64,000 nucleotides of DNA from Gallionellaceae bacterium (lineage in GTDB: Bacteria; Pseudomonadota; Gammaproteobacteria; Burkholderiales; Gallionellaceae), in the NCBI GenBank assembly GCA_030834965.1, contig JAUQWW010000009.1, positions 1 to 64,000 on the forward strand, read 5' to 3'. The notes beneath the pieces are model-generated. The model made no database searches. It worked only from the letters and a program-made list of their open reading frames with translations, and was not told where the DNA came from. Shown piece after piece: positions 1-64,000 of the stretch (positions are counted from its first letter, which is position 1; the number at the start of each line of letters is the position of its first letter). A program made the position numbers and the translations under genes.

Positions 1-1
1 T

Positions 2-259
2 GCAATACGCTGGCAGCCTGCATTCAAGCAGCTCATCTACCGCAATGACGCGGGCAAGCTGATCGTCACCATCAGCCAGAATTCCATCGGTAATGCGATC
101 ACCGAACTGCTCGGTGTCGTCGTGAACCGCACCCCGGATGCAGAGGCATATGCCAGACGTGAACCTGCGCTGATCGCACGCCTGCTCGAAGTGCGCCGAC
201 GCCTGATTGAAGCGGATCTGGGCGAGGGGATAGCGACCTCATATTGGCCGAAGGACTAA
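2..259 (+). CDS. C-terminal end of an unidentified protein (cut by window edge)
   Basis: An open frame enters from the left edge and runs 85 codons to a TAA at 257-259. The visible part contains a segment with alternating hydrophobic residues (KQLIYRNDAGKLIVTIS) followed by an Arg/Glu-rich helix, and ends SYWPKD. The beta-strand pattern loosely resembles the end of a DUF302 domain, but this is too short to be sure. It converges on the next gene, which is on the minus strand, with only 25 bp between them. I do not recognise the protein. Confidence 0.5.
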   Translation, partial: AIRWQPAFKQLIYRNDAGKLIVTISQNSIGNAITELLGVVVNRTPDAEAYARREPALIARLLEVRRRLIEADLGEGIATSYWPKD

Positions 260-284
260 CGGCTGCCTTTGAGTGTACGGGTAG

Positions 285-1205
285 TTACTTGCTCACGGTT
301 TTTTGTAGTGCCGTACGGATTGCTTCAGGAGCCTTCATGATGTTCATGAAGCTATTCTGGCCCATCATGGATAAATCCGGGAAGCTTATTGCGATGCGGA
401 AACGGGCATAGAGTGCATACACCTTGTTATCGGAAACCAGCACCTCATAGGGCAGGTGAGCGGTGGACTTGATGTCACGGAAATCGATTTCACTCATGAT
501 GAATTTGTCATCCATGTATTTGTTTTCTTCCGTAGCGCCCGCCATGGCGACCCCGAATACGGTTTCCTTTTTACCGGGAATGTCCACGCGATAAACCTTG
601 GTTACGCCTGCCTTGCCCGCCGCCAGGCCTGCCTCAACCGCATTGATTGCTTCCTCGTGGCTGCCATACTCGGCCAGTACGCTGGGTTCGTTGAAGTATT
701 CCATACCTATCATGTAGTGGTATTTGCGGGCTTTCTTGGCGGTCATTCCCTTTGCGCCGAATTCTTCCGCCTTGCCCAGCGCGGATTCCAGCTTGGCGGT
801 TACACTTTTCAGGTCGTCTTTCATGCGGTACACATTGGCCATGTACACCGGGTTGGTGTAGCTAACCTGAACCTCATCCTTGACCTTCGTAACCGATACC
901 CTTTGCACTGCGCCGAAACCGCCATGTTCTGAAGCGGCGGCATTGGTTTTCAGATCGTCGCTGGTTACGATCAGAATCGTGGCATTGGGGTAAGGCGAGT
1001 AGGTTCCGACGACAGTGAAGCCTTTTGCGACCAGTGCCGCTTTCGCTGCCTCAACCTTTTCTGCCACTGCACCCGTGCCTTTCGAGCCCAGTATGAAGGG
1101 TTTCAATACCCCGTCATCTGCCATTGCCGTATCACTATCGGCCATGGCCGCACTTGCATTAAGCAGCATCAACGCAGCCAGGAACATTTTCTTCATGGTA
1201 GTCAT
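285..1205 (-). CDS. Secreted protein of unknown function, possibly DUF302-like
   Basis: A 306-residue protein with a clear signal peptide (MTTMKKMFLAALMLLNASAAMA). I chose the ATG at 1205 because GGAG lies seven bases upstream; longer starts lack a ribosome binding site. The mature part is alpha/beta without obvious membrane segments. Residues around GFTVVGTYSPYPNATILIV and VSYTNPVYMANVYR resemble the strand pattern of DUF302 domains, which is a weak match. It lies downstream of the porin gene on the same strand, separated by a strong terminator, so it is probably transcribed on its own. A periplasmic location is inferred. Its function is unknown; proximity to the porin, DsrE-like and TusA genes hints at a role in sulfur compound handling. 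Confidence 0.6.
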   Translation of the reverse strand: MTTMKKMFLAALMLLNASAAMADSDTAMADDGVLKPFILGSKGTGAVAEKVEAAKAALVAKGFTVVGTYSPYPNATILIVTSDDLKTNAAASEHGGFGAVQRVSVTKVKDEVQVSYTNPVYMANVYRMKDDLKSVTAKLESALGKAEEFGAKGMTAKKARKYHYMIGMEYFNEPSVLAEYGSHEEAINAVEAGLAAGKAGVTKVYRVDIPGKKETVFGVAMAGATEENKYMDDKFIMSEIDFRDIKSTAHLPYEVLVSDNKVYALYARFRIAISFPDLSMMGQNSFMNIMKAPEAIRTALQKTVSK

Positions 1206-1328
1206 TATCGTCTCCATTTTAGGTAACACGCGAACACAGGGTGCTAAGCACATTCCCCGCAATCTGGCTGAAAAAAATCCTTCATTGATATTAGGCCAAA
1301 ATAGTTATGCAACCCTATTCAAATACCC

Positions 1329-1359
1329 AAAAAAAACCCGCATTGCTGCGGGATTTTTT
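1329..1359 (-). terminator. Rho-independent terminator behind the porin gene
   Basis: Perfect 6-bp stem CCCGCA/TGCGGG with a 4-base loop (1337-1352), flanked by eight A on the left and six T on the right. It can work on either strand; on the minus strand it follows the porin stop codon by about 20 bp and precedes the secreted-protein gene. Confidence 0.85.
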
Positions 1360-1377
1360 ATGAGGCCAGTTTGTTGC

Positions 1378-2712
1378 TTATAGTTTCCAGCTGTAGGCGA
1401 TGCCCAGTGTGTCTTGGTGCATTTTAATTTTTTCTGTCCCGCTGGTCCCGCCGGTCCAGGTATTAAACAAGCTTCTGCCCGTTACAGTATTTTCTTGGGC
1501 ATGCATGTAAGCCATGGTGACCTCTGATTTGTTTGCCAAGGTATAGGTGAAGCCTAGCGTGTAATGATCCGTTATTACACCCGGTGCGATGATGTTGAAG
1601 GTCACGTCACGGGATGTAATTGGATTGTTGTTCTTGCTATAACCGGCGCGTAATGTCAGTTCATTGCTGTAATTGTATTCCGCACCCAGCTTCCATACTT
1701 TTACATCTTCCCATCCAAAGCCGCGGCCATTACTCGGCCCCAAGGAAAGAGGTATGGTCCCCCCAAAGTTTGTGCTGGGGTTGCCAACAGAATTTACGCC
1801 GCTATAGTTGATCTGCTGATAGTCGACGGCCACGGTTGCTTTTGGGGTTGCCTTGATTGCGATACCCAGATTCCAATTTTCCGGGGTGTCGAAGCCACCC
1901 TGTTCGGCAAACAGGCCCTTGTACTTGTCAAACTTGCCGTAGTCCATTTTGGTTGAATAGGCGGCGCCCAGCGTTATTATGTTACTCACCTTGCCCTGCC
2001 AGCCGACACGCACACCATAACCGGTGGAACTGTCATAACCCCTGTTGGTCAGATTGCTCGGGTCTGCGGAGAATTGTGCAAATCCTTGCAAGCCCTCAGC
2101 CCTGAAGCGCTGATACCCCAACAGAGGAGAAACCCCGATTGAGTTGGTTTCGTTGAACTTGTAAGAAACGGTCGGCGCGACAATCAACTGCATCATATCG
2201 ATACCTAGTCTTCCGTCGCCGCACAACAGGTTATATGGTCCCCCTGGATTTAGATTGAAGCCGTCGCATGTATTGGGGCCGCCGCTAGGAAGTTGTCCGC
2301 CTGGGTAATTGGTATTCATGCCGCCATTGCCATAAACTGTAAGACCCAGCGACATGTTGGGATTGATCATCCTGTTGTAGCCGAATTCAGGTATGGCAAA
2401 ATCTTCGCTGCCGCTATTAGCAGCGCCATTCAAGCCTACATCTGTGGTTGAACGCTCACTGCTGCGTATTGGCCTGAACCAGTCCACCCCGATGTCGATG
2501 CGGTTACCCACCCATACCATGCTGGCAGGGTTGTTCGCTCCGCCGAAGGTGTCATTGGCCATTGCCGTGGCAGCACCCCCCATGCCCTTGGCCTTCATTC
2601 CGTAACCATGGGCAAAATAGCCGTTGGTAGCGTGCGCCGTTGGCGAAACGAGGCCGCCTGCCACCAGCATCGCTACGATAATCTTCTGCGTGTTCACTTT
2701 CTGCTTTTTCAT
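1378..2712 (-). CDS. FadL/OmpP1-family outer membrane transport protein
   Basis: A 444-residue outer membrane beta-barrel of the FadL/TodX family, which moves hydrophobic compounds across the outer membrane. After a signal peptide ending near PTAHA, the mature protein begins TNGYFAHGYG, followed by KAKGMGGAATA and a NNPASM segment, the typical FadL N-terminal hatch region. The C-terminus ends GIAYSWKL, a beta-strand closing on a hydrophobic residue as expected for a barrel. The ATG at 2712 is preferred because GGGGAG precedes it; an in-frame start further upstream adds a non-signal leader. It lies 43 bp downstream of the DsrE-like gene and is probably cotranscribed with it and tusA. A role in taking up hydrophobic sulfur or organic compounds is inference. 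Confidence 0.85.
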   Translation of the reverse strand: MKKQKVNTQKIIVAMLVAGGLVSPTAHATNGYFAHGYGMKAKGMGGAATAMANDTFGGANNPASMVWVGNRIDIGVDWFRPIRSSERSTTDVGLNGAANSGSEDFAIPEFGYNRMINPNMSLGLTVYGNGGMNTNYPGGQLPSGGPNTCDGFNLNPGGPYNLLCGDGRLGIDMMQLIVAPTVSYKFNETNSIGVSPLLGYQRFRAEGLQGFAQFSADPSNLTNRGYDSSTGYGVRVGWQGKVSNIITLGAAYSTKMDYGKFDKYKGLFAEQGGFDTPENWNLGIAIKATPKATVAVDYQQINYSGVNSVGNPSTNFGGTIPLSLGPSNGRGFGWEDVKVWKLGAEYNYSNELTLRAGYSKNNNPITSRDVTFNIIAPGVITDHYTLGFTYTLANKSEVTMAYMHAQENTVTGRSLFNTWTGGTSGTEKIKMHQDTLGIAYSWKL

Positions 2713-2754
2713 GCGCTCCCCCTGAGTTATAGGTAGTGGATATTTCTGAAACAA

Positions 2755-3219
2755 TCAAATAAATAAACAAATGTCGCTGTCGCCGGCGAATTCCAGGAAT
2801 GTTGCTGCACCGCCATATTCGATGCCGGCGATAAAGTCGCTCTTGTCAAACTCAAACAGGTCGACTGTCATCTGGCAGGCGACGAATTTGACATCCGCTT
2901 CTTGGCACAGATCACGCAATTCTGTCAGAGAAGCGACCCCTTTCTTTTTCATCTTGTCTTTCATCATCATCGTTGCCATGGCTTCCATGCCGGGCAGCAT
3001 CTGCACGAATACCGGCATTGGTACGGGCATGGGCATGGCCGGGTTAGCCAGCGGGCTGATTTTGACATCGGACAGATCTTTGCGCAGCAGCGTCAGCCCG
3101 TAGAAGGTGAAAAATATCTGGACTTCATAGCCAAGCGCGGCGGCGGTGGAGCCGAGGATGAAAGGCGGATACGCCATGTCCAGCGTGCCCTTGGTTGCTA
3201 TTAGCGCCATTTTCTTCAT
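2755..3219 (-). CDS. DsrE/DsrF-family protein (DsrE2-like)
   Basis: A 154-residue protein of the DsrE/DsrF/DrsH fold. The N-terminus (MALIATKGTLDMAYPPFILG) and the following helix-strand pattern match the DsrE2-type branch, and Cys115 in FVACQMTVDLF sits where this family has its conserved reactive cysteine; Cys105 is a second candidate. A Met/Pro-rich loop at about residues 60-75 is typical of DsrE2-like members. DsrE2 proteins are known partners of TusA in cytoplasmic sulfur trafficking, receiving or passing persulfide sulfur. The gene follows tusA by 36 bp and has a good AAGGA ribosome binding site, so the pair forms an operon. No rhodanese is fused or adjacent here; a stand-alone one is at 29.7-30.0 kb. 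Confidence 0.85.
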   Translation of the reverse strand: MKKMALIATKGTLDMAYPPFILGSTAAALGYEVQIFFTFYGLTLLRKDLSDVKISPLANPAMPMPVPMPVFVQMLPGMEAMATMMMKDKMKKKGVASLTELRDLCQEADVKFVACQMTVDLFEFDKSDFIAGIEYGGAATFLEFAGDSDICLFI

Positions 3220-3255
3220 GCGGTGGTCCTTCTGTGAATGATCAGGAAAGCGGTT

Positions 3256-3483
3256 TTATTTCTTTTGCATGAAAAAGACGAATTCACCCTTCTCTTCCGC
3301 TTGTGAAACCAGCGTGTTCCCTGTCTGGTTGGCGAAAGCCTGCATGTCCTTCACTGATCCGCTGTCTGTGGCGACAACCTTGAGCACTTGCCCCGGCGCC
3401 ATGTCGGCCAGGGATTTCTTGGTTTTCAGTATGGGAAGGGGGCAATTGAGTCCCCGGGCATCCAGTTCTTTATCAAAATTCAT
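3256..3483 (-). CDS. tusA: TusA sulfur carrier protein
   Basis: A 75-residue TusA-family protein with the family signature: the reactive Cys14 within LNCPLPI (the CPxP motif) at the end of the first strand, and the usual two-layer alpha/beta size. TusA carries sulfur as a cysteine persulfide; in sulfur oxidisers it delivers sulfur to cytoplasmic oxidation systems rather than only to tRNA thiolation. The start has a strong AAGGAG site. It is the first gene of tusA-dsrE2-fadL on the minus strand. Two palindromes of the kind found before the sat/soe, fccAB and qmo operons lie 106-145 bp upstream, which suggests coregulation with these operons. Confidence 0.93.
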   Translation of the reverse strand: MNFDKELDARGLNCPLPILKTKKSLADMAPGQVLKVVATDSGSVKDMQAFANQTGNTLVSQAEEKGEFVFFMQKK

Positions 3484-3588
3484 GTTTGATCTCCTTGTGA
3501 AAATTAGCTCTCTTTTGCGGGTATCCCGGGCCGTAGCAATTGCCCGCCTTCATACTGCTATTAAGTAGAATCGGGGCTTGCCCGTCTA

Positions 3589-3628
3589 TAGCCCTCTTGG
3601 GTAGTTGCCCCATACCCCCTAAGGGTTA
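3589..3628 (-). promoter_or_regulatory. Tandem palindromic sites upstream of tusA
   Basis: Two imperfect palindromes, TAGCCCTCTTGGGTA (3589-3603) and TACCCCCTAAGGGTTA (3613-3628), start 24 bp apart. The second fits TAnCCCnnnnGGGnTA exactly. They lie just after the SulP stop codon and 106-145 bp before the tusA start. The form resembles the 7-2-7 inverted heptamers bound by NarL-type regulators, but the regulator is unknown. I see no convincing core promoter between the sites and tusA. Confidence 0.5.
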
Positions 3629-3638
3629 TACAGCATTG

Positions 3639-5786
3639 CTACAGCCAGGTCATTCCGTCAGCGCTGCCTGCTGCGTGATGCTTCAGCAGGCGGCATTGAG
3701 CGTTGGGGTCGGCCTTGAGCACCTCGGCATAAATCGAACTCAGCGCCAGATCCTCATCGGCAAAAATGTTTTCCTGGCCGATGTAATCATACAGGCCGGA
3801 ATGATGCATGACATCAATCACCTGTTTCTTCAGGCCGCTGAAGACCACGCGGACGCCGTTGGAGCGCAGCCTTTCCACGATGTGGTGAATGACCTCGTCG
3901 CCCGATGCGTCGAGCTGGTTGATGCCATTCGATACGATCAGCAGGTGCCTGGCGCGTGGGTTGTCGGCTACGGCTTCCAGGATGGTATCCTCGAAGTACG
4001 ATACATTGGCAAAATAGAGCGAGCCATCATAGCGCATGGCGATGACATTTTCGCTGACGGGCAGGTTGTGCACTTTTACGTCGCGCAGCGTGCCGTCGTG
4101 ATAACGGCCAAGGATGGCCACGCGCGGTGTCATGGTGCGGTAGAGATAAAGAAGGATGGCCAGTCCGGCGCCAACCATGATGCCGTTGTCGAGATGAGGT
4201 GCAAAAGCCAGCGTGGCGACAAAAGTCACAACCGAGGCGATGCCGTCATGCTTGTGAGTATGCCAGGCATGACCGATTGCCTTGAAATTGATGAGGCCGA
4301 CCACCGCCAGCATGATGACTGCTGCCAGCACCGCCTGGGGCAGGTGATACAGCAGCGGGGTGAGAAACATCAGGGCAAGCAGCACGAGCACTCCGGTGAA
4401 TACCGAGGACATGCCGGTTCGGGCACCGGCGTTGAGGTTGACTGCGGAACGGGAAAATGAGCCGCTGACCGGGAACGACTGGCTGAAACTGCCGACGATG
4501 TTGGCGAAACCCTGCCCGATCAATTCCTGATTGGGGTCGATGCGGTCCCTGGTTTTTGCCGCCATTGCCTTGGCGATGGAGATGGCTTCCATGAAGCCCA
4601 CCAGAGAAATCACCAACGCTCCGGAAAACAGCGTCACCATCATGTCCCAGCTGAATTTGGGCATGTCGATCTGGGGCAAACCGGCGGGAATGGAACCCAC
4701 CACCTCACCGCCGCCGACCAGCATGAGTTCGCCCTTGCTCACTTTTTTGATGCGCCACCTGTAGCCGTCGGTCTTCTCAGCCTGAGGAACCTGCCCGGCC
4801 AGATAAAGTTTGGCGGACTGCCCATCGGCTGCGGGCACCTGTTCGAAAATGAACTTGCGCATGGAGCGGGCAAGCTTGCGGTTTTCTGCTTCGGCATCCT
4901 TGAGTTCCAGCCCGAGCAACTCGATTTCATACTTCAGTGCGGCGATATGCTGCGAACTGCGCGCAGGGTCTTTCGAGTGTTGCTTCAGTTCAGTCGATTT
5001 GGTGCTGAGATTGACGTTTAGCTCATCGATCCTGGCTTCGGTTTGGGAAAATGTGTTGGCGAGTGTCTTTACCTCGGCGTCCATAATCTCCTCGATTTTC
5101 CCTTTGCCGTTGTGCTCGAAACCGATCGCCCAACTCACGACTGTGGTGAGGGCGACGGCGATCAGCACACCGGGCAACTTCGGGGTGAATTTTTTCATCC
5201 CCCACATGAGGGCAAAGGCCGAGATGCCAATCAGCAGTGTCGGGATATGGGTATCGCCAATCTGTTGCAGCACGCCCCAGATATCCTGAATGAAATGTTC
5301 GCTGCGTCCCATGGAAACACCGAACAGTTTGTTGAGCTGGGACAGGCCGATGATGATGGCGGCGGCGTTGGTGAAACCAATGATGACAGGATGCGAAAGG
5401 AAATTTACCACCACGCCGAGTTTGAATATGCCCAGCACAAGCTGGATGATGCCGACCATCAGCGCCAGCAGGATTGCGAGCGCAATGAACTGGCTCGATC
5501 CGCTGGCGGCCAGCGGGGCAAGCGCGGAGGCTGTCAGCAGTGAGACCACCGCAACCGGGCCGGTGGCCAGTTGTGCCGACGACCCCCACAGCGCGGCAAT
5601 GATGCCGGGAAGAAACGCCGCATACAAACCGTAATAGGGAGGCAGGCCAGCCAGCTGGGCGTAGGCCATGGACTGGGGAATCAGCACCAGCGCGACGGTG
5701 ATGCCGGCTATCAAGTCGGCTTTGACATGTTCCCCGCGCAGAGGAAACCAGCGCAGGAAAGGCAGAAAGCGGGCAAATTGATCCAT
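3639..5786 (-). CDS. SulP-family anion transporter with coiled-coil insertion and STAS domain
   Basis: A 715-residue SulP (SLC26-like) transporter. The N-terminus (FLPFLRWFPLRGEHVKADLI) leads into the first transmembrane helices with the family motif PQSMAYAQLAGLPPYYGLYA, followed by a multi-helix core and a C-terminal STAS domain from about residue 560. It is about 120-150 residues longer than usual because a hydrophilic segment of about 140 residues (roughly 225-365) interrupts the membrane core. That segment has a heptad-like, Glu/Lys/Leu-rich stretch (KTLANTFSQTEARIDELNVN and following) that looks like a coiled coil. SulP proteins carry sulfate, bicarbonate or other anions. In this context uptake or export of sulfate or sulfite is plausible but not shown. 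Confidence 0.9.
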   Translation of the reverse strand: MDQFARFLPFLRWFPLRGEHVKADLIAGITVALVLIPQSMAYAQLAGLPPYYGLYAAFLPGIIAALWGSSAQLATGPVAVVSLLTASALAPLAASGSSQFIALAILLALMVGIIQLVLGIFKLGVVVNFLSHPVIIGFTNAAAIIIGLSQLNKLFGVSMGRSEHFIQDIWGVLQQIGDTHIPTLLIGISAFALMWGMKKFTPKLPGVLIAVALTTVVSWAIGFEHNGKGKIEEIMDAEVKTLANTFSQTEARIDELNVNLSTKSTELKQHSKDPARSSQHIAALKYEIELLGLELKDAEAENRKLARSMRKFIFEQVPAADGQSAKLYLAGQVPQAEKTDGYRWRIKKVSKGELMLVGGGEVVGSIPAGLPQIDMPKFSWDMMVTLFSGALVISLVGFMEAISIAKAMAAKTRDRIDPNQELIGQGFANIVGSFSQSFPVSGSFSRSAVNLNAGARTGMSSVFTGVLVLLALMFLTPLLYHLPQAVLAAVIMLAVVGLINFKAIGHAWHTHKHDGIASVVTFVATLAFAPHLDNGIMVGAGLAILLYLYRTMTPRVAILGRYHDGTLRDVKVHNLPVSENVIAMRYDGSLYFANVSYFEDTILEAVADNPRARHLLIVSNGINQLDASGDEVIHHIVERLRSNGVRVVFSGLKKQVIDVMHHSGLYDYIGQENIFADEDLALSSIYAEVLKADPNAQCRLLKHHAAGSADGMTWL

Positions 5787-5880
5787 GGCGTTTTCCCTTG
5801 GGCTGAAATTAACTCCGCAGTGAAAAAACTGTTTCTGCTGATCTTACAGGGTCATTTAATCCCGAATAAGCCATTGACCC

Positions 5881-6005
5881 GTCATTCCCGCGCAGGCGGG
5901 AATCCAGCAAGGACAATCATTCCGCGAAGCGGACAAAACCGCGATGTTGCCCCGCTTCGCGGGAGATTTATTAATCATCTGGATTCCCGCCTGCGCGGGA
6001 ATGAC
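5881..6005. repeat. Inverted pair of dRS3-like repeats
   Basis: A 27-bp sequence at 5881-5907 is repeated exactly in inverted orientation at 5979-6005. Each arm contains ATTCCC-N8-GGGAAT (5884-5903 and 5983-6002), the consensus of the dRS3 repeat known from Neisseria and seen widely in betaproteobacteria. About 70 bp separate the arms and include a smaller GC-rich hairpin (CCGCTTCGCGG). The pair fills the gap between the two SulP genes and could fold into a large hairpin. A second pair is at 24.2 kb. Confidence 0.85.
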
Positions 6006-6037
6006 GCAGTTTTGTGCTAATGAATTATTCAAGCTGA

Positions 6038-7825
6038 TCACTCCGTTCTCCGCTCCCCATTCGGCAGATATTCATGGCATTCGGAGAAGATACGGGCCTT
6101 GCAGGTACGGCAGATCTCCGGGTCGAGGCTGCGGTAGACCGGCTTGATCCAGTTCGACATGACGGGGAAAAAAACGTCCTCGCCGATGTCGGCGAGCTTG
6201 TCAGACTTTTGCAGGAATTTGTAAATGGAATCCTTGCATCGGTAGAAATACAGCTTCCCGCCCATCTTGCGCCGGCGGCGTGCCTCCCGTGCCAGCATCT
6301 CCGCCCCTGCCACGTCCACGAAATCGACACCCGTGGCGACAATCAGCACGAACTTTTTTTTGGGGTCTTTTTCGTCGATCTGCATCAGGCTGGTCTGCGC
6401 GTGATCGACTGCTCCAAAGAAGATCGCGCCGTTGAATCGCACCATGGCGAGTTGGGGGCATTCAGGGTGGTCATAGGCGCTCACGAAATGGTAGGCGCCT
6501 TCCTCTTTTGCGGGAACCACCGGAACGATATGCGGGCGTGAGACACGGTACAGGTAGATGGAAAGGGACAGCAGGATGCCGAAGAATATGCCCTTCTCCA
6601 GATCGATCAGCGTACCCACCAACGTCACCCACAGCACGACTGTTTCGCTGCGGCTGGTCTTGCCGATGGAGGAGATATGATGAAAATCGATCAGCCCCCA
6701 TGCCACCAGAAACAAAATACCCGCCATCGCGGCGGTAGGCAGGTATGCAGCAAGTGGCGCCACAAGCAGCAGGATTAGCAACAGAAAGATCGAAGCAAAC
6801 ACTGTGGCCAGTGGCGTTTTCGCTCCGGCGGCGTAGTTGACGCCGCTGCGATTGAACGATCCGCACGAGGCGTAGCTGGAAAAAAAGCTGCCGATCAGGT
6901 TCGACAGGCCCTGACCGATGAACTCCTGATTGCCGTCAATGCGCTGCTCGGATTTTACGGCGATGGAACGAGAAATCGAGACTGCTTCGGTCAGGGCCAG
7001 CATGGTGACCACCAGTGCCGGGAATACCACTTGGTGAATGGTCGAATACGAAAAATCCGGCAAGGAAAGCGGTGGCAAATGTGACGGCAGCGCCCCCACG
7101 GTTTTGATCTGGGTCGCGGCCAGGCCGAATTCTGCGTTGATGAAAAACGCCACGATGCCGCCGACCAGCATCGCCACGATCATATAGGGCAGTTTGGGGA
7201 CGAATTGTTTCGCCGCGATCCCGGCGGCAAGGGTGATGGCGCCTACCGCTGTCACGTAAGGATTGATGTTGCCGAACTGCAGCACCAACTGCTCAATCAC
7301 CACATGAAACGGCGCACCGCGTTCGATGCTGATGCCGAAGAAATTCTTGATCTGGCTGGCCGCGATGAGCAGCGCGGCACCGGCGGTAAAACCGATTACG
7401 ACGGTGTGCGAAATAAAGTTCACCAGCACGCCCATGCGCGCCAGCCCCAGAATCAGCTGGAACAGCCCAGTCAGGAAGGTCAGCGTCAACACCATGCTGA
7501 TGAACTGCGGCGAACCCGGATCGGCGAGTGGGCTCATTGCGGCAAACACCGCGATGGAGATGGCCGTGGTCGGACCCGACACCAGGTGCCAGCTTGAGCC
7601 GAACAGCGCGGCGATGATGGCCGGCACCATCGCCGCATAAAGGCCGTATTCCGGGGGCATGCCTGCGATGGTGGCAAACGCCACGCCCTGCGGCAGAACG
7701 ATCATTGCGCCGGTAATGCCGGCGATCAGATCATCCTTGAGGGTGGTGCGGTTGACCATTGGCCACCAGCGCAGGAAGGGAAGCATCCTGTACAGCAGCG
7801 AGGAAGAGTTGGAAGAGAGGGCCAC
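6038..7825 (-). CDS. SulP-family anion transporter with STAS domain
   Basis: A 595-residue SulP transporter of normal length, with the motif PQGVAFATIAGMPPEYGLYAA near the N-terminus, about ten further hydrophobic segments and a C-terminal STAS domain. After the STAS domain is a short tail with three cysteines (CRTCKARIFSEC) that resembles a small metal-binding knot and is not usual for SulP proteins. The start taken is a GTG with a GAG-containing site upstream; an internal ATG 13 codons later is the alternative. It lies 227 bp downstream of soeC on the same strand, and the second SulP gene follows, so both may serve the sulfite dehydrogenase operon, for example in sulfate export or sulfite import. 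This role is inference. Confidence 0.9.
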   Translation of the reverse strand: MALSSNSSSLLYRMLPFLRWWPMVNRTTLKDDLIAGITGAMIVLPQGVAFATIAGMPPEYGLYAAMVPAIIAALFGSSWHLVSGPTTAISIAVFAAMSPLADPGSPQFISMVLTLTFLTGLFQLILGLARMGVLVNFISHTVVIGFTAGAALLIAASQIKNFFGISIERGAPFHVVIEQLVLQFGNINPYVTAVGAITLAAGIAAKQFVPKLPYMIVAMLVGGIVAFFINAEFGLAATQIKTVGALPSHLPPLSLPDFSYSTIHQVVFPALVVTMLALTEAVSISRSIAVKSEQRIDGNQEFIGQGLSNLIGSFFSSYASCGSFNRSGVNYAAGAKTPLATVFASIFLLLILLLVAPLAAYLPTAAMAGILFLVAWGLIDFHHISSIGKTSRSETVVLWVTLVGTLIDLEKGIFFGILLSLSIYLYRVSRPHIVPVVPAKEEGAYHFVSAYDHPECPQLAMVRFNGAIFFGAVDHAQTSLMQIDEKDPKKKFVLIVATGVDFVDVAGAEMLAREARRRRKMGGKLYFYRCKDSIYKFLQKSDKLADIGEDVFFPVMSNWIKPVYRSLDPEICRTCKARIFSECHEYLPNGERRTE

Positions 7826-8052
7826 GATGTTCTCGGTTTTTTTCAGCTTGATATAAATAGTGACATAAATCTACTGCGCGACGCTGGGGCGGTGTCGGGC
7901 GGTGTTGGTTCCGGCATAACATGCTGCGCATGTGAGCCTGCACCGCAACTTCGTTGTCGCGCTCCTCACATACTGCGGTGTATGCTCCGGGCGCTGCGCT
8001 CCGGCCGCCCCCACTCCAGCGCCGCTCGCTACAATTTCTGTCGCTATGTATA

Positions 8053-9042
8053 TCAGGACACGCATTGGTAATAAAGATTCTGCGGGTGTTTCGCTTCCGC
8101 GAAAAAGAACCAGCGCTCCGCCAGCAGTCCAAGGTACTGCAGTATAAACGTAGCGCTCAACAATGCGGCTCCCAGCATGGAAGGATTGGCCATGCCCATC
8201 GCGAGCAGGGTCAGCGGGATGACAAATACCGTGAGCAGGAATGCCGGTTTGATGGCGCGCATGAAAGCCCGGCTCTTGCCATGGAAGAACTCGCGCGTGT
8301 TGAACGATCCGCCCATTGCGCCCGGCGATTTTTGCACGATGTGTGGATGCTTTATTCCAATAGCCGTGCGTGTTGACGACTTGGGCCTGAGGCGCGCATT
8401 GCGTACCAGCGAGGCGGTGCGGCCAAGAAAGGCCAATGCAGTGAGGATGATCGCCCATCCTGCGTAAAAGCCCGGCAACTGCGGTGCAGCGATTGCGGAG
8501 AACGCGCTTGCCAGCACGAAGCCGGAGGCGCCGCCGAGGAGGGTGTAGTTGATCACCGTCAGCGGGGTGTGCCATTCCTGCAGGAAACGCAGACAGGCAT
8601 AGATCATCGCCGTGCATACAAACAGCATGAAGCACAGCAGCGTTGCCACCGCGCCAAGAATCAGCGTGGGATCGACGTGACGGCCGCCTGGGAGTTCGAA
8701 CAGCGGCGTGTTCCAGCCGAACCAGTGTGCGCCGCCATAGAGCAGCACCATGCCCATGAATGCCGGCAACACGATCACCTCACGCGACAGCCACGAAGTT
8801 CGCCACTGCGCAGCAGAGCGCCAGGCACGCTCCGGATGGCCGAGGTGAAAGAACGAGGCGATCAGGCCGCCGCCGAGAAATGCCAGGGAGACAGCGCTGC
8901 CGGCAGCATAAAAGGAGCGGCTATCCTGCGCGGGCAGAAGGTCGAAGAAGGCGTACAACTGTCCGGTATAGAGGGCGAGGAACAGCCCCTGGCCGGCGCC
9001 GATCAGGGTAGTGAGGAATATGACAGAGAAAGCGGGACGCAT
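8053..9042 (-). CDS. soeC: SoeC, membrane anchor of sulfite:quinone oxidoreductase
   Basis: A 329-residue polytopic membrane protein of the DmsC family, with about eight hydrophobic segments beginning right at the N-terminus (FSVIFLTTLIGAGQGLFLAL) and ending near the C-terminus. It anchors the SoeAB heterodimer on the cytoplasmic face and passes electrons from sulfite to quinone. The start at 9042, six bases beyond the soeB stop, is chosen because the upstream extension of the frame is soluble and overlaps soeB. The gene is third in soeABC on the minus strand. The DmsC-type anchor, rather than an NrfD type, fits SoeABC as described in Allochromatium. Confidence 0.9.
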   Translation of the reverse strand: MRPAFSVIFLTTLIGAGQGLFLALYTGQLYAFFDLLPAQDSRSFYAAGSAVSLAFLGGGLIASFFHLGHPERAWRSAAQWRTSWLSREVIVLPAFMGMVLLYGGAHWFGWNTPLFELPGGRHVDPTLILGAVATLLCFMLFVCTAMIYACLRFLQEWHTPLTVINYTLLGGASGFVLASAFSAIAAPQLPGFYAGWAIILTALAFLGRTASLVRNARLRPKSSTRTAIGIKHPHIVQKSPGAMGGSFNTREFFHGKSRAFMRAIKPAFLLTVFVIPLTLLAMGMANPSMLGAALLSATFILQYLGLLAERWFFFAEAKHPQNLYYQCVS

Positions 9043-9047
9043 AATTT

Positions 9048-9779
9048 TTACCAGCTGGTGACGTCGTCTAGTGTAGGCTCCTGCTTGGCAGGCTTGGGCA
9101 GCTTGCCGTCGATCTTGAGCGGGTTGTCGGCGCGCACCAGTTGGTCCTTGTGTATCGTGATCGAAGTCTTGCGCCGCGGCAGATAATGGTTGGCGGGTTG
9201 CGTGCCCCATTCAGGCATCAGCGCGTAGCCGCCGTTTTCGCGGATGGCGCGCGACACCACCGAGTCGGGGTCGTGAATGTCGCCGAACAGGCGTGCGCTG
9301 GTCGGGCAGGCCATCACGCAGGAGGGTCTGCGATCCGCTTCGGGTAGCGTGGTGCTGTAGATGCGGTCCACGCACAGCGTGCATTTCTTCATCACTTTCT
9401 GCTGCTCATCAATTTCGCGCGCGCCGTATGGGCAGGCCCACGAGCAATACTTGCAGCCGATGCACTTGTCGTAGTCGACCAGCACGATGCCGTCTTCCTT
9501 GCGCTTGTAGGATGCGCCGGTCGGGCATACCGGCACGCACGGCGGATCTTCGCAGTGCAGGCACGACTTGGGGAAATGCACGGTCTCGGTCTGCGGAAAC
9601 TCACCGACCTCGAAGGTTTGCACGCGGTTGAAGAATGTACCGGTGGGGTCGGCATCGTAAGGGTTGCGGTCGCTCAGCGGGCCGGCGGGGCCGGAGGTGT
9701 TCCACTCCTTGCAGCTGGTCACGCAGGCGCTGCAGCCCACGCAAACGTTGAGGTCGATGATGAGGGCGAGTTGGGTCAT
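9048..9779 (-). CDS. soeB: SoeB, iron-sulfur subunit of sulfite dehydrogenase
   Basis: A 243-residue ferredoxin-like subunit with four [4Fe-4S] cysteine clusters: CVGCSACVTSC near residue 13, CLHCEDPPCVPVC, CIGCKYCSWAC, and CTLC with a later CVMAC. This layout matches DmsB/PsrB/SoeB proteins, which wire the molybdenum subunit to the membrane anchor. The start at 9779 overlaps the soeA stop as ATGA, indicating translational coupling; in-frame upstream starts lie inside soeA. No Tat or Sec signal is present, consistent with a cytoplasmic enzyme. Confidence 0.93.
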   Translation of the reverse strand: MTQLALIIDLNVCVGCSACVTSCKEWNTSGPAGPLSDRNPYDADPTGTFFNRVQTFEVGEFPQTETVHFPKSCLHCEDPPCVPVCPTGASYKRKEDGIVLVDYDKCIGCKYCSWACPYGAREIDEQQKVMKKCTLCVDRIYSTTLPEADRRPSCVMACPTSARLFGDIHDPDSVVSRAIRENGGYALMPEWGTQPANHYLPRRKTSITIHKDQLVRADNPLKIDGKLPKPAKQEPTLDDVTSW

Positions 9780-12679
9780 TTCTTTTCCCATCCCGCGAAA
9801 TACGCCAGCCACTCGCCGAGAAACGGCCGGGTCCCGGGATAGGGTTTCATTGCGTCAAACTGCGGCGATGTTTGCTGTGGTTCTTTGGGGTCAGCCGGGT
9901 AGATGCGCACCCGCACATCGAACCATGCCGCCTGCCCGGTGACGGGGTCGGAGTTGGAGAATGTGCTGCCGCCGCTCACGGGCAGTTCTTCCGAGATAAG
10001 GTGATTGAGCAGGAATCCCAGTTGCGATTCGTTGGCGCGCGGCGACAGATTCCATGCTCCGGCAGATTTGCCGATCGCATTCCATGTCCACACGGTTTCC
10101 GGTTCCACCGCTTCCGAGTAGCGGCACATGCAGCGCACCTTGCCCCATTGCGATTCGATCCACATCCAGCCGCCATCGGCAATGCCGGCAGCCTGCGCCG
10201 TGCGCGGATTGACGTACAGATAGTTGTGCGCGTGGATCTGCCGCAGCCAGGCGTTCTGGGAGTCCCACGAGTGGTACATGGCCATCGGGCGCTGTGTGAT
10301 CGCGGCGAGCGGATACTTGTTTCGGTCGGTGAGCTGTGCTTCCAGCGGCTCGTAGTAGAACGGCAGCGGATCGAAGAAGGTCTCGATGCGCTTCTTCAGA
10401 TGTTCCGGCGGCTGGCGCGAGATGCTTTTGCCCTGCGCCGCCATGCGAAATGTCTGCAACACCTCAGAGTAGAGATGAATCTCGATCGGGTCGGCATAGC
10501 GCGTGATGCGGTTGCGCAGCGACCATTCGAGATAGCCCTTGTTCCAGTTGCGCATGTACTGGTAGGACAGCGGCAGCTCATAGTGATGGATGCAGTTGTT
10601 GGCCGCATACATTTCCAGCTGGCGCGGATTGGGTTCGCCGCGCATTGTCTTCTCGCCGCCCGCGCCGCGCCAGCCGGAGAGGAAGCCGATGCCCGAGCCG
10701 GGCTCGGTTTCGTAGTTGACGATGAAATCGGGATAGTCGCGGAATTTGCGCGAGCCGTCTTTCTTGACGAAGGCCGGCAGCTTCAGGCGCGAGCCCAGTT
10801 CTATCAGCATCTCCTGAAACGGTTTGCATTCGCCCTTGGGGGGAAATATCGGCACGCGTATCGCATCCACCGGGCCATCAAATTCGGAAATGGGGCGGTC
10901 GAGCATGGACATCACATCGTGACGTTCGAGGTAGGTGGTGTCGGGCAGGATGAGATCGGCGAACGCAGTCATCTCCGATTCGAATGCATCGCATACCACC
11001 AGGAACGGTATCTTGTATGTGCCCTGCGCGTTCTTGTCGTTGAGCATCTTGCGCACTTCCACCGTGTTCATCGTGGAATTCCACGCCATGTTGGCCATGA
11101 AGATGAGCAGCGTGTCGATGGGGTAGGGGTCGCCGCGCCAGGCGTTGGTGATGACGTTGTGCATCAGCCCATGCACGGCCAGCGGGTATTCCCACGAGAA
11201 CGCCTTGTCGATGCGCACCGGGCTGCCATCTTCATTCACGAACAGGTCGTCCGGGTCTGCCGGCCAGCCCAGCGGCATGCCGTCGAGCGGTGTGTCGGGT
11301 TTGATCGCCAGCGGCGTGTTCGGTGTCTTCGCGCATGGCGGAATGGGGCGCGGGAACGGCGCCTTGTGGCGGAAGCCGCCGGGACGATCGATGGTGCCGA
11401 GCAGCGACATCAGGATTGCCAGCGCACGGATGGTGTGGAAGCCGTTGGAGTGTGCCGCCAGGCCGCGCATCGCGTGGAAGGCCACCGGGTTGCCGGTGAC
11501 GGTGTCGTGTTCCTTGCCCCAGGCATCGGTCCAGCTGATCGGCAGCACCACTTTCTGGTCGCGCGCGGTGACGCCCATTTCATAAGCCAGGCGATGGATG
11601 GTTTCGGCAGGAATGCCGGTGATCTGCGCGGCCCAGTCAGGTGTGTAGTCCTTCACGCGTTCCTGCAACAACTGGAAGGAAGGCTTGACCGGCGTACCGT
11701 CGGGCAGCGTGAATTCACCGAACAGGAACGGGTCGGCGCCTTCGGCGTGGGTGATGACCGCGCGGTTGCTGATGCGATCCCACCACAGCTTGTTCTGCGG
11801 ATCGAAGCAGCCTTCTTCCTTGGGCACTTCGGAGCGCACGAACATGCCGAATTCGTCGTGTTCTGCATCGAGGTTCACCAGTTCTCCGGCGTTGGTATAG
11901 CGCGCCAGGAACTCGCGGTCATACAGCCCCATCGCGATGATTTCGTGGATCAGCGCCAGCAGCAGCGCGCCATCGGTACCCGGCTTGATCGGCACCCATT
12001 CGTCGGCGATGGCCGCGTAACCGGTGCGCACCGGATTGATCGAAATGAATTTGCCGCCATTGCGCTTAAATTTGGAGATGGCGATCTTGAGCGGGTTGGA
12101 GTGGTGATCCTCTGCTGTGCCTATCATGACGAACAGCCGGGCCCGGTCGAGATCGGGTCCGCCGAATTCCCAGAATGAGCCGCCGATGGTGTAGATCATC
12201 CCGGCCGCCATGTTGACCGAGCAGAAGCCGCCATGCGCCGCGTAGTTGGGCGTGCCGAACTGGCGCGCAAACAGGCCGGTCAGTGCCTGCATCTGGTCGC
12301 GTCCGGTGAACAGCGCAAACTTTTTCGGATCGGTGCTGCGGATTTTTCCCAGCCGTTCGGCGAGCATGGAAAAAGCCTGCTCCCAGCTGATCGGCTCGAA
12401 CTCGCCCGCTCCGCGTTCCGCGCCTTGCTTGCGCATGAGCGGCTGCGTCAGACGTGCGGGCGAGTACTGCTTCATGATGCCGGAGCTGCCCTTGGCGCAA
12501 ATCACGCCTTGGTTCAGCGGGTGAGCGGGGTTGCCGTCGATATAGCGCACCTCGCCGTCGCGCAGGTGCACGCGGATGCCGCAGCGGCAGGCGCACATGT
12601 AGCAGGTGGTGGTGCGCATCTCCAGCTTCGCGTCCACCGGCGTTGTTCCTATCGGGTTATGAAGTGGGGTCGATGGCAT
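9776..12679 (-). CDS. soeA: SoeA, molybdopterin catalytic subunit of sulfite dehydrogenase
   Basis: A 967-residue member of the DMSO-reductase family of molybdenum enzymes. Near the N-terminus Cys26, Cys29, Cys33 and Cys61 form the [4Fe-4S] motif (CYMCACRCG, then GVICAKG). Cys153 in HGGFCSVNM is the likely molybdenum ligand. There is no twin-arginine signal, so the protein stays in the cytoplasm, which separates SoeA from periplasmic relatives such as PsrA and PhsA. It oxidises sulfite to sulfate and feeds electrons to quinone through SoeB and SoeC. It is the first gene of soeABC and diverges from sat, sharing a 310-bp upstream region with it. Some relatives act on other sulfur substrates, but the context here strongly favours sulfite. 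Confidence 0.93.
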   Translation of the reverse strand: MPSTPLHNPIGTTPVDAKLEMRTTTCYMCACRCGIRVHLRDGEVRYIDGNPAHPLNQGVICAKGSSGIMKQYSPARLTQPLMRKQGAERGAGEFEPISWEQAFSMLAERLGKIRSTDPKKFALFTGRDQMQALTGLFARQFGTPNYAAHGGFCSVNMAAGMIYTIGGSFWEFGGPDLDRARLFVMIGTAEDHHSNPLKIAISKFKRNGGKFISINPVRTGYAAIADEWVPIKPGTDGALLLALIHEIIAMGLYDREFLARYTNAGELVNLDAEHDEFGMFVRSEVPKEEGCFDPQNKLWWDRISNRAVITHAEGADPFLFGEFTLPDGTPVKPSFQLLQERVKDYTPDWAAQITGIPAETIHRLAYEMGVTARDQKVVLPISWTDAWGKEHDTVTGNPVAFHAMRGLAAHSNGFHTIRALAILMSLLGTIDRPGGFRHKAPFPRPIPPCAKTPNTPLAIKPDTPLDGMPLGWPADPDDLFVNEDGSPVRIDKAFSWEYPLAVHGLMHNVITNAWRGDPYPIDTLLIFMANMAWNSTMNTVEVRKMLNDKNAQGTYKIPFLVVCDAFESEMTAFADLILPDTTYLERHDVMSMLDRPISEFDGPVDAIRVPIFPPKGECKPFQEMLIELGSRLKLPAFVKKDGSRKFRDYPDFIVNYETEPGSGIGFLSGWRGAGGEKTMRGEPNPRQLEMYAANNCIHHYELPLSYQYMRNWNKGYLEWSLRNRITRYADPIEIHLYSEVLQTFRMAAQGKSISRQPPEHLKKRIETFFDPLPFYYEPLEAQLTDRNKYPLAAITQRPMAMYHSWDSQNAWLRQIHAHNYLYVNPRTAQAAGIADGGWMWIESQWGKVRCMCRYSEAVEPETVWTWNAIGKSAGAWNLSPRANESQLGFLLNHLISEELPVSGGSTFSNSDPVTGQAAWFDVRVRIYPADPKEPQQTSPQFDAMKPYPGTRPFLGEWLAYFAGWEKK

Positions 12680-12989
12680 TGGCCGCAGGTCGCTGAGGTT
12701 AGATATTTCATTCGATGCCGGTTGGGGGCTCTATATATATCTGTTGGAACGCTGCCAAGCGGAAAGTCAGCCAGGGTTCCAGGCTGGGGCAAGTATGCGC
12801 AATCGAATGGCGTGATAACTATAACCGTGATGAGGGGGTGGGCGTATAGCCCATAAGGGTTATGGCGCTCAACTCTTCTGGGGTATCGAAGATTTGAATT
12901 GCTTGGACTAGTATCGGTCCACTTGCACAAACCGACTCGTCGAGTGAATAAAAACGTAGCCGTGCAAGTTCCTTATTGAAGGGGTCATA
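12680..12989. other. Shared soeA/sat divergent intergenic region
   Basis: 310 bp with no plausible gene, holding the upstream sequences of both soeABC (leftward) and sat-aprBA (rightward). The soeA-proximal part has a TATA-rich stretch (CTATATATATCTG, about 12730). The tandem palindromes at 12847-12885 lie closer to sat. I see no clear sigma-54 -24/-12 element and no convincing sigma-70 pair. Confidence 0.7.
12847..12885 (+). promoter_or_regulatory. Tandem palindromic sites between soeA and sat
   Basis: TAGCCCATAAGGGTTA (12847-12862) fits TAnCCCnnnnGGGnTA exactly. A degenerate second copy, CAACTCTTCTGGGGTA (12870-12885), starts 23 bp later and keeps the right half. The pair lies 105-143 bp before the sat start and about 170-205 bp before the soeA start. 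The same layout occurs before tusA, fccA and the qmo operon. The regulator is unknown; a NarL-type protein is a candidate from site shape. Confidence 0.5.
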
Positions 12990-14162
12990 ATGGCACTGGT
13001 TAATCCGCACGGCGGAGGCGGTCTCAATCCGTTATTGCTCGAGGGCAAGGCGCTCGAGCTCGAATTGGAGCATGCCCGGAGCCTGCCGCAGATCAGAATC
13101 AGCTCGCGCGAGAAGGGTGATGTGATCATGCTCGGCATCGGTGGCTTCACTCCGCTGGATGGATTCATGACCCATGCCGACTGGCAGGGCGTATGCGACG
13201 GCATGAAGACAGCCAGCGGGCTGTTCTGGCCCATTCCCATCACGCTTTCCACCGATCAGGCCAACGCAGACTCGATCAAGACCGGACAGGAGATTGCGCT
13301 GGTCGACCAGGAAACGGGCGAGACGTTGGCCACCATGCGCGTCACCGAGAAATACGTGATCGACAAGGCGCATGAATGCGCCACGGTGTTCAAGACAACG
13401 GACCCCGATCACCCGGGCGTCAAAATGGTGATGGAGCAGGCTGCGGTGAACCTGGCCGGCCCGATCAAGGTGCTTTCGGTGGGTGACTTCCCGAAAAAAT
13501 ATGGCGACCTGTTCAAGACGCCGGCAGAAACCCGCGCGCTGTTCGCCTCGCTGGGCTGGTCCAAGATTGCGGCGTTCCAGACGCGCAACCCGATGCACCG
13601 CTCCCACGAGTATCTTGCCAAGATCGCCATCGAAGTATGCGATGGCGTGCTGATTCACTCACTGCTCGGCAATCTCAAGCCCGGCGACATTCCCGCCGAA
13701 GTGCGCGCCAAAGCCATCGGTGTGCTCACAGAGAAATATTTCGTGAAGAAAACCGTGGTGCAGGCCGGCTATCCGCTGGACATGCGCTACGCCGGGCCGC
13801 GCGAGGCGCTGCTGCATGCGGTGTTCAGGCAGAACTATGGCTGTTCGCACCAGATCGTCGGACGCGACCATGCCGGGGTCGGCAGCTATTACGGCCCCTT
13901 CGATGCACACCATATTTTCGATCAGGTGCCCAAGGGCGCGCTGGAAACAGAGGCGCTCAAGATCGACATTGCCTTCTGGTGCTACAAATGCGGCGGCATG
14001 GCATCGGGGCGCACCTGCCCGCATGGCGACGATGATCGCCTGCAGGTGTCGGGCACCAAGCTGCGCAAGGCGCTTTCCGCAGGCGAAGAAGTGCCGGCGG
14101 AGTTCAGCCGGCCGGAGGTGTTGTCCATATTGCGCGAATATTATTCGCAAGCGGTTTTCTGA
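12990..14162 (+). CDS. sat: Dissimilatory ATP sulfurylase
   Basis: A 390-residue homo-oligomeric ATP sulfurylase. The ATP-binding motif [10 protein letters not shown] is at about 197-206, and [12 protein letters not shown] is the second family signature. A CYKCGG...TCPH element near residue 330 is the zinc-type motif of prokaryotic Sat. There is no APS-kinase domain. In sulfur oxidisers Sat runs in reverse, turning APS and pyrophosphate into sulfate and ATP, and so conserves energy by substrate-level phosphorylation. A good AAGGGG site precedes the ATG. It is the first gene of sat-aprB-aprA, 56 bp before aprB, and is preceded by the tandem palindromes. Confidence 0.96.
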
Positions 14163-14218
14163 TTGTTGCAGGGTTAAGAAGTATTTTTCTGATGTGAATT
14201 TTTTAATGGAGGTTAGAG

Positions 14219-14695
14219 ATGCCAACATTTGTGCGCACCGATAAATGCGATGGCTGCAAGGGTCAGGACAAGACTGCTTGCATGTACATCTGCCCGCATG
14301 ATCTGATGAAGCTGGACAAGGACGGTTCCGAAACCGGGCATGCGATGAGGGCTTTCAATCAGGAGCCGGAGCAGTGCTGGGAATGTTATTCCTGCGTGAA
14401 AATCTGTCCGCAGAGCGCGATCGAGGTGCGGCATTATGCGGACATCGTGCCGCTGGGCGGCTCGGTGCAGCCGATGCGCGGCTCCGATTCGATCATGTGG
14501 ACCATCAAGTTCAGGAACGGTACGCTGAAGCGCTTCAAGTTTCCCATACGCACCACTTCAGACGGATCAATCGATCCCTATGGCAACAAGCCGGCAGCAA
14601 AGATGGCAGACATTTCCAAGACCGGGCTCTTTACTGCATCCGTCATGGGCGGTTTTCGTGCCGGCAATCCTGCCGAACTGATCAGGCGCAAGTAG
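14219..14695 (+). CDS. aprB: APS reductase beta subunit
   Basis: A 158-residue iron-sulfur protein with two [4Fe-4S] sites: CDGCKGQDKTACMYIC near the N-terminus and CWECYSCVKIC at about residue 60. The C-terminal tail (FTASVMGGFRAGNPAELIRR) is the extension that wraps round AprA. AprB passes electrons from the AprA flavin towards the membrane or to Qmo. A perfect GGAGG site lies upstream. The gene sits between sat and aprA; the qmo genes are about 15 kb away rather than adjacent. Confidence 0.96.
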   Translation: MPTFVRTDKCDGCKGQDKTACMYICPHDLMKLDKDGSETGHAMRAFNQEPEQCWECYSCVKICPQSAIEVRHYADIVPLGGSVQPMRGSDSIMWTIKFRNGTLKRFKFPIRTTSDGSIDPYGNKPAAKMADISKTGLFTASVMGGFRAGNPAELIRRK

Positions 14696-14768
14696 GAGCA
14701 GGCGCCCAGTGCCCCTGCTGATTTCCGGCGTGCAGCCGGTTCAACTTAATAAATAAGAGGTGAGTGCA

Positions 14769-16826
14769 ATGGCTACAGGAACTTTTGGAAATCCGGAGGT
14801 CGTCCAGGAAGATCTGGATATTCTGCTGATTGGCGGGGGGATGGCGTGTTGTGGAGCCGCTTATGAAATCATGCGCTGGGCCGATGCGGCCAAGGCCGAG
14901 ACCGGCGTCGATCTCAAGATCAAGCTGGTGGATAAGGCCGCCATGGATCGTTCGGGTGCGGTGGCGCAAGGCTTGTCAGCCATCAATACTTACATTGGCC
15001 CCGACCTTGATCCGGCCGATTATGCGCGCATGGTTTCCAACGACCTGATGGGCATTACGCGCGATGACCTGGCCTACGATCTGGGACGCAACGTGGATGA
15101 TTCGGTGCACCTGTTCGAGGAATGGGGGCTGCCGATCTGGAAGACCGACGCGGAGGGTGTGCGCCATGACGGTGCCGAATCCATCAAGGAAGGATTGCCT
15201 GCGTTGAAAGATGGCGGTAAGCCGGTGCGCTCGGGCAAGTGGCAGATCATGATCAACGGGGAATCCTACAAGAGCATCGTCGCGGAGGCCGCCAAGAAGG
15301 CGCTGGGCATGGATCGCATTCAGGAGCGCATATTTATCGTCAAGCTGGTCAATGACAAGAACGATCCCAGCCGCGTTGCCGGGGCGGTCGGCTTTTCCGT
15401 GCGCGAGAACAAGATTTATGTTTACAAGGCCAAAGCGGTGCTGCTCGCCGCAGGCGGCTGCGTCAACCTGTTCCGTCCACGCTCGGTGGGTGAGGGGTCG
15501 GGCCGTGCGTGGTATCCGGTATGGAATGCCGGTTCGACCTACGCGATGGCTGCCGAAGCCGGGGCCGAAATGACCATGATGGAAAACCGTTTCGTGCCGG
15601 CCCGCTTCAAGGACGGTTACGGCCCGGTCGGTGCCTGGTTCCTGTTGTTCAAAGCCAAGGCGACCAATGCTTATGGCGAAGACTATATGGTCAAGAACAA
15701 GGCCATGCTGGACGACTACCCGCCCTACGGCCAGGCTGCCGTTCCGGCTTCCTGCCTGCGCAACCACCTGATGCTGAAGGAGATGAAGGACGGCCGCGGC
15801 CCGATCTATATGGATACCGTGACTGCACTGGCCAAGCTGCGTGAGACACTGACGCCCAAGGAAGTAAAGCACCTGGAAGCCGAAGCCTGGGAAGACTTCC
15901 TCGACATGTGTATCGGCCAGTGCGGCATCTGGGTAGGCGAAAACATCGAGCCGGAAAAGAAAAACTCCGAGTTGATGCCGACCGAACCCTACCTGCTTGG
16001 CTCGCATTCCGGATGCTGCGGTATCTGGGTGTCCGGTCCCGACGATCTTGGCGCGCCGACTGCTGCAGAGGGCGATTATGACGGCGTTCCGGCGCACTTG
16101 CCGCGCGGCTGGAATTGGGGCTACCGCTCGATGACTACGGTCAAAGGGCTGTTCACTGCCGGTGACGGCGTGGGTGCTTCGGGCCACAAGTTTTCTTCTG
16201 GATCGCATGCCGAAGGCAGACTTGCTTCCAAGGCGATGGTCAAGTATGCCATCGACAACAAGGACTGGAAGCCCGAACTGGATACATCGCCCGAACAACT
16301 GGCCGAAGAAATCTACAAGCCGGTGCGCACCTACCTGGAGTTTAAGGACTACACCACCGCCATCGACATCAATCCGAACTACATCACTCCCAAGATGTTG
16401 CAGATGCGCTTGCAGAAGATCATGGACGAGTACGTCGCCGGTGTGGCCACCTATTACAACACCAACGACAAGATGCTGGCCGTGGCTGAAGAGAAGCTGG
16501 AGATGCTCAAGGAAGATGCCGGCAAGATGCGCGCCAAGGATCTGCATGAGTTGTTGCGTGCCTGGGAAAATTTCCACCGCATCATCACGGCGGAAGCACA
16601 CATGAAGCACATCCAGTTCCGTGAAGAATCCCGTTATCCGGGCTTCTACTATCGCACCGACAAGAATTTTGTCGATGAAAAGAACTGGCACTGTTTCGTC
16701 AACTCCATTTACGACAAGAACACCCATAAGTGGACCTGCTTCAAGCGCAAGCATGTAGACCTGGTGGACAAGTCCAAGCTGTTCAAGACACCGGTGCCCG
16801 TTGAGCCGGCGACGGATAATGGCTGA
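14769..16826 (+). CDS. aprA: APS reductase alpha subunit
   Basis: A 685-residue FAD flavoprotein of the fumarate reductase/succinate dehydrogenase superfamily. The FAD motif LLIGGGMACCGAAYEI at the N-terminus is diagnostic of AprA. Conserved segments such as MDRSGAVAQGLSAIN and SGHKFSSGSHAEGR are present and the length is typical. It oxidises sulfite plus AMP to APS in the cytoplasm. The ATG at 14769 is preferred over a GTG three codons earlier because AGGTGA sits five bases before the ATG. It is the last gene of sat-aprBA and is followed by a probable terminator. With soeABC it gives the cell two sulfite oxidation routes. Confidence 0.96.
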   Translation: MATGTFGNPEVVQEDLDILLIGGGMACCGAAYEIMRWADAAKAETGVDLKIKLVDKAAMDRSGAVAQGLSAINTYIGPDLDPADYARMVSNDLMGITRDDLAYDLGRNVDDSVHLFEEWGLPIWKTDAEGVRHDGAESIKEGLPALKDGGKPVRSGKWQIMINGESYKSIVAEAAKKALGMDRIQERIFIVKLVNDKNDPSRVAGAVGFSVRENKIYVYKAKAVLLAAGGCVNLFRPRSVGEGSGRAWYPVWNAGSTYAMAAEAGAEMTMMENRFVPARFKDGYGPVGAWFLLFKAKATNAYGEDYMVKNKAMLDDYPPYGQAAVPASCLRNHLMLKEMKDGRGPIYMDTVTALAKLRETLTPKEVKHLEAEAWEDFLDMCIGQCGIWVGENIEPEKKNSELMPTEPYLLGSHSGCCGIWVSGPDDLGAPTAAEGDYDGVPAHLPRGWNWGYRSMTTVKGLFTAGDGVGASGHKFSSGSHAEGRLASKAMVKYAIDNKDWKPELDTSPEQLAEEIYKPVRTYLEFKDYTTAIDINPNYITPKMLQMRLQKIMDEYVAGVATYYNTNDKMLAVAEEKLEMLKEDAGKMRAKDLHELLRAWENFHRIITAEAHMKHIQFREESRYPGFYYRTDKNFVDEKNWHCFVNSIYDKNTHKWTCFKRKHVDLVDKSKLFKTPVPVEPATDNG

Positions 16827-16891
16827 CAGGTCGAAGCTGTTCAAGGCAGTTGCGCCGCCCTGAACAGGGAGCTAACGTTGGCGTAAAGCGC

Positions 16892-16929
16892 AAGCCGGGC
16901 ATCGCAGGGTGTCCGGCTTGTTTCTTGTT
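16892..16929 (+). terminator. Probable terminator after aprA
   Basis: A 7-bp stem AAGCCGG/CCGGCTT (16892-16898 with 16913-16919) with a 14-base loop is followed by a T-rich run (GTTTCTTGTT). It lies 66 bp beyond the aprA stop. The loop is large, so strength is uncertain. Confidence 0.5.
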
Positions 16930-17025
16930 GAAGCTTGTTCTGGATTTAGACAGCACCCCTTCGTGGTATGCGTTTAAAATACAAATTCCCTGTCCTTTAC
17001 ATGGGACGTTCGATAAGGTGCAGCG

Positions 17026-17916
17026 ATGGAAAATTACAAAACACAGTCTCCGATTCCCGGCAGCCCGGTTGTGCCGCAGACTTTTGATGGCAGCAAGGAA
17101 ATCCGGTTTCAGTGCCGCAAGGGCATCGCTTGCTGGAATGCCTGCTGCAGCAACATCGATATTTCCCTCACCCCTTATGACATCCTGCGCCTCAAGCGCC
17201 GCTTCGAAATGGGCTCGGGCGAGTTCCTGCAAAAATATACGGTGCCCTACGAGATGGAGCAAAACAGCATCGCCGGCGTGAAGCTGCGCCCGGTGGCGAA
17301 CGGGACGGCCTGCCAGTTCATGACTGCGGAAGGCTGCAGCGTCTATGAGGACAGGCCGACCGCGTGCCGCTACTATCCGGTCGCATTGCTGTCGATGCGC
17401 AAGCAGGATGAATATACTGACCGCGATTCCTATGCATTGGTAAAAGAGGAACACTGCCTCGGTCACAATGAACCGCGTCAGATAACGATAAACGCGTACC
17501 GCAAGGAACAGGGGGTAGAAGAGTATGACGAACTCGCGCGCGGCTGGCGCCAGCTCATCCTGAAGAAGAAGTCTTCCGGACCTAGCGTAGGCAAGCCATC
17601 CAAGCGCAGCCTGGAGCTGTTTTTCATGGCTTGTTACGATCTCGATCGCTTCCGTACATTTGTGGCGAGCGAGGGATTTTGCGAACTCTACGACCTGCCT
17701 GCGGAAGAGATGCAGAAAATTCTCAGCGACGACACCGAGCTGATGCTATTCGGCTTCCGTTTTCTCAAGCAGGTGCTATATGGCGAAAATACCATTCCGT
17801 TGAAAGCAGACGCTGCTGAACAACGCCAGAAACATTATCAGGAAAAAGTGCAGCGGCTGGAACGTGAGGCGGCGGAAAAACGTGCGGCGGAGCAGGACGG
17901 GATGTATGAGATTTAG
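17026..17916 (+). CDS. YkgJ-family cysteine cluster protein
   Basis: A 296-residue soluble protein with the YkgJ/UPF0153 cysteine signature: Cys30, Cys36, Cys40 and Cys41 (QCRKGIACWNACC), then a Cys pair in TACQFMTAEGC and the motif YEDRPTACRYYP. The family is thought to bind zinc or an iron-sulfur cluster; its exact reaction is not known. The C-terminal third is a charged helix (QEKVQRLEREAAEKRAAE), probably a coiled coil, so the protein is longer than minimal YkgJ proteins. AAGGTG precedes the ATG. It lies 200 bp after aprA, beyond a probable terminator, and may be transcribed alone. A role in maturing or protecting iron-sulfur enzymes of the sulfur pathway is speculation. Confidence 0.85.
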   Translation: MENYKTQSPIPGSPVVPQTFDGSKEIRFQCRKGIACWNACCSNIDISLTPYDILRLKRRFEMGSGEFLQKYTVPYEMEQNSIAGVKLRPVANGTACQFMTAEGCSVYEDRPTACRYYPVALLSMRKQDEYTDRDSYALVKEEHCLGHNEPRQITINAYRKEQGVEEYDELARGWRQLILKKKSSGPSVGKPSKRSLELFFMACYDLDRFRTFVASEGFCELYDLPAEEMQKILSDDTELMLFGFRFLKQVLYGENTIPLKADAAEQRQKHYQEKVQRLEREAAEKRAAEQDGMYEI

Positions 17917-18120
17917 GGGTTCGAGCTTAGCCTGACGCAAGTTGTTCGAATGCCGGCTTACGCTGTCGGCACTTTGCGGAAAGTTGTGCGCTGCAAATAG
18001 ACTGTAGTTATCCTGGCTGCTGAACTGCACTCCGGATTGTGGGCATCTGTATGGAGGTGCAGGCAAGGAAATGCCTGCAGGTTATTTTCTACTTTGCAGA
18101 AAACCGGACATTTCTATTTG

Positions 18121-18527
18121 GTGTTGACACTGCCGGGCAAAAGCTCGCGACACACCGGGAAAAGACTCGTTGCCAAACTGCTGCAACAGCGTTACTCTAA
18201 ATCTGTTGCAGTGCAATTGGCAGACAGCGAACTGCAGCTTGATCCCGCATCAGAGAATCTGACACTGTGCCTACGCTGTATTGGTGTGAGCGGAGTGCGC
18301 AGTTTGTTGTGTGCAAAGTGGCCGCCAGCCGGTACCGTTGCCAGTTTTTCTATTCCGAGAAAGAGCAATACGGCACTGGCCGCGCCGAATACGATGATCT
18401 CGAAAATTGTGTCATGACTTTGTTGCATGTGCAGTCAGACTACGAGCGCCAGTCATCCCTGATTTCCATTTCAGTGACTGCCGCCGGATTGGCAGAAGGC
18501 GAGTATCGCGGACCGGTTATAGTCTGA
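18121..18527 (+). pseudogene. Frameshifted unknown gene, paralogue of the fragment at 29.5-29.7 kb
   Basis: A reading frame coding ...GKRLVAKLLQQRYSKSVAVQ, LADSELQLD and PASENLTLC runs to about 18270. The protein sense then continues one frame over as PTLYWCERSAQFVVCKV, SRYRCQFFYSEKEQYGTGR and AEYDDLENCVMTLLHVQSD to the stop at 18525-18527. Read together they give a compact protein of about 130 residues, broken by one frameshift near 18265. The segment RY-K-V-QLADSELQLD recurs at 29.54-29.66 kb, so this is a real family with two local copies. No ATG fits the first frame; a GTG at 18121 gives about the same N-terminal length as the other copy. Function unknown. A sequencing error could mimic the frameshift. 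Confidence 0.55.
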
Positions 18528-18612
18528 GGCACGGGGAGTTTTTATGGCCCGGCCTTGCGGCCGGAAGATTGTGTGGATGTATCCGCTGTGTTTTTTACTT
18601 TGGAGATTTATC

Positions 18613-18924
18613 ATGAAACTGAAAATGGCTGTTACTGCTGTAGCTGGCTTGCTAATCGCTTTTTCCATGACCACTTACGCGTCGGGCAACGCTGCCGAAG
18701 GTAAAACCAAAGCTGCCCAATGCGCGACTTGCCATGGTGCAGAAGGTAATGGGGGCGGCCCTAACCCTCCGGTCGTTAACCTGGATGCAGCCAGGTTTAC
18801 TGCGGCGATGAATGATTACAAGAGTGGCAAGCGCAACCACCCGATTATGACAATGTTGGCAAAGAAGTTAAGCGACCAGGATGTGGCTGATCTGGCCGCC
18901 TACTATGCCGGGTTGAAGAAGTAG
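18613..18924 (+). CDS. Small class I c-type cytochrome
   Basis: A 103-residue periplasmic monoheme cytochrome. The signal peptide MKLKMAVTAVAGLLIAFSMT ends near TYASG. One heme motif, CATCH, is followed by the class I pattern, and a C-terminal helix DQDVADLAAYYAGLK packs against the heme as in cytochromes c553/c4-half domains. TGGAGA sits nine bases before the ATG at 18613; the longer upstream frame is not signal-like. It resembles the FccA-like cytochrome 0.6 kb downstream and the repeated domains of the tetraheme lipoprotein at 24.9 kb. It probably carries electrons between periplasmic sulfur enzymes and terminal oxidases. Confidence 0.88.
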   Translation: MKLKMAVTAVAGLLIAFSMTTYASGNAAEGKTKAAQCATCHGAEGNGGGPNPPVVNLDAARFTAAMNDYKSGKRNHPIMTMLAKKLSDQDVADLAAYYAGLKK

Positions 18925-19493
18925 CAGTGATGGTGCCGGGCTGGATGGTTCAATATCAGCCCCGCTTTGCCTGCCGGGCTTGTTGCATCGGTCGCAACAC
19001 ATTCGGGAATTGTAGCGGCGCCATTGCACAATTTCCCGGCATCAGTGCCGTTTGACATCACTGGTGTCCAGTTAAAAACCGAACAAATTTAGGGCGCCTC
19101 TATAAATCGTATTTTTATCACGCCAGTTGTTCCGTATTTCCGATTTTTCGCTGGAATTTCTCAGCCAAATTTTTCTTTGGCTCAAATTGGCCGATTTCAA
19201 GCCGTTAATCCGAGTGTTTTCCGCCGCTTTCGCAGCATTTTCGCTACTGCGGACGCACCTATCCTGTCATCTTCATATCGCGCTTGAGCAGATGCACCAA
19301 ACGTATAACCCCAATGGGTACCTGCATCTAACCCCAATGGGTACTTGTATCCTCGGCTTGAACAGGCGTAGCCTTTACTCAATTGTTCTGACATAGTTAT
19401 TTTTTGTGGCGCACCATCTTGATATTGTCATGTTTGCAGCGGTAAATCATTTCTGGTTGGAGCGGTAATTTTCGTTCATTACAGGAGGAGGTC
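18925..19493. other. Long intergenic region before fccAB, possible IS-end remnant
   Basis: 569 bp without a credible gene. The stretch from about 19090 (GGGCGCCTCTATAAATCG) to 19270 is AT-rich and unlike the flanking genes, and looks like the end of a degraded insertion sequence, though I cannot name the element or find a matching opposite end. The right part contains the exact tandem 16-mers at 19306-19344. Confidence 0.45.
19306..19344 (+). promoter_or_regulatory. Tandem identical palindromic sites upstream of fccAB
   Basis: TAACCCCAATGGGTAC occurs exactly twice, at 19306-19321 and 19329-19344, with starts 23 bp apart. Read on the minus strand each contains TACCCAT, a good NarL-type heptamer, facing GGGTTA. 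The pair lies 150-188 bp before the fccA start. The layout is the same as before tusA, sat and the qmo operon. Confidence 0.55.
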
Positions 19494-19802
19494 ATGAAAA
19501 AAACAACATCGGCAATATACATTTCGGGCTTGCTGGCGTTTTTCGCTGGGGCAGCCCAGGCGGCGGAAGACGTTGGCAGCCGCAATCTGGCGGCAGCGTG
19601 CGCAGCCTGCCACGGGACCAACGGTCACGCTGTGACCGGGATGTCGGCGCTGGCGGGTATGGACAAGGCTTATATGGTCAAGACCATGCAGGAATTTAAA
19701 ACGGGCAAGCGGCCTGCGACCGTGATGCACCAACTCGCCAAGGGTTATAGCGACGACCAGATCGGGCAAATCGCGGAATTCTTTGCCAAACAACAAAAAT
19801 AG
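19494..19802 (+). CDS. fccA: FccA-like monoheme cytochrome subunit of sulfide dehydrogenase
   Basis: A 102-residue periplasmic cytochrome with a signal peptide (ending GAAQAAED) and one CAACH heme motif. The C-terminal helix (DDQIGQIAEFFAKQQ) is typical of class I cytochromes. It lies 33 bp before the flavoprotein gene fccB, with a strong AGGAGG site, so the pair forms flavocytochrome c sulfide dehydrogenase, in which the heme subunit takes electrons from the FAD subunit. It is a one-heme form; some FccA proteins carry two hemes. The identity as FccA rests mainly on the fccB neighbour. Confidence 0.85.
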   Translation: MKKTTSAIYISGLLAFFAGAAQAAEDVGSRNLAAACAACHGTNGHAVTGMSALAGMDKAYMVKTMQEFKTGKRPATVMHQLAKGYSDDQIGQIAEFFAKQQK

Positions 19803-19835
19803 CGTTTGCCAACGCTTTCAAGAGGAGAAGAAATC

Positions 19836-21107
19836 ATGGAAAGGCGTGAATTTATCAAGTTGGCATCGGCTGCTGCTGCGCTGGCTGCGCTGCCCGGCTG
19901 TGCCACAAGCAGCGGCGGCAAAAGCATAGGCAGGGTGGTTGTAGTGGGTGGCGGGTACGCAGGTGCGGCCGCCGCGAAATATGTGCGCTTGTGGGCGCCG
20001 GACATCGAAGTGGTTCTGGTCGAGCGCGACGCCGACTTTGTTTCCTGCCCATTGAGCAACCGCGTGCTGTCTGGGGGGAAGAGCATAAAGGATTTGACTG
20101 TCAGCTACAGCAAGCTGGGGTCCAAATACGGTGTGCAAGTCGTGCATGACGAAGTGACTGCGGTGGATGCGGACAAGCGAACGATCACGCTCGCGCGCGG
20201 CAATACGATCAGCTATGACCGGCTGATTGTCGCGCCAGGCATAGATTTTATGTATGACGCCATAGCGGGCCTGAACAACGCAGACGCCCAGAAAAAAGTG
20301 CTGCATGCCTGGAAAGCCGGCCCGCAGACTGTAGCGCTGCGCAAACAGCTTGAGGCAATGCGGGATGGCGGCGTGTTTGCGATCTCGATTCCCAAAGCGC
20401 CCTTTCGTTGCCCCCCCGGCCCCTATGAGCGTGCCTGCTTGGCAGCTTTCTACCTTAAACAACACAAGCCCAAATCCAAGGTGCTCATCCTCGATGCCAA
20501 TGAGGATATCGTGGCGAAAAAAGGCCTGTTCACCAAGGCATGGAAGGACCTCTATCCCGGCATGGTGGAATACCGCGCCAACAGCGAACTGGTGGATGTG
20601 GATGCCAATACTCTTACAGCCAAGCTGCAGTTCGAGGATGTCAAGGCCGATGTGCTGAACGTGATCCCGCCACAGCGGGCCGGGAAAATCGCCACCAGCG
20701 CCGGCCTGATCACCGCCAACAATCGCTGGTGCGGGGTGGATTACCTGAGCTACGAATCGGTGGCGCAGAAAAACATCCACGTGCTGGGGGATGCGACTCT
20801 CGCCGCGCCCAAGATGCCCAAGTCTGGGCACATCGCGAACCAGCACGCCAAGGTATGCGCCGCCGCAGTGGTGGCGCTGATGCACGGCGGGGAAGTCTAC
20901 ACAGAGCCATTGATCGCCAACACCTGCTACAGCTACGTGAGTGATACGGAGGCAGTGCATGTTGCGGCCATCTTCAAATACGATGCCAATGGCAAAACCA
21001 TGGCCTCAGTACCGGACAGCGGTGGCCTGTCGAGCGCAGCCAGCGATATTGAGGGGATGTATGCAGAGGGGTGGGCACAGAATATCTGGGCAGATATGCT
21101 GGGGTGA
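19836..21107 (+). CDS. fccB: FccB, flavoprotein subunit of sulfide dehydrogenase
   Basis: A 423-residue FAD protein of the sulfide:quinone reductase/flavocytochrome c superfamily. The N-terminus carries a Tat signal (RREFIKLASAAAALAALPGC), so the folded protein is exported. The FAD-binding motif is VVVVGGGYAGAAAAKY, and the cysteines in FVSCPLSN and FRCPPGPYERAC lie where FccB has its active-site and structural cysteines. It oxidises sulfide to sulfane sulfur in the periplasm and passes electrons to FccA. The ATG at 19836 is chosen with an AGAGGAG site; a TTG ten codons upstream is in frame but weaker. Tandem palindromes upstream of fccA suggest coregulation with the other sulfur operons. Confidence 0.92.
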   Translation: MERREFIKLASAAAALAALPGCATSSGGKSIGRVVVVGGGYAGAAAAKYVRLWAPDIEVVLVERDADFVSCPLSNRVLSGGKSIKDLTVSYSKLGSKYGVQVVHDEVTAVDADKRTITLARGNTISYDRLIVAPGIDFMYDAIAGLNNADAQKKVLHAWKAGPQTVALRKQLEAMRDGGVFAISIPKAPFRCPPGPYERACLAAFYLKQHKPKSKVLILDANEDIVAKKGLFTKAWKDLYPGMVEYRANSELVDVDANTLTAKLQFEDVKADVLNVIPPQRAGKIATSAGLITANNRWCGVDYLSYESVAQKNIHVLGDATLAAPKMPKSGHIANQHAKVCAAAVVALMHGGEVYTEPLIANTCYSYVSDTEAVHVAAIFKYDANGKTMASVPDSGGLSSAASDIEGMYAEGWAQNIWADMLG

Positions 21108-21176
21108 TGAAGCAAAAGAACCCATCCGGCATGGTGGTTTCTTTGGCTCAAAGCCGTGATTAATCTGGAAGTAGAC

Positions 21177-21509
21177 ATGGACAGATATGTTGTTTGGATA
21201 TCGCCAACACTAGTTCTGTTAGCGGGTTGCTCTGAAAAAAGAGAGCCAACGCACGGCAGCAGTTACCAGCGAATATCGTGGCCCCGTTGCCCAGAAATGC
21301 GATCTTTGCCACGGCCCTGGCAACACCAACCCTGAAATGCTGGCACCCAAGATCAGAGGCCAAAACCGCATATATTTGATTAATGAACTGACCGAATATC
21401 GCGATGATAATCGTGGCAGCTCCACCATGCATACAATGAGCACACCATTTATTTCAATGCCACTATCGAAGGGATTGCCACCTATTACTCTGCGCAGGCG
21501 CCCAAGTGA
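21177..21509 (+). pseudogene. Frameshifted lipoprotein cytochrome c
   Basis: The ATG at 21177 starts a lipoprotein signal (LVLLAGC), but the frame is lost at a run of six A near 21235. One frame over, KCDLCHGPGNTNPEMLAPKI, RGQNRIYLINELTEYRDDN and RGSSTMHTMS match the fourth domain of the tetraheme lipoprotein at 24.9-26.1 kb (CDHCHGPGNDNP, EYRDDQRRSSMMHKMS). A second shift near 21450 restores YFNATIEGIATYYSAQAPK and the TGA at 21507. A one-domain cytochrome of about 110 residues is thus broken twice. Both breaks are at short homopolymers, so sequencing error is possible. Confidence 0.7.
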
Positions 21510-21726
21510 CGCCTGGCATTTGTCTGGATTTTTCCAGCCCCAATGAGTGGCGGCAGATTCTGCAAGTCGAGGCTGCCTGGCTGCTGTGTCAAAACGATTA
21601 GGAGTCGCATGTGGCGAAGGTGTTTCAAGTTGGCTGTAATATTAAAATAGCTTCATATTCGAATATAGTTATATGCACATAGTCCACTCGCTACGGGAAA
21701 TTGGCAGTTAATTGGAGTAAATAATA

Positions 21727-22905
21727 ATGTCACCTGTCCTACAGTCTAATCGGTTCATGATACTTGCGGCCATCTTCTGCTTGGCTGGCTCGCTCGCCAC
21801 CTTCCGGACGGAAGCCGCAGCCAAAGAAGCAGATAGCAAGCATGAAATTTCCGCTCCACCGGCCAAGCTTAACAATGCAACCTGCCTAGTCTGCCACGAC
21901 GCAGGCAAGGGAGAATTGAAAACGACAGATGCCGATGGCAACCCGAAATCGCTACTTGGCCTTGATAACAACAAATTTAGCAAGAGTTTGCATGGAGAAA
22001 TGCAATGCATCGCTTGCCACCAGGATATTACAGATGCAGTTTCTCCACACAAGAAAGGCCCTGGACCGAAGGCCAATTGCGTATCGTGCCATCTGGAACT
22101 GTGGGAAACTGCCAAGAAGGAGAATCTGACCAAGGAAAAAGCGCGCTTGGAAGTGGTGGTAAACAATATCGAGTATTACAAGAATTCCTATCATGCACGG
22201 CCAAATCAGGATAACCCGGCGCGTCCCAATGCAGTCTGTGACGAGTGCCATCATAGCCATACCTTCAATGTCCCACCTTCTGGCACTTCCAGGCGTACGG
22301 ATTGGCACTTGAGCATTCCTAACGTTTGCGGAGAAAAGTGCCACGCCGATCAGCTTGAAGAATATGCAACTTCAGTCCATGGCAAGGAGGTTCTGGAAAA
22401 TCGCAACCTGAAAGCCGCTGATTGCACCGATTGCCACACTTCTCATGGCATCACTGCCACGCTAAAGGATGCGTTCAAGGTTTCCGTAACCGAGAACTGT
22501 GGGGGTTGCCACGGCAAAAACCTGACATCCTACCGCGACACCTATCATGGGCAGGTCAACAAACTGGGATATGGCCACACCGCCAAGTGTTATGACTGCC
22601 ATGGCAGCCACGGCGTGCTAAGGCCATCTGACCCAAAATCTACGGTCCATCCGGATAATCGCCTTAAAACTTGCCAGAAATGCCATAAGGAAGCAACTCA
22701 AGGATTTACGACGTTCGAACCGCACGCCAACACTCATGATTTTGAACGGTACCCGCAATCCTGGCTGGTGTCGAGATTCATGTGGGGCCTGCTGGCGTTT
22801 GTGTTTACATTCTTCTGGCTGCATACCGGATTGTGGTGGTATCGCGAAGCTAAAGACTCCAAGGCACGCAAAAACCACCCGGAAAATCGAGGGGATACAA
22901 AATGA
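21727..22905 (+). CDS. Membrane-anchored multiheme cytochrome c with nine heme motifs
   Basis: A 392-residue periplasmic cytochrome with a signal peptide (cleavage near TEAAAKEA) and one C-terminal transmembrane helix at about 349-371 that leaves a short charged cytoplasmic tail. Eight CXXCH motifs begin at Cys53, 94, 118, 171, 233, 258, 288 and 316. A ninth, CGEKCH at 201-206, has three residues between the cysteines (CX3CH). Its stop overlaps the cytochrome b start as ATGA, so the two are translated together and probably form one complex that moves electrons between the quinone pool and periplasmic partners. I cannot assign a substrate; relationship to tetrathionate or nitrite reductases is possible but unproven. 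Confidence 0.85.
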   Translation: MSPVLQSNRFMILAAIFCLAGSLATFRTEAAAKEADSKHEISAPPAKLNNATCLVCHDAGKGELKTTDADGNPKSLLGLDNNKFSKSLHGEMQCIACHQDITDAVSPHKKGPGPKANCVSCHLELWETAKKENLTKEKARLEVVVNNIEYYKNSYHARPNQDNPARPNAVCDECHHSHTFNVPPSGTSRRTDWHLSIPNVCGEKCHADQLEEYATSVHGKEVLENRNLKAADCTDCHTSHGITATLKDAFKVSVTENCGGCHGKNLTSYRDTYHGQVNKLGYGHTAKCYDCHGSHGVLRPSDPKSTVHPDNRLKTCQKCHKEATQGFTTFEPHANTHDFERYPQSWLVSRFMWGLLAFVFTFFWLHTGLWWYREAKDSKARKNHPENRGDTK

Positions 22906-23765
22906 CACATCGAATTACAGATGAATTGCCGCAATTTCGTGGCAAACAGGTACGGCGTTTCGGGCTCATGTGGCGGATAGGGCACTTGTGCTTTGCGTTG
23001 AGTGTCATGATGCTGATCCTGACCGGCATGACTGTGTTTTATGCCGATACCACCTGGGCTCCTATCGTCATGAAGGCTCTCGGCGGACCCAAAACAGCGG
23101 GCATTATCCACCGCACCTGCGCGGCAATCATGCTGGGAATATTCTTCCTGCACCTTGTTGGTGTGTCTATCAACATTTCGCGCAGCTGGAAAACCTTCAA
23201 ATGGTTTGGCCCCGACTCTCTGGTGCCGAATTGGCAGGATTTCAAGGATGTTTACGGAATGTTCCGTTGGTTCCTCGGCAAGGGGCCGCGCCCGGTTTTT
23301 GACCGATGGGCATACTGGGAAAAATTCGACTACTGGGCGGTATTCTGGGGGATGGGGATCATCGGCAGCACCGGCATACTGCTGACATTTCCGAATGAAA
23401 CCGCATCAATCCTTCCTGGGTGGGTTTTTAATGTTGCCACCATCGTACATGGAGAGGAAGCTTTTCTGGCTGCCGTATTCCTGTTCACAGTGCACTTTTT
23501 CAACAACCATTTCAGGCCGGATAAATTGCCTCCACCAGACATAGTGATGTTTACCGGCTCGGTCCCGCTGGAAGAATTCAAGCGCGAGCACTCGGCACAA
23601 TATGCCCGCTTGGTGGAAACAGGGCAGCTTGAAAAGCACCTGGTGAAGGTGCCGTCACGTGCGCTGACACTGGGCTCCAAGATATTGGGCCTTGTCCTGA
23701 TCACAATCGGGTTGTCTTTGCTGGTAATATTAACAATAGGATTCGTAGGCGCTTCAACAAGATGA
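22902..23765 (+). CDS. Cytochrome b subunit (b561/formate dehydrogenase gamma-like)
   Basis: A 287-residue membrane protein with four main hydrophobic segments (about 25-48, 65-90, 145-165 and 180-205) plus a C-terminal helix at about 255-280. Histidines suited for b-type heme binding lie in RIGHLCF, GIIHRTC, FFLHLVG and VHFFNNHF. The pattern fits the di-heme cytochrome b subunits of hydrogenases and formate dehydrogenases. It overlaps the multiheme cytochrome gene by 4 bp and is followed by a small cytochrome c, forming a three-gene quinone-linked cytochrome module. No catalytic subunit is encoded next to it, so the module may act as an electron conduit. Confidence 0.82.
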   Translation: MTHRITDELPQFRGKQVRRFGLMWRIGHLCFALSVMMLILTGMTVFYADTTWAPIVMKALGGPKTAGIIHRTCAAIMLGIFFLHLVGVSINISRSWKTFKWFGPDSLVPNWQDFKDVYGMFRWFLGKGPRPVFDRWAYWEKFDYWAVFWGMGIIGSTGILLTFPNETASILPGWVFNVATIVHGEEAFLAAVFLFTVHFFNNHFRPDKLPPPDIVMFTGSVPLEEFKREHSAQYARLVETGQLEKHLVKVPSRALTLGSKILGLVLITIGLSLLVILTIGFVGASTR

Positions 23766-23815
23766 TAGCCAACGAAAAAAGCACTCATTAACTTAACAAT
23801 ATGAAAGGAAATGAA

Positions 23816-24160
23816 ATGAAATCTCACATAATCGCAGGTATGTTGCTGGCAGTTTCTGCAACTGTTTCAATGAGCCCAGCATCTGCAGCCGGCATTGATG
23901 CCGAAGCCGCCAAAAAATTGGCCAAGGCAAATTCTTGCTTGAATTGCCACGCAGTAGACAAATCAAAAATGGGGCCCTCCTACAAAAAAATAGCAGCCAA
24001 ATACAAAGGCAATGCCGGTGCGGAAGGCATTCTCATCAAGCAGATTACCACTGCTCCCAAATTCAAACTTGATGATGGTACTGAAGCTACTCACACGGTC
24101 ATTGGCACAAAAGATCAGGGTGAAATAAAGAATCTGGTTGGCTGGATTCTCTCGCAGTAG
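23816..24160 (+). CDS. Small periplasmic cytochrome c (c551/c552-like)
   Basis: A 114-residue monoheme cytochrome with signal peptide (ending near SPASAAG), the heme motif CLNCH, and KMGPSYKKIAAKYKG after it, which is typical of c551/c552 and lysozyme-like ScyA proteins. The C-terminal EIKNLVGWILSQ helix is also typical, although the usual axial-Met segment is less clear here. AAGGAA lies about seven bases before the ATG at 23816, which I prefer over one five codons earlier. It is 50 bp downstream of the cytochrome b gene and likely in the same operon, as the soluble electron partner of the multiheme/b complex. Confidence 0.88.
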   Translation: MKSHIIAGMLLAVSATVSMSPASAAGIDAEAAKKLAKANSCLNCHAVDKSKMGPSYKKIAAKYKGNAGAEGILIKQITTAPKFKLDDGTEATHTVIGTKDQGEIKNLVGWILSQ

Positions 24161-24199
24161 TACTTCCTATTAACAATTACATAAATCATGACATGCGCT

Positions 24200-24284
24200 G
24201 TCATTCCCGCGAAGGCGGGAATCCAGCCATTACGAAAGTGCCTTTGGTTTAAACCCGTTGGATTCCCGCCTTCGCGGGAATAAC
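24200..24284. repeat. Second inverted pair of dRS3-like repeats
   Basis: Two arms with ATTCCC-N8-GGGAAT (24203-24222 and 24262-24281) face each other about 40 bp apart, in the gap after the c551-like cytochrome. The arms differ from the 5.9-kb pair by one internal base change (GCGAAGGC instead of GCGCAGGC). They may act as a hairpin terminator for the cytochrome operon. Confidence 0.8.
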
Positions 24285-24420
24285 GGGGTAAGGTGCATCT
24301 GACACTGTGTAAGTTATGGGTATCCGAGGAGTGTCTTCAATTATGTAATGCTCGATAAACCGGACGAGTCGGAGCCAAACAAGTAATGCAATGCCCCATC
24401 CGGACTGACGAGGAAAAATC

Positions 24421-24796
24421 ATGGAAACACAACTGGTAAATCGTTACGTGGCGAACATGCGCAGAGTGTTGTCGTGCTACGACCGCATTTTGATTACGGG
24501 CACGTTGCCTAGGGCGTGCTACGCCGGTGGCATGACCAGTTTTTTGTATAGCCGAGGCATCCGTATTTTTGACTATGCCCAGTTTGCGGAACCTTTGCGT
24601 GATCGTATTCGCGCACGTGCCCATTCCACCGTCGGCGTTGTCGCGCCAGCTTGCACGCCTGCGCATGTTGGGGTTGATCAAAAAAGTGGCTCATACCTAT
24701 CGCTACTACCTCACGCGCCTCGGTCGCAGCGCCATCGCCGCAGCTTGTTCAATCACCCGCTTCAACATCATTCCTGCCATGGCCGGAACACAATAA
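24421..24796 (+). pseudogene. Internally deleted remnant of a mobile-element-associated gene
   Basis: The ATG at 24421 follows a GAGG-like site and opens METQLVNRYVANMRRVLSCY, DRILITGTLPRACYAGGMTS, then FLYSRGIRIFDYAQFAEPL, ending near 24610. About 75 bases on, in another frame, the C-terminal part SALSRQLARLRMLGLIKKV, HTYRYYLTRLGRSAIAA and FNIIPAMA appears, ending near 24790. The second piece looks like a winged helix. I recognise both pieces as the two ends of one larger protein family found scattered in proteobacterial genomes, so the middle has been deleted. The family name is uncertain. Confidence 0.5.
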
Positions 24797-24931
24797 ATTC
24801 TTCTCAGAAAATGCGAAAACATAACTTGTTAGATCGGCCATACACCAGATTTGACTATATCTCTGGCCCTCATTCCACGATTGCTACAGAAATCAATACG
24901 TTTTTTCTCAATTTATCTAAGTGAGCACATT

Positions 24932-26077
24932 ATGAAATATCTTGCCCTAATCACCGCACTATTATCGCTGCTCATCGGTTGTTCGGATCGTCAAGCGTCG
25001 CAGGTCGCAGCGCCTGTAGTCGCGGCCGCCGACATCAACGCTGGCAAAGCCATTGCCGAGGCGCAATGCAAGGGATGCCACGGCCTCGATGGCCGTGCCG
25101 CCAACGACGAGATCCCCCACCTAGCCAAGCAGACAGAGAAGTATTTGTATGCTTCATTGCTTGCGTATAAGGAAGGCAAGCGTACCCATGCCGCACTCAG
25201 GGACATGGCAGCGCATATGAGTGATGCCGACATGCGCAATGTCGTCGCCTACTATGCGGGCTTGCCCGCGCTACCAGCCGCGCCAGGAGAAAAGGTGCCG
25301 GAGGTGGCCGTTTCCGACTACGAGAAAGGCAAAGTGGCCGCTGCCGCTTGCGTGACTTGTCATCAAGAGGCAGGCAACAGCAAGACGCCGGGCATGCCGA
25401 GCCTTGCCGGTCAGCATCCGGTTTATCTCATCGCCGCCATGCAGGCCTACAAGGGTGGCTCTCGCAACATGCCCGAGATGAAGGCTGCGCTCCACAAGCT
25501 GAATCAGACCGAGCTGGAAAACATCGCCTTGTACTATGCCCTGCAAACGCCGAAACAAGCCCCGGTGCCGACGGTCGGTGATGCGGTGGCCGGAGAGCCC
25601 TTGACGGCCAACTGCGGCGGTTGCCACGGCCTGAAGGGCGTCAGCACCGACCCGGCGGTTCCCAGCCTGGCGGGCCAAGACGCCCAGTATCTTAAGAGCG
25701 CAGCCAAGCTCTACAAGGATGGCGCACGTCGGCTTGAGGTCATGCATAAGGCGGTGGCCGCTGCCAGCGAAAAAGAGCTAGAGGATATCGCTGCTTTCTA
25801 TGCGATGCAGCAGCCGGCCGCGCCAAAGGTTGAGAAGACGGTATCGGTCCAGCAAGCAGTGGAAATATGCGACCACTGCCACGGCCCAGGCAACGATAAT
25901 CCCGCGATCATCATTCCGAAACTGGACGGCCAGAATAAAGGCTATCTCATCAAAGCGCTGCGCGAATATCGCGATGATCAGCGGCGCAGTTCGATGATGC
26001 ACAAAATGAGCATGTTCTACAATGATCCTATGATCGAACAAATTGCTACGGTATACGCCGGTCGGCCAAAGAGATAA
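24932..26077 (+). CDS. Tetraheme lipoprotein of four tandem class I cytochrome c domains
   Basis: A 381-residue protein with a lipoprotein signal (ALLSLLIGCSD) and four repeats of about 90 residues. Each has one heme motif: CKGCH, CVTCH, CGGCH and CDHCH, followed by a P-x-L/A-Q-YL segment, a Y-K-G/D-R-M segment and a closing helix ending in YAG, YAL or YAM. This is a doubled c4-type arrangement, likely attached to a membrane by lipid. The fourth repeat is closest to the frameshifted cytochrome at 21.2 kb. The start at 24932 is set by the lipoprotein signal; the ribosome binding site (GTGAG) is weak. It could store or relay electrons between the inner membrane and outer partners; the exact partner is unknown. 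Confidence 0.85.
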   Translation: MKYLALITALLSLLIGCSDRQASQVAAPVVAAADINAGKAIAEAQCKGCHGLDGRAANDEIPHLAKQTEKYLYASLLAYKEGKRTHAALRDMAAHMSDADMRNVVAYYAGLPALPAAPGEKVPEVAVSDYEKGKVAAAACVTCHQEAGNSKTPGMPSLAGQHPVYLIAAMQAYKGGSRNMPEMKAALHKLNQTELENIALYYALQTPKQAPVPTVGDAVAGEPLTANCGGCHGLKGVSTDPAVPSLAGQDAQYLKSAAKLYKDGARRLEVMHKAVAAASEKELEDIAAFYAMQQPAAPKVEKTVSVQQAVEICDHCHGPGNDNPAIIIPKLDGQNKGYLIKALREYRDDQRRSSMMHKMSMFYNDPMIEQIATVYAGRPKR

Positions 26078-26246
26078 GGCTGCCTTCAAGCGGCCTTGCG
26101 CCGCGGCATTTCCGGAAAACCCGGTGTACTCATATGCTGCCGGCAGAAGGGGACTGGTTACCTGAACGATGTCGTCAGTCGTAGGCCGTAAGGCAAACTC
26201 GATTTGAAATTGCGCTTCGCGCAATCCTGTTCCACTAACACACGGA

Positions 26247-26960
26247 GAAGATGATGAACTTGAAATAGCGGAATCCGTGTCGCATATGACCGTGCAGCGG
26301 ATTTAAAAAAACGAACTTAAACCTCACCTCAGCAAGTACTGGAAAATCCCGCCGGAAGGGAGTGCCGCATTTGTAGCGAATATGGAAGACGTGCTGGAGG
26401 TTTATCACCTGCCGTACGATCCCCGCTACCCCGTGGTTTGCATGGACGAATCGAGCAAGCAATTGATGGGCGAAGTCAGGGAGCCTGTCCCGTGCGCACC
26501 CGGCCGGATTGCGCGCATGGACGACGAATATGTCAGGAATAGCGTGGCGGAAATCTTCATGGAGGTGGAACCGTTGTCCGGCAAAAGACATGTTGCCATC
26601 ACGGAGCGCCGAACAAGAAAGGATTGGGCGCAGCAGATAAAGGAAATGCTCGATGAACACTACCCGCCCGAGGCTATCATCCGCGTGGTGTTGGACAATC
26701 ATTCGGCGCCCATCTCGAAAGAGACCATGGCCTATCTTGCAACTCGACCGAGACGCTTCGAATATGTTCATACGCCCAAACATGGCTCTTGGCTCAACCT
26801 GATCGAGTGCGCCTTCTCAAAGATGGCCAGAACCTTTCTGCGCCACATCCGGGTAGGCTCCATTGATGAACTGAAGACACGAATCCCCAAGGGTATCGAC
26901 GAGATCAACGCCTCACCTGTCGTGTTCCGCTGGAATAAGTTCGACCTCGGTGTAGATTAA
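26247..26960 (+). pseudogene. Chimeric, truncated IS630-family transposase
   Basis: The frame reads EDDELEIAESVSHMTVQRI, a TAA at 26304, then KNELKPHLSKYWKIPPEGS, MEDVLEVYHLPYDP and VCMDESSKQLMGEV, which belong to one IS630 subgroup (the MDE-SKQL type). From about LDEHYPPEAI onward (26648 on) it becomes VRVVLDNHSA-type sequence ending YVHTPKHGSWLNLIECAFS and WNKFDLGVD, from a second subgroup, and this part is nearly identical in DNA to the copy at 28 kb. So the gene is a hybrid of two IS630 types, with a premature stop and a missing N-terminus. It is not expected to be active. An aborted coding start lies upstream in 26078-26246, where I see no gene. Confidence 0.8.
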
Positions 26961-26992
26961 TGTGTAATTGTTTTAATGGAACGATCTACTAG
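26648..26992 (+). repeat. Direct repeat, copy 1 (IS630 3' part)
   Basis: 345 bp nearly identical to 27996-28341 (about 97 percent by eye, with one T difference in a run). It covers the 3' part of the transposase and the IS end, which finishes GGAACGATCTACTAG in both copies. The two copies are in the same orientation and bracket the membrane cytochrome gene at 27.0-27.8 kb. Confidence 0.9.
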
Positions 26993-27020
26993 AGATTCTT
27001 AAGCACGAGAGGAAAACATC

Positions 27021-27794
27021 ATGAAACCGATACCCCCCGATTTGGGCTGGATGAACTTGCCCAACCTGCCGACTCCGGTCAAGGCGCTTTTTGCCGGATA
27101 CCTGCTCGCAATCGGGCTGGGTTTATGCATGGCCGGCATGCAAATCATGCTGACGCACGGCATGGCGGATGGCAAGCTGGGCCTCTCGCTGGAAGATATC
27201 GTGTACAGCTATTACGGCGACCGCAGCGGGAGTACGATCGAGGGCAAGCTCAACGGTTCGATGAAAGAAATGGGAACACCGGAAGCGCGTCTCGACATCA
27301 TTAAATGGGTGCGCAACGGAGCGCCCGAGGCGGAGTGGGAGCCGCGCATCAAAGAAGTTTTCAAACAAAACTGCGCGATGTGCCATGGCGCCATGCCCAA
27401 CATACCCGACTTCGCCAAATATGAAAACGTCAAGAAGTTGGCCAAAACAAGCGATGGCGCCAGCGTTTCTACGCTGACCCGCGTGTCGCATATTCACCTG
27501 TTCGGGATCAGCTTCATCTTCTTTTTCGTGGGTTTCATTTTCAGCTTTGCGGCGGGTGTGCCAAGATGGCTGAAGGTGCTCGCAATCGTCACCCCCTTTG
27601 GTTTCCTGATCCTGGACATTCTTTCATGGTGGGTCACGAAATGGGTTCCGGGTTTTGCATGGCTCATCATCATCGGCGGCTTTGGCTACAGTGTGGCATC
27701 GGGGGTCATGTGGGTAATCAGCATGTACCAGATGCTTATCCTGTCGCGCAACGGGAAAGTCTACGGCAATGCATGGGAAGCTGACCTGAAATAA
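27021..27794 (+). CDS. Integral membrane monoheme cytochrome c
   Basis: A 257-residue protein with an N-terminal transmembrane helix (about 22-45), a soluble periplasmic stretch carrying one heme motif CAMCH at 118-122, and three further membrane helices (about 160-182, 187-205, 212-238). There is no separate signal peptide. AGAGGAAAAC gives a normal ribosome binding site. Similar proteins exist in many proteobacteria and are often misannotated; I do not know a proven function. It is flanked on both sides by directly repeated IS630 3' ends, so it could have been brought in or could be lost by recombination. The protein itself looks intact. Confidence 0.75.
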   Translation: MKPIPPDLGWMNLPNLPTPVKALFAGYLLAIGLGLCMAGMQIMLTHGMADGKLGLSLEDIVYSYYGDRSGSTIEGKLNGSMKEMGTPEARLDIIKWVRNGAPEAEWEPRIKEVFKQNCAMCHGAMPNIPDFAKYENVKKLAKTSDGASVSTLTRVSHIHLFGISFIFFFVGFIFSFAAGVPRWLKVLAIVTPFGFLILDILSWWVTKWVPGFAWLIIIGGFGYSVASGVMWVISMYQMLILSRNGKVYGNAWEADLK

Positions 27795-27819
27795 ATATAG
27801 CGCTAAGAAGGATAGGAAT

Positions 27820-28308
27820 TTCAACCGCAACCGCCCGCCCGTTCCGGGAAAATACTCAGCCGTTGGGCGCGACTACGAATATATCCGCCGTGGAACTGTG
27901 TCGATACTGGCCGGGATCGATCTACATTCTGGCCACATCTTTGCTAATGTGGAAGACCGCCATCGCAGCGTGGAGTTCATCGCGTTGCTCAAGCGGCTCG
28001 ATGAACACTACCCGCCAGAGGCTATCATCCGCGTGGTGTTGGACAATCATTCGGCGCACATCTCGAAAGAGACCATGGCCTATCTTGCAACTCGACCGGG
28101 ACGCTTCGAATATGTTCATACGCCCAAACATGGTTCTTGGCTCAACCTGATCGAGTGCGCCTTCTCAAAGATGGCCAGAACCTTTCTGCGCCACATCCGG
28201 GTAGGCTCCATTGATGAACTGAAGACACGAATCCTGAAGGGTATCGACGAGATCAACGCCTCACCCGTCGTGTACCGCTGGAATAAGTTCGACATCGGTG
28301 TGGCTTAA
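27820..28308 (+). pseudogene. IS630-family transposase, 5'-truncated
   Basis: A frame without its own start codes NRNRPPVPGKYSAVGRDYEY, RRGTVSILAGIDLHSGHIFA and EDRHRSVEFIALLKRLDEHY, then VVLDNHSAHISKETMAYLA and HTPKHGSWLNLIECAFSKM, ending KFDIGVA. These are the second and third catalytic regions of a DDE transposase of the IS630 family; the first third of the protein is missing. The 3' end (28341) lies inside an IS91-family transposase gene, so the element inserted there, at a TA as expected for IS630. Confidence 0.85.
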
Positions 28309-28341
28309 TGTGTAATTGTTTTTAATGGAACGATCTACTAG
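27996..28341 (+). repeat. Direct repeat, copy 2 (IS630 3' part)
   Basis: Second copy of the repeat at 26648-26992, in the same orientation. Recombination between the copies would delete about 1.35 kb, including the membrane cytochrome gene. Confidence 0.9.
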
Positions 28342-28706
28342 TTGTTCCATCAGATGTTCGGCATCCAGTTGTTGCAGATGTTCCAGTGCGAAGGGTGGGC
28401 GGGCGCAATAGCGCAGCAGGCGCTCTAGCCCCGGTCGGTCGCTGCCCTCGATACACACAGAGGCATCCACTGAAAAACCGCCGCCGTGTACCCAGCTTCC
28501 CATCTCCTCGCCATTGCTCTTTCCGATCAGGCCGCGACGGACGAAGGCGCTGACAATGCGCCGCCGCACCATGGCTTGCACACATCGGCAAGCACTGCCG
28601 CATCAAGCCCGGATGCCGCATGAAAAACCGCACCTGTCGCTTAGTTGGCTGCAGGCTCGAATACCCCATCGATGATGCAGCAATGGAAGTGGACGTGTTT
28701 GTTGTA
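28342..28706 (-). pseudogene. IS91-family (Y2) transposase fragment
   Basis: Read on the minus strand, HVHFHCCIIDGVFEPA is followed by a [19 protein letters not shown], and after a frameshift [34 protein letters not shown] and [20 protein letters not shown]. These are unmistakable parts of IS91/IS801-type transposases; the HVHFHCC segment is near the rolling-circle metal site. Both ends are missing: the left end is cut by the IS630 remnant, and the right end stops just before hemG. Confidence 0.85.
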
Positions 28707-28712
28707 CCTTCT

Positions 28713-29237
28713 CTACATTCTGCCAACTTGTCTCCCAAAATCCTCGACCTGTTTCCAATCGGTGAATTCATAGACGTTTCTCGTATCCGTCGGCCCTTTG
28801 GTCATCCACATGATCAATCGAATCATCATGCGATCGAAGAATTGATAGCTGGGATAGTTGAGCTTGCCTGCGAAGACTGCCAGATGTTTCGGCTTCCACA
28901 CGATCTGCTTCAAGAATTTCTGCAAGTAGGGATTAGTTTCCGGCGTGGTCTTTTCCGGTTTGCGCGCAACGACGTTCACTGAAAAGAATGCGTTGGCTTT
29001 GCTGTCCAGAATCTGGGCGTTCTGATTGACGAACTTTATGACCCGAGGATTGTGTTTGCCATAGCGGATGCTGGCACCGATCACAATCGTGTCGAATGCT
29101 AACAAGTCATTTGCTGTGCACTCCACAAGCGGCAAAAGCGTGACCCGATGAGGCGACTCGATCACGGCTTGCATCCGCAGACATATCTCTTTTGTATGTC
29201 CGTCGGTCGTTGAATAAGCGATAAGTATGTTTGCCAT
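28713..29237 (-). CDS. hemG: HemG-type protoporphyrinogen oxidase (flavodoxin-like)
   Basis: A 174-residue flavodoxin-fold protein. The FMN phosphate loop is YSTTDGHTKEI near the N-terminus, IVIGASIRYGKHNP forms the second FMN loop, and a middle insert with KPEKTTPETNPYLQKFL is the long-chain insert that marks HemG rather than plain flavodoxins. It oxidises protoporphyrinogen IX to protoporphyrin IX, passing electrons to quinone, and so supports heme supply for the many cytochromes here. The ATG at 29237 is chosen from homology; upstream frame is not protein-like. It sits between mobile-element debris on both sides but appears intact. Confidence 0.85.
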   Translation of the reverse strand: MANILIAYSTTDGHTKEICLRMQAVIESPHRVTLLPLVECTANDLLAFDTIVIGASIRYGKHNPRVIKFVNQNAQILDSKANAFFSVNVVARKPEKTTPETNPYLQKFLKQIVWKPKHLAVFAGKLNYPSYQFFDRMMIRLIMWMTKGPTDTRNVYEFTDWKQVEDFGRQVGRM

Positions 29238-29279
29238 TGTTTGAACACTGAGTGAATCGAAGAGCATCCAATCCACGGC

Positions 29280-29530
29280 AAAACAACAAACCCGTGATTC
29301 CCGGCAGGCTGCTGAAATATACGAAGACTGGTGAATTCGTCGCCGCTTTGACCCCTCCCGCCGGGCTGGTCGAGTTTCACCCCCGTGGCGTTGTGTTCGG
29401 GCCTGGCGACCTGCTCTATGTATCAAACGTCCCCAACCTGCCGGCCCCCGATGGCACAGGACTCGGAGGGCATGTCTTGCGGTTTACCAAGGAAGGGGCG
29501 TTCTTCGACGTGTTCATCAGCAGCACCGGT
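29280..29530 (+). pseudogene. Fragment of an NHL/SMP-30-type beta-propeller protein
   Basis: The frame codes GRLLKYTKTGEFVAALTPPA, FHPRGVVFGPGDLLYVSN, and GLGGHVLRFTKEGAFFDVFI with no start and no proper end. The pattern of G-x-L/V-L-x-F/Y-x-x-x-G and FGPDG-like turns is that of propeller blades. It lies directly against the broken unknown gene at 29.54 kb, whose 3' part it replaces, so it is probably transposed or rearranged DNA. It is too short to fold alone. Confidence 0.55.
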
Positions 29531-29539
29531 GGTGCAGCG

Positions 29540-29661
29540 GTATCCAGTTGCAACTCACTATCCGCCAATTGCAGAGGCACAGTTTTGCCGTAACGCCTGG
29601 ACAGCAGGCTTGCAACGAGCGCCTGATCTGTGTCGGTAAAATCGGGGATGGAACTGTTCAT
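29540..29661 (-). pseudogene. 5' fragment of unknown gene, paralogue of 18.1-18.5 kb
   Basis: The ATG at 29661 nearly touches the rhodanese stop, which suggests an original rhodanese-unknown operon. It codes MNSSIPDFTDTDQALVASLL, SRRYGKTVPLQLADSELQLD, then becomes the antisense of the propeller fragment. The RYGKTVPLQLADSELQLD part matches the broken copy at 18.1 kb (RYSKSVAVQLADSELQLD). The rest, including the cysteine-bearing YWCER, FVVCK and YRCQF segments, is missing here. Function unknown. Confidence 0.6.
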
Positions 29662-29662
29662 A

Positions 29663-30049
29663 TCAGGTTTGCGCCCAAGGCAGGCCTTCGAAGCGCCAGC
29701 CGTTGTGCGAGTTGCGGTGGTGATGTTCGTCCAGGTCGCCTTCGAAGCCGTGCAGCACGTTATAGACTTCCTGCAGCCCGGCTTTTTCCAGCACCATTCC
29801 GGCATCCACCGAGCGGCGGCCGGAGCGGCAGATCAGCACGACCGGCCGGTTGACGCTGGCGGCTTTTTTCACGTGGTTCACAAAGTTGGGATCCACATCC
29901 CAGTTCGGACCATCAACCCAGGGGATCAGCATCGAACCTTCGGGGTGGCCGACAAACATGTATTCCATTTCGCTGCGCACATCGATGAAGACCGCCTCGG
30001 GATTGGCTTGAAGAAATTCGTAAGCTTGTTTGGGAGTGAGGTGTTGCAT
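29663..30049 (-). CDS. Rhodanese-domain sulfurtransferase
   Basis: A 128-residue single-domain rhodanese. The active-site loop is CRSGRRS with the persulfide-forming Cys at about residue 95, preceded by RPVVLI, and VFIDVRSEMEYMFVGHPEGS is the N-terminal rhodanese motif. Such proteins move sulfane sulfur between thiol acceptors and often work with TusA and DsrE-type proteins. There is no signal peptide, so it is cytoplasmic. It follows hdrB by 48 bp and is likely the last intact gene of the phosphodiesterase-qmoAB-hdrCB operon. Confidence 0.92.
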   Translation of the reverse strand: MQHLTPKQAYEFLQANPEAVFIDVRSEMEYMFVGHPEGSMLIPWVDGPNWDVDPNFVNHVKKAASVNRPVVLICRSGRRSVDAGMVLEKAGLQEVYNVLHGFEGDLDEHHHRNSHNGWRFEGLPWAQT

Positions 30050-30097
30050 GTCATTGTTCCGTTAACAGACGCCGCATCGTTCTTGTGTGCGCAGAAG

Positions 30098-31015
30098 TCA
30101 TTTCTTTGCCGGTGCAGGCTTGTCTGCAATTTCCTGCAATTTCGTCGGTTGGATGATGTGTCCATCCAGCCCGGCTTCCTTGGTGCTGCCGCCATAGGCG
30201 ACCGTCATCAGCTGGCTGTAATAAGTAACCGGCATGGCCAGTTTGGTGCCGTATTTTTTGTTGATTTCAGATTGATAGACTTCAACGTTTGCCTGGCATA
30301 GCGGGCAAGGCGTGACGATCATGTCTGCTTTCTGGTCATAGGCCGATTCGACGATGTCCTTGATCTGCTTCTGGCTCTTTTCAGTTTCGGAGAAAGCCAG
30401 CGCGCCTCCACAGCAGGTCACTTTCTGTTCGTATTGGGTGGCTGCCTCGCCGCCGACCGTTTCCACCAGCTTGTCGAGATACAGCGGGTTCTCGAATGAT
30501 TCGCCAGCAATGCCGAAGGGGCGATTGGTCTGGCACCCGACATAGCCCGCAAACTTGATGCCTTCCAATGGTTTTACGACGGGCTTGCCCAGCTCTGCAT
30601 AGCCGAAATCTTCGATCAGTACTTCGACCATGTGGCGCACGGGTGTCTTGCCCTGATATTGCAAGCCTGCTTCCTTGAGCGCCTCGTTGGCGTCGGCCCG
30701 CAACTGTGCATTGGTATCAAGCTTTTCTTTCGATTCACGCGCACCCAGCCAGCAGGCGGCGCAGGTGGCCACCATGTCCTGACCCGGCAGGTGTGTCTCG
30801 GAGAGGGCAAAGTTGCGCGCATTCAACACCAGCCGGGACAGTTCGCTGCCGCCTGCGTAGCTGATGGAAGCGCCGCAGCAGTTCCAGTCAGGAATCGGGG
30901 TCAGCTTGATGTCCAGCGTCTTGCACATGGAGCTGGTCGACACCAGATAGTTGGCGGCGGAAGCCTTCAACTGCGAGGAGCAGCCGGGGTAAAAAGCATA
31001 TTCTTTCTTGGCCAT
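30098..31015 (-). CDS. hdrB: HdrB-like subunit of the Qmo/Hdr complex
   Basis: A 305-residue protein with two CCG domains: the first runs from FYPGC to DWNCCGAS and CAACW, the second from VGCQTNRP to TCCGGALAF and CPLC. In HdrB of heterodisulfide reductase these cysteines bind unusual [4Fe-4S] clusters that cleave or form disulfides. It follows hdrC by 14 bp. In combination with QmoA and QmoB it stands where QmoC normally occurs, an arrangement known from Gram-positive sulfate reducers. The C-terminal tail (KPAPAKK) is low complexity. In this oxidative setting it probably helps take electrons from APS reductase. Confidence 0.9.
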   Translation of the reverse strand: MAKKEYAFYPGCSSQLKASAANYLVSTSSMCKTLDIKLTPIPDWNCCGASISYAGGSELSRLVLNARNFALSETHLPGQDMVATCAACWLGARESKEKLDTNAQLRADANEALKEAGLQYQGKTPVRHMVEVLIEDFGYAELGKPVVKPLEGIKFAGYVGCQTNRPFGIAGESFENPLYLDKLVETVGGEAATQYEQKVTCCGGALAFSETEKSQKQIKDIVESAYDQKADMIVTPCPLCQANVEVYQSEINKKYGTKLAMPVTYYSQLMTVAYGGSTKEAGLDGHIIQPTKLQEIADKPAPAKK

Positions 31016-31029
31016 GATCAGGAGTCTCC

Positions 31030-31653
31030 TCAGTGGGTCGAGTGCTTGCGCCGCGCTTCGATTTCGGCCGCCTTTTTCAGCATGGCCTGGATGCCTTGCT
31101 GGTCCTTGCAGCTGTGGCCTTTGAACAGTTCGAACGGGTTCAGGCGTCCGGCTTTCAGCAGGCCCAGGCCGATATTGCGCATCGCCCACCCTTTCTTGAT
31201 GCCTGCCATCAGGCCATCGTTGAAATACAGGCCCAGGGTCAGGCGCAGCTCGTTGACGCGGCCGGTACGCGTGCAGTTCTTCCAGAACTGGAGCGAGAAG
31301 TCGCGCGTCGGCTGGATCTTTGGCGCCATGCCGAGCTTGTTGGCGTACGATGCAAGGCCGTGCATGATCCCGGTGATCGGGAGCTTGCGCGGACAGCGCA
31401 CCACGCAGTTGTAGCAGGAGGTGCACATCCACATCGAATCCGAACTGAGCACTGCCTCGCGCTTGCCCGCGCGTATCATCATGAACAGTTCCTGCGGGGG
31501 ATGCGCCCAGTGTGCGCCCAGCGGGCAGGAGCCGGAGCACACGCCGCACTGCATGCACATCTTGACCCATTCGCCTTCTTCCACATTCTCCTCGACTTCC
31601 CTGAGGAAATTGTTGTGGTATTTTTCGGTGGTGCTTGTATTGAGTTCGCTCAT
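31030..31653 (-). CDS. hdrC: HdrC-like iron-sulfur subunit
   Basis: A 207-residue protein with two [4Fe-4S] ferredoxin motifs, CMQCGVCSGSC followed by CP, and CTSCYNCVVRC with CP, as in HdrC and the N-terminal part of QmoC. No membrane helices follow, unlike QmoC, so the gene is a soluble HdrC. The start at 31653 has GAGG five bases upstream and lies seven bases past the qmoB stop. It should link QmoB clusters to HdrB. Confidence 0.9.
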   Translation of the reverse strand: MSELNTSTTEKYHNNFLREVEENVEEGEWVKMCMQCGVCSGSCPLGAHWAHPPQELFMMIRAGKREAVLSSDSMWMCTSCYNCVVRCPRKLPITGIMHGLASYANKLGMAPKIQPTRDFSLQFWKNCTRTGRVNELRLTLGLYFNDGLMAGIKKGWAMRNIGLGLLKAGRLNPFELFKGHSCKDQQGIQAMLKKAAEIEARRKHSTH

Positions 31654-31660
31654 GTCGGCC

Positions 31661-33877
31661 TCACGCAAAACCTTTCATCGGGCTCATGCCAATTTCCTGG
31701 ATCTTGGCGACGTAGTCGTTGATAAGCTGCGGCACCCGCGCGATGTCGGTGATGGCGACCTCGAAGGATGCCACGCGCTCGGTTTCGAGGCCGAGCTGCT
31801 TCAGCGTATCGTCGATCTTGCTCATGCGGTAATTGGCGAGCTCAGAGCCTTTTACAAAGTGGCACTGGTAATCTTCGCCGTGTTTGCAACCCATCATCAT
31901 CACGCCATCCCAGCCGCCGTTCAGCGCGTCGGTGATCCACACCGTATTGACTGAGCCCAGGCAGCGCACCGGGATGATGCGTACAAACGCGCTGTAGACA
32001 TTGCGTTGCATGCCGGCCATGTCGATCGCCGGGTAGGCATCGTTCTCGCAGGCCAGCACCAGGATGCGCGGCTTTTCGGAGAACTCGTCCGGCATGTCAA
32101 CCGCCTTGATCTGGCTGCCGACAGAATCCGGCGAATAATTCTCGAACGAAATCACACGCACCGGGCAGGCGCCCATGCACGTGCCGCAGCGGCGGCAGCG
32201 CGATTCGTTGAATACCGGATAGCGTTTTTCGTCCTCGTCGATGGCGCCGAACGGGCATTCCACAGTGCAGCGCTTGCATTGGGTGCAACCCTCAAGACGT
32301 ACGATCGGAAACGACAGGTCGCCCGAGCGCGGGTGGGCGGCGCGGCCGAGAGAGGCGTTCTCCACTGCCTGGATGGCCTTCATCGCAGCGCCGGTGGCAT
32401 CTTCCATCGCCTGTGCGATGTCCATGGGGCGACGCACCGGGCCCGCTGCATAGATGCCAGTACGACGCGTCTCGTAAGGAAAGCAGATGAAATGGGAGTC
32501 GGTCAATCCGTGCTTCAGTTGCGGCAAATCCTTGCCCTGACGGTAGGTGAGATTCAGGATGGAAATCGGCTTGGTTTCTCCCTGCGCGGCTTCGGCCAGC
32601 TCGATGTTTACGCCGGAATTCGGAATCTGGCCGGTGGCGAGCACAACCAGGTCGGCCTGGATGCTGCTGTCCTCATTGAGGATCAGGTCTTTGAATTTTA
32701 TGTCGCAGGAATTGCCGCTGGTCACGACTTCCGAGGCCTTGCCCTTGGTGAAGGTCACTCCCTTGTTCTGGGCGCTGCGGTAGAAGTCTTCGCCCATGCC
32801 CGGCGTGCGCAGGTCGGTGTACATTACTACTGTATCGATGCCGGGGTTGGCATCCTTGAAATACATGGCTTGCTTGATGCTGGTATTGCAGCAGTGGCCG
32901 GAGCAATAGGGCAGGTGCTTGCCGGATTCGTCGCGCTGGCCGGCACACTGGATGAATGCCACGCTTTTGATTTCACCGCCATCGGAAGGCCGGCGTAATG
33001 CGCCACCCTGTCCGCCAGCTGCGACGAGCATACGCTCCAGTCCTGCCTGATCCACCACATTCTGGATCTTGCCGCCGCCCAGCTCGGGGAGCTTGTTGAT
33101 GTCGTAACTGGTGAAGCCGCTCGCCTGCACAATGGCGCCCACCTCCTCGGTGGTTGTGGCACCGCTCTCGGTGGCGATCTGCACCTGGAAGCGGCCCGGT
33201 GCGCCATCGGTCTGCGCAATGGTCGAGTTCAGGTACACCTTGATGCGCGAATGCTGGGTTACTTTGGCAATCAGTTCGGAGATGCCGGTGTCGACCGGAT
33301 CGGTGTAGGGCGATTTTGACGGCACGCGTTTCCATAGTTGACGCGCCCATCCACCCAGCTCGCCCTGTTTTTCTACGACGAGTACCTCATATCCGGCTTC
33401 CGCACTTTCCAGTGCGGCAGTAAGGCCGGAAACGCCGCCGCCGACCACGAGGATGCGCTTGTTTTGCGCCTTGTTCGGCGTGCCTTCCGGAAGCTTCATT
33501 TTCTTCACTTCGGCGCAGCCCATACGCACGTAATCGTCCGCCATGTCCTGTGTGACTTCCACCGCGGCCTCGATTTCCGGCTGGCTCCAGAGCACGCCTT
33601 CACGGATGTTTGCCCGTGCCATCGACACGGTCGGGAAATTGAACGCTTCGGTCTTGGCGCGGCGCGAACAGGCGGCAATCATGATATGGGTGACGGCTTC
33701 TTTCTCGATGTCGTCGCGTATCATCTGCACGCCTTCCGCGTTGCACAGGAAGGCATGCTCGCGCACGATTTGCATTTTCCCTTCCTTCTGCGCGATCTGC
33801 ACCATCTGTTTGGTATTCAGCCGGTCGCTGATGCCGCAACCCTGGCAGATGTAGGCCGCTGTTTTCATTTCGCTCAT
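31661..33877 (-). CDS. qmoB: QmoB, HdrA-like flavoprotein with ferredoxin and MvhD domains
   Basis: A 738-residue protein. It opens with YICQGCGISD, has a FAD motif ILVVGGGVSGLTAALESAEAG at about 150, two [4Fe-4S] motifs (CTQCKRCTVEC and CRRCGTCMGAC) near 565-610, and a C-terminal MvhD-like domain with IPVRCLGSVNT and MMMGCKHGEDYQCHF. This is the full QmoB layout. It overlaps the qmoA stop as ATGA. QmoB takes part in electron transfer between APS reductase and the quinone pool and could allow electron bifurcation or confurcation. The complex would be cytoplasmic unless an unlinked anchor exists. Confidence 0.93.
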   Translation of the reverse strand: MSEMKTAAYICQGCGISDRLNTKQMVQIAQKEGKMQIVREHAFLCNAEGVQMIRDDIEKEAVTHIMIAACSRRAKTEAFNFPTVSMARANIREGVLWSQPEIEAAVEVTQDMADDYVRMGCAEVKKMKLPEGTPNKAQNKRILVVGGGVSGLTAALESAEAGYEVLVVEKQGELGGWARQLWKRVPSKSPYTDPVDTGISELIAKVTQHSRIKVYLNSTIAQTDGAPGRFQVQIATESGATTTEEVGAIVQASGFTSYDINKLPELGGGKIQNVVDQAGLERMLVAAGGQGGALRRPSDGGEIKSVAFIQCAGQRDESGKHLPYCSGHCCNTSIKQAMYFKDANPGIDTVVMYTDLRTPGMGEDFYRSAQNKGVTFTKGKASEVVTSGNSCDIKFKDLILNEDSSIQADLVVLATGQIPNSGVNIELAEAAQGETKPISILNLTYRQGKDLPQLKHGLTDSHFICFPYETRRTGIYAAGPVRRPMDIAQAMEDATGAAMKAIQAVENASLGRAAHPRSGDLSFPIVRLEGCTQCKRCTVECPFGAIDEDEKRYPVFNESRCRRCGTCMGACPVRVISFENYSPDSVGSQIKAVDMPDEFSEKPRILVLACENDAYPAIDMAGMQRNVYSAFVRIIPVRCLGSVNTVWITDALNGGWDGVMMMGCKHGEDYQCHFVKGSELANYRMSKIDDTLKQLGLETERVASFEVAITDIARVPQLINDYVAKIQEIGMSPMKGFA

Positions 33878-35160
33878 GATGCCTCCGTGCTGGCCGATTT
33901 GTTGACAACCTGAATCGCGCGCAGTGCCGCCGCCGTCGCATGCTGCACCGAGCGATTGACATCGAGCGGGCCTGAGGCGCACCCTGCCCCGAAGATGCTA
34001 CCGCCGGGTGCAGACTCGAGGAATCCGCTGGAGTCCGCAATGATCTCGGCGGGAATGTCCACGCCCTTCACGGCAGGCTCCATGCCGATCGCGAGCACGA
34101 CCAGGTCGTGAACGTTTGCATAGCGGTGGTAGCCTTCTGTGTCGACGCCATGCAGCGTCAGATCGCCGCTGTTGCCATCCTGTGCGATGCGCGCCACCTT
34201 GGATTTGACAAAGCTGACGGTTGGATCGTTCTGGACCTTGAGATAGAAATCCTCGAAGCGGTCAATTGCGCGGATGTCGATGTAATAGATGGTGGATTTG
34301 CCGTCTGCGCCGTAAGCTTCGCGTACATATTGCGTCTGTTTGAGCGAGGCCATGCAGCAGATGCGCGAGCAGTGGCGCAGGTGGTTTTCGTCACGCGAGC
34401 CGGCACATTGTATAAAGGCGATATTTTTTGCTTCCTTGCCATCGGATGGGCGCAGGAGTTTCCCTCCGGTCGGGCCGTGCAGATCGGCCATGCGCTCGAA
34501 TTCCAGGCTGGTGATGACGTTGGGGTAGCGGTCGTAGCCATAGGGCTGGATCTTGGCTGCGTCATAAGGCTTCCATCCGGTTGCCCAGATTACCGCGCCA
34601 ACAGTCAGTTCGACCGCTTCCCGCTGCATGTTGAGGTCGATGGCGTCATATTTGCACGCAGCGCGAGCCGCATCGGCGTCAGCCGTGCCGATGGCGGAAG
34701 GGTCAAGCACGTAGCGCAGCGGATAGGCCATCTTGTGCGGCAGATAAGCCACCTTCATCTGGTTGAGGCCGTAGTTGTACGGATTGGGAATTTCCTTTGT
34801 CACGGCCTTGGCGCATTCGCCGCAGGCTGTGCAGTTTTCATTGATATAGCGCGGTGCGACGTTGAGGGTCACCGCATAGTTGCCGCGTGTACCGGAGATT
34901 TTCGATACTTCGGCCAGCGTCAGCACGCGCACATTGCGGTTGCCCTTGAGGCGGCGCAGGTTGATTTCGAGGCCGCAGATGGGATGGCACAGCTTGGGAA
35001 AGTAGCGGTACATCAGAGCGGTGCGCCCGCCCAGGGTCGGGCTTTTTTCCACCAGAATGACCTGCTTGCCGCATTCGGCGGCTTCCAGTGCGGCAGTCAT
35101 TCCGCTGATGCCGCCTCCCACAACCAGAATGGTCTGGCTCGTTGCGATTGGAGTTGCCAC
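33874..35160 (-). CDS. qmoA: QmoA, HdrA-like flavoprotein
   Basis: A 428-residue FAD protein of the HdrA family with TILVVGGGISGMTAALEAAE at the N-terminus. The segments YRYFPKLCHPICGLE and NENCTACGECAKAV include conserved cysteines, and CAGSRDENHLRHCSRICC carries the HdrA-type cysteine set that binds a [4Fe-4S] cluster. Length and order match QmoA. It begins 44 bp after the phosphodiesterase gene and overlaps qmoB, so the operon is phosphodiesterase-qmoA-qmoB-hdrC-hdrB-rhodanese. It serves as redox partner of AprBA, encoded about 17 kb away. Confidence 0.93.
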   Translation of the reverse strand: MATPIATSQTILVVGGGISGMTAALEAAECGKQVILVEKSPTLGGRTALMYRYFPKLCHPICGLEINLRRLKGNRNVRVLTLAEVSKISGTRGNYAVTLNVAPRYINENCTACGECAKAVTKEIPNPYNYGLNQMKVAYLPHKMAYPLRYVLDPSAIGTADADAARAACKYDAIDLNMQREAVELTVGAVIWATGWKPYDAAKIQPYGYDRYPNVITSLEFERMADLHGPTGGKLLRPSDGKEAKNIAFIQCAGSRDENHLRHCSRICCMASLKQTQYVREAYGADGKSTIYYIDIRAIDRFEDFYLKVQNDPTVSFVKSKVARIAQDGNSGDLTLHGVDTEGYHRYANVHDLVVLAIGMEPAVKGVDIPAEIIADSSGFLESAPGGSIFGAGCASGPLDVNRSVQHATAAALRAIQVVNKSASTEAS

Positions 35161-35204
35161 GGCTGTCCTCCGCTAAGTATCGTTCACCATTGAAAACGCC
35201 AGAC

Positions 35205-35777
35205 TCATGCTGGCTCAATCATCTTTTGGCTGGGAACCGGGTTGGTGCGACAGTTGTCCAGCGTATGTATTTCAAAAGTCATGCGCGCAAGGTCGCCCAG
35301 TATCCAGGTGCAGGGAGCGTTGACGCCGGGGGCATCAATGCCGGCAACGGTTCCCGGGTTGATCAGCTTGGTGTGCCCACCTGCAATATTGGGTTGATCG
35401 ATAATTTCTGCTTTGTGGCTATGGCCGCAGCAGACAAGATCGTAATCCCCGGTGCAGGCCATGCCGCGGCCCAAATGAGGATAATGGATGACGAAGATGC
35501 GCCGTCCGGCGAGTTCTATCGTGGCATCCAGCCCATGGTAGGTGAGCAATCCCGCTGAGTTGGCCATTATGCGGTGCATGGCTGTCGTGTCGCCGATGTT
35601 GTTGCCGTGCACGACATGCAGCGGCAGGCCAAGTGCAATGGACGCACGCAACGTCTGGGCGCCGATCAGGTCACCACAATGAATAACGGCCTGCGCTCCG
35701 GCTGCTCTTGCTGCTGTGACGGCGGCAGCTAGCGGTGCGGAGCGGTCATGGCTGTCAGATACGATACAGATTTTCAT
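35205..35777 (-). CDS. YfcE/MJ0936-type metallophosphoesterase
   Basis: A 190-residue calcineurin-like phosphoesterase. Metal ligands are visible in IVSDSHDR (D-x-H), HCGDLIG (GD), VHGNNIGD (GN), IHYPH (H), and GHSHKAE (GHSH), in the correct order and spacing. Family members cleave phosphodiesters in vitro; natural substrates are mostly unknown. It is the first gene of the qmo operon and lies just downstream of the tandem palindromes, so its product may be tied to sulfur oxidation, for example by acting on a nucleotide. This link is inference only. Confidence 0.88.
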   Translation of the reverse strand: MKICIVSDSHDRSAPLAAAVTAARAAGAQAVIHCGDLIGAQTLRASIALGLPLHVVHGNNIGDTTAMHRIMANSAGLLTYHGLDATIELAGRRIFVIHYPHLGRGMACTGDYDLVCCGHSHKAEIIDQPNIAGGHTKLINPGTVAGIDAPGVNAPCTWILGDLARMTFEIHTLDNCRTNPVPSQKMIEPA

Positions 35778-36248
35778 TTGTGGTTTTGCCGGTTTTTGCC
35801 GGTTAGCATGGTGAACCGTGAGCTATGGTCTGCACATGCGCTGATTTGTCACTTGCGCTATTAAGCACAATTGGATAGTGTCATGTCTATAGCTACATCG
35901 GGGGGTGGAATATAGCCCTTATGGGGGATGTGCCTATGGAGCGCTAGGCTCGCTGTTTCATCCTGTGATTATGGGCTGGTCCGCTGTTCAATAGAGTTTG
36001 CTATGAGGTTGGGAATGATGAAGTGCGAGGAGAATTTCATCAAGGGAATGGTGCTTGCGTTTATCCAGGTGCCAACAGGCGTAAAATCTGCCGAAGGCGC
36101 GCTAGTTGCGGCCTCCTGGGTGTGTTTTAGTTGATTGAATTATCTCGCAGGGTCAGTGTCATATTAGTATATGGTTATATGCTTTATTTTCATGATAGTT
36201 TGGAATGTTGCCTGACGAAGTTCAGGTAGCGTCTGGTTTATTTCTTTC
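35778..36248. other. Divergent regulatory region between the qmo operon and the two-component system
   Basis: 471 bp without a supported gene. It contains the tandem palindromes at 35890-35928, nearer the qmo side. The half near the kinase gene is AT-rich (around 36120-36250). I see no clear core promoter by eye. Confidence 0.65.
35890..35928 (-). promoter_or_regulatory. Tandem palindromic sites upstream of the qmo operon
   Basis: TAGCCCTTATGGGGGA (35913-35928) keeps the TAnCCCnnnnGGG core, and a weaker copy TAGCTACATCGGGGGG (35890-35905) starts 23 bp before it. The pair lies 113-151 bp before the first gene of the minus-strand qmo operon and 321-359 bp before the kinase gene. Spacing and position match the pairs before tusA, sat and fccA. 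Confidence 0.4.
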
Positions 36249-37448
36249 ATGCTTGCCAAGGAAGTTGTGAAAAATAATAAATTTCAATTCGATAGGGAAG
36301 TGCGTGCGCATGGTGGCAAGCCCATGGCTGAGCCTGTGCACGAATTCGAGGCCGAAAACCTCGCATCCACTCCAAACCCTGCGGGGGAGCTGTGGTCGCT
36401 ACTGGAGGGGTTTCTCAGTACGATAGTCGGAACAGTCGGCGCCCGTGCTGGAACCGTCCGGGTGGTTTCATCTGATGGCCAGGCACTGCGGATGGTTGGG
36501 GCAGTCGGATTGCCTCCCGAAATTTTCAGGTGCGAGGGAGATGTTGATATCGGGTGCGGGGTGTGCGGCAAGGCGGTGAGCAGCAACGATGTGAGAGTAT
36601 CCGATACTGATATGTGCGCGCAACGTTTCGACACCCGGTTCTTTGCCGAGGATTGCAAGCATGTGGTTGCTGTGCCGCTGGAGTACCAGGGTGACCTGAT
36701 TGGTGTGTTAACACTGTTCTATGCAGCAGCTCATGATGTCCCGGATAATTCCGCACCGATATTCAGATCATTTGCCGATCTCATCGGTATCACGCTGGAA
36801 AAAAACCGGCAGAGCCGGGAGAGCCTGCGCGTAAATCTGATTGCCGAGCGCCAGGCCATGGCCAATGAGATTCATGACTCGCTGGCCCAAACCCTGGTTT
36901 ATACGAAGATGCGTAGCAGCCTGTTGCTGGACGCCATCCGGACTCATGACGAACTCCTAGTGTTCAAGTGCGCTGGCGATATCGATGAAGCATTGGCCAA
37001 TGGCCAGAAAACGGTACGCGAGCTCATCACTCACTTTCGCTCGCAAATGGACCCGCTGGGCTTGCAGCACGCGTTGCAGACATTGGTTGGCGAATTCCGT
37101 GAGCGTACCGGCATCATCTTCAAATATACGAACCGGGTGGCCGATTTCAATCTGCCGCTTGGACATGAATTGCAGATTTTCCATATCGTGCGCGAGGCGC
37201 TGACGAATGTCGCAACCCATTCGGGTGCTTCGAATGCCAGCCTGGACATATGCCACAGCGATGAACGCTATATTTTTACGGTCGAGGATAATGGCAGCGG
37301 GATATACAAATGCGCTTCGATTGATGGCCACTATGGTCTGTTGATCATGCGCGAACGTGCGCAACGTATCGGGGGCGAAATCGAGATCGAAAGCTCAGAA
37401 GATGCAGGAACACGCGTGCAACTGAGACTGCCGGATTCCGACGCATAA
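36249..37448 (+). CDS. Soluble GAF-domain histidine kinase (NarX/NreB-type)
   Basis: A 399-residue kinase without membrane segments or signal peptide. A GAF domain occupies about residues 45-190 and holds five cysteines: Cys95, Cys103, Cys106, Cys123 and Cys136. The HisKA_3-type phosphoacceptor is His209 in MANEIHDSLAQTL, and the ATPase domain has EALTNVATHSGA and DNGSGI. This is the kinase class that pairs with NarL-family regulators; its partner follows 17 bp later. The cysteine set suggests sensing of redox state, a thiol, sulfane sulfur or an Fe-S cluster. The start is uncertain: no good ribosome binding site is visible, and an ATG at codon 26 is possible. Confidence 0.88.
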   Translation: MLAKEVVKNNKFQFDREVRAHGGKPMAEPVHEFEAENLASTPNPAGELWSLLEGFLSTIVGTVGARAGTVRVVSSDGQALRMVGAVGLPPEIFRCEGDVDIGCGVCGKAVSSNDVRVSDTDMCAQRFDTRFFAEDCKHVVAVPLEYQGDLIGVLTLFYAAAHDVPDNSAPIFRSFADLIGITLEKNRQSRESLRVNLIAERQAMANEIHDSLAQTLVYTKMRSSLLLDAIRTHDELLVFKCAGDIDEALANGQKTVRELITHFRSQMDPLGLQHALQTLVGEFRERTGIIFKYTNRVADFNLPLGHELQIFHIVREALTNVATHSGASNASLDICHSDERYIFTVEDNGSGIYKCASIDGHYGLLIMRERAQRIGGEIEIESSEDAGTRVQLRLPDSDA

Positions 37449-37465
37449 TTGATGGAGTGTGACTG

Positions 37466-38152
37466 ATGAGCGAAAATTTACGAGTTGCGTTGATTGATGA
37501 TCATAGCCTGTGTCGCAGCGGGCTGACCGAGTTGCTGACGCGCCGTTATGGAATTACGGTGGTCGGTGCGACAGGGGATGCCGATGAGTTGGTCAAGCTG
37601 CTGCGTGAACACCAGCCTGATCTGCTGGTTATGGACTTGCGCATGGAGCCGGTCGATGGCATGAGTCTGCTGGCACGTTTGCGCGAGGAGCAAATAGATA
37701 CGCCAGTGGTCGTCCTGACCATGAGCGATTCGGATGCAGATCTGGCCAGTGCACTTCGCGCCGGCGTGCGCGGCTACCTGCTTAAGGATATGGCCCCGGA
37801 GGATGTTGCAGACGCAATTCGGCGCGTTGCAGCCGGAGAGATGGTGGTTGCTCCCGCCCTGACGATAAAAATGATCAATATCTTGCAGAAGGGGGAGCAG
37901 GGCCAACAAGGGCAGGCGCGCAGGAATGCCCTGACGCTGCTGACTGAACGGGAACGCGAAATTCTCCAGCTTCTGGCGCGCGGCGAAAGCAACAAGGCCA
38001 TCGCCATGACACTGCACATCAGTAACGACACGGTCAAACAGCACGTCCGCCATATCCTTACCAAGCTTAATCTCACATCAAGGGTTGAAGCGGCGGTTCT
38101 GTTTACCGTCGAGCAAAGGAGAGCCAAAGATCGCCATGTTCCACGCGTCTGA
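37466..38152 (+). CDS. NarL/FixJ-family response regulator
   Basis: A 228-residue regulator. The receiver domain has acidic Asp11 and Asp12, phosphoacceptor Asp57 (LLVMDLRM) and the Lys in GYLLKDM. The C-terminal LuxR-type helix-turn-helix is [20 protein letters not shown] followed by [16 protein letters not shown]. It is the cognate partner of the upstream kinase, and its position divergent to the qmo operon makes it a good candidate to bind the TAnCCCnnnnGGGnTA sites, whose form resembles NarL boxes. This link is inference. Confidence 0.92.
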
Positions 38153-38239
38153 CCTAGGGAAGACCGATCATACCCTTGCAGCTGAAATCTCAGCTGCATC
38201 CAAAAATCCGCTGGATGATATAGCAAATACATAAACAAA

Positions 38240-39247
38240 ATGCCGGCGCATGTCAGCATACTTCCCAGCGGCCATGATTTTTCTATTGATGGCCCTGATT
38301 CCATACTCGAGGGGGCGTTACATGCGGGCGTCCCGCTGAATTATGGCTGCAGTGGCGGCAACTGTGGTCTATGCAAGGCACGCTTGGTATCCGGCCAGGT
38401 CAGGAAGACCCGTCATCATGATTACGTGCTGACCGAAGCGGAAAAGAGCCAGGGGTATGTGCTCATGTGTTCCAATGCAGCGGTCACCGATGTGGAAATT
38501 GAGGCAGACGTGGCCGGTGGAGTACATGATATTCCGCTTCAGCAGATTGCCGCCAGGGTCAAGTCGATCACTGCGCTGAACCCGGATATGGCGTTGCTGC
38601 ACCTGCAAACACCGCGCACCAACCGGCTGCGCTTTCTGGCCGGCCAGTCTGTCATGCTCCGGTTGGGAGGAGCCGTCAGTGGCGTGTTGCCCATTGCAAG
38701 CTGCCCATGCGATGACCGCAACCTGCTGTTCCATGTGCCCCGCAGGCCCGGTAATGTGTTTCTCGACCATCTCTTCAGCCGCCTCGCAAGCAATGACATC
38801 GTTGATATAGAAGGGCCGCAAGGCGAATTCATCCTCCATGAAAAATCGTCACGTCCCTTGTGCTTCATCGCTTTTGATACCGGCTTTGCACCGGTCAAGA
38901 GCCTGATCGAACATGCACTGTCGCTGGACGCTTCCGAAGCGATCTTTTTTTACTGGATAGGCTCGGATGAACGCAGCATTTACCTGCCAAACATTGGGCG
39001 TGCCTGGGCAGATGCGCTGGATAATTTTCACTACACCGAACTGGCGGCAGGCTATGATCTGGCCAGTCTCACCGAAAAGAGTGGGGAAATGCTTAAAACC
39101 ATGTTGCAGGGGATAGCCGAGGGCTGCCACGAGATAAGAAATGGCGATATTTACATTGCCGGACAGGAGCAGGCAGTCAGGGCGGCGGCGCAGTTTTTTG
39201 TGGGCATGGGGGTGTCTAATGTGCGGGTCTTTGCCACAGGCTGGTAG
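38240..39247 (+). CDS. 2Fe-2S ferredoxin-type flavin reductase
   Basis: A 335-residue protein with an N-terminal plant-type [2Fe-2S] domain (Cys in YGCSGGNCGLCKAR and a fourth Cys in LMCSNA), then a ferredoxin-reductase-like FAD domain and a NAD-binding domain (FDTGFAPVKSLIEHAL). The layout is that of phenol hydroxylase reductase-type proteins and Vanillate/CDP-glucoseen reductases. The usual FAD motif RxYS is replaced by LPIASCP, and the NAD motif GTG by DTG, so cofactor use may be altered. It follows the response regulator by 87 bp on the same strand. Its partner oxygenase or reductase is not in the window. Confidence 0.8.
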   Translation: MPAHVSILPSGHDFSIDGPDSILEGALHAGVPLNYGCSGGNCGLCKARLVSGQVRKTRHHDYVLTEAEKSQGYVLMCSNAAVTDVEIEADVAGGVHDIPLQQIAARVKSITALNPDMALLHLQTPRTNRLRFLAGQSVMLRLGGAVSGVLPIASCPCDDRNLLFHVPRRPGNVFLDHLFSRLASNDIVDIEGPQGEFILHEKSSRPLCFIAFDTGFAPVKSLIEHALSLDASEAIFFYWIGSDERSIYLPNIGRAWADALDNFHYTELAAGYDLASLTEKSGEMLKTMLQGIAEGCHEIRNGDIYIAGQEQAVRAAAQFFVGMGVSNVRVFATGW

Positions 39248-39302
39248 CTTGCCGGTGAAAAGATACTGAAGTGGTTTTTATTTGTTTATTTAAGGGGGAG
39301 AG

Positions 39303-39938
39303 ATGAACAACAATATGGCAACTGCCTTGTGCAGGTTAATTCTCGTTGCGGTTTTATTCTTTGGCAGCACGGCGGCAAAGGCGAGTTTGCAAGAGGGAAT
39401 AGATGCTTTCCATGGCGGTAACCACCGTACTGCCTTGGAAAAATTCACGCCCCTTGCGAATAATGGAAATGCAGTGGCGCAGTTCTATCTGGGGAAGATA
39501 TACATGCAAGGCTTGGGCGCCCAGCCTGATTTCAATAAGGCAATATCGTGGACGCGCAAGGCTGCAAAGCAGAAAAACACTGAAGCAGAAAACTTTCTTG
39601 GGTTTTTGTACTACTACGGACTAGGGACGCCGCAGAGTTATACGGAAGCGATGTCCTGGTATCGCAAGGCGGCCGATGCGGGAAATGTCAAGGCGCAGAC
39701 CAGCCTCGGAATGATGTACGTCAATGGGCAAGGCGCTTCGCAAGACCCGGTTCAGGCATACAAGTGGCTCAAGCTGGCAGAGCTCGCGGGGGAAGCCGAT
39801 GCCGGATCAAAATTGAGAGCGGTTGAACAGAAAATGACTGAGCAGCAAATCAAGGAAGGCGAGGCGCTGGTGCAGAAGTGGAAATCCAGGCCAGAGCCGG
39901 AGTCGAAGCCGAAACAGAAGCCAAAGTCAAAGCGGTAG
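39303..39938 (+). CDS. Secreted Sel1-repeat protein
   Basis: A 211-residue protein with a signal peptide (ending AAKASLQ) and three to four Sel1-like repeats of about 36 residues (AQFYLGKIYMQGLGAQPDFN, AENFLGFLYYYGLGTPQSYT, AQTSLGMMYVNGQGASQDP). The tail is Lys/Pro/Glu-rich (ESKPKQKPKSKR). Sel1 repeats are alpha-helical scaffolds for protein contacts. GGGGGAG precedes the ATG. It may act as a periplasmic assembly factor; target unknown. A strong hairpin follows. Confidence 0.85.
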   Translation: MNNNMATALCRLILVAVLFFGSTAAKASLQEGIDAFHGGNHRTALEKFTPLANNGNAVAQFYLGKIYMQGLGAQPDFNKAISWTRKAAKQKNTEAENFLGFLYYYGLGTPQSYTEAMSWYRKAADAGNVKAQTSLGMMYVNGQGASQDPVQAYKWLKLAELAGEADAGSKLRAVEQKMTEQQIKEGEALVQKWKSRPEPESKPKQKPKSKR

Positions 39939-39986
39939 CCAAGTAACAGGTGATGCCCATGTGGGTGATATCCGCCCAGGAACAAT

Positions 39987-40029
39987 TCCTATCCTGCGGA
40001 TGCTTTTGCTGCATCCGGCAGGGATAGGA
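39987..40029. terminator. Large imperfect hairpin between convergent genes
   Basis: TTCCTATCC...GGATAGGAA encloses a second stem CGGATGC/GCATCCG with a short loop (39987-40029). It separates the Sel1 gene (rightward) from the small secreted protein gene (leftward) and may terminate both. There is no T tract right after it, so Rho-independent action is uncertain. Confidence 0.5.
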
Positions 40030-40090
40030 AGTGTCTTGCCAACCGCGTTTTCCAAGCCAACGGTATAGAGTGTGCCATGAGGCCGCACAC

Positions 40091-40387
40091 TCAGCCGCGG
40101 GAAACGCCACGCACGCACACAACATGAGCGGGTTGTGGAGCAAGATAGTTACTCACGACATCCATTTTTACAGGGAAATACTCGCGCAGCGGATCAAGAT
40201 CAACCTGGCTGCATGCAGGTTGAGGCTTGCTCTCAACATAGTAGCTGCCCAGGCCATAATCATCGCGAGTTATGCTGGGTAATGCTCCGGAATACGTTTC
40301 CTCGATGGAAAGCCCAACAGCCGCCTGTGCTGCCGAAGATGCCAAAGCTGCGGTGAAGATGATGCTTGCGATAATGCGTGTTTTCAT
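40091..40387 (-). CDS. Small secreted protein, paralogue of the next gene
   Basis: A 98-residue protein with signal peptide MKTRIIASIIFTAALASSAA (then QA|AVG). The mature part of about 75 residues contains YSGALPSITRDDYGLGSYYV and ESKPQPACSQVDLDPL, and two cysteines (in PACSQ and VVCVR) that may form a disulfide. AAGGAG precedes the ATG. It is 61 bp downstream of a paralogue on the same strand with the core almost unchanged. I do not recognise the family. Confidence 0.75.
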   Translation of the reverse strand: MKTRIIASIIFTAALASSAAQAAVGLSIEETYSGALPSITRDDYGLGSYYVESKPQPACSQVDLDPLREYFPVKMDVVSNYLAPQPAHVVCVRGVSRG

Positions 40388-40448
40388 GATGTAACTCCTT
40401 AAATTTAAGATCGTAAATTATTTCTAGTCTGGGTATTTTTGGCCGCTA

Positions 40449-40757
40449 TTAGCCGTGCGCAGCGCTGCGCAAGCACACGATGTGCGATGCACCCGGAATC
40501 AGATCCGGGACCAGATAGAAGCTCACGCTGTCACGCTGCTCGGGATAAATAATGCTCAGTGGATTCAGATCATACTGGGTGCATGCAGGTTGCGGCTTGC
40601 TCTCGACATAGTAGCTGCCCAGACCATAGTCATCGCGGGTTACGCTGGGCAACGCACCGGAATACCGCTCCTCGATCGAAATCTCAGTGCCGGCCTGTGC
40701 TGCCGAAGATGCCAAAACTGCTGCGACAATGATGCCTGCGAAGATACGTGTTTTCAT
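40449..40757 (-). CDS. Small secreted protein, paralogue of the previous gene
   Basis: A 102-residue protein with signal peptide MKTRIFAGIIVAAVLASSAA. The core YSGALPSVTRDDYGLGSYYV and ESKPQPACTQYDLNPL is nearly identical to its neighbour, while the C-terminal third has diverged (FYLVPDLIPGASHIVCLRSA). Two cysteines are conserved. AAGGAGC precedes the ATG. The pair arose by tandem duplication; function is unknown. Confidence 0.75.
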   Translation of the reverse strand: MKTRIFAGIIVAAVLASSAAQAGTEISIEERYSGALPSVTRDDYGLGSYYVESKPQPACTQYDLNPLSIIYPEQRDSVSFYLVPDLIPGASHIVCLRSAAHG

Positions 40758-40985
40758 GATGAAGCTCCTTCTTTAAAATTAATTTGCTTGAATACCCCCA
40801 GCTATCTCCGCCAGGGTTTTTACAGGTGAACACAAATTCAATGTTTCACTAGCCACGTCTTGTTATAAGCACTAACCGTGCCAGATATTATCTTATTGAT
40901 AAATAAGATAATAATTTTTTGCTAATTATTGCAATTGTTCACTATGAACGATATAATGCGTTCAAATTTAACTTACGGACATGAA

Positions 40986-42353
40986 ATGGACACTATTTCC
41001 TTAGCAAGCTTGGATATCGTTTTGGGGAAGCTAGAAGAGGGCATACTGTTTCTGGACGAGCAGCGCAATGTAGTAGCGATCAACGATGCTGCCGCACACA
41101 TGATAGGTCGTGAGCACGACGAGATTGTAGGCAAACTTTGCCCCAACCTGTTTCCCAGCACGCCATGCGCACGCACATGCGAGGAAAGCGGAAAATGCTC
41201 GCTCATGGCAGGCACCTCGCATGAAAGCAAGCTGGTACAGGATATTGCAGTGGCGCGCCCGGACGGGGCGCTTATTCCTTTGCATATGTGGGCAACGGCA
41301 TTACCGCAGGATGAGCCACTGGCACATTGCGCAGTAGTATTGCGCAACCGCACGCGCGAAGTGCAGCTGGAAGAGATGGCCGGAAAGCGCATGCGTCTCG
41401 GTGCGCTGGTAGGGCAAAGCCGCGTGATGCAGACTCTTTTCCGCGAAATTCTGCTGGCTGCATCGAGCGAAGCCAATGTGTTAATCACCGGCGAGTCCGG
41501 GACCGGCAAGGAACTTGTGGCGCAGGCGATACACGACAATTCCAGTCGTGCCAAGAAACCCTACCTGCAGGTGCATTGCGCAGCCCTGCCTGAGCATCTG
41601 CTCGAGGCCGAATTATTCGGCCACAGCAAGGGCGCGTTCACCGGCGCAGTTGCAGACCGCCCGGGGCGCTTCGAAGCAGCCGATGGCGGCACGCTTCTAC
41701 TGGATGAGATTGGTGAAGTTCCGCTGAGCATTCAAGTGAAGCTGCTGCGCGTGCTGCAGGAAAGAGAGGTGGTACGCCTGGGTGAAAACCGTCCGCGCAA
41801 AGTGGATGTGCGTATTATTGCCGCCACACATCGTGACTTGCAGACCATGGTGAAAGACGGCGAATTCCGTACCGACCTGTATTACCGCTTGCGCGTGCTG
41901 CCACTGCGCACGCCCTCTTTGCGCGAACGCCGCGGGGATATTCCGTTGCTTGCCAGCACCATTCTTTCCGGCATGACAGGCCATTACAAACGCGAGGATG
42001 TCACCCTGTCCACAGATGCGATGGATGTGCTGCTCGCTTACGATTGGCCAGGCAATGTACGTGAATTGGTCAACACTCTGGAATATGCGCTGGTGCATGC
42101 CGAGGACACATCCATTCAGCCGCGCCATCTTCCGGCTGAGATACTGGAGGCGACGCCACTCGCCGCCACCCCCAAAGAGAAGGATGAAGTGCAGCTCACG
42201 CGCTATTATCGCGGCACCGCAGCGGCGAGCGAACAGGAAGTCATCCAGGCTGCTCTTTCCGAGGCAGGCGGGAATAAGAGCGTTGCGGCAGACAAGCTTG
42301 GCATGTCACGCACGACTTTGTGGAAGCGCTTGAAGCAATATGGCATTGCATGA
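40986..42353 (+). CDS. Sigma-54-dependent activator with PAS domain
   Basis: About 455 residues. An N-terminal PAS domain carries a four-cysteine cluster ([23 protein letters not shown]). The AAA+ domain has Walker A GESGTGKE, the sigma-54 contact loop [13 protein letters not shown], Walker [10 protein letters not shown] and the R-finger region, and a Fis-type helix-turn-helix ends the protein ([20 protein letters not shown]). It activates sigma-54 promoters. No receiver domain is present, so the PAS senses directly, perhaps through a metal or redox cluster. The start is uncertain; I use the ATG at 40986, with ATGs at 40944 and 40956 also possible. Its targets are unknown. Confidence 0.88.
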
Positions 42354-42445
42354 TGACGCTCTCGCACTCTCGTGGCCGCATCAATTACCGGACACAGTCG
42401 CGCTCCGCTCGACACAGCATTTCTGCCAATTAAGGTGAACCTTGA

Positions 42446-42907
42446 ATGAATAAGCTTACGAAATCATTAGCCATTTCGGCTGGGTTACTGATTCTTGTCT
42501 CTGCTGCAACGCCTGGCTGGGCAGCGAGCGAACCCTGCGAAACCAATTTCACTGTCAAAGAGGGACTTTTTGATAAGAAAATATATAAGACATGGCAGGA
42601 TTTTCCCATCATCCCGCTGCAAACGATTTACCGGCGTGCGTACAAATCCCTGATTAAAGACGGATGGATAATCAATCTGACTGACAAAGAGGGTGGGTTG
42701 ATTTCAGCCTCGCAGCTGGAAGGATCTCCTGGCGAAGGCGGCAAGGTTGCCACTTTGAATGTTTTTATCGAAAACGCAGGGAAGTACGGTTCCGAACTGG
42801 GCAGCGTAAGGGTTTTAATGATTTTTTCGGTACCCAGTGCGCTCCATGCGAGCGAGCACATGGTACAAATGAATTTATGCGCCCTTCTGGCGGGGATCAA
42901 ATATTAA
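42446..42907 (+). CDS. Secreted protein of unknown function
   Basis: A 153-residue protein with a signal peptide (MNKLTKSLAISAGLLILVSA...GWAAS). The mature part has two cysteines (EPCETNF, NLCALLA) at opposite ends and looks like a small alpha/beta domain: KSLIKDGWIINLTDKEGGLI followed by strands ATLNVFIEN and VRVLMIFSV. I do not recognise the family. It follows the sigma-54 activator on the same strand by 92 bp and converges on the cusA gene. Confidence 0.7.
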   Translation: MNKLTKSLAISAGLLILVSAATPGWAASEPCETNFTVKEGLFDKKIYKTWQDFPIIPLQTIYRRAYKSLIKDGWIINLTDKEGGLISASQLEGSPGEGGKVATLNVFIENAGKYGSELGSVRVLMIFSVPSALHASEHMVQMNLCALLAGIKY

Positions 42908-42920
42908 CTTTGGCCATGGG

Positions 42921-45900
42921 CTATGAAGATTGGCTGTCAGGCAGGCTTCGCTCCTGCCACCACGCATAAACGATAGGAATAACAATAAGCGATAGCAGCG
43001 GCGCGGAGATCATTCCGCCCACCAAGGGCGCGGCGATACGCTTCATCACATCTGCACCCGTACCGGAGCTTACCATTACCGGAATCAGCCCGGCGACGAT
43101 CACCGATACCGTCATCATCTTCGGGCGGATACGCAGCAGCGCCCCTTGCACGATGGCCTGATGCAAATCCTGACGGTTCAGCAGCCGCCCGGATTGGCGA
43201 AATTCTGCTATGGCCTGATCCAGATAAAGCAGCATTACCACACCGAACTCAGCCGCCACACCGGCCAGGGCAATAAAGCCGACCGCCACCGCCACCGACA
43301 GGTGATAGTCCAGCCAGTAAACCAGCCAGAAGCCGCCAGCCAATGAGAACGGAAGGCAGATCAGTACCAGCAGCACCTTTCCGCCATGGCGGAAATTGAG
43401 ATAAAGCAGCCCCACCACCAATAGCAGGGTGAGCGGTATCACCCAGAGAAAGCGTTCCTTGGCGTGCTGCATATTGGCGTATTGCCCGGACCATGCGATG
43501 GAGTAGCCGGGCTGTAGCGTGACGCTCTTGGCCACGGCGGCCTGCGCATCCGCAATATAGCCGCCCAGATCGCGCCTGGCGAAATCGAGATAAACATAAG
43601 CAACCAGGCGGCCGTTTTCGCTCTTGATCTCGACCGGGCCATCTTTCATGCTTATTTTTGCGACCGTGCCCAGCGCCACCTGCGCACCGGAAGGCGTCAT
43701 GATGCGGCTGGCCTCGAGTGCCGACAGAGAATCGCGGAACGCGCGCGGATAGCGCAGATTGATGGGAAAGCGATTGCGTCCCTCAAACACCATGCCAATA
43801 TTTTCCCCGCCGATCGCTCCCTGCACCAGGCGCTGCACATCGGCTGCCGTAATGCCGTAGCGTGCCGCCTGGTTGCGATCCAATGCGATATCCACGTAAC
43901 GCCCCCCGGAAACGCGCTCTGCAAAGGCGTTGCGCGTACCCGGCACCGCACGTTCGATTACATCCTCGATCTGTTTTGCCAGTTCGCTGATGCCTTCCAG
44001 ATCGGGACCGGTAACCTTGATTCCCAGCGGTGTGCGTATGCCGGTGGACAGCATGTCTATGCGCGTACGGATAGGGTATCCCCAGGAATTCGTCAGCCCA
44101 GGCAAGCGCACCTGGCTATCCAGCTTGTGGATGAGATCTTCCATGGTTCCACCCTCAGGCCACTCGCTTTGCGGCTTCAGCTGAATCGTGGTCTCCAGCA
44201 TGGATAACGGCGCCGGATCAGTCGCCGAATCAGCGCGCCCGGCCTTGCCAAACACGCGCTCGACCTCGGGCATCTGTGCAATCAGGCGGTCGGTGATTTG
44301 CAGAATGTTCGCGGCTTCATCTATCGATACTCCGGGCAGCGTGGTGGGCATGTACAGCAGATCGCCCTCGTTCAGCGGCGGCATGAATTCGCTGCCCAGC
44401 TTCGCCAGTGGCCACGCTGCAGTGATCAGCAACAGCATGCACACGGCCAAAGCGATCTGGCGGCTTTTGAGTGCGGATAATAGCAACGGACGGTACAGCG
44501 CAAGCAGTATGCGGTTCAACGGATTGCTCTGCTCCGGAGCAATCCGTCCGCGAATGAAATACCCCATCAGCACCGGGGTCAGAGTGATGGCGAGGGCCGC
44601 ACTCGCGGCCATGGCGTAAGTCTTGGTATAGGCGAGCGGGGCAAACAGCTTGCCCTCCTGGCCGGTGAGGGTAAGCACCGGCAGGAATGACACGGTGATG
44701 ATGAGCAATGAAAAAAACAGCGCCGGCCCGACCTCAACCGTGCTTTGCTTCGTAATTTCCCAGTAATCAGGATGCTCTCCGGCCCGCTCCAGATGTTTGT
44801 GCATGTTTTCTATCATCACCACTGCGGCGTCCACCATGGCGCCGATGGCGATGGCGATGCCCCCAAGCGACATGATGTTGGCGGTCACCCCCTGATTTTC
44901 CATGATAATGAACGCCGTCAGTATCCCAACCGGCAGCGTCACAACAGCTACCAGGGAAGAGCGCAAATGGAATAAGAAAGCGAGGCACACGAGCGCGACG
45001 ATAAGCGACTCCTCGACCAGCTTCTCGCTCAATGTGGCAATGGCACGCTTGATTACGCCGGAACGATCATAGGTGACAACCAGTTCCACGCCGGGTGGCA
45101 AACCCGCCTGCAATTCCTTGAGCCGCGCCTTCACGTGTGTGATGGTTTTGAGCGCATTTTCCCCATAACGCATCACTACGATGCCGCCTGTCACTTCGCC
45201 TTTCCCGTCCAGATCGGTCACCCCACGGCGCAATTCATGACCGACCTGAATGTGCGCCACGTCTTCCAGGCGAATAGGCACGCCCTGCTCATTGAATCCC
45301 AGAGGAATGCGCCGGAAATCATCCAGGCTCCGGAGATAGTTTTGTGTGCGCACGATGTATTCGGCGCGCCCCATTTCCATCACCGAGCCGCCACCCGCCA
45401 TATTGCTGTCGCGTACTGCCTGCTCGACGCTCGCCATGCTCAGATTGTATGCCGCAAGGCGATTGGGATTCACCTCGATCTGGAATTGCCGCACCATGCC
45501 GCCTACACTGGCAACCTCGGATACACCCGGCAGGCTTTGCAATTCATACTTGAGAAAGAAATCCTGCACTGCACGCAGCTGGTCGGCGTCGTAGCGATGA
45601 TGCCGGTCTACGAGCGCATATTGAAACACCCAGCCGACGCCCGAAGCATCCGGTCCCAGTGTGGGCGTCACGCCTTGCGGGAGGCGACCCTGAATCTGGC
45701 TTAAATATTCCAGTACGCGCGAGCGTGCCCAATAGGGGTCGGTACCGTCCTGAAAAATGACGTACACATACGATTCGCCGAACATTGAAAAGCCACGCAC
45801 TGCAGTCGAGCGCGGCACTGACAGCAGCGCCGAGGTCAGCGGGAAAGTGACCTGGTCTTCTATTACCTGTGGTGCCTGGCCCGGATACGATGTTTTGACG

Positions 45901-46043
45901 ATGACTTGCACGTCCGAAAGATCGGGTACGGCATCCAGAGCCATCTGCCGAGAAGAATACACCCCCCATCCCGCCAGCAGCAAAGCGCCCATCAGCACCA
46001 GCCAGCGGTTCTTCAGCGACCATTTGATGATGCGCGCAATCAT
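42921..46043 (-). CDS. cusA: CusA-type heavy-metal RND efflux pump
   Basis: A 1040-residue RND transporter with the usual two halves, each of a large periplasmic loop plus transmembrane bundle. TM4 has AIAIGAMVDAAVVMIENMHK with the proton-relay Asp, and FGKAGRADSATDPAPLSMLE is diagnostic of the CusA/CzcA (HME-RND) group, closest to the monovalent copper/silver branch by its Met content. It exports metal from periplasm and cytoplasm with CusB. It lies 107 bp downstream of cusB. No outer-membrane channel gene (cusC) is in the window. Confidence 0.92.
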   Translation of the reverse strand: MIARIIKWSLKNRWLVLMGALLLAGWGVYSSRQMALDAVPDLSDVQVIVKTSYPGQAPQVIEDQVTFPLTSALLSVPRSTAVRGFSMFGESYVYVIFQDGTDPYWARSRVLEYLSQIQGRLPQGVTPTLGPDASGVGWVFQYALVDRHHRYDADQLRAVQDFFLKYELQSLPGVSEVASVGGMVRQFQIEVNPNRLAAYNLSMASVEQAVRDSNMAGGGSVMEMGRAEYIVRTQNYLRSLDDFRRIPLGFNEQGVPIRLEDVAHIQVGHELRRGVTDLDGKGEVTGGIVVMRYGENALKTITHVKARLKELQAGLPPGVELVVTYDRSGVIKRAIATLSEKLVEESLIVALVCLAFLFHLRSSLVAVVTLPVGILTAFIIMENQGVTANIMSLGGIAIAIGAMVDAAVVMIENMHKHLERAGEHPDYWEITKQSTVEVGPALFFSLLIITVSFLPVLTLTGQEGKLFAPLAYTKTYAMAASAALAITLTPVLMGYFIRGRIAPEQSNPLNRILLALYRPLLLSALKSRQIALAVCMLLLITAAWPLAKLGSEFMPPLNEGDLLYMPTTLPGVSIDEAANILQITDRLIAQMPEVERVFGKAGRADSATDPAPLSMLETTIQLKPQSEWPEGGTMEDLIHKLDSQVRLPGLTNSWGYPIRTRIDMLSTGIRTPLGIKVTGPDLEGISELAKQIEDVIERAVPGTRNAFAERVSGGRYVDIALDRNQAARYGITAADVQRLVQGAIGGENIGMVFEGRNRFPINLRYPRAFRDSLSALEASRIMTPSGAQVALGTVAKISMKDGPVEIKSENGRLVAYVYLDFARRDLGGYIADAQAAVAKSVTLQPGYSIAWSGQYANMQHAKERFLWVIPLTLLLVVGLLYLNFRHGGKVLLVLICLPFSLAGGFWLVYWLDYHLSVAVAVGFIALAGVAAEFGVVMLLYLDQAIAEFRQSGRLLNRQDLHQAIVQGALLRIRPKMMTVSVIVAGLIPVMVSSGTGADVMKRIAAPLVGGMISAPLLSLIVIPIVYAWWQERSLPDSQSS

Positions 46044-46150
46044 GCTCGAGCCCAGAAAAATCCGCGCCGGAGACGCGGTGAATAGATCAGTTGCAGGTTA
46101 ACAGGGTTGCAAGCAATTCAATTCAACTTATTGTATAAACATCATATTAC

Positions 46151-47572
46151 TTAACGACTATCGCCGCTCTGACTCGCACGCATGCGTTGCGCGGCATCAC
46201 TCAGCGATGCTGCTGCATCCAATAAAAACTGTCCGTTCACAGCGACCTGGTCATCTTCTTCCAGACCTGAGGTAATCTCGACATAGTCGGCAGTTTCAAC
46301 ACCCGTTTCCACTTTTACCGGCGCAAAATGCCCCTCACCCTCGGCCAGCATCACCAGGTCGCCCTTGCCGGTACGCATTACCGCCGAGCGGGGGACGGCA
46401 AGGGCCAGGTGCGGCTTCGCATGTATCGTCACGTCCACCAGTGCCCCGGGGAGCAAGCGGTTTTTCGGATTGGCGACAGCCAGCCTTGCACGAACCGTGC
46501 GCGTTACGCTGTCCACCACTGGACTGACAAACTGCAGACGTGCCTTGATTTCTGACTTGTCGAGCTGTGACAGCCGCAACGTGACCTCATCCCCATCTTT
46601 TACCCAGGCAAGCTGATCGGGGTATAGCGCGACCTCGACCCAGACTTGCGACAAACCGATCAGAGAAAACAGACTATCCATCGGCTTGACGGAATTCCCT
46701 TCATGCACCTCGATCTTCGTGACAAAGCCGGACTTGGGGGACCGCACCTCCACTACCTCCCGCTCTCGATAAGTCCTTCCGAGTTCTTCCAGCAACTCCT
46801 TGCCGACGTTGGCATAAAGGAGCGATTCGGTGACAAGGCGCCGATTATTCGCATTCATCTTCACGTCCATCATGTCGTCCTCGGACATGCCCTTGCCGCT
46901 GGTGTGTGAGTCCTCACCCATCATGGACGCCACAAGCTTGTCCATTTCCCTCAGCAAGGCGATAAATTCGCGCTGGGATTGAATCAACTCCGGCGAATAT
47001 AGCTCATACAGGACTTGCCCCTCTTGAATTTGCTGGCCAACCGACTTGACGTGCAATTTTTTGATGACGCCCGAGACATTTGAATTGATGTTGGAAACCA
47101 TGCTTTCATCAACCACCACATTGCCGTAGGTGTCGATGTCCCGGCTCAGCGTTTCCCATTTGGCCGCAGCCAAACGTACACCGAGTCTTTGCAGCGAAGC
47201 GGTATCCAGCTGCACTCCGTGGCTGTGTCCGGCGTGGGATTTGTTGGAAGGCTCCATTTCCACCAGATCCATGCCGCAAATCGGGCACATTCCCGGATGA
47301 TCCTGGATGATCTCGGGATGCATGGGGCATACCCAAAGCTTCTTTGCCGGTTTTGTTGAAGTCTTATCGGCAGCCACGATGGGTTCCAGGTTCGATGGCG
47401 TGGCGGAATGGGCTGTAACAGCAGCGTCATGACGGCCTGAGGAATGGCCGATATAGAAATAAGCGATAAAAGCCAAGGCGAGGATTACAAATATGCCGAG
47501 TCCTAGCTTCACATATCTAAAGGCAGGCGCATCGGGCGATCCGGGATCGCGTTCTTTTTTAAACCATGACAT
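46151..47572 (-). CDS. cusB: CusB-type membrane fusion protein with heavy-metal binding domain
   Basis: A 473-residue periplasmic adaptor. An N-terminal membrane helix (about 22-41) is followed at 80-106 by a heavy-metal-binding motif (VCPMHPEI, CPICGMDLVEME), then barrel-sandwich, alpha-hairpin (EFIALLREMDKLVASMMGE) and beta-barrel domains. It links the RND pump to the outer membrane channel and hands over copper or silver. The Cys-Met-His motif at the N-terminus is the metal-binding domain of many CusB homologues. It is the first gene of cusBA, 10 bp downstream of ubiT. Confidence 0.9.
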   Translation of the reverse strand: MSWFKKERDPGSPDAPAFRYVKLGLGIFVILALAFIAYFYIGHSSGRHDAAVTAHSATPSNLEPIVAADKTSTKPAKKLWVCPMHPEIIQDHPGMCPICGMDLVEMEPSNKSHAGHSHGVQLDTASLQRLGVRLAAAKWETLSRDIDTYGNVVVDESMVSNINSNVSGVIKKLHVKSVGQQIQEGQVLYELYSPELIQSQREFIALLREMDKLVASMMGEDSHTSGKGMSEDDMMDVKMNANNRRLVTESLLYANVGKELLEELGRTYREREVVEVRSPKSGFVTKIEVHEGNSVKPMDSLFSLIGLSQVWVEVALYPDQLAWVKDGDEVTLRLSQLDKSEIKARLQFVSPVVDSVTRTVRARLAVANPKNRLLPGALVDVTIHAKPHLALAVPRSAVMRTGKGDLVMLAEGEGHFAPVKVETGVETADYVEITSGLEEDDQVAVNGQFLLDAAASLSDAAQRMRASQSGDSR

Positions 47573-47581
47573 TGTTTAATA

Positions 47582-48052
47582 TTACCTCAGTAGCCGCATC
47601 CTGATCTCTGAGGCAATATTTCTGGGAGAAAGTGCCCTTAAATCTAAAGGCGGCAGATCCAGCGCATCCAGCGTGTTTTTCACCAGCAGGCCAAGCTCGG
47701 TGTCACCTTCCATGCACAGGCGGCGGCTGAAAAAAAGCGTATCAGGATCTTCCTTGCGCAGGGCGAGCATCAGAAAATCATAGGCACTGGCACTGATGGT
47801 CAATTCCGGCTCCTTGGTGCGCCGGCAGGCAACCATGCCTTTATGGTTGAGGGTGAAAAAAAATGAAACGCCTGCATCAATGACGCGGATGCTGATGAGC
47901 TTGCCGCGCAGCGGCTGCAGCACTTCCGAACGCATTGTATTCCCCAGCGCCAGATTAATAGTCTGGACAAATAGCAAAGTCTGCGGATAACCCGGCAAGA
48001 CGGACAAAACATTGCTGACCGGCTTGGGGAGAGTGAAAGGCTGGTTGTTCAT
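47582..48052 (-). CDS. ubiT: UbiT, SCP2-domain ubiquinone synthesis factor
   Basis: A 156-residue protein with an SCP2 lipid-binding domain (roughly 40-145: GKLISIRVIDAGVSFFFTL and ELTISASAYDFLMLALRKED). UbiT binds ubiquinone intermediates and is needed for oxygen-independent ubiquinone synthesis together with UbiU and UbiV. It lies 85 bp downstream of ubiV on the same strand, giving the order ubiU-ubiV-ubiT, which supports the assignment. Confidence 0.9.
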   Translation of the reverse strand: MNNQPFTLPKPVSNVLSVLPGYPQTLLFVQTINLALGNTMRSEVLQPLRGKLISIRVIDAGVSFFFTLNHKGMVACRRTKEPELTISASAYDFLMLALRKEDPDTLFFSRRLCMEGDTELGLLVKNTLDALDLPPLDLRALSPRNIASEIRMRLLR

Positions 48053-48137
48053 ATCACATACTCTTGGGACGCTTTATCGGGTTGTACTGCGGCCATGCCT
48101 GGTCTTCATTGTAATCTCTTTCAGGCATTGCGGCACT

Positions 48138-49049
48138 TCATTCATGCGGCACGAGGCTTGCAAGATACAGTTGCTCCATTCCCGGACGCCCGTGCCAGTA
48201 GCCGTTGCAGCCTGCTTCCGGCATAACCTTCTCCATCTGCTGCATAGCGCCTTCCGGGCTTATCCGGTTCTCTACGCATTCACGGAACAGGCGGACAATT
48301 TCTGTTGTATGTTCGGACTGCGGGCTGATACGCAGCACATCCACGCCAATATTGCGCAGGGAGTCCAGATCACCGATCAGGTTGTAAATAAGGGCAGACT
48401 GAGTCTGAATGCCGTTGATTACCAGAAATGGTTTGCCTTCGCGCGTGCGCATGGTTTTGCCGTCAGTGTCCTCAATGCAGAGGAAGCGGCAGTCATCCTT
48501 GGGCAGGTTGTGGAAGCGCGCAGTAAAACAGCGCGAAGAAAAAGCCAGCGGCAGCCTGCCGTAGGAAAACACTTCGGTCTCCATTCCTGCCGGGCGCGAT
48601 TGTTGCAGCGGCTGCAACGTTTTCAGCGACATCTCCACCGGCATGACCCAGCGCTGTGCGCCGAGTGATGACAGCAGGCTCAATGTCTGGGGGTTGTAGA
48701 TATTGAGGTAGGGCCCTGCGATAAAAGGCATGTGACCGGACAAGCGGTGTACCGCACCCATATCATTGGCTTCCACAGCAAAGTCACCATTTTCCGTGAT
48801 TCTGCGCAGCGTCTTCAGGTCGGATTCGGATTCGATCAATGTCAGAGTGGAAAGCACCACCTTCTTGCCGGCACCGGCAAGCATTTTTGCCATCTCCAGC
48901 CAGTCTGCCGTGCGCATGATATGGCGCCGCGAGCAAACCGTTTCCCCGAGATAGACGATATCTACGGGAGCTGCGGCGATGTCCTCATAGAACTTCTGTA
49001 TTTTTTCCCGTGTCCAGTAGTAAAGGATGGGGCCAAGCGCAAGTTTCAT
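48138..49049 (-). CDS. ubiV: UbiV, peptidase U32-family ubiquinone hydroxylation factor
   Basis: A 303-residue protein of the U32 peptidase-like family. It has TIM-barrel-type segments (VDIVYLGETVCSRRH near the start) and cysteines such as FSSRCFTARFHNLPKDDCRF and FLCIEDTDG that match the four-cysteine [4Fe-4S] site of UbiV. With UbiU it forms a complex that hydroxylates ubiquinone precursors without oxygen. Located between ubiU and ubiT. Confidence 0.92.
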   Translation of the reverse strand: MKLALGPILYYWTREKIQKFYEDIAAAPVDIVYLGETVCSRRHIMRTADWLEMAKMLAGAGKKVVLSTLTLIESESDLKTLRRITENGDFAVEANDMGAVHRLSGHMPFIAGPYLNIYNPQTLSLLSSLGAQRWVMPVEMSLKTLQPLQQSRPAGMETEVFSYGRLPLAFSSRCFTARFHNLPKDDCRFLCIEDTDGKTMRTREGKPFLVINGIQTQSALIYNLIGDLDSLRNIGVDVLRISPQSEHTTEIVRLFRECVENRISPEGAMQQMEKVMPEAGCNGYWHGRPGMEQLYLASLVPHE

Positions 49050-49136
49050 TTAATTTCCAACCTTGAATGATTTTGATAGTCAGCGTGCACGTTGTCCTGT
49101 ACTTCATGGAAGCGCACTACCAGAGGTGCATTGATG

Positions 49137-50150
49137 TCATTTCCAGGGCCGATTGTATGCACCCAGAGTGTGTTGCTGACCCTCGGAAATCTTGCCCAGA
49201 GCGGCGGTCCAGGATGGCCTGACCGAAAAAGCATCAGGATTTTTCACGCATTGGTCGATTGCGTCGCGCCAAACACTGGTGACTTGCGCCACATAGGCGG
49301 GGCTTCTTTGCCGCCCCTCAATCTTGAGGCCGCGCACCTTGATGCGCATCAGCTCCGGCAACAGCTCCAGCGTGTTCAGGCTGGTCGGCTCTTCCATCGC
49401 GTAATAGGTTTCTCCTTCTACCTCGAAGCGCCCCTTGCACAATGTCGGATAGCCCGCATTTTCATCATCTGCATAACGGTCAATCAGCACGCCGTTGAGG
49501 CGCGATTCCAGCCCATTTGTGGTTTTTTGCCAGCGCACCGCCTTGGGTGGTGAACATACCCCGCAGTTATTGGGAGATTCGCCCGTGACGTAAGAAGAAA
49601 GCGAGCAGCGCCCTTCAACCATCACGCACAGTCCGCCGAAACCAAACAGTTCCAGCTCCACCGGCGTACCGGCGGCCAATTCCTCGACCTGAGCAAAGGA
49701 CAGCACGCGCGGCAACACCGCGCGGCGGATGCCGAAATGCTCATGGTAAAAATTGATCGCCTCGTAGTTGGTCGCGGAACCCTGCACCGATAGGTGCAGG
49801 TGAATCTGGGGATGCGTCTTCATCGCATACTGCATGAGACCGGGATCAGCCAGGATGATCGCGTCCATGCCGATGTCGGCTGCCATGTCTATCGCATTTT
49901 TCCAGCGCTCCCAGCCATGCGACTGAGGATAAGTGTTGAGCGCCAGCAGCACTTTCGCACCCTTCGCGTGTGCATATTCAACCCCTGTGCGCGCATTCGC
50001 CGCATCGAAATTAAGCCCGGTAAAGTTGCGTGCATTGGTGTCGTCGCGGAAACCGAGATAGACGCAGTCTGCGCCATTGTCTACCGCAGCTTTCAGCGCG
50101 GGCAGGCTGCCGGCCGGGCAAACCAGTTCCAGTTTGTAATCAGGCAGCAT
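49137..50150 (-). CDS. ubiU: UbiU, peptidase U32-family ubiquinone hydroxylation factor
   Basis: A 337-residue U32-family protein. It opens YKLELVCPAGSLPALKAAVD with the conserved DNGADCVYLG segment; the [4Fe-4S] cysteines lie in GLCVMVEGRCSLSSY, NNCGVCSPP and LCKGRFEVE. Start at 50150 overlaps the end of the upstream radical SAM gene by 11 bp, so the genes are coupled. The UbiU/UbiV/UbiT set implies the organism makes ubiquinone at low or no oxygen. Confidence 0.92.
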   Translation of the reverse strand: MLPDYKLELVCPAGSLPALKAAVDNGADCVYLGFRDDTNARNFTGLNFDAANARTGVEYAHAKGAKVLLALNTYPQSHGWERWKNAIDMAADIGMDAIILADPGLMQYAMKTHPQIHLHLSVQGSATNYEAINFYHEHFGIRRAVLPRVLSFAQVEELAAGTPVELELFGFGGLCVMVEGRCSLSSYVTGESPNNCGVCSPPKAVRWQKTTNGLESRLNGVLIDRYADDENAGYPTLCKGRFEVEGETYYAMEEPTSLNTLELLPELMRIKVRGLKIEGRQRSPAYVAQVTSVWRDAIDQCVKNPDAFSVRPSWTAALGKISEGQQHTLGAYNRPWK

Positions 50151-51123
50151 AAGGCAATTCCTCTTGGGCAAATTTCCCTTGGTTAAGAACCCACTGGTTA
50201 AATGACAGATCGGCAAATTGTCCTTGGCGATGGCCGCGGCGCTTCAGTTCCTGCTCGATGCCATTCAGCACATTCCATTTCTGCGAACACCAGGAAGGTG
50301 CAAGCAAAATGTCCTTTGAAGCAGTGCCGGTGACACGGTGATACACGATGTCGGCAGGCGTGCGCTCAATCAGGTCGGCTGCGATCCGGATGTAGTCGGC
50401 CATTTCCAGCGGCTGATATTCGCCGCGCCGCCACTCGGCAGCCAGCATGGTATGTTTGACCACATGCAGCGGGTGTATCTTGATGCCGTCCGTTCCCAGC
50501 GCCAGCACGGCATCAAGTGAGGCGTGGTAGTGGTGCTCCGTTTCGCCGGGCAAGCCGATGATCAGATGAGTGCAAACCGGGATGCCGCGATTTCTTGCGG
50601 CGACCACTGTTTCCTCGTATTCCTTTAGACCGTGGCCGCGGTTCACGCGCCTGAGTGTTTCGTCAAACGCCGATTGCAGCCCGAGTTCCAGCCACACCAC
50701 CAGCCCGCGCCGCTGGTAATCCACCAGCAAATCCAGCACCGCTTCAGGAACGCAGTCAGGCCGCGTCCCGATGGACATGCCTGCCATGTCCGGCTCAGAC
50801 AAGGCTTCCTCGTAGAGCGCCGTAAGCTCGGCGACATCGGCGTAGGTGTTGGTATACGCCTGAAAATAGGCAAGGAAACGACGCGCACGGGTACGCTTGC
50901 CGATGGCGTGCTTGCCACGATTGATCTGTTCCGAAAGCGTCGGTGGGGTCTTTCCATTCGGGCTGAAAGACGCATTGTTGCAGAATGTGCACCCGCCCAT
51001 CCCTTTTTCGCCATCGCGATTGGGGCATGTGAGCCCGGCATCGAGTGCGATTTTGTGCACCCGCTCGCCGTGTTGCTGGAGCATGTATTGACCGAAAGTA
51101 TAGATAAAATCTGAGAGTGCCAT
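50140..51123 (-). CDS. YhcC-type radical SAM protein (TIGR01212 family)
   Basis: A 327-residue radical SAM protein. The cluster motif has an atypical spacing, C-P-N-R-D-G...G-G-C-T-F-C, as in the YhcC family, with the first Cys 12 residues before the CxxC pair. GLQSAFDETLRRVNRGH and LIIGLPGETEHHYH are conserved. Its reaction is not known. It overlaps ubiU by 11 bp and so may be linked to oxygen-independent quinone synthesis or another anaerobic task. The ATG at 51123 is taken; a TTG three codons earlier is the alternative. Confidence 0.85.
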   Translation of the reverse strand: MALSDFIYTFGQYMLQQHGERVHKIALDAGLTCPNRDGEKGMGGCTFCNNASFSPNGKTPPTLSEQINRGKHAIGKRTRARRFLAYFQAYTNTYADVAELTALYEEALSEPDMAGMSIGTRPDCVPEAVLDLLVDYQRRGLVVWLELGLQSAFDETLRRVNRGHGLKEYEETVVAARNRGIPVCTHLIIGLPGETEHHYHASLDAVLALGTDGIKIHPLHVVKHTMLAAEWRRGEYQPLEMADYIRIAADLIERTPADIVYHRVTGTASKDILLAPSWCSQKWNVLNGIEQELKRRGHRQGQFADLSFNQWVLNQGKFAQEELPYAA

Positions 51124-51263
51124 TGATTTCAAGCAGGATGATTGCAGGGCGCCTAAACTATAGCAGGCGGTGAAATGCCGCCTTGACTTAGGTCAAGAGG
51201 GTCATCGGCGAAAAAATTTAAGGGTATGCGCCAATACCATGTCAAAAAACTCGCGCGCGATGG

Positions 51264-51872
51264 TTACTCAAGCAACAGCTTGATATCATGGACCAGTGCA
51301 TCTACCGCTTGCCCGTAACTTGCATTCAGCCGCAATTTTCCGGAACGGTCATAAATATAGCTTCCGACCGAATGATCTACGGTGTAATCACCCGGCGTTT
51401 GGCCCGGCTCCTTGCGATAATATATTCTGTATTCCGTGGCGGTTGCTTCAGTTTGCTCGGGCGTGCCGTAGAGGCCGATAAACGTCGGGTTAAATGCTGG
51501 AACATATTGCGCGAGCAGTTCCTGTGTATCGCGCTCCGGGTCCACAGTGATAAACAGCACCTGCACTTTGTCTGCATCCGGGCCGAGCAAGCGCATTGCC
51601 TGTGACAAATCAGAGAGCGTGGTGGGGCAGACATCCGGGCAATGCGTATAGCCAAAAAACACGATAACGACTTTACCCTTGAAATCGGCCAGTGTGCGCA
51701 CCTGCCCATGGTGATCGGTCAGTCGAAAGTCCTTTCCGGTCCCAATACCGGTAATATTGGTAGACTTGAACGGTTTAGCCGCCTCAGGAAGTTCGCAGCC
51801 ATGCAGGAACGCCACGGTTAAGCCGACCAGAAATAGCCTTAGAAGCTGCTTCAAATTTACTGTATCTGACAT
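51264..51872 (-). CDS. SCO1/SenC-family copper chaperone
   Basis: A 202-residue thioredoxin-fold protein with a lipoprotein-like signal (LTVAFLHGC) and the copper-binding motif CPDVC (Cys78, Cys82) in GYTHCPDVCPTTLSD; the third ligand is the His in YTVDHSVGSYIYD. SCO proteins deliver copper to the CuA site of cytochrome c oxidase. No oxidase gene is in the window. It stands alone between the radical SAM gene and the SirB2 gene. Confidence 0.92.
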   Translation of the reverse strand: MSDTVNLKQLLRLFLVGLTVAFLHGCELPEAAKPFKSTNITGIGTGKDFRLTDHHGQVRTLADFKGKVVIVFFGYTHCPDVCPTTLSDLSQAMRLLGPDADKVQVLFITVDPERDTQELLAQYVPAFNPTFIGLYGTPEQTEATATEYRIYYRKEPGQTPGDYTVDHSVGSYIYDRSGKLRLNASYGQAVDALVHDIKLLLE

Positions 51873-52075
51873 GGCGTTTTGTGTTCAGCTCCAAGAATTG
51901 TATTTTTGAACATGTGATGCGTTCTGTCTGTGCTTGAAAAATTTAGCGCTACCTGCGTCCCCTGGTGTTCACTGCCCAATTGCGCCACTATAATGAACAG
52001 CTCAGCAGGCTTCACTGCAAGAAACATGAATTATACGGAATTTATCCCTGACCGAAAAATACACTGCCTATCGCC

Positions 52076-52462
52076 ATGAATTTATTCTATGTAAAAATGA
52101 TCCATGTCGCCTGTGTGGCGGCCAGTTATGCGCTTTTCTTCCTGCGTGGTGTATGGCTGATGCAGGACTCATCCATGCTGCGCCGGCGCTGGGTGAAAGT
52201 CGTTCCGCATGTAACGGATACTTTGTTATTAGTGAGCGCCATTGTGCTGGCCGTAGGCATCCAGCAATACCCCTTCATCGATAACTGGTTAACAGCCAAG
52301 GTGATCGGCCTGGTGTTTTACATCGGATTCGGGATGGTCGCGTTCCGCTTCGGCAAAACCATGCGCACAAAAATCACCGCATGGGTGGCGGCACAACTGG
52401 TATTTTTTTACATCGTGGCGGTTGCGCGCACGCACAGCCCGCTGCCGTTTTTGGCGATGTAA
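52076..52462 (+). CDS. SirB2-family membrane protein
   Basis: A 128-residue integral membrane protein with four helices (about 8-26, 45-64, 77-98, 105-122). FFLRGVWLMQDSSMLRRRWV and LPHVTDTLLLVSAIVLA-like segments (here VPHVTDTLLLVSAIVLAVGI) are typical of SirB2. The family is widespread and its role is not established. It converges with the next gene through a small hairpin. Confidence 0.88.
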   Translation: MNLFYVKMIHVACVAASYALFFLRGVWLMQDSSMLRRRWVKVVPHVTDTLLLVSAIVLAVGIQQYPFIDNWLTAKVIGLVFYIGFGMVAFRFGKTMRTKITAWVAAQLVFFYIVAVARTHSPLPFLAM

Positions 52463-52490
52463 CCCATCGTGCATGTACGGCTGCGATGGG
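52463..52490. terminator. Hairpin between convergent genes
   Basis: 7-bp stem CCCATCG/CGATGGG (about 52463-52490) directly after the SirB2 stop and just before the stop of the opposite gene. No T tract; likely a bidirectional transcription end. Confidence 0.45.
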
Positions 52491-52495
52491 CTGTG

Positions 52496-53080
52496 TCATT
52501 TCTTCCAGCACGCCCCGGCAAGCTGCGGCATGTAAGCAGAAAGGCCGGCAACAGCAAACTCGGCCTGCGCCGGCCTGCTGTTGAACGGGGTGAATTCAAC
52601 GAAGAATTGTTGTGATTCGGCAAGTTGTTTGATTAATGTTGCCGCATCGCGCGCAGAAATCGTTGCATTGGTCACTTCCCGCCAGCGCTGGGCAATCGGT
52701 TTGTTGCCGTCAAACCTGACGCGCACAACCTGCTGATCGACTGCGGTAACTTCCAGCGCCATCCCCGTTTCAATGTAAATATCCGCCTTGCCCTGAATGC
52801 ACTGGATGATCAGAACGGGAACATGGGATTTCATCCAGCCTTTCACCTCTTTCTCTGCCTTCAGCGACAAGGTAAGTGACTCGCCCCCCTTGGAAGGCGC
52901 GGGCAATTTCAGCCATTTGCCAAATTGCTGCGATGCGGCGTCCGCGGCAAATGCGACCTTACCCAGACACTGCAAAAGGCAGGCACACAGCAAAAAGCAG
53001 CAAAGTAAATCTGGGATGAAGCGCATAACGCCAAGTCCGCTGCTTCCCGGCGGCTTCATGTGGCAAGTGTTGAGTCGCAT
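52496..53080 (-). CDS. Secreted protein, VasI-like C-terminal region
   Basis: A 194-residue protein with a hydrophobic export signal at about 20-45 (FLLCACLLQCLGKVAFAADA). The mature part includes VPVLIIQCIQGKADIYIET, VVRVRFDGNKPIAQRW and QFFVEFTPFNSRPAQAEFAV, a pattern shared with VasI-type proteins of the type VI secretion group and other periplasmic proteins. No other type VI genes are present, so a secretion role is unlikely. The ATG at 53080 has AAGGAA upstream, but the ATG at 53026 gives a more usual signal peptide. Confidence 0.55.
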   Translation of the reverse strand: MRLNTCHMKPPGSSGLGVMRFIPDLLCCFLLCACLLQCLGKVAFAADAASQQFGKWLKLPAPSKGGESLTLSLKAEKEVKGWMKSHVPVLIIQCIQGKADIYIETGMALEVTAVDQQVVRVRFDGNKPIAQRWREVTNATISARDAATLIKQLAESQQFFVEFTPFNSRPAQAEFAVAGLSAYMPQLAGACWKK

Positions 53081-53123
53081 CTGATCATTCCTTCAATTTT
53101 TCGGACAATTCCATTGTCCACGA

Positions 53124-53681
53124 TTATTTTGCCGCCGCAGGCTTATCCGCCTCAGGCTTCGCTGCCGATGGTTTGGCAGGTGCTGGTGGACGTCGGGGTG
53201 CAGCCTTGGGATAGCCGGCTGCATCCAACTCGTTTTGCCACTGCACCGCCTGGAAACCTTTGAGCCAGTTCCGGCCAACAGACATTACGGGTACCGCATC
53301 CGCTCCGGATGTCCGTTTGAATGCGTCGATTTCTTCCTGGCTTGCCAGATTCTTCTCCGAGTATGGTACGCCGCGCTGGGTGAGCAAATCCCGCGCCTGC
53401 TTGCACGGATCTGTACAGTTATCCGTTACATACAGGGTGACCGGAAAATGCTGTTTGGCGCGACGCATTTCGAAGGATAGCCCCTCATTTCCCGTTGCCG
53501 GGGAAGTGCCAAATTTCTTTTTCTCGACTTCTGCCGCATCGGGCGCAGGGGTGTCGCTGTAGTGCACCTTGCCGGACTTGTCTACCCAGCGGTACAACTC
53601 TCCCGCCTGCGCACTGCCCAAAAGCGCTGCCAGTGTTCCAGCCACAATTAAATGCCTTGCCAGAATAAAATGTAATCTCAT
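53124..53681 (-). CDS. Periplasmic DUF4124-glutaredoxin protein
   Basis: A 185-residue protein with a signal peptide (ending GSAQAGEL), a DUF4124 segment (LYRWVDKSGKVHYSDTPAP), a glutaredoxin-like domain with the redox pair CTDPC (VTDNCTDPCKQARDLL) and the cis-Pro region AVPVM, and a Pro/Ala/Lys-rich tail. Such proteins may act as periplasmic thiol oxidoreductases. The active site has three residues (TDP) between the cysteines instead of the usual two, which is unusual. It follows prlC on the same strand by 43 bp. Confidence 0.82.
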   Translation of the reverse strand: MRLHFILARHLIVAGTLAALLGSAQAGELYRWVDKSGKVHYSDTPAPDAAEVEKKKFGTSPATGNEGLSFEMRRAKQHFPVTLYVTDNCTDPCKQARDLLTQRGVPYSEKNLASQEEIDAFKRTSGADAVPVMSVGRNWLKGFQAVQWQNELDAAGYPKAAPRRPPAPAKPSAAKPEADKPAAAK

Positions 53682-53724
53682 GTGTCCTCCCGAAAAAGTT
53701 GCATGATGAGCGTCAATGGAAAAG

Positions 53725-55767
53725 TCAGGCCATCTGTTTCTCATCCAGCAAACCGCTGTGGCGCAGCAATGCATCGATCGTCGGCTCGCGTCCACGGAAT
53801 GCAGCGAATGACTGCATTGCGGAGCGAGAGCCGCCCACCGCCAGTATCTCATCGCGAAAGCGGATGCCCGTCGCCAGGTTGAGCACGCCGTTTTCCTCAA
53901 ACAGGCTGTAGGCGTCGGCGGACAGGACTTCCGCCCACTTGTAGCTGTAATAGCCTGCCGCATAACCGCCTGCAAAGATGTGCGAGAAGCTGTTGGGGAA
54001 ACGGTTGAATGCGGGCGGGATCAGCACCGCCACTTCCTTGCGCACTTCGTCCAGCAATTGCAGGATGGTCTGCGTACCCTGCGGATCGTAATTGCCATGC
54101 AAACGCATGTCGAACAGCGAGAACTCAATCTGGCGCAAGGTCTGCAAACCGCTCTGGAAGTTTTTCGCCGCCAGCATCTTGTCGAACAACGCGCGCGGCA
54201 ATTTTTCTCCGGTATCTGCATGGCGCGTCATGTCCTCCAACACACCCCACTCCCAGCAGAAATTTTCCATGAACTGGCTGGGCAGTTCCACCGCGTCCCA
54301 TTCCACGCCGTTGATGCCGGATACGCCCAGGTCTTCCACCTGCGTCAGCAGATGGTGCAGGCCGTGCCCGAACTCATGGAACAATGTGATGACTTCATCG
54401 TGCGTAAACAGTGCAGGCTTTCCCCCCACCGGAGCGGCAAAATTGCAGTTGAGATACGCCACCGGTGTCTGTATGCCGGATGAGGTGCGCCGGCGCGTAA
54501 TGGCATCATCCATCCACGCTCCGCCGCGCTTGCTGCTGCGCGCATACATATCCAGATAGAACTGGCCGACGCGTTTTCCATCCGTGTCGAGAATATCGAA
54601 GAAGCGCACCGTCTCGTGCCAGACCGGCGCCTGCGCGGCGCGAACGGTCAGTCCATATAGCGTTTCTACCAGCTTGAACATGCCCGGCAGCACGGTGTCT
54701 TCCGGAAAATACTGCTTCACTTCCTGCTCGGAGAAAGCGTAGCGCTGCTGGCGCAAATGCTCGCTGACATAGCTCACATCCCATGCCTGCAATTCCGCAA
54801 GTCCGAGTTGAGCACGGGCGAATTCGCGCAGCTCCGCCAGATCGCGTTCGGCATACGGACGCGCGCGCTGCGCCAGTTCATGCAGGAAATCCTGCACCTG
54901 CTGTGGCGTGCTCGCCATCTTGGTGGCAAGCGACAGCTCCGCATAATTGGCAAAGCCCAGCATGCGCGCCTCTTCCGCGCGCAGCTTCAGTATCTGCACC
55001 ATCAGCGGCGTATTATCCAACTCCGGCTTGCCCAGTTCACTGGCGCGCGTGTTGTAAGCCATATACATGCGCTCGCGCAGCGCGCGGTTGTCGGCATATT
55101 GCATCAGCGGGCCATAGGAAGGCGCCTTGAGCGTGAACAACCAGCCTGTCTTGCCGGCTGCCTGGGCCGCCTCTGCGGCGACCTGGCGCTCATCTGCCGG
55201 AATGCCGGACAGCTCTGCCTCGTCCTCAACCAGCCAGGTGTAAGCGTTGGTTGCATCCAGAATGTTGTCGGAAAAGCGCGCGCATAGCCCGGAAAGCTCT
55301 TCCTGTATCGCAAGGAAGCGCGCCTTCTGCTCCTCGGGCAATTCCGCCCCGCCGAGGCGGAAATCGCGCAGCTCGTTTTCGATGACTTTCTGGCGCGCCG
55401 CACTCAAGGCCGCGAATTCCGCGCTGTTGCGTATCGCCTTCATCTTTTGGAACAGCGCGAGATTCTGCCCGATCTCGGCGTAATACTGCGTGACCTTGGG
55501 CAGGTTGGCGTTGTACACCTCGCGCAGCTCCGCGCTGTTCATGACCGCGTTGAGGTGCGACACCTGGCCCCAGGCGCGCGACAGGCGCTCGTTCGCGTCC
55601 TCGAATGGCTGTATGAAATTATCCCAGGTGGGTGCAGATGTATCGGTCAGCAGGCGTGCGCTGAGCGCGCGATTTTCCGCCAGCAACTGGTCTACCGCAT
55701 GAGCAACGTGTTCGGGACGAACTTCTGTAAAGCGCGGCAAGCCGGCAAAGTCTAGCAATGGATTCAT
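53725..55767 (-). CDS. prlC: Oligopeptidase A (M3 metallopeptidase)
   Basis: A 680-residue M3-family zinc peptidase. The catalytic motif HEFGHGLHHLL (HExxH form) lies at about 470, with the third ligand Glu in ENFCWEW. The length and N-terminal segment (NPLLDFAGLPRFTEVRPEHV) match OpdA/PrlC, which degrades peptides in the cytoplasm. It follows the pyrC' gene by 14 bp, so it is probably part of the algH-ruvX-pyrB-pyrC' operon. Confidence 0.94.
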   Translation of the reverse strand: MNPLLDFAGLPRFTEVRPEHVAHAVDQLLAENRALSARLLTDTSAPTWDNFIQPFEDANERLSRAWGQVSHLNAVMNSAELREVYNANLPKVTQYYAEIGQNLALFQKMKAIRNSAEFAALSAARQKVIENELRDFRLGGAELPEEQKARFLAIQEELSGLCARFSDNILDATNAYTWLVEDEAELSGIPADERQVAAEAAQAAGKTGWLFTLKAPSYGPLMQYADNRALRERMYMAYNTRASELGKPELDNTPLMVQILKLRAEEARMLGFANYAELSLATKMASTPQQVQDFLHELAQRARPYAERDLAELREFARAQLGLAELQAWDVSYVSEHLRQQRYAFSEQEVKQYFPEDTVLPGMFKLVETLYGLTVRAAQAPVWHETVRFFDILDTDGKRVGQFYLDMYARSSKRGGAWMDDAITRRRTSSGIQTPVAYLNCNFAAPVGGKPALFTHDEVITLFHEFGHGLHHLLTQVEDLGVSGINGVEWDAVELPSQFMENFCWEWGVLEDMTRHADTGEKLPRALFDKMLAAKNFQSGLQTLRQIEFSLFDMRLHGNYDPQGTQTILQLLDEVRKEVAVLIPPAFNRFPNSFSHIFAGGYAAGYYSYKWAEVLSADAYSLFEENGVLNLATGIRFRDEILAVGGSRSAMQSFAAFRGREPTIDALLRHSGLLDEKQMA

Positions 55768-55781
55768 AATGTCAGAAAAAA

Positions 55782-57059
55782 TTAAGCTGATTGATAAACA
55801 ACCTGGCCATCGACCAGGGTATAGCGCACCTTACCCTGCAACTCCATGCCGATGAACGGCGTGTTCTTGCCCTGGCTCTTCAGTGCCGCAGGCTCGATCT
55901 TCCAGTACGTATCAGGATCAAACACGCACACGTCGGCCACCGCCCCGACAGACAGGTGGCCTGCATCCAGACCCAGAACTTGCGCGGGTTGCAGGGTTAC
56001 CTTGGCGAGTGCGTCTGCCAGCGCATGTTTGTCCTGTCCGGCCCATTTGAGTGCCAGCGGCAGCAGCAGTTCCAGCCCGGTGGCTCCCGCCTCTGCTTCT
56101 GCAAAGGGCAGTTGCTTGGCATCCTCATCCACCGGCGAGTGGTTGGAGCACATGGCGTCTATCGTGCCATCCCACAGCGCTGCACGCAGCGCATCACGGT
56201 CGCGCAGGCTGCGCAATGGCGGCACCAGATGGCAGTTGGCATCGAAGTAACCGATGTCCATTTCGGACAGGTGGATGTGATTCATGGATACATCGCATGT
56301 GATCGGCAGCCCCTGTTGTTTGGCGGCGCGCACCATCTCCACGCCCGCTGCGCTCGAGATGCGGCAGATGTGCAACCGCACCCCGGTTGCACGTGCCAGT
56401 TGCAGCATGGTGGACAGCGCAATGGTTTCCGCACATGAAGGAATGGCGGGCAGTCCCAGCCGCGTTGCTACTTCGCCATCATGCGCCACCCCGTTGCGCG
56501 CCAGGAAGCTGTCTTGCGGCCGCAACCAGACATTGAAACCGAAGGTCGCGGCATATTGCATCGCACGCATCAGCACGCGCGTGTCGGTCAGCGGCGCATC
56601 GGCCTGACTGAAGGCCACGCAACCGGCGTCGGTCAGCTCGGCCATTTCGGTTAACTCTTCGCCCTTCAGGGACTGCGTAAGCGCGCCGACCGGGTATACA
56701 TGCGCCTGATTCAATGTCCTGGCGCGCTGCTTGAGCATTTCCACCAGGCCGGGCTCGTCCAGCGGCGGATCGGTGTCGGGCGGACAAGCCAGCGAGGTGA
56801 TGCCGCCTGCCGCCGCCGCATCCATTTCAGATTCCAGCGTAGCCTTATATTCGTAACCTGGCTCGCGTAGGCGCGCAGCAAGGTCGATCAGGCCGGGCGC
56901 AACGACCAGGCCATGTGCATCAATCACCCGATCCGCAACGAACATGGCGGGCGCAGTACCGACTGCGGAAATTTTCCCTGCGCTGATAAACAAGTCGTGC
57001 ACCGCGTCAATGCGGTTTTTCGGGTCTATCAAACGTCCATTCTTGATATGTATGTTCAT
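55782..57059 (-). CDS. Dihydroorotase-like protein PyrC' lacking metal ligands
   Basis: A 425-residue amidohydrolase of the dihydroorotase family. In active enzymes the first metal site is D-x-H-x-H-x-R; here it reads [10 protein letters not shown] (residues 59-68), so both histidines are replaced by Ala and Arg. Other conserved segments remain ([24 protein letters not shown]). This fits the non-catalytic PyrC' (pyrX) that assembles with PyrB into a dodecamer. It overlaps pyrB as ATGA. A true dihydroorotase must be encoded elsewhere. Confidence 0.88.
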
Positions 57060-58009
57060 TGCGCCCCCGCCAGTGTGCTCATCACGGCCATGCGCACTGC
57101 AATGCCGAACGTGACCTGCGGCAGAATCACCGAGTGCGAGCCGTCCGCCACACTGGAATCAATTTCCACGCCACGGTTCATCGGCCCCGGATGCATCACG
57201 ATGGCATCGTCCTTGGCCAGCGCCAGTTTTTCCTGGGTGAGGCCGTAGTACTTGAAATATTCCTGCGCGGAAGGCAGCGCCGCGCCCTGCATGCGTTCAT
57301 TCTGCAGGCGCAGCATCATTACCACGTCCACATCGCGCAGGCCATGCAACATGTCGTGATAGACCTGCACGCCCAGCTTTTCGACATTCGCCGGCAGCAG
57401 CGTCTGGGGAGCGATCACGCGCACTTCCGGCACGCCCAGCGTGGTCAACGCGTGTATCTGCGAGCGCGCTACGCGCGAATGCAGGATGTCGCCGACAATC
57501 GCCACGCGCAGGTTGTGAAACTCGCGCTTGTAGTGGCGTATGGTGAACATGTCGAGCAGCGCCTGCGTGGGGTGCGCATGACGCCCGTCACCGGCATTGA
57601 TGACGTGAATTTCCGGCGCAACGTGCCGTGCGATCAGGTGCGCCGCACCGCTCTGCGAGTGGCGCACGACGAACATGTCAGCGTGCATCGCGCACAGGTT
57701 GTCCACGGTATCGAGCAGTGTCTCGCCTTTGCTGGCGGAGGATGAGCCGATGTTCAGGTTGACCACGTCGGCAGACAGCCGCTTTGCCGCAATCTCGAAG
57801 GTGGTGCGCGTGCGCGTGCTATTCTCGAAGAAGATGTTGAATACAGACTTGCCGTGCAACAGTGGCACCTTCTTGATCTCGCGCCCCTCGGCCACGTTCA
57901 CGAAGGATGCCGCACGATCGAGGATGTTGCGCAGAATGGGAGCGGGCAAACCTTCCGTGGAGAGCAGGTGTTGCAGCTCGCCGTTCTTGTTTAACTGTGG
58001 GTTGTTCAT
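57056..58009 (-). CDS. pyrB: Aspartate carbamoyltransferase catalytic subunit
   Basis: A 317-residue aspartate carbamoyltransferase. STRTRTTFE at 64-72 is the carbamoyl-phosphate motif; [12 protein letters not shown] and [12 protein letters not shown] are also conserved. It makes carbamoyl aspartate in pyrimidine synthesis. Its stop overlaps pyrC' and its start overlaps ruvX, both by 4 bp. No pyrI is present, in line with the PyrB-PyrC' type of complex. Confidence 0.95.
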
Positions 58010-58464
58010 GCAATCAGCCCCATCGCGGGTTCGTCAAAATATGCCTGCAGTATCTGCTGTGCCGCGACCTGATCGAGCAGCGGCTTTTGCTTGATGCCGC
58101 GTATGCCCGCCTCGTTCAGTTGTGAGCTCGCAGCCGCAGAAGTATAGCGCTCATCCACCAGGATGGTGGGCAAATCAAAGCGCCCCTTGAGGCGCTGGGC
58201 GAAGCGGCGGCACAATCTGGTCAGCTCGTGCGGCGTGCCGTCGTCATTGCTGGGCAACCCCACCACCAGCGCTGCCGGCTGCCATTCGCGAATGAGCGCG
58301 GCAATGGCCGTGAAGCGCTGTTCGTTTTGTTCGCCATGCAGGGTGGTCAGCGGCTGTGCCGAGGCGGAAATGGAATTGCCGACTGCCACGCCAATACGTT
58401 TGGTGCCAAAATCGAATGCCAGCAGGGTGCCTTGTATTGGGGTTGCGCTGCTGCCGTCAGGCAT
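58006..58464 (-). CDS. ruvX: RuvX/YqgF, Holliday junction resolvase-like (pre-16S rRNA nuclease)
   Basis: A 152-residue RNase H-fold protein. The catalytic Asp is in [17 protein letters not shown], the second acidic motif is [13 protein letters not shown], and the third is [10 protein letters not shown]. Members process the 5' end of 16S rRNA. The ATG at 58464 overlaps the algH stop by 8 bp. This order, algH-ruvX-pyrB-pyrC', is seen in many gamma- and betaproteobacteria, usually with pyrR between; pyrR is missing here. Confidence 0.93.
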
Positions 58465-59017
58465 GCCCCGCATCCTCCGACAGCGAGGCATAATCCACGC
58501 CCAGCAGCGCCATTGCGGCAGCGAGGCGCTCTTCCGCAGGCAGCTCGAACATGATGTGCTCGGAGGCCGGTACGCTGAGCCAGGAATTTTGCGCCAGCTC
58601 GTGTTCCAGCTGGCCTTGTGCCCAGCCGGCATAGCCCAGTGTCACCAGCATGTTGTGCGGCCCCCTGCCTTCGCCCACCGCTTGCAGAATATCCTTGGAG
58701 GTCGTCAAACCAATCTTGCTGTTGATGGACAAAGTGGATTGCCACTGGCCTATCGGCTCATGCAGCACAAAACCCCGGTCGGTCTGTACCGGGCCGCCAA
58801 AATGTACGGGCAGATTTTGCAGGTCAGCGGGACTCAACGTGATCTTGACCTGCGCAAATAACTCGCCGAGGGTGAGACTGATCGGGCGGTTCACGATGAT
58901 GCCCAGTGCGCCCTGCTCGTTGTGCTCGCAAATATACGTCAGGGATTTGGCAAAAAAGGAATCTGCCATGGCAGGCATGGCGATCAGAAAATGGTGGCTG
59001 AGATCAAGTTGCGACAT
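58457..59017 (-). CDS. algH: AlgH/UPF0301 family protein
   Basis: A 186-residue UPF0301 protein with the family segments [34 protein letters not shown] and [15 protein letters not shown]. The structure is known but the activity is unclear; a regulatory or redox role has been suggested. The start at 59017 follows the conserved N-terminus; the longer upstream frame is not conserved. It is the first gene of the ruvX-pyrB operon. Confidence 0.92.
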
Positions 59018-59157
59018 AGCCGTTATTGTAATCGCCCTGCCCGCCGTGCACAAAGAATGTTTGCACCCGGCGTACCGTAACGTCCATGCCGGGACACACA
59101 TTTGGCTGGCTGTCCCTGCTTCATTATGGGCAAATGCATAAGGACCGATGCGTCGAT

Positions 59158-60120
59158 TTACGGCTGCGCCTTGGCCAGCGGCAGGCGAATGACAAAGCGC
59201 GTGCCCTTGTCGCGTACCGAAAAAATGTCGATGCACCCGCCCAGGGCTGCAATTTCGCTACGCACCACATCCATGCCCACACCCCGCCCCGAGACTTCCG
59301 TTACTTTGTCCGCGGTTGACAGGCCGGTGGCAAAGATCAATTGCATGATCCGGCTTTCGCTCACCGCATCATCAGCCTGCAATATGCCCTGCTCCACGGC
59401 TTTCTGGCACAGGCGTGCAATGTCCAGGCCGGCGCCATCGTCGCTGAATTCGAATACCAGTTCATTATTTTCCTGGCGCAGTGACAGGCGAATATCGCCT
59501 ACCGGCGGCTTGCCCTTGTTGCGGCGCTCTTCTGCGCGCTCCAGTCCATGATCAATGGCATTGCGCAGCATGTGCTCTAACGGCGCTGTCATCCTTTCCA
59601 GCGTGCCGCGGTCGAGCTGCACTTCGCTGCCGCTCAATTCCAGATTGACCTTCTTGCCCAGCTCCTTGCCGGTCTGGCGCACGACCCGATACAGCCTTCT
59701 GCTGACATGTGAGAATGGCACCCGCTCGGCAGCCGGCTGCGCCGCTCCATTTTCTGCTGCCCCGTCCGCATCTGCCTCCGTCATCGTCGCACCCGATCCG
59801 CTGTGCAACTGCTCGATCATGCTGCCGATCCGGTCAAGATCATTCTGCAGCCCTTCCCAGAATGAGGGCGAGCGTTGCGCCCCGGTTATCCGATCTTCCA
59901 TCTTGTGGGCCAGCTCGCCCAGGCGCATGACGCCAGCCATGCGTGCGCTTCCCTTGAAAGTATGCAGGCTGCGCTGCAGCCTGCGCTCCATCTGGCCATC
60001 ATCCGGCTGCTCGCGCCAGGCCCGCAAGGCATCGCCGATTTGCGGATAAAGCTCACTGGCCTCTTCCAGGAAGAGGGGCAACAGCTCTTGATCCACATCG
60101 TCCTGCACGAGTTCCATCAT
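59158..60120 (-). CDS. CheA-like histidine kinase with only Hpt and ATPase domains
   Basis: A 320-residue protein. The N-terminal Hpt domain has His53 in [13 protein letters not shown]. The HATPase domain has [23 protein letters not shown] and [10 protein letters not shown], as in CheA/ChpA. It lacks the CheW-like and receiver domains that normally follow, ending about residue 320 with [11 protein letters not shown]. There is no obvious dimerisation domain (P3) beyond about 30 residues. It is either a trimmed ChpA-type kinase or a stand-alone signalling protein. It follows trkH by 24 bp. Confidence 0.82.
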
Positions 60121-60143
60121 TCAATTTTCTCTGGGTTGCGCGG

Positions 60144-61601
60144 TTATCGTTGCCAGAAGCGCGGGGTAAAAATAATCAGCACAGTAATAATTTCCAGACG
60201 CCCGACCAGCATGCCGACCGTACATATCCAGATCTGGAAATCGGTCAGCCCCGCGTAATTGCTGGCTGGCCCGACCGTTCCCAGCCCCGGTCCGAAATTG
60301 TTGACACAGGCCAGCACAGCCGTAAAAGCGGAAATAAAATCCATGCCGCTGATCAGCAGCACGAAGGTCAAAGTCACCACCGTCATGAAATACAGGAAAA
60401 TGAAGCCCAGCACCGAGAACACGATGTTATTGGGCACCACGTGGCCACCGATTTTCATTGGATTGATCGCAGACGGATGCAACAGTTTGAGAAACTCGCG
60501 CCCGGCTTGCCGGAACAGAATCAGGGTGCGGACCATCTTGATTCCGCCCCCGGTAGAACCCGAACTGGCGACCGTACACCCGAGGAACATCATCCACAGC
60601 GGTGCGAAGATCGGCCACTGGCCGAAATCCGCGCTGGCAAAACCCGAACTGGTCGCGATGGAAACCAGGTTGAAGCTGGCATGGCGCAGTGCGGTCCAGA
60701 AGCTGGGGTAGACACCGTTCCACCACAGGAATACAGCAATGCCGACGCAACTCGACAATATCAGGCCGAGTGAAGCAACGGCCTCCGCATCATGCCGATA
60801 GGCTGCCAGGCTTTTTCCGCGCCAGGCCAGGAAGTGCGTGGCAAAGTTGACCACCGCTATCAGCATGAACACCATCATGACGAATTCGATCAACGGCGAA
60901 TTGAAATAGGCAAAGCTGGCATCATGCGTGGAGAATCCGCCCAAGCCCATCGCCGCAAAAGCATGGCATACCGAATCAAACCAGCTCATACCGGCCAGCT
61001 TCAACGAGGCGATGCAGGCTACCGTGATGCCTAAATACACTAGCCACAGGTTGCGCGCAGTTTCGGTGATGCGCGGGGTAAGCGCAGTATCTTTCATCGG
61101 GCCCGGCGTCTCCGCCTTGAACAATTGCCGGCCACCGACACCCAGCAGCGGCAGGATGGCCACCACCAGTACGATGATGCCCATGCCGCCCACCCAATTC
61201 AGCTCGTGCCGCCACAGATTGATGGCAGGCGGCAACGTGTCGAGCCCGGTCAGCACGGTCGCGCCCGTGGTGGTAATACCGGACATGGTTTCGAAATACG
61301 CATCGGTGAAAGACAACCCGGGAATGACCAGCAACAACGGCAAAGTCGCCACTGCTGGCATGGCTGTCCACATCGCCACCACCAGCAGGTAACCGTGGCG
61401 GATGGAGAGCTCCCCCTTATAGCGGTACGTCAGCAGCCACATCAGGCAGCCCGCCGCAAAGGTCATTGCCATCGCCAGCGCAAAATCGATCAGCGTACCA
61501 TCGTGGTAAATCAGTGAGGCAATGATGGGCAGCAGATAGGTGACGCTGAACACTACCAGCATCAAGCCCAGAACATGGACAACGCTCAGTGCGCGCAGCA
61601 T
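60144..61601 (-). CDS. trkH: TrkH potassium uptake protein
   Basis: A 485-residue potassium channel-like transporter with about ten membrane helices and four selectivity-filter repeats, seen as TTTGATVL, GLGGFSTHD, SSGSTGGGIKM and NNFGPGLGTVG. It moves K+ with TrkA as the nucleotide-binding regulator. It is 55 bp downstream of trkA on the same strand, with GAGGGA before the ATG. Confidence 0.95.
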   Translation of the reverse strand: MLRALSVVHVLGLMLVVFSVTYLLPIIASLIYHDGTLIDFALAMAMTFAAGCLMWLLTYRYKGELSIRHGYLLVVAMWTAMPAVATLPLLLVIPGLSFTDAYFETMSGITTTGATVLTGLDTLPPAINLWRHELNWVGGMGIIVLVVAILPLLGVGGRQLFKAETPGPMKDTALTPRITETARNLWLVYLGITVACIASLKLAGMSWFDSVCHAFAAMGLGGFSTHDASFAYFNSPLIEFVMMVFMLIAVVNFATHFLAWRGKSLAAYRHDAEAVASLGLILSSCVGIAVFLWWNGVYPSFWTALRHASFNLVSIATSSGFASADFGQWPIFAPLWMMFLGCTVASSGSTGGGIKMVRTLILFRQAGREFLKLLHPSAINPMKIGGHVVPNNIVFSVLGFIFLYFMTVVTLTFVLLISGMDFISAFTAVLACVNNFGPGLGTVGPASNYAGLTDFQIWICTVGMLVGRLEIITVLIIFTPRFWQR

Positions 61602-61656
61602 GGAATCCCTCGAATGAGCTGCTGCGCGGGCAATATGCCGTGTTGCGCGTTATTCA

Positions 61657-63030
61657 TCAAATGAACCCCAGCGCAACCTGAAAGAGTTTTTCCACCTTGC
61701 GGATCATCTGCTTGTTGATCACGAACACGATCACATGATCATCCGACTCAATCAGGGTTTGCCGATGCCCCATCATGACTTTTCCGTCACGCACAATCGC
61801 GCCGATGGTCGCCCCCTTGGGCAGATCGATCTCATCGATGCGCCGCCCTACCACCTTGGAAGATTGGCGGTCACCGTGCGCCACCAGCTCCAGCGCTTCT
61901 GCCGCGCCGCGCCGCAGCGAATGCACCACTGCCACATCGCCCTGGCGCACATAAGCAAGCAATGAACCGATGGTGACGTGCGCCGGCGACAGCGCGATAT
62001 CGATCTTGCCTCCTTGCACCAGACCGACATAGGCGCTGCGGTTGATCAGCGCGATGACTTTGTTCGCCCCCTCACGCTTGGCCAGCAGCGCAGACATGAT
62101 GTTGTTTTCATCATCATTGGTCAGCGCGCAGAATACGTCCACATCGGCCACATGCTCGGAAGCCAGCAGGTTTTCATCGGTGCAATCGCCGCACAGCACC
62201 AGCGTGTGCTTCAGTTCACCCGCCAATTGCTCGCAAACTTTCTTGTTGCGATCAACAATCTTGACCTGATAGTCACGTTCCAGAGAAAGCGCCAGGCGGC
62301 GCCCGATGTTGCCGCCCCCCATGATCATCACGCGCCTGGCCGGCTTGTCCATGCGGCGCATCGCTTTCAGCACGGCACGGATATTCTCGGTCGCCGCAAT
62401 GAAGAAAATTTCGTCGCCCGCCTTGATTACCGTGCCTCCTTCCGGGATGATCGGGCGGTCCTGCCGGAATATCGCGGCAACTCGTGCATCGATGTGTGGC
62501 ATGTGTTTGCCCATGTAACTCAGCGGGTTGCCCACCAGCGGCCCCCCCTCGAACGCCTTCACCGCCACCAACGATACGCGCCCGTCGGCAAATTCCAGCA
62601 CTTGCAGCGCTTCCGGGAATTCGATCAGCTTGCGGATGTAATCGGTCATGATCTGCTCGGGGCAGATGGAAAAATCGACGCAGAAATTGTCGGTGTTGAA
62701 AATCTCCGGATGCCCCAGGTAGTCGGCGGCGCGGATGCGCGCAATTCTGGTCGGAGTGTTATACAGGCTGGCAGCCAGTTTGCAGGCCACCATGTTGACT
62801 TCATCGCTTTGCGTGACCGCCAGCAACATGTCGGCATCCGCAATGCCGGCCTTCTCTAGGACTGAGGGATGAGAGGCGTTGCCCGCCAGGGTACGCAGGT
62901 CGAAACGATCCTGCAGCAGGCGCAGTTTTTCCGCATCGGTATCGACGATGGTGATGTCGTTGGCCTCGCTGACCAGACTCTCCGCCACCGTCGAGCCCAC
63001 CTGGCCCGCCCCCAGTATCAATATCTTCAC
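61657..63030 (-). CDS. trkA: TrkA potassium uptake regulatory protein
   Basis: A 457-residue peripheral protein with two RCK (TrkA-N plus TrkA-C) modules. Rossmann motifs are ILGAGQVGSTVAESL at the N-terminus and IMGGGNIGRRLALSL at about 233. It binds NAD(H) or ATP and gates TrkH. The length is typical. Confidence 0.95.
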   Translation of the reverse strand: MKILILGAGQVGSTVAESLVSEANDITIVDTDAEKLRLLQDRFDLRTLAGNASHPSVLEKAGIADADMLLAVTQSDEVNMVACKLAASLYNTPTRIARIRAADYLGHPEIFNTDNFCVDFSICPEQIMTDYIRKLIEFPEALQVLEFADGRVSLVAVKAFEGGPLVGNPLSYMGKHMPHIDARVAAIFRQDRPIIPEGGTVIKAGDEIFFIAATENIRAVLKAMRRMDKPARRVMIMGGGNIGRRLALSLERDYQVKIVDRNKKVCEQLAGELKHTLVLCGDCTDENLLASEHVADVDVFCALTNDDENNIMSALLAKREGANKVIALINRSAYVGLVQGGKIDIALSPAHVTIGSLLAYVRQGDVAVVHSLRRGAAEALELVAHGDRQSSKVVGRRIDEIDLPKGATIGAIVRDGKVMMGHRQTLIESDDHVIVFVINKQMIRKVEKLFQVALGFI

Positions 63031-63113
63031 GCCTGCCGCCTTTCGTGATGACCTAAATTATTTTAGTTATTTTGCGATGACCCGATGGCCTTTAGGGTAA
63101 CCAGCTGAGGCGA

Positions 63114-63923
63114 TTATTGCCGCGCACGTACCCAGGTTTTCCACTCGTCGAACAGGTGTGCATCCAGCGCAGCGATCACCGAACGCTGCCACACGTCGCC
63201 CTGGGAAAAATCATCGAACTCCAGGCAACATGCCTTGCCGCCCGCCTCCTGCAGCACCAGCGACCCGGCGGCATAATCCCACAGCTTCTGGCCGCCGTGC
63301 AAATACACGTCATAGCGCCCGGCGGCGGTATAACACCAGTCCAGCGTGCTGGCGCCGAAGTTGCGCTGCGAAGCATACGGCGGATTCACGGCGAGCCGTG
63401 TCACGAGTTTTCCGTCCAGGCGTTTCATATCCACGTTGGCGAGTGCGCCGGACAGGCTTTTCGCTACATTGCGCCCCACCAGCTTCGTCCCATTCAGAAA
63501 AGCGCCCCGTTCGCTTTCTGCGGCAAATGTTTCATCGCCCACTGGCGCGTGCACCACCCCCAGCACGCTCTTGCCCGCGCGGATCAGCGCCACCGAAACC
63601 GCGAAATACGGCAGGCCGCGCAGAAAATTGGAGGTGCCGTCGATCGGATCGATGCACCAGACATCCTGCATGCCGTCCGCCCACAGACCCTTTTGCTGCT
63701 CCTCGCTCATCTCTTCGCCGATTACCGGCACATTGACGATGGCCTGCAGCTTGCGGGTGAGCGCTTCCTGTGCGGCGAGATCAGCCTCGCTGCACAGGCT
63801 GCCGTCGATCTTGTGCTGGTGTGCCACCTTCATGTAGCGCGGCATGATCTCCTCCGCAGCCACCAGTTTGACCGCGGCAATGACAGCCTTGAGCGTGGCG
63901 CTGAGGCCTGTGCTGCGCGTCAT
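63114..63923 (-). CDS. Inositol monophosphatase-family phosphatase
   Basis: A 269-residue metal-dependent phosphatase. The metal-site motif is DPIDGTSNFLRGLP, GEEMSEE provides the Glu, and WDYAAGSLVLQEAGG is the C-terminal motif. The family covers inositol-1-phosphatase, histidinol phosphatase and 3'-phosphoadenosine phosphatase (CysQ); the variant here cannot be fixed. Start at 63923 (GGAAAGG seven bases before) overlaps the stop of the next gene as ATGA. Confidence 0.88.
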   Translation of the reverse strand: MTRSTGLSATLKAVIAAVKLVAAEEIMPRYMKVAHQHKIDGSLCSEADLAAQEALTRKLQAIVNVPVIGEEMSEEQQKGLWADGMQDVWCIDPIDGTSNFLRGLPYFAVSVALIRAGKSVLGVVHAPVGDETFAAESERGAFLNGTKLVGRNVAKSLSGALANVDMKRLDGKLVTRLAVNPPYASQRNFGASTLDWCYTAAGRYDVYLHGGQKLWDYAAGSLVLQEAGGKACCLEFDDFSQGDVWQRSVIAALDAHLFDEWKTWVRARQ

Positions 63924-64000
63924 GGTGCACCTTTCCACTTGATGGAGCAGCCCATGCTGGCAATCTGCTCCAGCGGCCCTTTTCCGGTTTGTGCCACTTG
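63920..64000 (-). CDS. C-terminal end of a redoxin/thioredoxin-family protein (cut by window edge)
   Basis: The last 26 codons of a gene entering from the right edge, ending ASMGCSIKWKGAP and a TGA at 63920-63922 that overlaps the next start. The GC-IKWK ending matches thioredoxin-like/AhpC-TSA-type proteins (usually GCNIKWKPG), whose catalytic part lies outside the window. Confidence 0.65.
   Translation of the reverse strand, partial: QVAQTGKGPLEQIASMGCSIKWKGAP

Follow-up and report, generated by a model that had tools for sequence, protein, structure and literature searches.

The locus described here lies in the window, that is, the whole stretch of 64,000 nucleotides that was analysed, which is part of a contig of 107 kb; the draft genome has 3.07 Mb and is split into 104 contigs. 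It comprises an intact gene for a membrane protein, referred to below as MEM, between two remnants of IS630 insertion sequences, the first of which joins two subgroups of the family (types A and B). The features are the following (window coordinates, strand and, in brackets, the evidence):

26248..26647, + strand: internal fragment of a type A IS630 transposase gene, its left and right parts lost (DNA alignments with L168, from 26256, with L184, from 26248, and with the pieces L095, L096 and L098 of genome G013)
26648..26658, + strand: crossover patch GCTCGATGAAC, common to the type A element L168 and to type B copy 2 (alignments)
26648..26992, + strand: copy 1, right end of a type B IS630 element, closing in the intact terminus GGAACGATCTACTAG (repeat, alignment, end-pattern search)
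26993..27020, + strand: 28-nt spacer from the IS630 end to the ATG, with a ribosome-binding-like GAGAGGA inside (read from the sequence)
27021..27794, + strand: MEM, intact, encoding a membrane protein of 257 residues that contains a single CXXCH haem motif (open frame, profile search; membrane segments judged by eye)
27824..28341, + strand: copy 2, a type B IS630 element that has lost its left part and is reduced to the right-hand 518 nt, with the intact right terminus GGAACGATCTACTAG (profile, alignment, end pattern)
28342..28593, - strand: partial Y2 (IS91-type) transposase gene, directly adjacent to the right terminus of copy 2 (PF04986, 28 bits against a cut-off of 20.9)

The two type B copies share a direct repeat (26648-26992 and 27996-28341) in the same orientation, with a start-to-start spacing of 1348, 97% identity (96.5% over 346 columns) and a longest exact run of 100 nt. 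The presence, spacing and identity of this repeat are those given in the initial annotation (about 97%); its right limit had to be moved to 26992, beyond the transposase stop, because the element terminus belongs to the repeat. Both repeat copies encode the right-hand part of an IS630 transposase, and the profile scores of the two window copies (NF033545, 130.4 and 113.3 bits, cut-off 100) confirm their membership of the IS630 family (IS630-Tc1-mariner), which they resemble in having a DDE transposase above the curated cut-off and termini at CTAG; they differ from it in that both are truncated and copy 1 joins two subgroups. The whole genome gave just three IS630 matches, of which only the two broken window copies exceed the family cut-off and the third is weak. 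As for the neighbouring Y2 fragment, the PF04986 match itself spans 28303-28593 and so overlaps copy 2 by 39 nt, the boundary being placed at 28341/28342 as deduced from the IS630 terminus; the genome holds no other PF04986 match (27.3 bits for this one in the genome-wide profile search).

Of six type B loci inspected, four (L167, L172, L173, L186) have CTAGTAG and CTACTAG at a distance of about 1.25 kb, and in the full-length element L100 of genome G092 the ends are imperfect inverted repeats of about 30 nt. The right terminus is exact in both window copies, with the inverted end and the insertion at TA within CTAG that are typical of the family, and both have lost the left one, so that the locus holds two exact right ends and no complete element. 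A 15-nt end pattern gave four matches in the window, two of which are these right ends, against a mean of 0.94 in shuffled sequences; the one left-end-like match in the window, at 24433, has 3 of 15 mismatches and is at chance level, as is the other match with three mismatches, at 42718. The DNA that follows the right ends is unlike (AGATTC vs. TTGTTC). Moreover, at positions where 12 type B relatives agree, copy 1 has private changes (alignment columns 64, 105 and 241) and so has copy 2 (column 280, and a one-base insertion at 325); therefore, neither copy was kept in repair. At several other sites differing between the copies the relatives carry either base, and the relative age of the copies is not fixed by these sites. 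Two side observations concern short repeats. Stretches of about 30-40 nt matching the type B right end occur in L009-L028 (several genomes of genus g8, and G002), and 15 of the 18 such loci rechecked showed no opposite end within 1.5 kb, the remaining 3 giving no match at a stricter score; these short matches would be solo ends or remnants of related elements. An inverted repeat at 24200-24284 of the window, with 26-nt arms 96% complementary and 33 nt apart, is perhaps REP-like or a small mobile repeat.

The reading of the first transposase as a fusion of two IS630 types, with LDEHYPPEA as the protein junction, is borne out by the alignments. Upstream of 26648 copy 1 aligns at the DNA level with natural type A elements, best with L168 over 26256-26666, after which the two diverge, and also with scattered type A pieces in G013; it matches type B only from 26648 on. 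Copy 2, in turn, aligns from about 27824 to its end with L100 (93% of residues over 157 aa; 84% of the DNA over the repeat). At the switch site the sequence is GCTCGATGAACGCTACCCG in type A (L168) and GCTCGATGAACACTACCCG in copy 2, and the crossover falls inside an 11-nt identical patch if L168 stands in for the parent, or in just 6 nt (GCTCGA) with the G013 piece, the parents compared being elements of other genomes and the patch length varying with the type A stand-in. Such a patch is shorter than the usual assembly k-mer. An assembler misjoin at the junction is unlikely, given the shortness of the patch and the limit of 100 nt on exact runs shared by the copies. The type A part of copy 1 also contains one TAA, at a place occupied by a run of A in type A relatives. 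Around this place (window 26280-26320), which 34 of the 38 type A loci surveyed below cover, the run counts eight A in 31 loci and seven in 3, and in 33 of the 34 the left part of the transposase lies in the same other reading frame with respect to the right part; copy 1 has two bases fewer than L168 here, plus a stop. The frame change in type A is probably a programmed frameshift, a mechanism known for the IS630 family according to PMC5009743.

The distribution of both types was surveyed by scanning the genome_contigs collection with the chimera, a scan that may omit the window's own and very near records. Relatives were encoded in 318 stretches, and each of the best 80 was scored separately against the left (A) half and the right (B) half. 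Type A accounts for 38 of these loci (66-93% in the A half and no more than 42% in the B half, for stretches of at least 50 residues) and type B for 42 (B half 74-93%, with no A-half match at the limit used). No hybrid was found among the best 80 of the 318, the part of the ranking in which a true hybrid would be expected; therefore, the fusion looks local. The closest type B loci at the DNA level, among the 42 compared, are L169 (91%) and L188 (90%), and the two window pieces are thus more alike (96.5%) than either is to the best of them. On plasmids, 574 records hold relatives of the chimera, with a best match of 60%.

The gene between the repeats is intact, as originally stated, with 257 codons open at 27021-27794. 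Its description as a cytochrome holds in part: there is one CXXCH motif, but the best Pfam cytochrome match reaches 18.1 bits against a cut-off of 27, so that the label rests on the motif. No Pfam or NCBIfam match over the cut-off was obtained for MEM, no relative among solved structures had an E-value under 0.2, the plasmid records gave one partial match, and a scan of 26000-28500 for promoters and terminators returned no more than in shuffled sequences. Relatives of MEM are present in 43 of the 100 genomes searched, the source genome included. The position of the best MEM match with respect to priA was compared in 40 genomes, G062, G083 and G094 being left out since they are outside the family, which the priA search covered. 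In 23 of the 40, MEM follows priA on the same strand at a distance of no more than 0.8 kb; by classes of identity to the window protein, this holds for 5 of 17 genomes in the closest class and for 12 of 15 and 6 of 8 in two more distant ones. In G018 and G004 priA and a glcD-like gene have MEM between them; in the source genome the two are direct neighbours on contig C70, separated by 53 nt and without MEM. MEM is thus missing from a position that it occupies in a good many of its relatives and has probably moved, and each border of its present position carries an IS630 scrap. Vertical descent agrees with the trees computed for MEM (30 rows) and for the priA end (24 rows), which do not fix the point at which the source-genome MEM joins. 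A second, distant MEM relative (38%) is found in the source genome (G000, C34:13319-17722, L274); it lies next to a gene for a hexahaem cytochrome, and nearby are a further hexahaem gene and a fusion of a multihaem cytochrome with cytochrome b.

The surroundings of MEM in the window form a cytochrome cluster, with an octahaem cytochrome (21727), a cytochrome b (22902), a cytochrome (23801), a 4-haem cytochrome (24929), MEM (27021) and a flavodoxin (28713-29237, PF12724). On both sides (12990-21107 and 30098-35160) it is flanked by what we take to be genes like sat, aprBA, that of a flavocytochrome c sulfide dehydrogenase subunit and qmoABC. The 4-haem cytochrome (24929-26074) has nine relatives with a near-full-length match (39-43% identity), and in seven of them MEM lies within about 1.6 kb. 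The order priA-MEM-glcD-4-haem cytochrome was found in six (G030, G039, G105, G130, G123, G146), the first four of which carry an octahaem cytochrome/cytochrome b fusion and a flavodoxin further on; in G157 the same genes are rearranged, with MEM beside the flavodoxin, and G127 and G196 have no MEM within the stretch examined around the 4-haem cytochrome. The recurring cluster (21727-29237 in the window; L266-L273) can be summarized as priA, MEM, a glcD-like gene, a 4-haem and a small cytochrome, an octahaem cytochrome/cytochrome b, fused in some relatives and split in the window, and a Flavodoxin_5 protein. At 12 loci of the closest MEM class the window neighbours are absent (matches of at least 35% identity), save for a rhodanese-like gene in one, and therefore the cluster companionship holds for the more distant MEM classes only. 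The idea of MEM as a relocated lone passenger was weakened by these comparisons, in which the homologues of its neighbours (24929-26074, 21727-23762, 23801-24157 and 28713-29237) cluster with MEM in relatives. Since they do so in 7 of 9 relatives, MEM is probably not foreign cargo. The IS630 scraps sit inside this cluster, the gene order of which varies among relatives, and IS630 may mark one cluster rearrangement.

In the light of these data, the layout is likely to consist of two decayed IS630 remnants that derive from separate type B insertions, trimmed on the left, and from a deletion joining type A to type B. Two type B elements would have inserted separately at CTAG sites, one 28 nt before MEM and the other beside, and probably in, an IS91-type transposase gene beyond MEM, and each would later have lost its left part. 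To the left of MEM a deletion would have joined type A to type B through the common patch of at most 11 nt, giving the chimera, and to the right another deletion would have left only 29 nt between the MEM stop codon and the second type B remnant. The starting points are established, i.e., the types, the junction, the intact right ends, the unlike flanks, the private damage in each copy and the fact that no convincing left end is present; the order of the events, and deletion as the joining step, we infer. Two separate left-cut insertions suffice because both right ends are perfect and the DNA that follows them differs. The identity of the two copies fits recent insertions of one element and, taken by itself, is also compatible with exchange.

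Other origins of the chimera have been considered. It is highly improbable that it represents a natural hybrid lineage of IS630: transposases of types A and B are both widespread, but none of the best 80 loci (of 318), where the full-length hybrid that would have spoken against a local fusion was sought, joins them, and copy 1 is itself left-truncated and broken. Gene conversion or crossing-over, by which a resident type A element recombining with copy 2 would have received the type B right half now seen in copy 1, is one form of the recombination or gene conversion between two IS630 types that had been suggested in the initial annotation. An exchange within the genome does predict copies closer to each other than to the best of the 42 type B loci (96.5% vs. 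91% for L169), but two recent insertions of one element explain this equally well. Moreover, the homogenised tract does not lie inside a longer homologous acceptor stretch: it passes the coding region and ends exactly at the element terminus, between unrelated flanks, a point at which a conversion tract between A and B would need to stop by chance, and both copies carry private damage. We consider exchange quite unlikely and, as an account of the locus, unsupported.

The neighbouring gene raises a related question, namely whether the two type B copies once acted as a compound unit that carried MEM from behind priA into its present locus. The frequent position of MEM behind priA (23 of 40 genomes), the bare priA-glcD junction in the source genome and the IS630 scraps at 28 and 29 nt from MEM, one per side, would agree with such a transfer, as would the occurrence in the priA-glcD gap of GACCTGAGATAA, which is similar to the MEM end GACCTGAAATAA. 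This last match, however, is weak: at best it covers 12 nt with one mismatch, and it was equalled by 137 of 20000 random 53-mers and by 489 of 20000 shuffles; with the MEM end of G018 it is at chance level (1508 of 20000 random sequences, 811 of 20000 shuffles), and a scar in the gap was rejected. Furthermore, a compound transposon has two insertion sequence copies with intact outer ends, and here the outer left end is missing; no convincing left end and no empty target site were found, and with the left outer end lost no outer target duplication is visible. Likely companions of MEM are also present here (4-haem and octahaem cytochromes, cytochrome b, flavodoxin), which makes a larger rearrangement as likely, and only 5 of the 17 closest relatives have MEM behind priA, so that MEM has gone from that place, or was never there, in other genomes too. 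For these reasons a compound unit is unlikely, and it is equally doubtful that IS630 actively lifted MEM from behind priA into a multihaem cytochrome cluster beside sulfur-oxidation genes, rewiring its expression. Mobilisation of the cytochrome segment, which had been anticipated, meets two exact right ends, two broken pieces and a sole left-end-like match (24433) at chance level, and movement of the segment as a unit is unsupported because the left ends are missing. Deletion of the 1348-bp segment, MEM included, by recombination between the repeats is plausible.

Chimeric insertion sequences have already been published, and the one in the window is a further example that concerns two IS630 subgroups. 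In Streptococcus equi and S. zooepidemicus a chimeric insertion sequence apparently arose by recombination of ISSeq3 and ISSeq5 (PMC2654543); the likeness lies in one insertion sequence apparently assembled from two different ones, the difference in the elements involved and in the truncation of the window chimera, truncated copies being omitted from the table of that paper. Ectopic recombination between insertion sequence copies is well documented as a source of deletions, duplications and inversions, as stated in PMC3004938; unlike those cases, the window repeats are end fragments of inactive elements, with no deletion product observed. Gene conversion has been reported among dead insertion sequence copies in Wolbachia, as cited in PMC3196728. 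The term "hybrid insertion sequence" was absent among the literature matches listed.

The IS630 remnants at MEM are ordinary genome wear. They provide a clean example of two insertion-sequence subgroups fused via a very short common patch, and a warning that an intact gene lying between two insertion sequence fragments is not necessarily cargo. Of wider relevance is the cytochrome cluster that recurs in the family, often next to priA.
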